Below are positions 1-36,268 of a stretch of 36,268 nt of DNA, in pieces. The notes beneath the pieces are model-generated. The model searched no databases. It was given only the letters and a program-made list of their open reading frames with translations, and was not told the origin of the DNA. The stretch covers positions 1-36,268 of the forward strand of contig JAHFQA010000007.1 in the NCBI GenBank assembly GCA_023266475.1. The letters run 5' to 3'. Within the stretch, counting starts at the first letter, position 1, and every line of letters starts with the position of its first letter. Source of the stretch: Candidatus Woesearchaeota archaeon (GTDB lineage Archaea > Nanobdellota > Nanobdellia > Woesearchaeales > GW2011-AR4). Both the position numbers and the translations under genes were made by a program.

Positions 1-21
1 TTTACGTATAAAATTATTTTG

Positions 22-453
22 TTAAATCTCTTCCTTTAAATTTGCAGTAACAACCATTGTTAATGTAGATTGTATTTCTTTTTTGTCTTTCCTGAAATTC
101 AAAACAAACTCATGAAACTCATCGACATTCTCGAATTTCAGCTTTATAAGCATATCATATTCTCCAGTCACTCCAAAAACTTCCTTCACATGCTTATTTT
201 GCAGAATTTTGTTGTCAATATATTCAGTTGTTCCTCCTTTGACAAGCATGAAAACAATAAAATTTTCGCCTACAGCTTTGTTGTCCAGCTTTATCGTAAA
301 TTTTTCTATTACTTTGTCTTCAATTAATTTCCTGATTCTTTGATGGACAGTGCTGGGCCTTATCTTGGTTTTTTTTGCTATTTCCCTTATGGGTTCCCTA
401 GAATCTTCCTTAAGAATTTCTATTATTTTCTCGTCTTTGTTGTCAATCTCCAT
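22..453 (-). CDS. Lrp/AsnC family transcriptional regulator
   Basis: 143 aa; N-terminal HTH (IIEILKEDSREPIREIAKKTKIRPSTVHQRIRKLIEDKVI) plus RAM-like C-terminal domain (VFGVTGEYDMLIKLKFENVDEFHEFV). Confidence 0.9.
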   Translation of the reverse strand: MEIDNKDEKIIEILKEDSREPIREIAKKTKIRPSTVHQRIRKLIEDKVIEKFTIKLDNKAVGENFIVFMLVKGGTTEYIDNKILQNKHVKEVFGVTGEYDMLIKLKFENVDEFHEFVLNFRKDKKEIQSTLTMVVTANLKEEI

Positions 454-459
454 AGGGTC

Positions 460-520
460 TTAAAGGCTCCCTGCAGTTAGAACTCAATATAGGGGGAAGT
501 TATTGCACGGGAGCCCCTAA
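460..520. other. long inverted repeat/hairpin in the lrp-ahcY divergent intergenic region
   Basis: GGCTCCC TGCA (465-475) pairs with TGCA c GGGAGCC (504-515); outer TTA/TAA; inner AACT/AGTT. Confidence 0.6.
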
Positions 521-610
521 CAATTTTAGTAATTTTCCAGCTAATATTTAAATTTTTCTATTTTTGTCCAGTTTTTATAAAAAATTATGGAAATTTTCTA
601 ATATTTTATG

Positions 611-630
611 AAAAAAATATATAAATATCT
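611..630 (+). promoter_or_regulatory. putative TATA promoter of adenosylhomocysteinase gene
   Basis: AAAATATATAAATAT about 30 nt upstream of ATG at 658; suggests a leaderless or near-leaderless transcript. Confidence 0.5.
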
Positions 631-657
631 ACTATTAACGTTTGCTTGGTGATTCTT

Positions 658-1923
658 ATGGACAAAGGCGCTAATTATGAAGTAAAAGATTTAAAATTGG
701 CAGAGCAGGGAAAATTAAACCTCGAGATTGCTGAATCAAGAATGCAGGCACTGATGAAGGTCTGCCAAAGATTTAAGGCAGAAAAGCCTCTAAAAGGAAC
801 AAGAATTGGAATGGCATTGCATGTTACAAAAGAAACTGGCATTCTTGTAAGAACGTTAATTGCAGGAGGTGCAGAAGTTGCAATCACTGGCTGCAATCCA
901 TTAAGCACACAAGATGATGTAGCAGCAGCGCTTGCACAAGAAGGAATAAAAGTTTGGGCATACAAAGGGGAATCAAAAGACGACTATTACATGTACATAA
1001 ATAATGTAATTGCCTTCAAGCCAAACATTACAATTGACGACGGCTGTGATTTAGTTAGTGAAATTCACAAGAAACATCAGCATTTGATCAAGGACATGAT
1101 TGCAGGCTGCGAAGAGACAACAACAGGAATCATAAGATTAAAGGCTATGGAAAGGGATAATGCGCTAAAATATCCAATGATTGCTGTCAACGACAACAAA
1201 ACAAAGCATTTGTTGGATAATTATATAGGAACAGGTGAATCAACTTGGGATGGTATTAAAAGGGGAACTAATGTACTTGTAGCTGGCAAAAATGTTGTTG
1301 TGGCCGGGTATGGCTCTTGCGGAAAAGGAGTTTCGCTGAGAGCAAAAGGCATGGGCGCTAATATTATTGTAACTGAAGTTGATCCATTTAGAGCTTTACA
1401 GGCATTATATGATGGCTATCAAGTCATGAAAATGGATGATGCAGCAAAAATCGGAGATATCTTTATAACCGTAACTGGAGATATTAATGTTATAAAGACA
1501 AGACACATGGAAAAAATGAAAGATGGAGTAATCATCTGCAACTCCGGCCACTTTGACGTGGAGATTGATTACAAAGGATTGAAAGCAATAGCTAAGAGTG
1601 TAAAAGAAGTAAGACCATTAGTTGAAGAATTTACATTAAAGAATGGACACAAAATAACTTGTCTTGCACAAGGGCGGTTAGTTAATTTGTCCCTTGGCGA
1701 AGGGCATCCTAGCGAAGTTATGGATACTTCATTTTGCGGACAAGCATTAGCTTGCGAATATGCAACAAAAAATAAAGGAAAAATGAAGCCAGAAGTAATT
1801 CAGCTTCCGGAGGTAATAGATAATACTATTGCAGAGCTTAAGTTGGAAGCCTATGGCGTTAAAATAGATGAATTAGATGAAGAACAGATTAAATATCTAA
1901 ATAGTTGGGAAGAGGGCACTTAA
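658..1923 (+). CDS. ahcY: adenosylhomocysteinase (S-adenosyl-L-homocysteine hydrolase)
   Basis: Typical SAHH sequence: AGGAEVAITGCNPLSTQDDVAAAL, EETTTGIIRL, NDNKTKHLLDNYIGTGESTWDGI, VVAGYGSCGKGVSLRAKGMGA, FCGQALACEY. ORF opens at 646; ATG at 658 preferred. Confidence 0.96.
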   Translation: MDKGANYEVKDLKLAEQGKLNLEIAESRMQALMKVCQRFKAEKPLKGTRIGMALHVTKETGILVRTLIAGGAEVAITGCNPLSTQDDVAAALAQEGIKVWAYKGESKDDYYMYINNVIAFKPNITIDDGCDLVSEIHKKHQHLIKDMIAGCEETTTGIIRLKAMERDNALKYPMIAVNDNKTKHLLDNYIGTGESTWDGIKRGTNVLVAGKNVVVAGYGSCGKGVSLRAKGMGANIIVTEVDPFRALQALYDGYQVMKMDDAAKIGDIFITVTGDINVIKTRHMEKMKDGVIICNSGHFDVEIDYKGLKAIAKSVKEVRPLVEEFTLKNGHKITCLAQGRLVNLSLGEGHPSEVMDTSFCGQALACEYATKNKGKMKPEVIQLPEVIDNTIAELKLEAYGVKIDELDEEQIKYLNSWEEGT

Positions 1924-2059
1924 TTTTTTAGAATAATCAAAGCAATAAAAAATAAAACTAATAAATCATAACGAAGCAAAATTAACAAATCGAGAGCAAC
2001 TTTAGGCTGCAAATTGCTAAAAGTAACTGCTTTTGATTTTTTTATTGAATATCACAAAA

Positions 2060-2125
2060 ATCAAAGATTCATAGTAAATTAAAAATTTACGAGTGTGCTC
2101 AAAAATCTTTGATATTTGACATTTG
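2060..2125. repeat. intergenic hairpin repeat, copy 1
   Basis: ATCAAAGATT (2060) / AATCTTTGAT (2104) inverted repeat enclosing GTAAATT-AAA-AATTTAC; GTGCTCAAAAATCtttGATaTTTGACATtTG (2095-2125) matches copy 2 at 3098. Confidence 0.6.
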
Positions 2126-2240
2126 GGAACTTGAAAATTTTTAAGTAATAGGCGAGCGAATTGGCAATAGGAGCAAACCGAGCACTAAATAATGTTGCGA
2201 AGCAACGGATTGAATCAAAAGTTAAAATTATTCAAAATTT

Positions 2241-2981
2241 TTACTTAAACACAGCTTCTTCCTTCTCAATAAGTGAAAATGGAGTCTGGTCGTATAATAC
2301 CTTTAATCCATCTGGACCAATTGTAATTGGATAGACATCCAAGCTGTGGTCTTGCCCCCTGAGCTTTGCAACTGTCAGCACCCTTTCAAAATAAGATCCC
2401 TTTCTGATTCTTGAAAGCATAATAATTCCTTCAAAAACAAAATCCATCATGTCATAAGTTAACCTGTCAAAATCGCTGACAGGCCTTTCAGATACTACCA
2501 TAAATGTAACTCCAGCTCCTCTCATTTGCTGTATGAAAATAAGAACTTGCCTCCTAAATTCCATGCTATTTCCATCTAATCTGGGGTACAAATACTCAAA
2601 AAATGTTAATGAGTCAAGAGCAACCCTTTTAATGCTGTTTCTCTTTATAGTATCAAGAAGCCCCTTTAAGGATGCAATCCCTCCTTTTAATGTTGCTAAT
2701 GGCTTTTGTGCAAGAATTATTTTTCCTTTGTCAATCATGGACCGAATGTCCATTCCAAGGTTGCTTGCACTCTGCTCTAATACGTCAAGGCTTTCTTCTG
2801 TGCTAATAAATATTCCATTTTCGTTGCAATCTTTTGCTCCGAAATATACAAACTCCAATGCAAGCAGCGTTTTGCCTGTGCCAGGCGCTCCTGTGATCAA
2901 AACAGAAGAATTCCTTCTTAGGCCACCCTTAAGAACATGGTCCAATCCCGGTACTCCAGTCTTTATACGCTCAATTGCCAA
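2241..2981 (-). CDS. KaiC-domain / RecA-superfamily ATPase
   Basis: 246 aa; Walker A GAPGTGKT, GVPGLDHVLKGGLRRNSSVLITGAPGTGKTLLALEF, Walker B-like RVALDSLTFFEYL. Confidence 0.92.
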   Translation of the reverse strand: MAIERIKTGVPGLDHVLKGGLRRNSSVLITGAPGTGKTLLALEFVYFGAKDCNENGIFISTEESLDVLEQSASNLGMDIRSMIDKGKIILAQKPLATLKGGIASLKGLLDTIKRNSIKRVALDSLTFFEYLYPRLDGNSMEFRRQVLIFIQQMRGAGVTFMVVSERPVSDFDRLTYDMMDFVFEGIIMLSRIRKGSYFERVLTVAKLRGQDHSLDVYPITIGPDGLKVLYDQTPFSLIEKEEAVFK

Positions 2982-3097
2982 AAAAAATCACCCTTTTTAT
3001 TATTGTCAAAAACCATCCATCAGAGATGAGTGGCATGTTATATTTATGTATTTGTTACTTTATCGGTAGTTCTTCGAAAAATTGTTGAATTTTCGGA

Positions 3098-3128
3098 GTG
3101 CTCAAAAATCTGTGATTTTTGACATCTG
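3098..3128. repeat. intergenic hairpin repeat, copy 2
   Basis: GTGCTCAAAAATCTGTGATTTTTGACATCTG; perfect CAAAAATC-TGT-GATTTTTG hairpin at 3103-3121. Confidence 0.6.
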
Positions 3129-3133
3129 ATTCA

Positions 3134-3213
3134 GCGAATGTTTCGCAATGTGAAACTCACGAACGTAGTGAGATTATCCACCACTAGTTTGCCACCAATC
3201 ATAGATTTGGTGG
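3134..3213. repeat. run of three short perfect or near-perfect hairpins
   Basis: GCGAA-TGT-TTCGC (3134-3146), CTCAC-GAACGTA-GTGAG (3156-3172), CCACCAATC-ATA-GATTTGGTGG (3192-3213). Confidence 0.5.
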
Positions 3214-3272
3214 AATTCTAACTCATTTAACTTATACTCATATAAAAGATTTATGTTTTTAACGCTTTAATA

Positions 3273-3285
3273 CGAAAAGTTTATA
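3273..3285 (+). promoter_or_regulatory. putative BRE/TATA promoter of the pilus-like operon
   Basis: CGAAAAGTTTATA about 40 nt upstream of ATG 3325. Confidence 0.5.
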
Positions 3286-3324
3286 TTCATAGTAATAGAA
3301 TTATTAATCAAAAAAGTGGTGAAG

Positions 3325-3891
3325 ATGCTGGAATTAAAAGAAAGTTTCAAAAAAGAGATTAAAAGCCTGCAGGACTACATAATTCTATTGGCAGTTGATG
3401 CGAAAAATTATCAAAAGACAAGCATTGACGTGCTTAAGTTTCTTGTCAGCGATCAGCACATTCCTGGAGTTTACGTGACACTAAACAAGCCATATGAGAT
3501 TATGCTCAGAAATCTTTTAAGCAGCAATATTGATCCAAGGTTGGTTATCTTTATTGATGCCACCTCTAGGCAAGAAGGTGCAAAAAAGGTTGAAAATTGC
3601 TTGTACATTGGAAACCCAGAAAAATTAAGCGACTTGTCAGTTGCAATGGACCAGGCAATTAAGGCGCTCCCAACAGAAAAAAAATTCCTCATTTTTGATT
3701 CATTAAATACGCTTGCTATTTTCAACAAGCCAGCTACAGTGGCCAGATTTATTTATTTTTTGACTTCTAAGATGAGGGAGTGGAAAATAATGGGCATTAT
3801 TTTAACGCTTGAGAAAGAAACAGACATGTCTTTGATGGATGAGCTGACTCAATTTGCTGACGCCCGCATAAACATTGGAGGTGAACAATAA
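3325..3891 (+). CDS. KaiC/ArlH-like protein lacking a recognisable Walker A motif
   Basis: Fold-like pattern: YIILLAVDAKNYQKTS where a P-loop is expected, PGVYVTLNKPYEIMLRNL, Walker B-like KFLIFDSLNTLAIF, FADARINIG; no GxxxxGK[ST]. Confidence 0.6.
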   Translation: MLELKESFKKEIKSLQDYIILLAVDAKNYQKTSIDVLKFLVSDQHIPGVYVTLNKPYEIMLRNLLSSNIDPRLVIFIDATSRQEGAKKVENCLYIGNPEKLSDLSVAMDQAIKALPTEKKFLIFDSLNTLAIFNKPATVARFIYFLTSKMREWKIMGIILTLEKETDMSLMDELTQFADARINIGGEQ

Positions 3892-4286
3892 TGGTCAGTA
3901 CGCTTATTCTAATTGGATTCTCAACCATAATTTTCGGCGTTGCTTCTTTGGTTTTGATTTCAAAAGCAAGGAACAGACTGAGCCAAGGCTCAATAAGAAG
4001 GTATATGGACAATTTTGCCGTATGCCTTGCTTTCATTGTAATTTTTTCAGTGTGGCAGACTATAAGGAGCCTTCTAGGCATTGACATAAATGTATCAGAA
4101 TTTATAACCTATCCAGAATATATATTCCTGATTTTCGCTTACATAGCGTTTATTATAGCATCTTTCAGGGTTACAAAAATAAGCACTGAATTCGGATTCA
4201 AGGAAGATGGAAGAAAAATAGCAGAGATTGTAAAAGAAAAAGCTACAAATTCTAAACCGCTAAAATTGCAGAAAAAAAAGAGTTAA
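3891..4286 (+). CDS. small multi-TM membrane protein
   Basis: 131 aa with hydrophobic helices; TAATG overlap with upstream stop. Confidence 0.6.
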   Translation: MVSTLILIGFSTIIFGVASLVLISKARNRLSQGSIRRYMDNFAVCLAFIVIFSVWQTIRSLLGIDINVSEFITYPEYIFLIFAYIAFIIASFRVTKISTEFGFKEDGRKIAEIVKEKATNSKPLKLQKKKS

Positions 4287-4287
4287 A

Positions 4288-4698
4288 ATGCAATTAAAAT
4301 CACAGGTCAGTATTGAGTATATGCTTATAATGGGATTTGTAACCGTGATGGCAATACCATTATTAATTCTTTATTTTGAATATTCCTCCAGCGCAAGAGA
4401 CTCTGTTGCAACAAGCCAAGCGCTTCAGATTGCCAGAAAAATAGTTGACTCAGCAGAATCAGTGTATTATCTAGGCCAGCCGTCCCAAACTACTTTAAAG
4501 CTTAATTTCCCTGATGGAATCTACTCAGCCAACCTTTCAAGCAAGGAAGTTGTCTTCAAGGTAAAAGTAGAGGCTGGAGTTACTGACGTGATTCAAATTT
4601 CCTCTGTCAATATTACAGGAAACTTGCCAACTTCACCAGGAATACATATCATAACAATTCAAGCTCAAAATGGCTTTGTTCAGATAACATCAAATTAA
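4288..4698 (+). CDS. pilin-like protein with archaeal class III signal peptide
   Basis: MQLKS|QVSIEYMLIMGFVTVMAIPLLILYF; Q+1, E+5 and hydrophobic helix. Confidence 0.8.
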   Translation: MQLKSQVSIEYMLIMGFVTVMAIPLLILYFEYSSSARDSVATSQALQIARKIVDSAESVYYLGQPSQTTLKLNFPDGIYSANLSSKEVVFKVKVEAGVTDVIQISSVNITGNLPTSPGIHIITIQAQNGFVQITSN

Positions 4699-4712
4699 AA
4701 AAGAGGTGGATT

Positions 4713-5096
4713 ATGGATTCTAAAGCACAAATAAGTGCTGAATTTATTATTTTTTTAGGGTTGGCATTCCTGATAGCGCTGTCCTTTGAGTTCATATCTT
4801 TAGATCAGCTGAATGATTTCAGGCTGCAAAAGGAAAATGAAGCAATAAAAGATGTAGCAATAAAAATTCAGAAAGAACTGCTTACAGCAGCGGTTGTTGA
4901 AGATGGCTATGTAAGAACCTTTATTATTCCTGATGCGCTCGACAACATAAACTATTCTTTAACTCTTCAAAATTCAACGCTTACAGTCCAATCAAAAAAT
5001 AGCATCTACATTGCAGCCATTCCAGCAGTTTTAGGCAATTTGAATAAAGGCTCAAATTTAATCAATAAGACCGGGGGTGTTGTCCATATCAACTAA
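4713..5096 (+). CDS. pilin-like protein with archaeal class III signal peptide
   Basis: MDSKA|QISAEFIIFLGLAFLIALSFEFI; SD GAGGTG upstream. Confidence 0.78.
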   Translation: MDSKAQISAEFIIFLGLAFLIALSFEFISLDQLNDFRLQKENEAIKDVAIKIQKELLTAAVVEDGYVRTFIIPDALDNINYSLTLQNSTLTVQSKNSIYIAAIPAVLGNLNKGSNLINKTGGVVHIN

Positions 5097-6183
5097 GGCC
5101 CAAGCCTTTTTCATGGACTTTGCAATAGCTTTGATGTTGTTCGTAATTACATTGGTCGTTTACTATAGCTATATTGATAACTTTAATAAAGAGGACAAAG
5201 GAGATTTGAATATTATCCAGTCTGATTCAAAGGCAATTTCATCTTCTCTGGTTTTAAGCGGCTACCCAAGCAATTGGGACAATTCAACAGTTGTAAGAAT
5301 AGGGATAGCTGACGACCAAACACTTAACTTAACAAAACTTAGGTATTTTAAGGAGCTTAACTATTCAAGAACGAAAAAATATTTTGGAACAACATTTGAT
5401 TATTTTGTTTTTTTTGTTAACAGCAAGGATGAAGTCCAAAACATTATGGGTATATGTGGAGTTGGAAGCCCTATGGTAAGCACTTCTTATAACGTAAAGA
5501 GTGCATATTATTACAATGACCCTGCTAATTCCTTGTTAAAGAATTATATGATTAATGCTTTTAATTCCGACATTTATTTTGACGATATCAACATGCTTTC
5601 AAGCAATTTAAGCAAATATAGCCTAGTTATGTTAGAAAATCCATTATTAAGTTCTATTGAATTCAACAATTACAAAAGTAGTTTGGAAAATTACTCATCT
5701 AATGGCGGACTATTGATAATAAGCGGGGAATTAGCAAGTTCTCCTCCAAACAATATGGTTGGAGCGAATTTCCAGAAAAAAACAGGCCAGTCACAAAGCC
5801 AAAGGACAGCAATCGTTAATGGCACAGACTCTTATCTGCATATTACAGCTGGCCAAATCCTTGTATTTAATGAATATAATTATGTTGAAAACGCATCAGC
5901 TTCTAACTTTAAAGCGCTGGCAACATTCAATCAGACTGACGACAAGGCAATCGCAAAATGGAAATATGGCAATGGAACAATTTATTTTTTCGGCGGCTTT
6001 GATGCCATTTATTCTAATGGGAATTTCACTAAACTTATTGAGGATGGCGCAGCAGGTCTTGTGGGAGGAACTTGTCAGCCAATTAATGTCTCAAGCACAG
6101 GGCTGAAAAAACTTGTGAGGACTGTGCGCTATCTAAGCTACAATTCAAGGCTGACCAAAATGATATTATACTTATGGCAGTAA
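5077..6183 (+). CDS. secreted/membrane-anchored pilus-locus protein with pilin-like N-terminus
   Basis: GTG start overlapping preceding stop; STKAQAFFMDFAIALMLFVITLVVYYSY then ~330 aa extracellular-type sequence rich in N-x-S/T. Confidence 0.65.
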   Translation: MLSISTKAQAFFMDFAIALMLFVITLVVYYSYIDNFNKEDKGDLNIIQSDSKAISSSLVLSGYPSNWDNSTVVRIGIADDQTLNLTKLRYFKELNYSRTKKYFGTTFDYFVFFVNSKDEVQNIMGICGVGSPMVSTSYNVKSAYYYNDPANSLLKNYMINAFNSDIYFDDINMLSSNLSKYSLVMLENPLLSSIEFNNYKSSLENYSSNGGLLIISGELASSPPNNMVGANFQKKTGQSQSQRTAIVNGTDSYLHITAGQILVFNEYNYVENASASNFKALATFNQTDDKAIAKWKYGNGTIYFFGGFDAIYSNGNFTKLIEDGAAGLVGGTCQPINVSSTGLKKLVRTVRYLSYNSRLTKMILYLWQ

Positions 6184-6230
6184 TAGATAGAAAAATTAAT
6201 TTAAGCAAAAAAAGTTTATGTATTTATAAC

Positions 6231-9200
6231 ATGAAAAAAGCTGTGTTTTTTACAATTGACAGTGTGCTAGCATCAGGAATTATAATAGTTGCTGTACTGC
6301 TTGTGGCAAATTTTTATTCTGTAGAGCAGCAAAAATCCAATCTAAATTACGCTTCTCAGGATATTGTAAGGGTATTTTCAACCATGGTAGTTGGGCAGGT
6401 AAATAATGACTACATCAATTCCCTTATTTCAAGCGGCCTTATTGCGAATGTAAACAATACTATAATCGAGCAAATTGGCGAGTTCTGGGCAGATGGAAAT
6501 GCAGATCTGGCAAAAAATTTTACAAGAAACCTGACAGAGGATATTATACCAGGCATTTTTGGTTTCAGCATTCTTGTTAATGGTGAGGAAATATATTCAA
6601 GGAACACTCCTTCAATTAGGGCATTGGTTTCCTCCAGAAAACTTGTGAGCGGAATTGCAAAGGCCAAGCCTACTCAAGGCTTTACAGGAAGAGTCTTATT
6701 AAATGGAATCAAAAGCAAGAAAACAAATGCTTATGTTTATTTTGGAGGGTATGAAGGTGATGGTAATTTAACAAAGAAACTAATCCTGCCGAATGATGTC
6801 ATTTCTATTAATAGCTCATATCTGGAAGTTGATGCCGCCTCAAATTTTAACCTGTATATTAACAATATCTTTTCCGGCACTTATGCAAAAGGTTCTGGTG
6901 GCGGTGGCAATATGCTCGCCGATAAGTGGAATATCAGCAATAATTATATTCAAAATTTTGTTTCAGGCGCCAATACTATAATTATAAACTTTACTGGCAA
7001 TGTAAGCAACAGCATTGCTGGTGGATTCTTAAGGGTAACTTACATTACATCTTCTTATAACGATACCCAAACTCCTGGATACACCAAAGAGTATCTTCCT
7101 GGAATTGATGGCGTCATAAATCTTTACTCCTCCTTTTATTCCCCTTTAGGATTGAATAATATGGGAATTTTTCTTCACTACTTAAGTCCCTACCAACTTT
7201 ACCTTACAATAGGAAATACAACAGTTTTTGAGAGCAATGGCTCAGCAGGAGAGCAGCAAATTTCAATTAATACTTCAAATTTGTCAGGCATGCTGGACTA
7301 TAGCGCATTAGCTGACAAGACAGTTCCACTAAGAATGGGATTAAAAGTCTTAACTTACGGAGGCCAAGGGACAAAAGCAGACGCTGTTTTGATAACAGAC
7401 AGGACAGGAAGCATGGACAGTTGTGACATCACTGTGAATTGTACATCCGGGCTTTGCGATTCTGATTCTGCTGGAGGCTGTCATGACAGAAGGGACAATG
7501 TTGCAATAAAATCTGACAAAAAATTCATAGATACAGTTTTGAGCTTATCAGGAAATAATGTTGGATTAGTTGGGTTTGGTCAAAGCCTTCAGCCTTACTG
7601 CGATTTTCATGATTTAAGTTCTGATAATGCATCATTAAAATATCAAGTTAGCAATTACTCAAATGCATTTTGCGGATACACCTGCATCTCTTGCGGAATT
7701 TTAGATGCAACAGAGCTTTTAACTGAACAACAAACATTATATGGGTTAAATCAAACGTCGTTTAAGAATACAACACAACGTACAGTTGGCGACCCCCCAA
7801 ATCCTGTTTCTGTAAAAGAAACTCTTCCTATTGCAGTGGACAAAACAAAATTCATAAAATCCAGACTGACAATTCTTGGCAGGAGTGTTAATGTTGATAA
7901 TGGTTATCTGCAATGTGTATATTTGAATAATAAGTATATTGGAAGAATGTGCGACAGCATATCTGATTGGCATACTTGCTCTTTCCCTTTAAAGCCAGAC
8001 TGGTTTAGTAATTCAAGTACCAATAATATCACAATAACAGGCGGCACCACAAGTGGATGCAATGCTACTTCAGGCACAAATGATAACTGGGATTTTAAGG
8101 ATGTGAAAATAACAACTTGGCAGACCAAAAATTCTGCAGTGAGTTTGACGTATAATTTTTCAAATGCCACCAACACCACAGTAGGAGACTCTCCAAACCC
8201 AAACATAGCTTCAGTCAACCTAAGCATCATAAGCAATGTCACTAAAATTAAATCTGCCACAATAGAGTTTGAAGCCATTGATGTTGATCCAAGTTATTTT
8301 GATTGTGTTTATATAAATGGAAATTATGTCGGCAGGGTAGATTATCAAAAATGGAACGGCACAAACCTATGGCAGAAGGTGCTTTTTGATGTGCCTGCAG
8401 TGTGGATAAGTAATGGCAAGAATCAAATAAATATAACAGGCGGCACTACTTCCGGATGCAAGAGAACTTCTGGAACAAATGACCAGTGGAAATTTAGAAA
8501 CGTAAATTTGAGCATTATTACTTCTGACGAAGGAAGTTTATACGACAGATTTAAATCAATGCTCGTTATGAGCGACGGCGAGGCAAACACAAAAATTGGA
8601 GATGGAGCAGGTCTTGATTCTGCTGGAGCAAGAAATGAGACTGTTGCAAAGGCTTGTGAAGCCCATGACTTATATGGAATTAATATTTTTGCTGTGTTAT
8701 TTGGTGATACCACTAACAGCAATGCTGTCAGGACATTAAACCAAACGGCTTGCTGTGACGATTGCTCGCACTTTTATACAAGTAATGATTCAGCTAGTTT
8801 GCTTGATATTTACACCGAGATTGCCCAGTCAATTATTAATATCGGATTTTCGTCACAATCAATAAATATTACCGGAGGCAATATTCAGAAAACAACGCTT
8901 TTTCCCGACTCTTTCATTGAGTTAAATTATTCTATTTTACAGCCTTCTTTTAATAAAATACCATTGTCTTTTGAAACAGACCGGTTTAATAATAATATAT
9001 CGACTGGAACACTGTACATATATCCAAATACCTCGGTTTTAGATGCAAAAGTAACTTCTTATTCAGGCAACAAATGGACAGACAATTTGGTAGTCAATGG
9101 GAATAATGTATACAGCCTGAATGTCTACAATTCGAACTATCTAATATTAGGTGATCCATTTATCGTTAATTTGCCAACTAGCCTAATAAACGAAGGAAGC

Positions 9201-9614
9201 AACACAATCACTATAAGCACAGGGCTTAACTCAACAAGCCCCACAGGTGGCTCAAATGACAGCAGGGCTTTATACACTTTATTGGTAAATGGATATGCTG
9301 ACTACAGCGCTGTTGTTGCAAAATCAGAAGGCTGCAGTTGGACTGTGTCTTTTGAAGATGAATCATCTTCATCAATAAAAGTCCCTCCTGATTACAGCGG
9401 AGCAGACATATGCAGCTATGCAGCCAAGACATTTGACGCAAATGACGCCCTGGACAATGCAGCTTATCAGTTGTTTAGAAACCTCGATATAGACAAAGAC
9501 GGCAAACTGGATGTGAACATTGAAGAAAAAAATCTTAATATCAATGCATTTAGCATATCCAAAGTTCCTTCTCTTTGGGGCCCTGCAATAATTGAAATAA
9601 GGGTATGGGGTTAA
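6231..9614 (+). CDS. large VWA-domain surface adhesin with pilin-like N-terminal helix
   Basis: MKKAVFFTIDSVLASGIIIVAVLLVANFY; MIDAS-like ADAVLITDRTGSM and MLVMSDGEANTKIGD; EF-hand-like DIDKDGKLDVNIEE near C-terminus. ORF opens at 6174; ATG at 6231 preferred. Confidence 0.8.
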   Translation: MKKAVFFTIDSVLASGIIIVAVLLVANFYSVEQQKSNLNYASQDIVRVFSTMVVGQVNNDYINSLISSGLIANVNNTIIEQIGEFWADGNADLAKNFTRNLTEDIIPGIFGFSILVNGEEIYSRNTPSIRALVSSRKLVSGIAKAKPTQGFTGRVLLNGIKSKKTNAYVYFGGYEGDGNLTKKLILPNDVISINSSYLEVDAASNFNLYINNIFSGTYAKGSGGGGNMLADKWNISNNYIQNFVSGANTIIINFTGNVSNSIAGGFLRVTYITSSYNDTQTPGYTKEYLPGIDGVINLYSSFYSPLGLNNMGIFLHYLSPYQLYLTIGNTTVFESNGSAGEQQISINTSNLSGMLDYSALADKTVPLRMGLKVLTYGGQGTKADAVLITDRTGSMDSCDITVNCTSGLCDSDSAGGCHDRRDNVAIKSDKKFIDTVLSLSGNNVGLVGFGQSLQPYCDFHDLSSDNASLKYQVSNYSNAFCGYTCISCGILDATELLTEQQTLYGLNQTSFKNTTQRTVGDPPNPVSVKETLPIAVDKTKFIKSRLTILGRSVNVDNGYLQCVYLNNKYIGRMCDSISDWHTCSFPLKPDWFSNSSTNNITITGGTTSGCNATSGTNDNWDFKDVKITTWQTKNSAVSLTYNFSNATNTTVGDSPNPNIASVNLSIISNVTKIKSATIEFEAIDVDPSYFDCVYINGNYVGRVDYQKWNGTNLWQKVLFDVPAVWISNGKNQINITGGTTSGCKRTSGTNDQWKFRNVNLSIITSDEGSLYDRFKSMLVMSDGEANTKIGDGAGLDSAGARNETVAKACEAHDLYGINIFAVLFGDTTNSNAVRTLNQTACCDDCSHFYTSNDSASLLDIYTEIAQSIINIGFSSQSINITGGNIQKTTLFPDSFIELNYSILQPSFNKIPLSFETDRFNNNISTGTLYIYPNTSVLDAKVTSYSGNKWTDNLVVNGNNVYSLNVYNSNYLILGDPFIVNLPTSLINEGSNTITISTGLNSTSPTGGSNDSRALYTLLVNGYADYSAVVAKSEGCSWTVSFEDESSSSIKVPPDYSGADICSYAAKTFDANDALDNAAYQLFRNLDIDKDGKLDVNIEEKNLNINAFSISKVPSLWGPAIIEIRVWG
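7781..8525 (+). repeat. duplicated ~115-aa domain inserted inside the VWA domain
   Basis: TVGDPPNP...ITGGTTSGCNATSGTNDNWDFKDVKITT and TVGDSPNP...ITGGTTSGCKRTSGTNDQWKFRNVNLSII. Confidence 0.8.
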
Positions 9615-9615
9615 T

Positions 9616-10542
9616 ATGCCAAAAAAAGCAATTTTTTATACAACAGCTGCAATTGCACTAACAATAGTGATAATAGTTACATTCAGCGCATACACCACAT
9701 ATAAGCTAAGCGACAAAATGGACGTAATACAGACCCGAATTGATACTGTTAACTTTTTCATTAAAGATGTTGAAAAAGACCTTAATAAAGGAGCTTATAT
9801 AGCAGGATTCAGAACCCTCTTAAGTTTCAATCAATACATAACATCCAATGGAACATACATAGACGATGTAAACCTTAGGTTTAAGGAAGCTTTTCTAAAT
9901 GGGACAATCAAGCAGATGCCATTAAGCTTAATGCAAGGTTCTACCTTCACTGATTGGACAAGCAGAATTTCTGCAGAAGCCAGCAAGGTAGACATTAAAT
10001 TCAACCTTTCAGTAAATGACGTCAAGCTAAATCAAAGTGATCCATGGACAGTAGATATTGGATTAAATTTGAGCTTAGACATAGGGGATGTTAGAAATAC
10101 AAGCTATTGGATAAGAGAAAGGTACTTGATTACCCGAATAAGCATAGCTGGTTTTGAAGACCCGCTTTACGTAATTAACACCAATGGCAGAATCACAAAT
10201 CCAATAATAATATCAAACATAACTGATTTTGTTGTTAATGGAGACGTCAAAAACCTTTTAGTCCACACAAATAATTCTTATTATATCAGCCACAATGACT
10301 CGCCGAGCTTTCTGATGAGAATACAGGGAAATCTAACAAACTCAACATTCGGAATAGAGAGCCTTGTAAACCTGAACAAGCTCCAGCAGCAAGGCTTGTC
10401 AATAAAGGACAGGAGCATTGTTGACTACATATATTTCGGGACTGGAAATACCGTGAATTACAGAATTAACAACACACCAGAATGGTTTAAGATTGATGAG
10501 GGCCATTTGAATATTTATCAGGTTAGAAACATAACTATATAA
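9616..10542 (+). CDS. single-TM exported protein of pilus locus
   Basis: MPKKAIFYTTAAIALTIVIIVTFSAYTTY then ~275 aa exported-type sequence; start 1 nt after previous stop. Confidence 0.6.
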   Translation: MPKKAIFYTTAAIALTIVIIVTFSAYTTYKLSDKMDVIQTRIDTVNFFIKDVEKDLNKGAYIAGFRTLLSFNQYITSNGTYIDDVNLRFKEAFLNGTIKQMPLSLMQGSTFTDWTSRISAEASKVDIKFNLSVNDVKLNQSDPWTVDIGLNLSLDIGDVRNTSYWIRERYLITRISIAGFEDPLYVINTNGRITNPIIISNITDFVVNGDVKNLLVHTNNSYYISHNDSPSFLMRIQGNLTNSTFGIESLVNLNKLQQQGLSIKDRSIVDYIYFGTGNTVNYRINNTPEWFKIDEGHLNIYQVRNITI

Positions 10543-10593
10543 AAATTAAAAAACATAACATTTTTAAATAAAGAATAACAAAAAATAATCAAG

Positions 10594-11739
10594 ATGGAAT
10601 CACAAAGCAGTTTTATAGAAACTGGTGTAGACAAATTAGTTAATCTTATTAAAGAAAGAGGAAGAATTGCATTGAGCGATGCCGCATCAGAGCTTGGAGT
10701 AAGCACAACAGTAATTCAAGAGTGGGTGGATTTTCTCGAGGATGAAGGGATTATAAGCGTTGAGTACAAGCTCACAAAGCCTTATCTTATAGATAGGAAA
10801 TTAACTAAAAAAGAAGTTGAGTCAAAGGCAAAAGAATTTAGTAGCAAGAAAGAAGTATTTATCAGAAAAGCAGAAGTAAGTTTGAGTTTTCTTGAAAAGC
10901 AGGCAGACGACTTGAAAAAAGTCAAGGAGGAGTTTGACAAGCTTAAGAACGAGCTTGGTTTTGAGCTTGATACAGTAAAGGACGATTTGCAGGAACTTGA
11001 AAAATACCAGCAGCTTAAGGAGGAATTGCAAAAGCAGGTTGAAGAGCAAAAGAACGAGGCTAAATCAAGGGTAGAGGAGCTTACAAGGGAAATTATAAGG
11101 GAAGAGAAAAAATACGAGGAATTATTAGACAACCTAAAAAAAGAGCAGGATGAATTAATAAGGGAAAAATCTGAAGCTCAGTCGATCGAGGAGAGCGAAA
11201 AAATACTGAATAAAAAACTGGCAGACCTAAAAGATTTGATAAGCCAAATTGAAAAAAAGGTTTCGGACGAAGATTCATCAATTAAAAATTCAGAATCGCA
11301 CATTACAAGGCTAGGCCAGCTTGCAGAAGAAATAAGGCAGCGGGCTGACGAGGAAAAGTCAATTTTAAGGCCTTTGGTAGAGAAAAGCAAAGAGCAAGGT
11401 AAAAAAGTTATGGAATTGCAGGACAAAATCGTAAAAAAAATAGGACAAAAGCAAAAAGATGTTTCAAATGTGAAAGACATAACAAAAAAAGTCAAGGATT
11501 TTTTTGACAAGAAATTGGCAGTTGTTAATTTGGTTGATAAAGTAAATAAAGACAGGGACGAATTGGAAAAAAGCCTTACCGAGCTGATAAGAAAGGCAAA
11601 ATCTTTCCAGTTAACAGCTAAAACTGGTGATGTTGGCAAAGATATGCTGGAGCTTGAGAAAAAATTCGGCGAAGTTAACAAAAAGAAAGGCATATTTGAG
11701 GAGGAGCTAAAGAAATTCACTTCATTTTTCAAAAGCTGA
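10594..11739 (+). CDS. N-terminal winged-HTH + long coiled-coil protein
   Basis: DKLVNLIKERGRIALSDAASELGVSTTVIQEWVDFLEDEGIISVEY then ~250 aa of K/E-rich heptad sequence; own TATA (TTTTTAAATAAAG ~10561). Confidence 0.75.
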   Translation: MESQSSFIETGVDKLVNLIKERGRIALSDAASELGVSTTVIQEWVDFLEDEGIISVEYKLTKPYLIDRKLTKKEVESKAKEFSSKKEVFIRKAEVSLSFLEKQADDLKKVKEEFDKLKNELGFELDTVKDDLQELEKYQQLKEELQKQVEEQKNEAKSRVEELTREIIREEKKYEELLDNLKKEQDELIREKSEAQSIEESEKILNKKLADLKDLISQIEKKVSDEDSSIKNSESHITRLGQLAEEIRQRADEEKSILRPLVEKSKEQGKKVMELQDKIVKKIGQKQKDVSNVKDITKKVKDFFDKKLAVVNLVDKVNKDRDELEKSLTELIRKAKSFQLTAKTGDVGKDMLELEKKFGEVNKKKGIFEEELKKFTSFFKS

Positions 11740-11819
11740 TGAAAATAAAAATAAAGAATTTGCACAATGATTAGTTTTTCGTCGAAATATATTTTAATTT
11801 AAAAAAAGAGGTGTGTATT

Positions 11820-13466
11820 TTGTTAGAGAGATTTAGCCATAAAAAGTCTAAGGTAGTTGCATCTCTGCATCCCAGCAAAAGCAGCCAAGAAAGTGATGTT
11901 AATGTTTTGGGTTTGTCATCACTATCTCAAAGCCAAGAGATAAAGCAAAAAAAATTCGGTTTAAGTTCTGTTTCTGTCAATAAAGAAGTTATCAGCGTTG
12001 TTGCAACATATAATTTCACATCTGATGGTATTCCGATCACAATTATAATATATAATAAAAAAGGTGAATTCGTACCCATTTACGATGTCTCAATATCGAG
12101 CATCAGCAAAAATACTGAAATAATTCTTGAAAAAATAAGAGAGGAATTGACAGCACAAGTCAGCTTAGGGATGGTTGACATCCTTACTACAAAGGACACT
12201 GGAATAATTGAGAAGAGCTTTATAGATACAATAACAACTTTAATTAACAAGCATTTTCCTGATGCCGACGAACGGACAACAAATTTTCTTAAATCATACC
12301 TTATACAGAGAAGCCTTGGGCTCGGAAGCATAGAGATTCTAATGGACGATGTGAACCTTGAGGAAATAGCAATAAATGATTCTGAAGATCCTGTTTGGGT
12401 TTATCATGTAAAATTTGGCTGGCTGAAAACAAACATAATGATGCAGAGCGAAGACCAGACAAGGCACTATGCAACAATGATAGGAAGAAGGGTTGGAAGG
12501 CAGCTTACAATTCTTGAGCCATTAATGGATGCTAATCTAAAAGGAGGAGATAGGGTAAATGCAACACTTGAGCCTATATCCATAGCCGGCAATACGATTA
12601 CATTAAGAAAATTTGCAGCAAAGCCTTGGACAATAACAGATTTCATAAGCGCAAGCTCAATCTCTACAGAAGCTGCTTCATTGATTTGGCTAGGGGTGCA
12701 ATACGAATTATCAACTTTGATATCCGGAGGAACAGCAACTGGAAAAACCTCAATGCTGAATGTTGTTGCAAACTTTTTTCCGCCAAATCAGAGAATTATA
12801 AGCATAGAGGACACAAGGGAAATCCAGCTGCCAAAATTCCTGCATTGGGTGCCAATGATTACAAGGCTGCCAAACCCAGAAGGCAAAGGTGAAGTTTCAA
12901 TGCTTGACCTGCTTGTCAATTCATTAAGAATGAGGCCTGACAGAATAATTGTTGGCGAAATAAGAAGAAAAAGAGAAGCTGAAGTTTTGTTCGAGGCAAT
13001 TCATACTGGCCATTCAGTTTATGCAACAGTGCACGCGAACGATGCTGCTGAAACCATAACAAGGCTCACTAATCCGCCCATTGAGATTCCAAAATCAATG
13101 CTGCCAGCCATATCAATGATTGTCGTGCAGTACAGGAATAGAAGAACAGGTGTAAGAAAAACTTTCCAAATAGCAGAAATTTTGCCTGACTCAGATCCAA
13201 ACGTGCTTATACAGCTTGACATAAGAAAAGGTGTCTTGAAAAAAGTTGCAAATTCAAAATCACTTATGGCAACAATTGAGCTGTTCACTGGGTTGACAAG
13301 AAGCGAAATAAACAGGTCTACAAAGGAAAAAGAAATAATTTTGAAATGGATGGCCAAGAAAAATATAAACACTGTAGACAGTGTTGGAAGGGTAATGGCT
13401 GAATACTACACAAACAAAGCCAACTTAATGAGCACAGTCAAAAAAAATAAGCTACTGGGTGATTAA
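11820..13466 (+). CDS. type II/IV secretion system (archaeal pilus/archaellum, ArlI/TadA-like) ATPase
   Basis: Walker A SGGTATGKT, SIEDTREIQLP, MRPDRIIVGEIRRKREAEVLFEAIHTGHSVYATVHAN. SD AGAGGTG places the start at TTG 11820; ORF opens at 11811. Confidence 0.95.
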   Translation: MLERFSHKKSKVVASLHPSKSSQESDVNVLGLSSLSQSQEIKQKKFGLSSVSVNKEVISVVATYNFTSDGIPITIIIYNKKGEFVPIYDVSISSISKNTEIILEKIREELTAQVSLGMVDILTTKDTGIIEKSFIDTITTLINKHFPDADERTTNFLKSYLIQRSLGLGSIEILMDDVNLEEIAINDSEDPVWVYHVKFGWLKTNIMMQSEDQTRHYATMIGRRVGRQLTILEPLMDANLKGGDRVNATLEPISIAGNTITLRKFAAKPWTITDFISASSISTEAASLIWLGVQYELSTLISGGTATGKTSMLNVVANFFPPNQRIISIEDTREIQLPKFLHWVPMITRLPNPEGKGEVSMLDLLVNSLRMRPDRIIVGEIRRKREAEVLFEAIHTGHSVYATVHANDAAETITRLTNPPIEIPKSMLPAISMIVVQYRNRRTGVRKTFQIAEILPDSDPNVLIQLDIRKGVLKKVANSKSLMATIELFTGLTRSEINRSTKEKEIILKWMAKKNINTVDSVGRVMAEYYTNKANLMSTVKKNKLLGD

Positions 13467-14295
13467 GATTAAAGGACGTTTTTTAAGCTCATTATTCCAG
13501 CGAATTGCGAAAGCTTCGCCCATGCTTAAGATTAAGCTTAAACAAGCCGGTATTGACGACAAGCCCGAAGACTTCATTAAAAAAACTTTTCTCTCTGCAT
13601 TTTATATGACAACCGGCATAGTCATTTTCCTGTTTTTTATTCTTGCAAAATTAAACCTGCTTAAGGGTATTTTGTTCCTGATTGTTCCATTCATATTCAT
13701 CGTAATGTTCTTTTACATGATAAGGCTTCCTGATCTTAGAATATCAAGACGAGAGAAAGAAATAGGCAAGGAGATTGTTTTTGCAGGCAGATTTATTATT
13801 ATAGAGATTGAATCTGGGGTTCCATTGTACAATGCAATGGTCAATGTTTCAAAAAATTTTAATATTGTTGGTAGGTATTTTAAGGAAATAACTGACAAAA
13901 TAGACTTAGGCACAAGCATGGAAGATGCATTAAATGAAGCGGCAGAACTGATTCCATCAGATGACTTAAGGAAGATACTTTGGCAAATAATTAATTCAAT
14001 GAGAACAGGATCAAATGTAGCCAGGTCGCTTTATTCTGTGGTTGACCAGATAACCAAGGAGCAGATAACCGAGGTATACAAGTACGGCAAAAAGCTTAAT
14101 CCTCTTGCAATGTTTTATATGATAATAGCCGTTATTCTTCCGTCTTTAGGCATGACAATGATGATAATACTATCTTCTTTCATAAAATTCCAGTTGAGCC
14201 TGACAATTCTGCTTGCTATAGCCGGCTTTCTTGGATTTTTGCAGTTTATGTTCATTTCATTAGTGAAATTTTCTCGACCAGCAATTGAATTTTAA
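13459..14295 (+). CDS. type II secretion F domain membrane protein (TadC/ArlJ-like)
   Basis: ESGVPLYNAMVNVSKNFNIVGRYFKEITDKIDLGTSMEDALNEAAELIPSDDLRKILWQIINSMRTGSNVARSL plus TM helices. Confidence 0.88.
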   Translation: MIKIKGRFLSSLFQRIAKASPMLKIKLKQAGIDDKPEDFIKKTFLSAFYMTTGIVIFLFFILAKLNLLKGILFLIVPFIFIVMFFYMIRLPDLRISRREKEIGKEIVFAGRFIIIEIESGVPLYNAMVNVSKNFNIVGRYFKEITDKIDLGTSMEDALNEAAELIPSDDLRKILWQIINSMRTGSNVARSLYSVVDQITKEQITEVYKYGKKLNPLAMFYMIIAVILPSLGMTMMIILSSFIKFQLSLTILLAIAGFLGFLQFMFISLVKFSRPAIEF

Positions 14296-14297
14296 CC

Positions 14298-15581
14298 ATG
14301 CTCAGCATTAAAGGCGAATTCAATAAAAAAACTGAACCAACAAATCCAAATAAAATAATCGATAAACAAAAAAATAGATTTGATTTCTTTAAGAATATTT
14401 TTAAGAAAAAAGTGCATATGGATGCATCTGGAAAAATAGGCATTCCTACTCCTGCTACGCAGATAAAAGTTAGATTTTTTGATAAAATTAAAGGGCTTTT
14501 TAAAAAAAAGGAAAGTTCCGCTCAGCCGGAAAAAAGAATAGAGTTCTTTAAAAAAAAGCTCAAAAAGGCGCAGCAAAAAGATATAAAGGCGCAGGCCAGA
14601 CGGCAAAGAATTAAAAACTACCTAGACAGGGCTGGTATTGACATTAACCCTCAAAGAATATCCAAGATCTTCTTTAACCTTTCTGTGCTAATAAATCTTG
14701 CAATCTCGGCTTATTTAATTTATTATTTCTCGGTCACATACGGCATTACTTGGGGCACTGTAGTCGCTTCGATGATTGTGCTCTGGGTGCTTATTTTTGT
14801 GCTTTTGATATTCTTGCTTTGGATTATGTTTTATATTGCTGTTGACTTGAAGATATTCAAAAGAAAGCTTGACATAGAGGATGTTCTGCCGGATTTTCTT
14901 CAATTAACTGCTTCAAATATAAATGCTGGCATGACAATAGACAGGGCTTTATGGTTTGCAGTAAGGCCAAGGTTTGGAGTCTTGGCAAAAGAAATTGAAT
15001 CAATAGCAAAGGAAACGATGAGCGGCGCTGATTTAAAGGAGGCATTGGAAAGATTTGCAGCAAGATACGATTCAATTATTTTGAAAAGATCCATAAGCAT
15101 GCTCAATGAAGGAATAGCTGCAGGCGGACAAATCGGAGAATTGCTTAACAGAATATCCATTGACATACAGGAGCAAAAAGCTATGCTTAGAGAGATGGCT
15201 GCAAACGTCACAACTTATGTCATATTTATATCATTCGCCACAATTGTTGCTGCCCCGTTTTTGTTCTCTTTGTCGGGTGTCTTAATTGATGTAGTGCAAA
15301 ACTTAGGCAGTTCGCTTGGCTCAACCACAAATGCAGCTGCAAGCGCAGGAATACCATTAACATTTTCAGGCTCTGGCGTTACACCGTCAGACTTTAAGAT
15401 TTTTGCGGTATCCTCTTTGGCGATAACATCTTTTTTTTCCGCAATGATGATTGCAATCATAAAAAAGGGAAGTGTAAAATCAGGCGTAAAATACATTCCA
15501 ATCTTCATTTTCATATCTATTACACTCTATTTTATTGGTCAGACCTTGGCAGGAAAACTTATTGGGGAATTCTTTAAGTGA
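14298..15581 (+). CDS. second type II secretion F domain membrane protein (TadC/ArlJ-like)
   Basis: ASNINAGMTIDRALWFAVRPRFGVLAKEIESIAKETMSGADLKEALERFAARYDSIILKRSISMLNEGIAAGGQIGELL plus TM helices. Confidence 0.88.
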   Translation: MLSIKGEFNKKTEPTNPNKIIDKQKNRFDFFKNIFKKKVHMDASGKIGIPTPATQIKVRFFDKIKGLFKKKESSAQPEKRIEFFKKKLKKAQQKDIKAQARRQRIKNYLDRAGIDINPQRISKIFFNLSVLINLAISAYLIYYFSVTYGITWGTVVASMIVLWVLIFVLLIFLLWIMFYIAVDLKIFKRKLDIEDVLPDFLQLTASNINAGMTIDRALWFAVRPRFGVLAKEIESIAKETMSGADLKEALERFAARYDSIILKRSISMLNEGIAAGGQIGELLNRISIDIQEQKAMLREMAANVTTYVIFISFATIVAAPFLFSLSGVLIDVVQNLGSSLGSTTNAAASAGIPLTFSGSGVTPSDFKIFAVSSLAITSFFSAMMIAIIKKGSVKSGVKYIPIFIFISITLYFIGQTLAGKLIGEFFK

Positions 15582-15683
15582 ATTCTAATAAATATAAGTA
15601 GTAATTAAAATTAGACGATTGCACTTATTTCACAGTATTCCATATTTGAAATGATTAAATAGTATCCATTCCGAGAAAAATCT

Positions 15684-15700
15684 TGGAAAGATTTAAATAT
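15684..15700 (+). promoter_or_regulatory. putative BRE/TATA promoter of tandem pilin genes
   Basis: TGGAAAGATTTAAATAT in the pre-pilin intergenic region. Confidence 0.45.
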
Positions 15701-15768
15701 TAGTTATTCAATTAATATTTAAAGTTAACATTTAGATAAAAAATGATTTTAAAAATGAGGTGAAGTTA

Positions 15769-16218
15769 ATGAATAGTCTTTCTCGATTCAAAAAATCTCA
15801 AGCGGCTATGGAATTCTTGATGACTTATGGCTGGGCAATACTTGTTGTTCTTGCTGCCATTGCAGCTCTGGCGTACTTTGGTGTTTTAAGCCCTGAGAAA
15901 TTTTTGCCAGAGAAGTGTATTTTACAGCCTGGAATTGCATGTGTAAGCCACAAAGTAGAGCCTGCCAAAGTAACTCTTGTGATATCTAATGGCTTGGGAA
16001 GAACTATAATCGTAAACAGCATTGATGTAGGTGGATGCAGCGGAACGTTTACAGAGTCAATGATAAGTGGAGTGGACCATACTTTCGTTATAGGGGGCTC
16101 CTGCAGCAATGGCGTTGCAAAAGAAAAGTTTAAAGCTGATATCACCATGGGATATACGGAAAAGGACACAAATCTTACCAAGACTGTATATGGTAATTTA
16201 AATACAAAAATTGAATAA
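15769..16218 (+). CDS. major-type pilin, class III signal peptide
   Basis: FKKS|QAAMEFLMTYGWAILVVLAAIAALAYFGVLSPEKFLPEKC; SD GAGGTG upstream of ATG 15769. Confidence 0.88.
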   Translation: MNSLSRFKKSQAAMEFLMTYGWAILVVLAAIAALAYFGVLSPEKFLPEKCILQPGIACVSHKVEPAKVTLVISNGLGRTIIVNSIDVGGCSGTFTESMISGVDHTFVIGGSCSNGVAKEKFKADITMGYTEKDTNLTKTVYGNLNTKIE

Positions 16219-16255
16219 TCATAGTAAAAATTATTTAAAAAATGAGGTGAAGTTA

Positions 16256-16768
16256 ATGATATCAAAGGAAAATCTAAAGAAACTTTTCGTGAATAAAAAA
16301 TCACAGGCAGCCTTGGAATTTATAATGACCTATGGCTGGGCAATACTTGTTGTTTTAGTAGCAGTTGGAGCCTTGGCTTATTTTGGAGTCTTAAGCCCAG
16401 ACAAGTTCCTGCCGAGCAAATGCACTTTACAGTCAGGATTGGCATGCATAGACCATAAAGTACAAGCAGCTCCTGCAGGTACGGGAAATGCCGGATTGGT
16501 CACAGTTGTACTCCAAAACTCGCTTGGATTTGATTTAAGCTCAGTTGTTGTTGGTGCTGGAGATTGCGGAAATTCAGGCTCAGGCGTTTCAATGGCAAAT
16601 GGGGCACAGGCAACCTTTTTAGTTAACTGTGTTGGTGGAGGCATTGCTGAACAAACGATAGCTGCTGCTACTTCGAAATATAATAAGCAGTTAAATGTCA
16701 GCTATACAATAGTTGATACTAGCCTGTCACATAAGAATTTGGGACAACTGACAGCTAGGGTTGAATAA
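16256..16768 (+). CDS. major-type pilin, paralog of preceding gene
   Basis: NKKS|QAALEFIMTYGWAILVVLVAVGALAYFGVLSPDKFLPSKC; same leader AAAAATGAGGTGAAGTTAATGA. Confidence 0.88.
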   Translation: MISKENLKKLFVNKKSQAALEFIMTYGWAILVVLVAVGALAYFGVLSPDKFLPSKCTLQSGLACIDHKVQAAPAGTGNAGLVTVVLQNSLGFDLSSVVVGAGDCGNSGSGVSMANGAQATFLVNCVGGGIAEQTIAAATSKYNKQLNVSYTIVDTSLSHKNLGQLTARVE

Positions 16769-16860
16769 GCCCATTATTTCTTTTTTTTAAATTCTTTTAT
16801 AGTTTTTGTTAATGTAAAGTAAGCTTCTTAAGTATACACCTTCACTATACAATAATACGA

Positions 16861-17000
16861 GAGATGTGTGTGAGAACTCATCGCGTTGAAGCACACTCGC
16901 GTTCATCTACCATGCACTGTAACAGATAAATGTGTGCCCCTCATACATCTGCATACCCTAATACAAACGGGTTACCTTTAGCACTATGCTGTAAAAGGTC
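16861..17000. ncRNA. candidate structured non-coding RNA, class and strand unknown
   Basis: About 45% GC versus very AT-rich flanks, no ORF; AGATGTGTG (16862-16870) pairs CATACATCT (16942-16950), GCACAC (16891) pairs GTGTGC (16932), plus hairpin CCTTTAGCA..TGTAAAAGG (16975-16998). Confidence 0.4.
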
Positions 17001-17208
17001 GTTCTAGGATTGTTTACAAGCAAAATATGGTAGTTTTAAATAAGACTACAAAGATATTCAGATTGCCCTTAACAGAATAAAGAATACCTTAACCTAATTT
17101 TATAATTCTTATCTTCTCAATCATTATAAATAATAATTACATTTTTGTATAAAAATTTAGAAATTACACAAAAAATAAATTAAAAAAACAAATAGATAAT
17201 AAAATTCT

Positions 17209-17850
17209 TTACTCTGATTTCTTCTTCATCATGAAATAGCCAATAGCTGCCACAACAGCAATTATCAACACTACAATCCATGCTATTGCTGTTGTGCTTA
17301 ACCCCTTCTTAGCTTGAGGTTGTGGTGCTGGAGCAGGCGCAGGTGCTGGAGCAGGCGCAGGCCTAGGGCAATCTTGTACGCAATTATCTGAATTTTCTGT
17401 GCCTTCACATATGCCATCACCGCATCTAATTGCAGCTACAGTTAAGCCAGCAGGACTGCCTTCAGTGCCCTGACCACTAGGATCAAACCATACAATCTTA
17501 CCAAATGTATAAGAAGCCTCATTATTTGGAATATCAATCTTATATTCAACAGTTGCGCTGGCTGATGTTGGTGTAAATGACCATCCAAATCTGTTTTCTT
17601 TTTCCCTTACTGATATTGCGTCCTTAGATTCCTGCGCTCCTGTAACTATCCATTCTTTAATTTTTAATCCGGCAGGAATTACATCTTCTAATGTAAACAA
17701 TTTACCTGCTGTTGTACCGCCTATAGACAACGTAACTGTCAAAGTCTGGCCAGGCTGTATTCTTGAGGGCATATTTCTGCTAACGCTTCCTGCAAAAGCC
17801 GAAGTAGCCATTAAAATCAAAACCACAAATAATACTATTAGTTTTTTCAT
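17209..17850 (-). CDS. secreted, C-terminally membrane-anchored surface protein
   Basis: Signal peptide MKKLIVLFVVLILMATSAFA, CGDGICEGTENSDNCVQDC motif, PAPAPAPAPAPAPQP linker, C-terminal TM + KKK. Confidence 0.75.
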   Translation of the reverse strand: MKKLIVLFVVLILMATSAFAGSVSRNMPSRIQPGQTLTVTLSIGGTTAGKLFTLEDVIPAGLKIKEWIVTGAQESKDAISVREKENRFGWSFTPTSASATVEYKIDIPNNEASYTFGKIVWFDPSGQGTEGSPAGLTVAAIRCGDGICEGTENSDNCVQDCPRPAPAPAPAPAPAPQPQAKKGLSTTAIAWIVVLIIAVVAAIGYFMMKKKSE

Positions 17851-17852
17851 GT

Positions 17853-20800
17853 TTAACCACCGTAAAAAGTTCTAATGGCATCTATTATATCAAATGCTGT
17901 TTTAGTAGATGTTCCAGCGTAAAAGTCTCTTATCATGTCTATTATTGCAAATGCACTTGTTCCTGCCACTTTATTGCCAATTGCGAAATAGCTCAATCCT
18001 GGTGTTGTTGCTTCATAATATGCATTATTGCCATCGCTGCTTACCATTTTAGTCTCTAATTGATTCCATTTATCTCCACTGTATCTCCACAACGCCACAT
18101 TGGAATCAGCAACACCATTAGTTGAAAGCCATGACTTTGGAACTTTGAATTTAATTGCAATCTTTGAAGCATCTGCATCAGCTAAATTGCTCTTTGTTAT
18201 CTGCAAGTATTGATAAACTTTGGCTGAGGCTGAGGCTGACAATGGATTTGATTTTAGGCTGTCAACATTTAGTGAAGGGCTTGTAACAGTATTCTTGACG
18301 TCTATGGCTACATTAGTAACTGCGATGTCAGCGTTATTTATAGTTAAAGTGCCTGTTGAGCCTGCTGCCAAAGTATCCCATACTCTTCCTGCTGTTGCCT
18401 GAACATTTGCTGTTGTCGTAGTTGTTGTTGTTGCACTGCCACCACTGCTGCTACTTGAGGAAGTTGTAGTTGTGCTACTGGCTGCAGCGCTTGTTGCGAA
18501 GCTGAATACTGTTACGTTCATGTAGCAGTTTTCATTGAAGTCACAAACGGTTACATTAAAGTAATATGTCGTACCTGCTGTTAAACCTGTAAGGCTAACC
18601 ACCTGGGTAATATTAAAATCAGTCTCTGAAGCTGATGAAGTCAATGATGTGTTTGAAGTTCCGTAGCTGATTGTAGCATTAACTGACTCATTTGAGCCTG
18701 TAATTGTAACAGTTGCTGTTGTAGTGCTTACAGAGGATGTAACTTCCCCATTTTTTGGCGCTGTTTTATCAGAAACATTCAGCAGCAACACATATAAGTT
18801 TGCATTTCCATTAGCATCTGTAACTGTAAAGTTGATTGAGTAAGGATCGTTAGATGCAAGATTCTTAAACCTTTCAGTCTGTCCAATGCATACATTTCCA
18901 TTTTTGGTCATTGTTCTATTTACTCCTGACGAAGTAGAGCCATTTGTTATATATACGCATGATAGTGCATCTGAGGAAACTGTAATATTTGGAACAAACA
19001 TGCCAACTGTTTGATTATTTGTTCCAGGTGTGGTTGAATTTGCCGTTGGAATACTTGTATCATTAGTTACTAATACTATACTAAAGTGAGGGACAAAAAC
19101 AATAGTCCTTCCGTTTGAAGTGTAGTTCCAGCATGGAGTCGTGGTTGTTCTGGTAAATGCACTTGTGCACGCGCTTATATTTGTCCTTGTTGTCAAAGTA
19201 TTGATATCAGGCACCCACCAGAATTCCGGACCTGAACGAGTACCATTAGAATTGTTTAGTAAGAAAGTCACTGATCCATAATATGAATTATTATTGCCGA
19301 TAAACTCATTGATTGAAGTATTGAAGTACACTGATTTCAATATTGTGTTAGTCCAGTTATTATTAATTTGAGTTTTAAAAGTAACTGTTTTATCAGTTTC
19401 ATTGATATACGGAGTGAAGTTTATCTTATTCCAATTGGCAGCTGTACCATTAATGTCACTTAGGGTTATATTTATACTGTTATTCATATTATACAATATT
19501 TCAAATGTATTTCCATCAGTTTCATTTGTGCCATTGAATTGAACATAGCCATCGTTTGACCTGAAAACTTTGATGCTAACATTTGTCAAATTAGTCCCAA
19601 GCGCAATAGCCATGTATTGATTGATGCTGCTGTTGACATTTCCGAAATTAACAATTCCAGTTTGAGTAAAGGCTATTAAGCTACTATTTCTTGCATTGCC
19701 CAGGGTGTCATTTACAAATATTTTTACAGTATGTGTTCCAGGGGTGAAATTAACTGTCCTATTAATAAAAGTAATATTCTCTCCAGGATTATCTGATATC
19801 CATGAAAGGTTTGTTGATGCAAATCTTAAATCAAGAAGGGTAGGGCTTCCATCCAAGAAATAGCCAATGGAATCTATGATGCTTTCGCTGTCAAATACAG
19901 AAACATTAAGCACAGTAAAACCAGTAAACTGTGAGCCATCAGCTGGTGTATGTACCACAATAGATGGTGCGACATTATCAACTGTAAATGGAATCACTGT
20001 CGTGTTTGAATTACCTGCTGTATCTGTAACAGTAACAGTTAAGGTCCGGTTAGCCGAGGCTGTGTTGCAGTTGGATTCATTAAATGGGAATACTGTTGTT
20101 GAATTTGGAAATACAACTGTTCTGCTTGTATTACAGCTTGAAACATAAGTAAGATTGGCAACATTTATTGTTCCATCCACGCCGCCAAAAGTAAGCCCCA
20201 TTGAGGAGGTAATATTAGTGTAATTGATTGTTGCAATTCCTGTAATGGTGGAACTTGAAGTTGTAATGTTTACGAATATCAAGCCAGGCACGCTTCCACT
20301 CTGGATTGTAAATGTATTGAGCAGTTGCGCTGTATTATTGAAAGTATCTCTTGCAGTCACAACTATTACGTGTGTACCATTGGCTAATGGGCAGCCTAAT
20401 GTCGTTGCTATTGAAAATGAGCCATTTCTGTTTGCATTTGGATCAGAAGCAGTACCTGAAGATGGTACTCCAGCAAATTGCTTGAACTTGACACATAGAC
20501 CTGTAGATTCATTGGCAGCATCAGTTGTATCTATACTAATATTGATATGGGACAAGCCACTTCCTTCAATTATCGACCAGCTTGCCAAGAATGTTGTGGC
20601 AGATAAGTTTGAACCATTTATCGCAGCTGTTCCATTAATTGTTATCTCTGGCACTGTTGAATCATTTATCCTAATGGTCATATTTCTTGAATTTAGGTTT
20701 CTATTGCCTAATGTATCGTTAAGAACAAATCTAAATGATATATTCTGTCCTTCAAACATATTGTGTCCAGGAGGCACTGTAAATGTCATATTACTCCAGC

Positions 20801-22937
20801 CACCGGTTGCATTTGGTGTCACTTGAGTTGTATTTACGGTAAACCATTGTCCTGTAGAGAAGTTGAAAACCTGCAAATCAGCCATGAAAGGTACCGTTAA
20901 ATTATCACTCCAATTTGCAAATGCATAAAATGTTTTATTTTGCGCCCATGTTCCACCTCCTGCTGTCTGAGGATTTCCAGTTCCATTTAGGACACCAAGC
21001 TGAATAGAATTATTATCTCCAGTCACATTAACAGGAGAAGTTCCATTCGTGATGTTAAAGTAACCTTGAAGTGGAGGAACCATATCTATTGTAATATTAA
21101 AGGCGCTTCCAGTTACATTTAATGGATTGCTGTTATTGCTTGTATCACTAGCTGAAATATTTACTGTATAAGTTCCGTTTGAACTAAATGAGTATGTAAC
21201 ATTACATAATACGGAAGTTGTATTTTGCCTACTTACATTATCAGTTGTGTCACAAGTTAATCTTGTTGAACTGTCATTTGTATAATTGAAGTATGCTACA
21301 AGCGTGCCACCAAGCCAAATGCTTACATTTACTGTACCATTTGCAGTCAAGTTAATACCTGTTGAATTAATATCATTGACACTGAAATTTATGAGCAGGT
21401 TTGTTATAGGACTTGAACTGTTTCTGCTGCCAGTTGGGCTGCTTAAGGTTATATTTGGCTGGCCAAAGTCATTTGCACCTAAACCACCTGAAAAGTGGTC
21501 AACAAAGATATATGTATATCCAGTTGCTAATGCTGATTCTACTGCTGACCATCCCCAAGAGCCTCCTGTAAGCCAGCATGCACTATTAACTGGTATAACG
21601 CTTGTTGAATTGCCCAAGCTGAAAACTGTTGCATTACATTGATTGATTTTGAAACAGTTGGGATTGGAAGATGAAGTTCCATTACAGTACATATTCTTGC
21701 CGAATGTGCCTGGCATTTGAATTATACCAAATTCATAACGAACTGCACTTGGTATGAATTGTGCCACATCAACCCAAGTAAAGTTTGACTTATATCCTGA
21801 TCCTCCTGCAGCTGACCTAGATTCCGGCGTATTCGCGTCGTTTGAATAATTAGTCCTTGAGGCATTGCTGAACTGTCCCTCGTCAATTTTAGCGCCTACT
21901 ATATATACGGAATTGTTTCCGCTGAAGTTTAGAATGAATGAAAAGTTGCCTGCTATTGGGTTAAAAAATGTGCTTTCCGGTATGTCAGTGCCATTCCCAT
22001 ACCTGAAATCCATGCCAGGGAAACTAAATAATGTCCCGGAATTGCCTGGGCCGTCATTGAAAGTAATTGATGAGAATGCTTTTTCGATTTGAGTTACATT
22101 TCCCCCCATGATGACAATATCTCTCTGAGGGCTGCATGAAAGAGCACCCAACACATCACTGGCACAGAATATGACGCTATGAGCGCCAGGCCCAGTAAAA
22201 TTGCTGGCGAAATCTAAAATCGATGAAATATTAAAATAGTATACTTTTTTACCATTCACGAGAGTAGAATTCAACGTCATTGTCCTATTGACTGTCTCGT
22301 TTGTGTTGCCTGATGAGATTATAGAAGAAAAACTATTCATGGTAATATAAGTATAATTCGTGTTATTGTCAGTAATATTTACATAAATAGTGGCTCCGAC
22401 ATAAGATGTGATGTTTAAAAATCCACCATCTGTAAATACCCCTACTGGAGTTATTGTTTCAATTACCGGAGTCGAATTATCAACATAAAGAGTAAAGTTT
22501 GTGAAATTATATCCAGCTCCTACTCCTCCCTTATTTCCACAGCCGATGGCAAATGAAATATTACCATCCTTACCAACTGTATAATTTATATAGCTCAAGC
22601 CAGTAGTGCTGCCTGGTGCTGTGGCATTTGTTACATTTCCTGATGTTGATGAGTTTGTTGTTGCTTGCACCCAAGTGCCTGTTTCATTTGTCCACACTGA
22701 GCAGTTAGCACCAGCAACAGTCTCTGAATCGTCAGTCCAATTTGCATAAAAGCTAAAATTAAGCTTTCTGGAAGCATTCAATGAATAATTCGTCGGCGCA
22801 GCCAACCTGATTGAAACAGCATCAACAAAAAATGCGCCGAGGATGAAAATTAAGAATAATGAAAATAACAGCATTATGTTTAACTTTCCGTCTTTAGAAT
22901 TAAATAAATCGGCAAAACCCTCTTTTTCCATTATCAC
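17853..22937 (-). CDS. giant Ig-like-repeat surface glycoprotein with PGF-pre-PGF-like domain
   Basis: 1694 aa; N-terminal TM/signal, repeated NISASDTSNNS / VTVTDTAGNS-type segments, T/S/G linker, VWDTLAAGSTGTLTINNADIAVTNVAIDVKN...LSYFAIG, very many N-x-S/T sequons. Confidence 0.8.
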   Translation of the reverse strand: MIMEKEGFADLFNSKDGKLNIMLLFSLFLIFILGAFFVDAVSIRLAAPTNYSLNASRKLNFSFYANWTDDSETVAGANCSVWTNETGTWVQATTNSSTSGNVTNATAPGSTTGLSYINYTVGKDGNISFAIGCGNKGGVGAGYNFTNFTLYVDNSTPVIETITPVGVFTDGGFLNITSYVGATIYVNITDNNTNYTYITMNSFSSIISSGNTNETVNRTMTLNSTLVNGKKVYYFNISSILDFASNFTGPGAHSVIFCASDVLGALSCSPQRDIVIMGGNVTQIEKAFSSITFNDGPGNSGTLFSFPGMDFRYGNGTDIPESTFFNPIAGNFSFILNFSGNNSVYIVGAKIDEGQFSNASRTNYSNDANTPESRSAAGGSGYKSNFTWVDVAQFIPSAVRYEFGIIQMPGTFGKNMYCNGTSSSNPNCFKINQCNATVFSLGNSTSVIPVNSACWLTGGSWGWSAVESALATGYTYIFVDHFSGGLGANDFGQPNITLSSPTGSRNSSSPITNLLINFSVNDINSTGINLTANGTVNVSIWLGGTLVAYFNYTNDSSTRLTCDTTDNVSRQNTTSVLCNVTYSFSSNGTYTVNISASDTSNNSNPLNVTGSAFNITIDMVPPLQGYFNITNGTSPVNVTGDNNSIQLGVLNGTGNPQTAGGGTWAQNKTFYAFANWSDNLTVPFMADLQVFNFSTGQWFTVNTTQVTPNATGGWSNMTFTVPPGHNMFEGQNISFRFVLNDTLGNRNLNSRNMTIRINDSTVPEITINGTAAINGSNLSATTFLASWSIIEGSGLSHINISIDTTDAANESTGLCVKFKQFAGVPSSGTASDPNANRNGSFSIATTLGCPLANGTHVIVVTARDTFNNTAQLLNTFTIQSGSVPGLIFVNITTSSSTITGIATINYTNITSSMGLTFGGVDGTINVANLTYVSSCNTSRTVVFPNSTTVFPFNESNCNTASANRTLTVTVTDTAGNSNTTVIPFTVDNVAPSIVVHTPADGSQFTGFTVLNVSVFDSESIIDSIGYFLDGSPTLLDLRFASTNLSWISDNPGENITFINRTVNFTPGTHTVKIFVNDTLGNARNSSLIAFTQTGIVNFGNVNSSINQYMAIALGTNLTNVSIKVFRSNDGYVQFNGTNETDGNTFEILYNMNNSINITLSDINGTAANWNKINFTPYINETDKTVTFKTQINNNWTNTILKSVYFNTSINEFIGNNNSYYGSVTFLLNNSNGTRSGPEFWWVPDINTLTTRTNISACTSAFTRTTTTPCWNYTSNGRTIVFVPHFSIVLVTNDTSIPTANSTTPGTNNQTVGMFVPNITVSSDALSCVYITNGSTSSGVNRTMTKNGNVCIGQTERFKNLASNDPYSINFTVTDANGNANLYVLLLNVSDKTAPKNGEVTSSVSTTTATVTITGSNESVNATISYGTSNTSLTSSASETDFNITQVVSLTGLTAGTTYYFNVTVCDFNENCYMNVTVFSFATSAAASSTTTTSSSSSSGGSATTTTTTTANVQATAGRVWDTLAAGSTGTLTINNADIAVTNVAIDVKNTVTSPSLNVDSLKSNPLSASASAKVYQYLQITKSNLADADASKIAIKFKVPKSWLSTNGVADSNVALWRYSGDKWNQLETKMVSSDGNNAYYEATTPGLSYFAIGNKVAGTSAFAIIDMIRDFYAGTSTKTAFDIIDAIRTFYGG

Positions 22938-23157
22938 TCCTCTTTATTTATGGATATATGTGGCAAATTAAAGATTATTGATTGATAGCATATATTTAAA
23001 TCTTTTGATTTACAATATAATAAATTTACTTTCAAACAATTTAACAATTCCAAAAATTTAATTCCAAACCCACTTTCCAAAATCCAAAAATTATAAAATA
23101 TTTAAACTTTTCGTTATTTGTTAGGAAATAGATGAATTTTAGCCGATTTATGTCAAG

Positions 23158-23502
23158 ATGATGATAAAAAACATAACAAGAAACCTATTAATTTCGGATA
23201 ATGTAAAATTTTGCGGCGATATTTTCTCAAAAGTCACTGGCTTAATGTTATCAAGAAGAGGAAAATTATCTTTGATTCTTACGTTTAAGAGAGAAGAAAA
23301 AATTTCATTGCACATGTTTTTTGTTTTTTATCCGATTGATGTTTTATTCTTGGACAAAAAAAAGATTGTCGTTGATATAAAAGAAAATTTCAAGCCATTT
23401 TCCTTTTACACATCAAGAAAAAGGTCAAAATATGCTATCGAACTTCCTTTAGCAGCAATAAAAAATACAAATACAAGAATAGGCGATAAAATATCCTTCT
23501 AG
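23158..23502 (+). CDS. DUF192-family protein
   Basis: FSKVTGLMLSRRGKLSLILTF...HMFFVFYPIDVLFLDKKKIVVD...YAIELPLAAIKNTNTRIGDKI pattern. Confidence 0.75.
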   Translation: MMIKNITRNLLISDNVKFCGDIFSKVTGLMLSRRGKLSLILTFKREEKISLHMFFVFYPIDVLFLDKKKIVVDIKENFKPFSFYTSRKRSKYAIELPLAAIKNTNTRIGDKISF

Positions 23503-23861
23503 TAGCTTTTGCTATTGGCATTGAATTTGTTGAACAAAATTGCCATAAGACACGAGAATATATAAATTAAAATTGCATTAAGAATCAATGCCGCTGGATT
23601 AAGCAAAACATTCCCGTATTTTATGAAATATTCTCCGAGAAATAAATCCTTCATCATGCTTTGTATTTTATCAGTATCCCCAGTGATAAAGTATTGGAGT
23701 GGAAATCCATAAGCACTGTAATAAAACGCAAAATTAAATCCAGCAGCAGACACGCTTTCCTTTGCTAAATAGAGGTAGACTATTCCAACAGATATAAATA
23801 CAAAAATCTTGAAAAAAGTCGGCTTGAGAAAATTTTTTATGCCAATGAATATCGTGTCCAT
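23499..23861 (-). CDS. small membrane protein of unknown function
   Basis: 120 aa, hydrophobic segments near both termini; convergent with DUF192 gene. Confidence 0.55.
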   Translation of the reverse strand: MDTIFIGIKNFLKPTFFKIFVFISVGIVYLYLAKESVSAAGFNFAFYYSAYGFPLQYFITGDTDKIQSMMKDLFLGEYFIKYGNVLLNPAALILNAILIYIFSCLMAILFNKFNANSKSY

Positions 23862-23953
23862 GAAAATTAAGATTATATTGTTATATTTAAAATTATTGTA
23901 AATTCAAAAAAACAACAATCTTTAAATAACGAGAATAAAAACTATTCCTTATC

Positions 23954-24139
23954 GGGGACGTCGTATAATGGAGCAATCCGTACAGCCTGGTTATTATCAC
24001 CGGCTCCAGCATTGGAGCGATGAGTCTTAAAGACGATGAATTACTAAAGGTGATACCGGTGGATTTTGGTAAGAAATTACTAAAAGCCGAAATTAGGGTT
24101 CGAAACAGCTTGTAGCTGACGAAATTCCCTACGTCCCCA
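23954..24139 (+). tRNA. tRNA-Trp(CCA) with four BHB-type introns
   Basis: Acceptor GGGGACG/CGTCCCC, anticodon stem ACCGG/CCGGT, loop CTCCAGA, T arm TAGGG-TTCGAAT-CCCTA, A73. Introns 23969-23985 (15/16), 24010-24054 (37/38), 24063-24091 (45/46), 24105-24125 (59/60); spliced length 74 nt; T-run downstream. Confidence 0.92.
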
Positions 24140-24140
24140 C

Positions 24141-24146
24141 TTTTTT
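24141..24146 (+). terminator. oligo-T terminator after tRNA-Trp
   Basis: CTTTTTTG immediately 3' of the tRNA. Confidence 0.55.
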
Positions 24147-24185
24147 GTTATTATTTATTTTTTTATTTTAAGAAATTTATTAATT

Positions 24186-24330
24186 AAAAATTATTGTTGA
24201 AATTTTCGTTATTGGGTTGCCATTAATGTTCACGGCAAGAAGAACTTATAGAATAAGCTAAAGGATAACTTCAAAATAAAAATCCATTAACGATTAGCAT
24301 TGAATGCGTATCCAATATAATAAATCAAAA
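24186..24330. repeat. diverged intergenic repeat, copy A
   Basis: Shares CAAGAAGAACT and TATCCAATATAATAAA, similarly spaced, with 35483-35620. Confidence 0.45.
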
Positions 24331-24355
24331 AAACAAAGAGTTCTACAGAAACTTA

Positions 24356-26428
24356 TCAATAATAAGCTTCCCCTTCTGCTTGGTCTGGAATTTCTTCGCC
24401 AATTGGTTCGCTTTCACCTTTTCCACCTTGAATGTACCGCTTAATGCCAAAAAACAGCCCAACTGCTGCAAGGAAAACAGCAGCTCCTATTAAAATAACT
24501 TCCAGAATACTCTTGAGAGTTGCAGCCAATGTGCTTTTTCCAGAAGCGACTACATTTCCTTTCAATGGAATCTGCTTCAATACACTGTCATCTGACTTGA
24601 CTGTAACTATGAATATTTGATCACCTAAAGTTTTGGTTTTTGCAGAAGTATAAATGTTAAGTGTCACGGACTCTTTAGTCTTCAATACAAACGTGTTTGA
24701 TTCGCTTAATCTCAAATTTGCCCAGTTTCCGCCGTCAAGCAGCAATGTATAGCTGTTTGAATCAGGTCCTTCATTTTTTAAAGTAATCGGGTATATAACT
24801 TCCCTGTCATCAAACACATCCTGCTTTGCTATCGGAATACTAATTATAAGCTTGTCATTGACTAATTCTTGAGGCTGTTCGGCCTTGCCAACAATAAATA
24901 CAGGAATTTCCTTAGCTTCTGTCTCACCGCTAAACTGAGAGGTTATTTCTGACCTGACGGTGTAAGTTCCTGTTGCCGCACCGTCTAATACGTTTAGTAT
25001 AAACTCCTCGCTAACCTCAGGAAGCTGGCTGTTTTTTATTTGGTCAATAAACTTTGTAGACGAAACTCCAAGCTCTGGAATGCTGACTCTTGCAGTTATT
25101 CCATCAAGAGGAATAACTCCTGAATTCTTGAATCTTAATCTTGCAATTAGATTTTTTCCTGCCTCAACGCTGTTTTCCGGGCTCAATGAAATGCTGCTTA
25201 TCACAAACGGGAATTTATTCTGGCTTATTTTCAAGCCGTATGATTTTTCCTCGGAATTGCCGTCTGCGTCGACAATCCTTACTTTAAGCTTAAAGTTGTT
25301 CTGCTCAAACCTGCTTATCAGCGGCAGTTTAAGAACTTTTGAAAGATGTATGTCTCTATTAATGTCAAAGGTTGAAGTAGCATCAGATACCACATCGCCA
25401 TTTTCAAAAGCCAAAACTACATCGACATGAGCATCTTTGACATCTTCAAGCGAAGTCAAGCTTACCCTAACATCAAGTTCTTTTTCGTTTTCGCTTATAA
25501 TAACAAAATTATTTTCATTTTCTGCAAGAGTCTTCTTGTCTGCCTCAACGCTGTCAATTGAAATATCAAGAGTTCTGCCAAATCCGATTCCAGGCAAACT
25601 TCCTCTTTGCATTCTAAGGCCATAAACTTTCTGCACAGAATGCCCTTCTGCATCTATTATTTTAACTGTCAATTCAAAAGAATCGCTATGCTTCATATTA
25701 TCCAGCAGCTCAAGAGTTAATAACTTTGAGGAGCTTGAATCTTGAAGTAAATCAAAATTTGTAGAGGCATCTGCTACAACATTGCCGCTGTTTAGGTCTT
25801 TAATAACTGCGTCAACATGAGCATCCACCAAATCCTCTAGAGCTGTAAATTCAACTAAAACATCAAAATCATTGCTTTTATCAATAAAATTAGACCTTGA
25901 CTCAGCAACTACTTTGCCATTCGCTTTAACCCTGTCTATTGAAACATCAAGTAATCCTCTTGAAATGAATGCAGAGCGCTTTGTAGTAATGCCATAGCTC
26001 TTTTGCTCAGACCTTCCCTCTGCATCTATGATCTTAATTGTTAAATCAAAATCAGTTTCTCTCTTCAAGCTATCAATCAAAGCCAAAGTTAAAGTTGCTG
26101 AAGAGCTTTGATTTTTTGCTAAGTCAAAAATATTTGTGGAATCCGATACAACATCGCCACTTGACCTGCCCCTCAAAACAGCTTGTATATGTGCATTTTC
26201 CAATGTCTCAAGTGCAGTAAAATCCACTATTAAAGAGAATACATCAGCATCTGGCACAAGATTCGTGCTTGAATCTGCGAGCACTCTACCATTTGCCCTT
26301 ACCCTGTCTACTGACACATCAAATGAGCCTGAAGAGCCAAATGAGGAACTGCCTGCATTGGCATAGCTGCTAATCAAAACCCCAAAAATCATCAAAAATG
26401 ACATTAAAGCAATAATCTTTTTATTCAT
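24356..26428 (-). CDS. exported protein with three tandem ~120-130 aa domains and C-terminal TM anchor
   Basis: DVSVDRVRANGRVLAD.., DVSIDRVKANGKVVAE.., DISIDSVEADKKTLAE.. repeats; signal peptide; C-terminal ILIGAAVFLAAVGLFFGIKRYI. Confidence 0.75.
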   Translation of the reverse strand: MNKKIIALMSFLMIFGVLISSYANAGSSSFGSSGSFDVSVDRVRANGRVLADSSTNLVPDADVFSLIVDFTALETLENAHIQAVLRGRSSGDVVSDSTNIFDLAKNQSSSATLTLALIDSLKRETDFDLTIKIIDAEGRSEQKSYGITTKRSAFISRGLLDVSIDRVKANGKVVAESRSNFIDKSNDFDVLVEFTALEDLVDAHVDAVIKDLNSGNVVADASTNFDLLQDSSSSKLLTLELLDNMKHSDSFELTVKIIDAEGHSVQKVYGLRMQRGSLPGIGFGRTLDISIDSVEADKKTLAENENNFVIISENEKELDVRVSLTSLEDVKDAHVDVVLAFENGDVVSDATSTFDINRDIHLSKVLKLPLISRFEQNNFKLKVRIVDADGNSEEKSYGLKISQNKFPFVISSISLSPENSVEAGKNLIARLRFKNSGVIPLDGITARVSIPELGVSSTKFIDQIKNSQLPEVSEEFILNVLDGAATGTYTVRSEITSQFSGETEAKEIPVFIVGKAEQPQELVNDKLIISIPIAKQDVFDDREVIYPITLKNEGPDSNSYTLLLDGGNWANLRLSESNTFVLKTKESVTLNIYTSAKTKTLGDQIFIVTVKSDDSVLKQIPLKGNVVASGKSTLAATLKSILEVILIGAAVFLAAVGLFFGIKRYIQGGKGESEPIGEEIPDQAEGEAYY

Positions 26429-26594
26429 TTACCCCCAACTCCATAGTATTAATCATACTCTTAAAGCTGGGAATACGCAGCCATTTTTAAACTTTTCGTT
26501 ATTGGACAGTAGATACAAATCATGGTATACTATGAACTTGTACAGCAATATACTTTGCAGTATATATATAAATCGCGCAAAACTACCAAAACCC

Positions 26595-27692
26595 ATGATA
26601 AGTATAATAGGCGCAGGCCCTGCTGGTAGCTATCTTGCCTTTTTGCTGGCAAAGCAGGGCAAAGAAGTTTCAGTGTTTGAGGAGCACGAGATAGTTGGCT
26701 CTCCTGTCCAATGCACAGGAATCATAACTCATTCCATCGAGAAGTTCTTCAAGCTGAAAAAAGAAGTCATAGCAAAAAGGCTGGACAAAGTTATTGTGAT
26801 AAGCAAGAACAGAAGAATAACAGTGAACGTAGATGAAATAGTCATGTGGCGCAATAAATTTGACCAGTTTGTTGCCGAAATGGCGCAAGCTGCAGGAGCC
26901 AAATTATTTGTTAATCACCAATTCTTGGGCTTTAACGGAAAAAACTCAATAAAAATCAAAGACAAAAAAAATAATAAAATAAAGGACATAAAGTCAGATA
27001 TCATTGTAGGCGCAGATGGGCCTTACTCAACTGTTGCAAAATCTGCTGGAATGAACTCAAATTCAAAACCTGTGAATTACATCGGAATGCAGGCAAAAGT
27101 AAAGCTGAATATGGACACAAGCTCATTTGAAACTCATTTCGGAAGTGATTTTCCAAACTTTTTCGGCTGGTGCGTTCCAGAATCTGAGGACACTGTGAGG
27201 CTAGGAATTGGGTGTTTCGAAAACACGCAGGAGCATTTTTACAAATTTCTGAAAAGCAGAACAGGAAAAAAAGATATTTTATGCTGGGAATCTGGATTGA
27301 TTCCATTATACAACCCAAAAAAAATAATACAAAAAGATAATGTTTACTTAATTGGAGATGCTGCAACTCAAGTAAAAGCCACTACAGGAGGCGGGATAAT
27401 TCCTTCTCTTAAGGCAGCGCAGACTTTAAGCGACTGTATTATAAACAACAAAAACTACAATAGGGTATTCAAAAAGCAATCAGGAAGGGAGCTTCTTTTG
27501 CACCTAAGGATAAGGAATTTATTAAACAAATTCTTAGATAAGGATTACGATAAATTGTTAAGCCTTATGGGCAAAGAAAAAGTTAGAAAGATATTGAAAA
27601 AGTATGATAGGGACACTCCAATACCTTTGGTTGCAAATCTCTTGCTTAAAGAGCCCAGGTTTCTACTATTCTCAAGAATGTTGTTTGCATAG
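26595..27692 (+). CDS. geranylgeranyl reductase family FAD-dependent oxidoreductase
   Basis: MISIIGAGPAGSYLAFLLAKQGKEVSVFEEHEIVGSPVQCTGI; VYLIGDAATQVKATTGGGIIPSLKAA. ATG 26595 lies ~25 nt after TATATATATAAAT. Confidence 0.88.
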   Translation: MISIIGAGPAGSYLAFLLAKQGKEVSVFEEHEIVGSPVQCTGIITHSIEKFFKLKKEVIAKRLDKVIVISKNRRITVNVDEIVMWRNKFDQFVAEMAQAAGAKLFVNHQFLGFNGKNSIKIKDKKNNKIKDIKSDIIVGADGPYSTVAKSAGMNSNSKPVNYIGMQAKVKLNMDTSSFETHFGSDFPNFFGWCVPESEDTVRLGIGCFENTQEHFYKFLKSRTGKKDILCWESGLIPLYNPKKIIQKDNVYLIGDAATQVKATTGGGIIPSLKAAQTLSDCIINNKNYNRVFKKQSGRELLLHLRIRNLLNKFLDKDYDKLLSLMGKEKVRKILKKYDRDTPIPLVANLLLKEPRFLLFSRMLFA

Positions 27693-27761
27693 AACAAATT
27701 CAAAATTCAACAAAAGCTTTTTAAAAGAATATCTATACCACGAAAATGGTGGTTACAACTA

Positions 27762-30700
27762 ATGGATCCAAAGGAAGATGATGATATCTCTATCGATTTT
27801 ACCAGAATAAAAGGTTTTTTCAAAAGCGAAAAGAAAGAAGAGAAAAGGCTAGAGGAGCACGCAAAAGAGCCTGCATCCGATAGTAAAGAAGAAGATCTAA
27901 ATATAGACTTCAGCAAATTCAAGAAATTCTTCAAAAGTGATGGAAAAGATGAGAAAGAGCACAAGGAAAAGCAATTTCAAGCAGCTGAAGAGAAAAAATC
28001 AGATGATGAATTGTCCTTTGATTTTGGAAAGTTAAAAAAATTTTTCAAATCCAAAGAGAAAGAAACATCATCAGATCAAGAAATATCTGTCAATTTTGAC
28101 AGCATAGTCCGTTTTCTCAAGAAATATGGTGTTGTCTTAATAGTGCTGATACCAATTATACTTTCAATCTATGTAAGAATGCAAGCAGGGCTTTTGCCCT
28201 TTGCCGACAGTTGGGCAAGTGCTTCAGTAATGAACGAAATGAGAGCTCAAATTGCCTCTGGCGTTGAAAAATCATATCCAAATTTGCCTGAGTCTAACAA
28301 AAACGAAATTGTCAACAGGGAATTTCAAAAGGCAGTCGATCAAAACAGGGCACAGATTGACCAGCGTATATTCGCAACGTCAGCATACATTAAGTCATTT
28401 TTTCAAGACGAACAAGGAAAGAATTACATGCCTGACATCGATCCATACTATTGGTTTAGGTATGCAAAAAATATCGTGGAACATGGGCATCCAGGCGACA
28501 CTCTTAAAGATGGATTGCCTTATGACAATCATCAGCTTGCTCCTGTTGGAAGGTATGTTTTTGCTGATAAATTCCATTCTTATTTCTTGGCATATTTTTA
28601 CAAGTTCCTCCATTTTTTTGCCCCTGATTTGAGCCTAATGCGTTCATTGTTTTATTATCCTGTTTTTGTTTCAGCATTATGTGTATTGCTTGTGTTCTTG
28701 ATTGCAAGAAAGATTGCGGGTAATTTTGGCGGTCTTTTAGCCGGACTCATGATGTCTATAAATTTTGCATTTTTGGGAAGGACATTGTTCGGGCATGCTG
28801 ACAGCGATGCATGGGTTGTGTTCTTTCCGTTGCTGATTACTTGGCTATTTGTTACAACAATTGACTCAAAGAGTTTAATAAAAATCGCGATTATAACAAC
28901 AATTGCAGGATTTTTTACAGGCGTTTATCCAACCGCATGGAGCGGATGGTGGTATATTTTTGACTTTTTGCTTGCAACTATAGGACTGACGTTTGTATAT
29001 CTTGTATTAATAAATCTTAAAGACATTAAAAGAAATATATTTTCAATTTTTTCTAATTTGTACATAAGAAACATCATTGCAGTGGGCTTTGTCTATTTCA
29101 TCTCAACTGCAATCTTTGTGACCTTATTTTCAGGATGGGATACTTTTAGTGGTAGTTTTCTAGGGCCATTAAGTTTTCCGTCTATTAAAGCTCCTACAAG
29201 CGCATCATTTTGGCCAAATGTCCTGACAACAGTTGCTGAGCTTAACGAAGGCTCCATGAACCAGATTATTAATTCTGTAGGCGGCATTTACCTATTCTTC
29301 ATTTCATTGGTTGGTATTGTTTTAGCCGTGTCGAGAACAGAAGGCGCAAAAAAATTTGACTATGTTTATATCTTAGGGTCTATTCTTTTATTTGCAGCCT
29401 TATATTTGCCACTTAAGATTATTCCACAGCTATATCAAAGTTTTAAAATAAACACTTTGCTTTTTTTAATGATTATTCCGATTTTTATTGGTATGGGTAT
29501 TTCTATAGTTAAAAAGGACCACACTCACGATTACCGGCTGTCTATACTGCTTTCTCTTTGGTTTGTTTCAACTATTTTTGCAAGCATTAAAGGCATCAGG
29601 TTTACATTATTGCTGGCTCCTGCATTCAGCGTGGCATTTGGAGTTGCACTTGGAAAAATCTACAATTTCCTTTTAAAATTCATGACAAAAGAGTTAAAGA
29701 TACATAAGTTAGTTGGAAGCAGCGTTTTGATCATTTTGTTGTTATTGATTTATGTTAATCCAATAAAAGGTGCTATTTCATCTGCGAGTTCTGACATACC
29801 CATAGTTAATGACGCGTGGTACGCTGCTATGGCTGCGATAAAGCAGAATTCAAGTGAAAATGCAATCATAACTTCATGGTGGGACTTTGGGCATCATTTT
29901 AAGGTTTTGGCTGATCGTCCTGTAACATTTGATGGGACAACGCAAACTAGGTGGCCGGCTCATTGGGTGGGTAAGTTGACTATGATCAATAATGAATTAC
30001 AAGCTATAGGTATTTTAAGAATGTTAGACTGCGGCGGTGATAACGCCAATTCTGAATTAATTAAGATAAATAATGACACACACCTATCACTAAAAATAAT
30101 AAATGAAATCGTTCTGCTTAAAAAAGGGCAAGCACAAAAAAAACTTCAAGATTATGGATTAAGCTCAAAGCAAAGTGATGTTGTTCTTACATACACTCAT
30201 TGCAATCCTCCTGAAGCATTCTACATTGCGTCGAATGACATGATAGGCAAGAGCGGAGTCTGGGCTCATTTTGGAAGCTGGAGCTTTGAGAGGGCAGATA
30301 TATGGCAAAATACAAGAGGTATGGGACAAGAAGACGCTGTCAATTACATGATTAAAAAATTTAACTATACAAAAGAACAGGCTGATAATTATTACTCTGA
30401 AATACAGGACATCATCAATGAGCCTGACGCAAATGTAAGGGATTCGAGAGCAAATGCATGGATTGCTCCATGGCCAGGCTACGGGGGAACAATGAACTGC
30501 AATAAGGAAGGCAATGGAACATACCTATGCCAGCCGATAAGTGTTGGAAGAGACAATAGTGGCAGGGATGTAATTGCTAGATTTCAAATTAACCTTAGCA
30601 ACTATGATGTTATTGCGTTAATGCAGCAAAATACGATAAGGCCAAGTATGGCTGCGTTCACAACTGATGACGGGCTATTTTTTAAAAATTTCAATGGAAC

Positions 30701-31058
30701 CACAATAGGGTATGGGATGACAATAATACCAAGAAATGAAAATGAGCTTAATGTTGTTTTGTCAAGCAGGGAATTAACAGGCAGCATGTTTACCAGAATG
30801 TTTTTTATGCAAGGCCATGGCTTAAAGTATTTCAAATTATTTAACCACCAGCGAATATTTCCAGGCTCGTCAATAGAAACAAATATTTATACATATAAGA
30901 TTGATTGGGAAGGCAAGAATGCAACTATTGTGGACGATTATGTAAAAAAAACAATTAATGCAGAAAAATTGGAGCAAACATCCAATGAAATTACGGCAAA
31001 TTTAATGCCAGACAATATGGGAAATAACAAGACAAATAAAACTGTAAATATTTCTTAA
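27762..31058 (+). CDS. aglB: AglB/STT3-type dolichyl-phosphooligosaccharide-protein glycotransferase
   Basis: 1098 aa; DPYYWFRYAKNI, HADSDAWVVFFP, catalytic-type motif TSWWDFGHHFKVLADRPV, multi-TM; N-terminal repeats. Confidence 0.92.
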   Translation: MDPKEDDDISIDFTRIKGFFKSEKKEEKRLEEHAKEPASDSKEEDLNIDFSKFKKFFKSDGKDEKEHKEKQFQAAEEKKSDDELSFDFGKLKKFFKSKEKETSSDQEISVNFDSIVRFLKKYGVVLIVLIPIILSIYVRMQAGLLPFADSWASASVMNEMRAQIASGVEKSYPNLPESNKNEIVNREFQKAVDQNRAQIDQRIFATSAYIKSFFQDEQGKNYMPDIDPYYWFRYAKNIVEHGHPGDTLKDGLPYDNHQLAPVGRYVFADKFHSYFLAYFYKFLHFFAPDLSLMRSLFYYPVFVSALCVLLVFLIARKIAGNFGGLLAGLMMSINFAFLGRTLFGHADSDAWVVFFPLLITWLFVTTIDSKSLIKIAIITTIAGFFTGVYPTAWSGWWYIFDFLLATIGLTFVYLVLINLKDIKRNIFSIFSNLYIRNIIAVGFVYFISTAIFVTLFSGWDTFSGSFLGPLSFPSIKAPTSASFWPNVLTTVAELNEGSMNQIINSVGGIYLFFISLVGIVLAVSRTEGAKKFDYVYILGSILLFAALYLPLKIIPQLYQSFKINTLLFLMIIPIFIGMGISIVKKDHTHDYRLSILLSLWFVSTIFASIKGIRFTLLLAPAFSVAFGVALGKIYNFLLKFMTKELKIHKLVGSSVLIILLLLIYVNPIKGAISSASSDIPIVNDAWYAAMAAIKQNSSENAIITSWWDFGHHFKVLADRPVTFDGTTQTRWPAHWVGKLTMINNELQAIGILRMLDCGGDNANSELIKINNDTHLSLKIINEIVLLKKGQAQKKLQDYGLSSKQSDVVLTYTHCNPPEAFYIASNDMIGKSGVWAHFGSWSFERADIWQNTRGMGQEDAVNYMIKKFNYTKEQADNYYSEIQDIINEPDANVRDSRANAWIAPWPGYGGTMNCNKEGNGTYLCQPISVGRDNSGRDVIARFQINLSNYDVIALMQQNTIRPSMAAFTTDDGLFFKNFNGTTIGYGMTIIPRNENELNVVLSSRELTGSMFTRMFFMQGHGLKYFKLFNHQRIFPGSSIETNIYTYKIDWEGKNATIVDDYVKKTINAEKLEQTSNEITANLMPDNMGNNKTNKTVNIS

Positions 31059-31733
31059 ATGAAAATAAAAGAGATTTGGGCTGTAATTCCGGCCTATAAT
31101 GAAGAGCGAAATATCGCTAGCATAATTAAAAAGGCAAAAAAATATGTAGGCAATGTAGTGCTTGTTGACGACGGAAGCAGAGACAAATCAGCCAAATATG
31201 GAAAAGTTGCAGGCGCCATTGTCTTAAGGCATATAGTCAACTTAGGAAAGGGTTCAGCGTTGAAAACCGGCTGTGACTTTGCAGTTAAAAATGGTGCAAA
31301 ATTCATTATTGTGCTTGATGCTGACGCGCAGCATAATCCAGATGACATACCAAGGCTTGGAGAGAAATTGGAAAATAATGACATTGTCTTTAGTTATAGA
31401 AAATTGAGCGGTAAGATGCCTCTTGTACTTAGGTTTGGAAACTGGTTTATATCAAGTGCTGCAAAGTTTCTATACGGTATAAATCTTAAAGATACACAAT
31501 GTGGATTTCGTGCATTTACAAAAGAGGCCTACAAAAAAATAAGGTGGAACGCATCAGATTATTCTATGGAATCTGAGATGATATCAAGGGTTGGAAAGCA
31601 AAGATTAAAATATGCGCAGATTCCAATTGAAACAATCTACTCAGACAAATACAAGGGCACTACAGTAATAGACGGAATAAAAATTGTCTTGAACATGCTG
31701 TGGTGGAAATTGGCAAATGGAAACAAGTTGTAG
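31059..31733 (+). CDS. GT2 family glycosyltransferase (dolichol-phosphate mannosyltransferase-like)
   Basis: WAVIPAYNEERNIASIIKKA..VLVDDGSRDKSA..IIVLDADAQHNPDDIPRL..DTQCGFRAFTKEA. Confidence 0.93.
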   Translation: MKIKEIWAVIPAYNEERNIASIIKKAKKYVGNVVLVDDGSRDKSAKYGKVAGAIVLRHIVNLGKGSALKTGCDFAVKNGAKFIIVLDADAQHNPDDIPRLGEKLENNDIVFSYRKLSGKMPLVLRFGNWFISSAAKFLYGINLKDTQCGFRAFTKEAYKKIRWNASDYSMESEMISRVGKQRLKYAQIPIETIYSDKYKGTTVIDGIKIVLNMLWWKLANGNKL

Positions 31734-31740
31734 GTGAAAG

Positions 31741-32076
31741 ATGGTGCTCGGAATTCAAATTGCTGGTTTTTTGTTCGGGCTATTCATGATTTATTACTCT
31801 TTCCTAAACTACAAAAGAAAAGAGTTCACAGCCAAGGAGTTTACATTTTGGATTGTTCTTTGGGTCATTTTTATAATAGTAACTTTGTTTCCTTTTGTCT
31901 TGGATCCAATTGTAAAAACATTCGGCTTTTTCAGGACTCTTGACTTGCTTATTATAAGTGGGTTCTTATTTTTGATTATTTCGATGTTTTATATTTATAC
32001 AGTAATAAGGAAATCCCAAAATCAGGTTGAGACAATTGTAAGGGAGCTAGCAATAAAGAAGGGAAAAAGGAAGTAG
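31741..32076 (+). CDS. DUF2304-family membrane protein
   Basis: Three-TM 111 aa protein immediately after the GT2 gene; FTFWIVLWVIFIIVTLFPFVLDPIVKTFGF. Confidence 0.75.
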   Translation: MVLGIQIAGFLFGLFMIYYSFLNYKRKEFTAKEFTFWIVLWVIFIIVTLFPFVLDPIVKTFGFFRTLDLLIISGFLFLIISMFYIYTVIRKSQNQVETIVRELAIKKGKRK

Positions 32077-32132
32077 TTTTTCTGTTAAAATACTATGTAT
32101 ATATTTAAATAGCACGTAATATCACTTCAAAC

Positions 32133-33272
32133 ATGGTATTCATAATAAAAATTATTGACAAATATATAGTCAGCTTGCTGTGCAACTTTCTCGGATTTTT
32201 TAATAAAACAGCAAAAGTCAGCCATGTTGAATGCCGCAAAATCCTTGTAGTCCAGCTTTGGGGCGTTGGAGAAACGATTTTGACCTTGCCTGCAATTGAA
32301 GCATTGAGAAAAAAATTTCCCGATGGTGAAATAAATGTTTTGGCCACTTCAAGAAACAAAGATGTTTTTTTTGAGAACAAAAATATAAACAAAATCATTG
32401 CATTAAAACTCACTCCATTTTCTGTTCTTGGATTTATTTTTAAAAACATAAAAAAATATGAGTTAGCTATAGATATGGAAGAGTATCTTAATATTTCAGC
32501 AATAATTTCTTTCTTCGTTGCCAGGAAAACTTTTGGATATTCACATAATTCAAGGGCTAAATTATATTCAGAAAAGGCAAGGTACAACGACAAGCAGCAT
32601 TCTGTACAAACTTTTCTTGATTTGGTAAGATTATTAGGCATTTCTTATGATGCTGACAAATTGCCAGGATTAAATTATTCAAAAAATGACAGGAATTTCG
32701 TTGACAAGATTTTGAAAGAAAATAAAATTAAAAAAGGCGATTTTGTTGTCTGCATTGCTCCCGGGGCTGCAGAGTCCGCAAAGGCAAGAATGTGGCCATT
32801 TGATAGGTTTGCTGAACTATGCGACGAGATAATTGCAAAGTACAATGCAAAAATAATCTTTGTAGGCATCTTGAGCGAGAATGAATTAATAGAGAATGTG
32901 CTGAGAAGTATGGAGCAAAAAGATAAAACAATAAATACAGCTGGCAAAATAAGCCTAAATCAATTATTTTATTTGATAATTAAATGCAAATTATTCATTG
33001 GCAATGATGCAGGACCTATGCACATTGCAGCTGCGCAAGGTATTAAGACGCTTGGATTGTTTGGTCCAAATTTGCCCTTGAGATTTGGGCCCTATGGAAA
33101 AGGGAACATTGGATTATATAAGGGTTACAACTGCGAATTCAGCCCATGCATTAATGTGCATAAAGGCCAAGTTCCAGATTGCCTATACCCAAGAAACAGC
33201 AACGATTATCAGAAATGTATGAAGAATATAAGCGTCGATGATGTTTTGAAGGAAGTGGAAAAGTTGGTTTAA
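32133..33272 (+). CDS. GT9 family glycosyltransferase (ADP-heptose:LPS heptosyltransferase-like)
   Basis: ILVVQLWGVGETILTLPAIEALRKKFP, VCIAPGAAESAKARMWPFDRFAEL, LFIGNDAGPMHIAAAQGIKTLGLFGP. Confidence 0.9.
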   Translation: MVFIIKIIDKYIVSLLCNFLGFFNKTAKVSHVECRKILVVQLWGVGETILTLPAIEALRKKFPDGEINVLATSRNKDVFFENKNINKIIALKLTPFSVLGFIFKNIKKYELAIDMEEYLNISAIISFFVARKTFGYSHNSRAKLYSEKARYNDKQHSVQTFLDLVRLLGISYDADKLPGLNYSKNDRNFVDKILKENKIKKGDFVVCIAPGAAESAKARMWPFDRFAELCDEIIAKYNAKIIFVGILSENELIENVLRSMEQKDKTINTAGKISLNQLFYLIIKCKLFIGNDAGPMHIAAAQGIKTLGLFGPNLPLRFGPYGKGNIGLYKGYNCEFSPCINVHKGQVPDCLYPRNSNDYQKCMKNISVDDVLKEVEKLV

Positions 33273-34021
33273 TCGCCTACATGCACATACTCTCCATACG
33301 TGAAAAACCCAACAAGCTGTTTTATTTTTGCAAGCCTTGGAAACAAGTCCTTTTCCAGCGAAACTGAATTCTCGAACATTTCAAAAATCTCGGGCTTGAA
33401 GATATAAATGCCTGCATTGACAATATTAGTTGAATAGTGCCTTGGCTTTTCCTGAAAATCAACAACTAAATCTCCGTCAAGAATTGCTGTCCCATAGCTG
33501 CTTGTTTTTTCCCTTGTCATCAAGCCCATTGTGGCAAGCTTATCTGATTCGAGGTGCTTTTTTATCATTTTCAACAAATCAAAATTGTTATAAGTGTCTC
33601 CTGACATTACTATAAAGCTGCTATTTATCTTATCCTTCATCGCTTTCAATGCTTCTGCATTGCCTCTGGCTTGTTTTTCAACAATTTCTACGCTGATATT
33701 TGCACCAGAAATCCCGTCCAGCAGCTTAGTGATATTTCTTGTATGCTGCGTTATGACATACAGCTGTTTCACTCCATGATTTGCAAAAAACTCAATCTGC
33801 TGCTTTATTAAGGGCATTCCCCTAACTTCATTCAAAGCATTTTCCTGGTGCTCCCCTTTCAATAATAAAACAGCAGCGCTTGCAGACTGCTCCTGCAGCC
33901 CTTTTCTTAAAAAATATTCAATTGCCTGCGACCTGCTCCTTATCACTGAACCGTCCACTTTTGAATCTACCAGTTTCAACAATGAGTTATCTACAGATAT
34001 TGCAATCTTTGATTTTGGCAT
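33269..34021 (-). CDS. ribbon-helix-helix domain fused to degenerate nucleotidyltransferase domain
   Basis: N-term KIAISVDNSLLKLVDSKVDGSVIRSRSQAIEYFLRKGL (RHH); C-term VRGMPLIKQQIEFFANHGVKQLYVIT, SFIVMSGDTYNNFDL, DFQEKPRHYSTNIVNAGIYIFKPEIF. Confidence 0.8.
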   Translation of the reverse strand: MPKSKIAISVDNSLLKLVDSKVDGSVIRSRSQAIEYFLRKGLQEQSASAAVLLLKGEHQENALNEVRGMPLIKQQIEFFANHGVKQLYVITQHTRNITKLLDGISGANISVEIVEKQARGNAEALKAMKDKINSSFIVMSGDTYNNFDLLKMIKKHLESDKLATMGLMTREKTSSYGTAILDGDLVVDFQEKPRHYSTNIVNAGIYIFKPEIFEMFENSVSLEKDLFPRLAKIKQLVGFFTYGEYVHVGD

Positions 34022-34087
34022 GGTATGAATAAGTAGTGAAAAGTATTACTTTATATATATTTATATACTTCAATATATAATTGAAAG

Positions 34088-34102
34088 CGAAAAGCTTATA
34101 AA
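34088..34102 (+). promoter_or_regulatory. putative BRE/TATA promoter of cupin gene
   Basis: CGAAAAGCTTATAAA ~35 nt before ATG 34137. Confidence 0.55.
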
Positions 34103-34106
34103 TAAG

Positions 34107-34123
34107 GTATGAAAAGTTCATAC
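34107..34123. promoter_or_regulatory. putative operator palindrome
   Basis: GTATGAA-AAG-TTCATAC perfect 7-bp inverted repeat between TATA box and start codon; GTATGAA half-site also at 34023-34029. Confidence 0.55.
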
Positions 34124-34136
34124 TATAGTGATAAAA

Positions 34137-34547
34137 ATGTCAGAAGAGGAAAAATTCAAAGAAGACAATGTTCAGCTTTTAGCAGAATTCAAAGGCGAGA
34201 GGCACGACCATGTCTGGGGATATGAGCTATGGGTTGAGAATAATGAAAAATACTGCAACAAGCTGCTGATTTTGAATAAGGGATTTGAATCAAGCTGGCA
34301 TTATCATGAGCACAAGGATGAGACATTTGTGATTATTCAAGGGCAAGTTTCGCTTACATATGCGAATAAATTAGGCGCACCTGCCCAGACAATAATTTTA
34401 AATGACGGGGATAAATTCAGATTGAAGCCAAAAGTTGTCCATACTTTTAAATCACTGGCACCTAAAAGCACCGTTATGGAAATATCAACAACAGAAGACG
34501 GGGATAATGTAAAGTTGCGCCCCGCAAGAAGATTAATCGAAGAATAG
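34137..34547 (+). CDS. cupin-domain protein (sugar-phosphate isomerase-like)
   Basis: VWGYELWVENNEKYCNKLLILNKGFESSWHYHEHKDETFVIIQGQVSL..LKPKVVHTFKSL. Confidence 0.8.
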   Translation: MSEEEKFKEDNVQLLAEFKGERHDHVWGYELWVENNEKYCNKLLILNKGFESSWHYHEHKDETFVIIQGQVSLTYANKLGAPAQTIILNDGDKFRLKPKVVHTFKSLAPKSTVMEISTTEDGDNVKLRPARRLIEE

Positions 34548-34558
34548 AATTCCAAGTG

Positions 34559-35458
34559 ATGAAAATGCTCGATTTCACTAAAATAAAAACAATCTCCATC
34601 AAGCAGAGAAAGAACAAGGTAAAGTTAAGTAACTTGATTAAGCCTGAGAATTCTAAATTACTTATTAAATCAAAAGATTTTGATGAATTAATAGATAAAA
34701 TAGTTAACACCCATAAAAATAAGAAACAGATTATCCTGATGATGGGTGCACATGTTATAAAAACTGGCATGAGCTTGCTGATTATAGACTTGTTGAAAAA
34801 AGGAATTATAAATCACATAGCAATGAACGGAGCTGGCCCTATTCATGATTTTGAGCTTGCTTTGGTTGGGGAAACATCCGAGTATGTTGAAAAAACAATT
34901 GAAGACGGGACTTTTGGAATGATTGAAGAGACTGGAAGCATACTTAATGAAGCAATCAAAGAAGGCGCAAATAACAACAACGGTATGGGTTATTCAATTG
35001 GAAAAAGAATAAATGACTTGAATCTCCCAAACAAGGAATACAGCATTCTATACAATGCTTACAAATTAAAAATCCCAGCTACTATCCATGTTGCAATTGG
35101 AACAGACATAATTCACCAGCATCCAAGCTGTGACGGAGCGGCTCTTGGACAGACATCGTACCATGATTTCAAGATTTTTGCTGAGAGTGTCACCAAGCTT
35201 GAAGGCGGGGTTATTTTGAACGTCGGTTGCGCCGTCATACTTCCAGAAGTTTTTTTGAAAGCCTTGACAATTGCAAGAAATATTAGCTGTAAAGTTGAGC
35301 ACATAACAGCTGCAAACATTGACATGATAGATCATTACAGGCCAAGGGAAAATGTCGTCAACAGGCCAACGTCATTGGGCGGAAGGGGATTTATAATAAT
35401 TGGAAAGCATGAAGATACAATTCCAACGTTACATAGAAAAATAATTGAAATGATTTAA
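34559..35458 (+). CDS. deoxyhypusine synthase-like protein
   Basis: ILMMGAHVIKTGMSLLIIDLLKKGIINHIAMNGAGPIHDFELALVGETSEYVEKTIEDGTFGMIEETG. Confidence 0.7.
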   Translation: MKMLDFTKIKTISIKQRKNKVKLSNLIKPENSKLLIKSKDFDELIDKIVNTHKNKKQIILMMGAHVIKTGMSLLIIDLLKKGIINHIAMNGAGPIHDFELALVGETSEYVEKTIEDGTFGMIEETGSILNEAIKEGANNNNGMGYSIGKRINDLNLPNKEYSILYNAYKLKIPATIHVAIGTDIIHQHPSCDGAALGQTSYHDFKIFAESVTKLEGGVILNVGCAVILPEVFLKALTIARNISCKVEHITAANIDMIDHYRPRENVVNRPTSLGGRGFIIIGKHEDTIPTLHRKIIEMI

Positions 35459-35482
35459 TTTTAGCGTTATTTATTTTTAATA

Positions 35483-35620
35483 AAAAATTATTGAGAGTGT
35501 CTATTATGTTAAGGACAAGAAGAACTGGAAACATTAAAATATAGCATTAACTAGAACTCGATAATAAAAAATACATTCAAAAATCCACAATAAAAATATC
35601 CAATATAATAAAATTCAAAC
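35483..35620. repeat. diverged intergenic repeat, copy B
   Basis: CAAGAAGAACT (35516) and TATCCAATATAATAAA (35597), cf. copy A at 24236 and 24309. Confidence 0.45.
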
Positions 35621-35635
35621 TTACTAGAAAATAAT

Positions 35636-36268
35636 ATGAAGCAGAGATTATTAAAAATATTAGGAAAATTCAGAAATAAAAAAATTCTTGTTATAGGTGA
35701 TATAATGCTTGACAAGTATATATGGGGCGAGGTTTCAAGGATAAGCCCGGAAGCTCCTGTCCAGGTTGTAAATGTGATTAGAGAGACTTACGAAGCCGGC
35801 GGGGCTGCAAATGTGGCAAACAATGTGTCTGCGTTAAGCGGAAAGGCATTTATGGTTGGAATTGCAGGAAACGATGAGGCAAAAAATATACTGCTTAATG
35901 AATTGAAGAAAAAAAGAATAAACACCGACGGTATTTTCCTTGACAAAGACAAGCCAACAACCCAAAAAGTCAGGATCATAGGAAAAAGCCAACAGCTTTT
36001 AAGAGTTGATTACGAAAAGAAAGAGCATGTGCACCAAAATATTGAGCATTTCATAATCAAGTTTCTAGAGGAAAAAGTACCCGATGTTGATATAGTTATT
36101 ATTTCTGATTATGCAAAGGGTGTTATAACGGAAAATATAACAAGCAAGCTGATTCAGATATCAAGAGAGGAAAACAAGCCGATAATTGTTGATCCAAAGC
36201 CAAAGCACAGAAACTTATATGCAAATGTAACTTTGATTACCCCCAACAATGCAGAAGCAAGCGAAATG
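35636..36268 (+). CDS. D-glycero-beta-D-manno-heptose-7-phosphate kinase-like (HldE/RfaE N-terminal domain), truncated by window end
   Basis: Open frame with no stop to window edge: MKQRLLKILGKFRNKKILVIGDIMLDKYIWGEVSRISPEAPVQVVNVIRETYEAGGAANVANNVSALSGK..PIIVDPKPKHRNLYANVTLITPNNAEASEM. Confidence 0.9.
   Translation, partial: MKQRLLKILGKFRNKKILVIGDIMLDKYIWGEVSRISPEAPVQVVNVIRETYEAGGAANVANNVSALSGKAFMVGIAGNDEAKNILLNELKKKRINTDGIFLDKDKPTTQKVRIIGKSQQLLRVDYEKKEHVHQNIEHFIIKFLEEKVPDVDIVIISDYAKGVITENITSKLIQISREENKPIIVDPKPKHRNLYANVTLITPNNAEASEM

Follow-up and report, generated by a model that had tools for sequence, protein, structure and literature searches.

The proteins that make up the attachment structures of DPANN archaea are largely unknown, and how these organisms recognise and hold a partner is an open question (e.g. 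PMC11420986). Here we ask what kind of filament is encoded by a run of thirteen genes from a very small, uncultured Candidatus Woesearchaeota archaeon, and what its giant VWA protein, V, may do there. The window, that is the whole stretch analysed, comprises 36,268 nucleotides of contig JAHFQA010000007.1 and comes from a MAG that is 88% complete. A sequence-only reading of this DNA had proposed an atypical pilus/archaellum-like locus carrying a VWA adhesin.

The operon and its assembly machine

All thirteen consecutive genes listed by that reading are present at or near the proposed positions. By our ORF call they occupy 3316-16768 of the + strand, overlapping or closely spaced, with the widest intergenic gap (178 bp) upstream of 15760 (Table 1). 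Promoter and terminator scans, made with bacterial patterns, stayed at chance level, and NCBIfam gave no name to V, X5, X7 or the small pilins tested. A synteny survey, which had been suggested as a check, showed that the gene order p3-p4-X5-V-X7-HTH-ATPase-TadC-TadC-pilin recurs across Woesearchaeota/Nanobdellota, on dozens of independent contigs and far above chance. The phylum survey sampled 377 genomes; loci of Micrarchaeota were inspected by eye only. The locus is not atypical, since its order is usual in Woesearchaeota and the same genome carries a second, divergent copy (the C21 paralogue). It is a standard archaeal type IV pilus operon.

The sequence traits of an archaeal type IV pilus are present: a GspE-type ATPase (T2SSE, 1.6e-34), TadC/ArlJ platform proteins (T2SSF, 9e-14 and 1.4e-13), class III pilins and a genomic prepilin peptidase. 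This agrees with the earlier identification of the ATPase and the two platform proteins, and with the proposal that a DPANN-type organism here encodes a type IV filament of archaeal kind. The remark that no prepilin peptidase is visible holds for the window; elsewhere in this genome, contig C77 encodes such an enzyme (Peptidase_A24, 4.5e-16). The pilins of the locus show class III motifs (KSQVSIEY, KAQISAEF and KSQAAMEF), though their Pfam PF04021 match is sub-threshold; among homologues, K[ASG]Q-x-[SA]-x-E occurs in 36 of 46 p3/p4 sequences and K[ASG]Q-..-E[FY] in 58 of 69 major pilins. As in Epd/Tad pili there are two platform genes (13459-14295 and 14298-15581), but the very short major pilins of that type (~70 aa) are absent, the tandem pilins here being 152 and 170-185 aa long, and no MinD/TadZ-like ATPase was found among the 13 genes. 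The KaiC-like protein was rightly described as P-loop-less: the P-loop is absent in 12 of 12 aligned family members, so the operon has no ArlH with an intact one. In relatives, too, the KaiC-like gene comes together with that for the small membrane protein M, and protein H is represented by two separate genes in the C21 paralogue. Judged from its genes, the operon assembles a type IV pilus of archaeal kind.

Table 1. Features of the pilus locus, numbered from the first nucleotide of the window
Feature	Position	Strand	Evidence
KaiC/ArlH-like protein, DUF7504, degenerate P-loop, intact hhhhDS (Walker B-like)	3316..3891	+	Pfam DUF7504 1e-8, KaiC 2e-6
Small membrane protein M	3891..4286	+	ORF; homologues adjoin KaiC-like gene in nearest relatives
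Class III pilin p3 (KSQVSIEY)	4288..4698	+	Motif; homologues in 25 loci
Class III pilin p4 (KAQISAEF)	4713..5096	+	Motif; homologues in 25 loci
Minor pilin X5 (KAQ motif), ~200-aa insert before last strand	5077..6183	+	Long/short form alignment
V, 1127-aa modular minor pilin with VWA head	6231..9614 (start 6174 or 6231)	+	
V pilin-like N-module (long helix, helices, beta1-3)	6231..6656	+	Kept in 30/30 homologues; AF2 of empty form
V MIDAS motif 1, DRTGSM, residues 390-395	7398..7415	+	D-x-[ST]-[GS]-S-M in 20/20 VWA forms
V probable MIDAS threonine with CxxC, TCISCG, residues 484-489	7680..7697	+	TCxxCG in 15/20 VWA forms
V nested beta-domains, ~260 aa, between MIDAS T and MIDAS D	7743..8522	+	HMM repeats
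V MIDAS motif 3, MSDGE, residues 780-784	8568..8582	+	[MV][ST]DG in 20/20 VWA forms
V EF-hand-like loop DIDKDGKL, residues 1086-1093	9486..9509	+	19/20 VWA forms, 3/6 non-VWA heads
V C-terminal strand, residues 1111-1127, ...PSLWGPAIIEIRVWG	9561..9611	+	Kept in all insert states; completes pilin-like module
Minor pilin-like X7	9616..10542	+	34 loci
HTH + coiled-coil protein H	10594..11739	+	53 loci; weak Pfam HTH
PilB/GspE2-type secretion ATPase	11811..13466	+	T2SSE 1.6e-34; nearest solved 2oap
TadC/ArlJ-like platform protein 1	13459..14295	+	T2SSF 9e-14
TadC/ArlJ-like platform protein 2	14298..15581	+	T2SSF 1.4e-13; weak ArlJ and UpsF matches
Probable major pilin 1 (KSQAAMEFLMTYGWAILVVL)	15760..16218	+	Sequence; tandem pilins in relatives
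Probable major pilin 2	16211..16768	+	Sequence; tandem pilins in relatives

Protein V and its exchangeable head

The VWA domain of V is weak in Pfam but firm with a profile built from 30 aligned sequences, whose matches to solved VWA structures (7e-13 to 3e-9) include 4rck, 4cn8 and Mfa5, a fimbrial tip protein; one relative exceeds the Pfam VWA_2 cut-off. The original description of a giant protein with a VWA domain and a pilin-like N-terminus is supported. The large, adhesin-like head runs from a beta-rich region through the VWA domain with its metal-binding (MIDAS) signature to an EF-hand-like loop. Across the VWA forms, the D-x-[ST] and DG elements of the MIDAS are found in all 20 and the threonine as TCxxCG in 15, and conserved cysteines lie beside the MIDAS. 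The VWA domain is itself split by beta-domains, HMM repeats placing two copies of a ~90-aa domain in the nested region (residues 527-619 and 658-752) and a third at residues 922-1011. A PilY1-type C-terminal beta-propeller gave no Pfam match in V or the relatives tested. V has a processing site, K[GA]-x-FF, that differs from the K[AS]Q-x-S-x-E motif of the major pilins. V and X7, unlike the cytosolic components, show an enrichment of N-glycosylation sequons.

The main point, which goes beyond the sequence-only reading, is that the VWA domain belongs to an insert that interrupts a minor pilin and can be exchanged. In 30 homologues of V the N-module and the C-terminal strand are conserved, and the middle is either absent (the empty form, 173-182 aa), a non-VWA head of ~490 aa or a VWA head. 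Frame lengths, taken from 154 of the 377 phylum genomes, are bimodal, most lying below 230 or above 600 aa. In one pair of loci with sister ATPases (L021 and L017; 98/92), V is 79% identical in its N-module and 100% in its last strand, and the heads differ. Placed on the ATPase tree, the three insert states require at least 7 changes, against a minimum of 2. We rejected the short V as an assembly artefact or broken frame because both of its ends are retained and X7 adjoins it on separate contigs. From these comparisons, the head of V is swapped between relatives and the pilin module and assembly machine stay.

Structure prediction was another check that had been proposed. For the empty form, the AF2 model (pLDDT 84) has the C-terminal strand (162-169) as a fourth beta-strand and an insertion loop at 147-156, but a Foldseek search with this model against the PDB returned no significant pilin-fold match, so the pilin fold of V remains a prediction. 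The full V model gave diffuse beta-rich matches only, and we set aside as evidence a PNGase F-like match with a target TM of about 0.37. As aligned and modelled, V is a pilin-like module of ~160 residues into which an exchangeable head is inserted, immediately ahead of the final beta-strand. X5 displays the same filled and empty pattern, with short forms that omit the ~200-aa insert, and shares with true pilins the K[AS]Q site. X7 is near-constant in length (308-347 aa in most), has no acidic residue at the Asp position of V and X5, and either adjoins V or is separated from it by small inserted genes (34 loci).

Proposed working of the pilus and rival readings

Our best reading, guided by analogy, would make X5-V-X7 a complex at the pilus tip whose binding heads can be interchanged; we hold it reasonably probable that the locus is a type IV pilus of this kind, with the three minor pilins at its tip and a modular V presenting an exchangeable binding head. 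The two tandem PilA-like pilins probably form the shaft, and X5, V and X7 most likely constitute the initiating tip complex, as suggested by gene order, N-termini and bacterial parallels; we infer the tip position of V by the same analogy. The most likely ligand of the VWA head would be a protein or a glycan, carried by another cell or a surface to which the pilus would hold or pull the archaeon. A modulating role in assembly is probable for the KaiC-like pseudo-ATPase and for the HTH/coiled-coil protein.

Other roles for V deserve consideration. It could be a membrane-anchored VWA surface protein that is carried by the pilus operon and never enters the filament, since its N-terminal helix could serve as a plain anchor, Foldseek gave no confirmation of a pilin fold, and TadG of bacteria is cited as a possible membrane anchor by Makarova et al. 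(PMC4858521). An anchor, however, needs neither a conserved C-terminal strand nor a 173-182 aa empty form that keeps exactly both ends, and V sits between two pilin-like genes in a fixed order, so we regard this as unlikely, if still the strongest competitor. Somewhat less plausible again is a head that acts mainly as a force or surface sensor or as an assembly primer, as proposed for PilY1 and CpaL, rather than as a specific adhesin; the conserved cysteines beside the MIDAS would suit it, but heads that are absent or replaced by unrelated non-VWA domains in close relatives suit recognition better than conserved signalling.

The nature of the filament itself could also be questioned. The ATPase and platform families are common to type II secretion, and the ATPase is nearest to archaeal GspE2: among solved structures, to which its placement against named archaeal references was confined, the closest is 2oap (236 bits), and the A. 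fulgidus GspE2 is nearer than FlaI. A secretion or DNA-uptake pseudopilus instead of an adhesive pilus is nevertheless quite improbable given two major-pilin-type genes and very large exposed heads, and no secreted-effector or competence genes were noted in the window. An archaellum variant for swimming has in its favour the KaiC-like gene and a good, though below cut-off, ATPase score against the NCBIfam FlaI model. On the other hand, archaellin (PF01917) had no match in this genome or 11 genus relatives, with positive controls and bearing in mind the completeness of the MAG; the KaiC-like protein has no P-loop, and the locus has two platform proteins. The archaellum interpretation was rejected, and the earlier label "archaellum-like" finds no support, given the lack of archaellin matches and an ATPase closest to GspE2; nor was the gene set found to be that of a fully characterised archaellum operon. 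We consider this variant largely refuted and very improbable indeed.

Relation to known systems and implications

Within the portions of Makarova, Koonin and Albers 2016 drawn on here (PMC4858521), archaeal adhesive type IV pili, including two-TadC types, share with our locus a secretion ATPase, TadC-like platforms and class III pilins, as well as PilA-like major pilins, KaiC-family neighbours and several minor pilins per operon; those portions contain no description of an X5-V-X7 operon type with swappable heads, and report that cognate pilins could not be identified for some nanoarchaeal ATPases. There are also bacterial parallels. PilB of Streptococcus sanguinis, a demonstrated adhesin modelled at the pilus tip and studied together with a survey of bacterial pilins (IPR012902), is likewise a minor pilin whose small pilin module carries a bulky MIDAS-bearing VWA domain (PMC8179133). 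In PilB, however, the VWA domain follows the pilin module C-terminally, whereas in V it sits ahead of the last strand and holds nested beta-domains, and some natural forms lack it or have another head in its place. In the Caulobacter Tad pilus, CpaL, predicted at the tip with two other minor pilins, is also a minor pilin with its VWA domain in two sections around a beta-rich region, but there the beta-rich stretch separates MIDAS motif 1 from the MIDAS threonine (PMC12607857), while the nested domains of V lie between the threonine and the last aspartate. The tip proteins PilY1/PilC1 resemble V, a proposed tip protein, in having a VWA domain, and V also has an EF-hand-like loop, yet PilY1 is not a pilin and has the C-terminal beta-propeller not detected in V. 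Among ultrasmall organisms, the bacterium Nanosynbacter lyticus TM7x has two distinct type IV pili, one of which aids host binding (PMC12206443). For a nanohaloarchaeum and other DPANN archaea, Woesearchaeota included, FlaI/FlaJ/pilin-type genes with adhesion domains have been suggested to serve cell interaction (PMC6642349); the passages concerned mention pilus-like genes in passing and do not describe the operon, the modular insert or head exchange.

The locus offers a concrete candidate that is also widespread: a slot for a minor pilin, present in 154 of the 377 phylum genomes sampled, which occurs naturally in empty, VWA and non-VWA versions. It also indicates which pilins may serve DPANN pilus ATPases like those for which the main census named no cognate pilins among nanoarchaea. 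It also extends to archaea the bacterial idea of a modular pilin, a pilin module with a separate domain, through empty and filled forms of one gene slot known from sequence and prediction, the head being attached differently, by nesting. Given that the minor pilin V carries an exchangeable head, cells probably change what their pili hold on to by swapping it. As the head can be expressed alone and screened, its ligand could be sought without culturing the archaeon. More speculatively, and in our view rather doubtfully, the X5 and V slots might constitute a recognition system in which DPANN archaea change partner by recombining the head of a tip pilin and keeping the pilus, so that the head would mark partner range. 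If true, the V head would provide a genomic readout of the partner range of uncultured Woesearchaeota.

A type IV pilus typical of its lineage

All 13 plus-strand ORFs of the pilus locus proved genuine and closely packed when checked in the window, in keeping with the sequence-only reading. The genome (1.32 Mb, 80 contigs) is ~88% complete, so gene absences are provisional; among named relatives, Woesearchaeota MAGs come closest, with the nearest ATPases ~76-83% identical. Across 55 compared loci, most fuller contigs carry the order p3-p4-X5-V-X7-H-ATPase-TadC-TadC-pilin(-pilin), where V is the giant VWA protein, and KaiC-like and small membrane genes precede p3 in the loci of the nearest relatives. 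As this order is common in relatives and the genome has a second copy, the earlier label 'atypical' does not hold: this is the normal pilus of the lineage. The second, divergent version, on contig C21 (L005, 769-10165), has the same parts, with the p3/p4 genes at its end. Its V and X5 are both short forms, its H is two separate genes, and a large exported protein upstream is truncated by the contig end.

The locus had also been called archaellum-like. An archaellum is largely ruled out, since archaellin was found neither in this genome nor in 11 genus relatives (control genomes were positive), and the ATPase is nearer by sequence to A. fulgidus GspE2 (236 bits) than to FlaI (176) or CpaF (155). 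These results, the lineage-typical order and a prepilin peptidase gene on contig C77 of the same genome identify the locus as an archaeal type IV pilus.

Features of the window, with the basis of assignment where it is a Pfam match
Feature	Position	Strand	Basis
KaiC-family ATPase, intact P-loop	2241-2981	-	
KaiC/DUF7504 protein (KaiC-like pseudo-ATPase)	3316-3891	+	Pfam
p3, class III pilin	4288-4698	+	
p4, class III pilin	4713-5096	+	
X5, minor pilin	5077-6183	+	
V, giant VWA protein	6231-9614	+	Pfam (VWA, weak match)
X7, minor pilin-like	9616-10542	+	
H, coiled-coil protein with HTH at its start	10594-11739	+	Pfam
Secretion ATPase	11811-13466	+	Pfam
T2SSF platform protein	13459-14295	+	Pfam
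T2SSF platform protein	14298-15581	+	Pfam
Probable major pilin	15760-16218	+	
Probable major pilin	16211-16768	+	
Exported repeat protein, 1694 aa	17853-22937	-	
STT3-like gene with WWDFG motif	27762-31058	+	
Probable glycosylation cluster	27762-33272	+	

V and its exchangeable head

The 30 aligned homologues of V, all from the V gene slot, have two elements in common. One is an N-terminal module (~145 residues) that carries [KR]-[GA]-x-[FY][FY]-x-x-D close to its start; the other is the last strand, ~17 residues long ('...VPSLWGPAIIEIRVW'). Between the two lies almost nothing in the empty forms (173-182 aa; L005, L028, L030 and L031), a non-VWA head of ~440-490 residues of one kind in L017, L056 and L067 and of a second kind in L041 and L054, or, in 20 loci, a VWA head. 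AlphaFold2 models the empty form (pLDDT 84, pTM 0.69) as a long N-helix plus a small helical part and four strands; the conserved C-terminal strand is the fourth of these, and the insertion site is a low-confidence loop (147-156). The full-length model reached pLDDT 79 and pTM 0.51. Foldseek found no significant relative of the empty model among solved structures, so the pilin label rests on operon context, the N-terminus and the comparison of empty and filled forms, which point to V as a modular minor pilin.

The head is exchanged between relatives. The ATPases of L021 (VWA) and L017 (non-VWA) are sisters (support 98/92). Between the V proteins of these two loci, identity is 79% over the N-module and 100% over the last strand, with the middle only partly and weakly similar; L028 (empty) and L056 (non-VWA) are ATPase sisters too, and the three insert states require at least 7 changes on the ATPase tree versus a minimum of two. 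The N-module occurs in 154 of 377 genomes sampled from the phylum. Among 150 listed frames, 40 are below 250 aa, 98 have at least 600 aa and 12 fall between, some possibly shortened by contig ends; in genomes of this genus with two listed matches, a long copy is usually paired with a short one. X5 likewise occurs with an insert (~350-440 aa) or without (157-201 aa), the last strand being common to both, and X7 has 308-347 aa in most loci.

X5, V and X7 adjoin on one strand in all 30 V loci, with the order altered in two. Small toxin-antitoxin-like genes (nucleotidyltransferase-like with a helical partner, RelE-like or AbrB-like) part V from X7 in 6/30 loci (L017, L021, L043, L026, L020 and L065), which suggests that the site next to the exchangeable head is a hot spot for insertion or recombination.

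Architecture of the VWA head

The VWA domain proposed earlier for the giant protein is borne out by the alignment profile, which matches solved VWA domains, among them that of Mfa5, a fimbrial tip protein from Porphyromonas gingivalis. All 20 VWA forms have the first and last MIDAS motifs, the probable MIDAS threonine lies within TCxxCG in 15, and an EF-hand-like DxDxDG-type loop follows the VWA motifs in 19. Spacing from the MIDAS T to D grows from ~28 residues in compact forms to ~300 in the window's V and >600 in L064, owing in the window's group partly to copies of a ~90-residue beta-domain, one copy of which also follows the VWA in every VWA form. Such inserts inside the VWA domain indicate a nested architecture, as read from sequence: beta-domains within VWA within a pilin-like module. 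The inserts of L045, L049, L053 and L059 are mostly other than this repeat, so unrelated domains, too, seem to have entered the inner site.

Putative tip complex and wider range

The shaft would consist of the two probable major pilins. In that their N-terminal acidic residues differ, X5, V and X7 recall the minor-pilin sets that initiate the tip in bacteria, and by analogy with S. sanguinis PilB, a shown adhesin (PMC8179133), and Caulobacter CpaL (PMC12607857), the VWA head would probably lie at the pilus tip and bind a ligand. The heads are probably glycosylated, since N-glycosylation sequons are enriched in V and X7 (z ~4), with cytosolic components not enriched, and the window has an STT3-like gene. 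This oligosaccharyltransferase-like gene is followed by glycosyltransferase-like genes, probably as a glycosylation cluster near the pilus locus. The exported repeat protein adjoining the pilus operon, and facing it, has 122 sequons versus 49 expected after shuffling (z 13). The KaiC-like protein, described earlier as P-loop-less, indeed belongs to a family with no P-loop in any aligned member, and may regulate pilus assembly; the divergently transcribed KaiC-family ATPase directly upstream is possibly its partner.

A full-text search of a limited collection found no paper on a pilin plus adhesin in Woesearchaeota. Modular VWA pilins are known from bacteria. A 2016 census covered archaeal type IV pili that have two TadC genes, along with their KaiC-family neighbours and regulators associated with VWA, but was unable to match pilins to some nanoarchaeal ATPases (PMC4858521), and a 2019 paper mentions DPANN pilus-like genes with adhesion domains, Woesearchaeota included (PMC6642349). 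What appears new, judging from sequences and models, is the X5-V-X7 operon as a defined type, a head inserted internally rather than C-terminally, the fact that this head is naturally lost or replaced, and the nesting of the VWA. The tip set may reach into Micrarchaeota, as L066 (16794-21452, minus strand) has, near the pilus ATPase, a V-like protein of 716 aa ending VGVYAWR, an X5-like one of 175 aa and an exported protein resembling LamG. An archaeal pilus that had two platform genes is the presumed ancestor of Tad pili (PMC6668835), so V and the Tad tip proteins may have a common origin.
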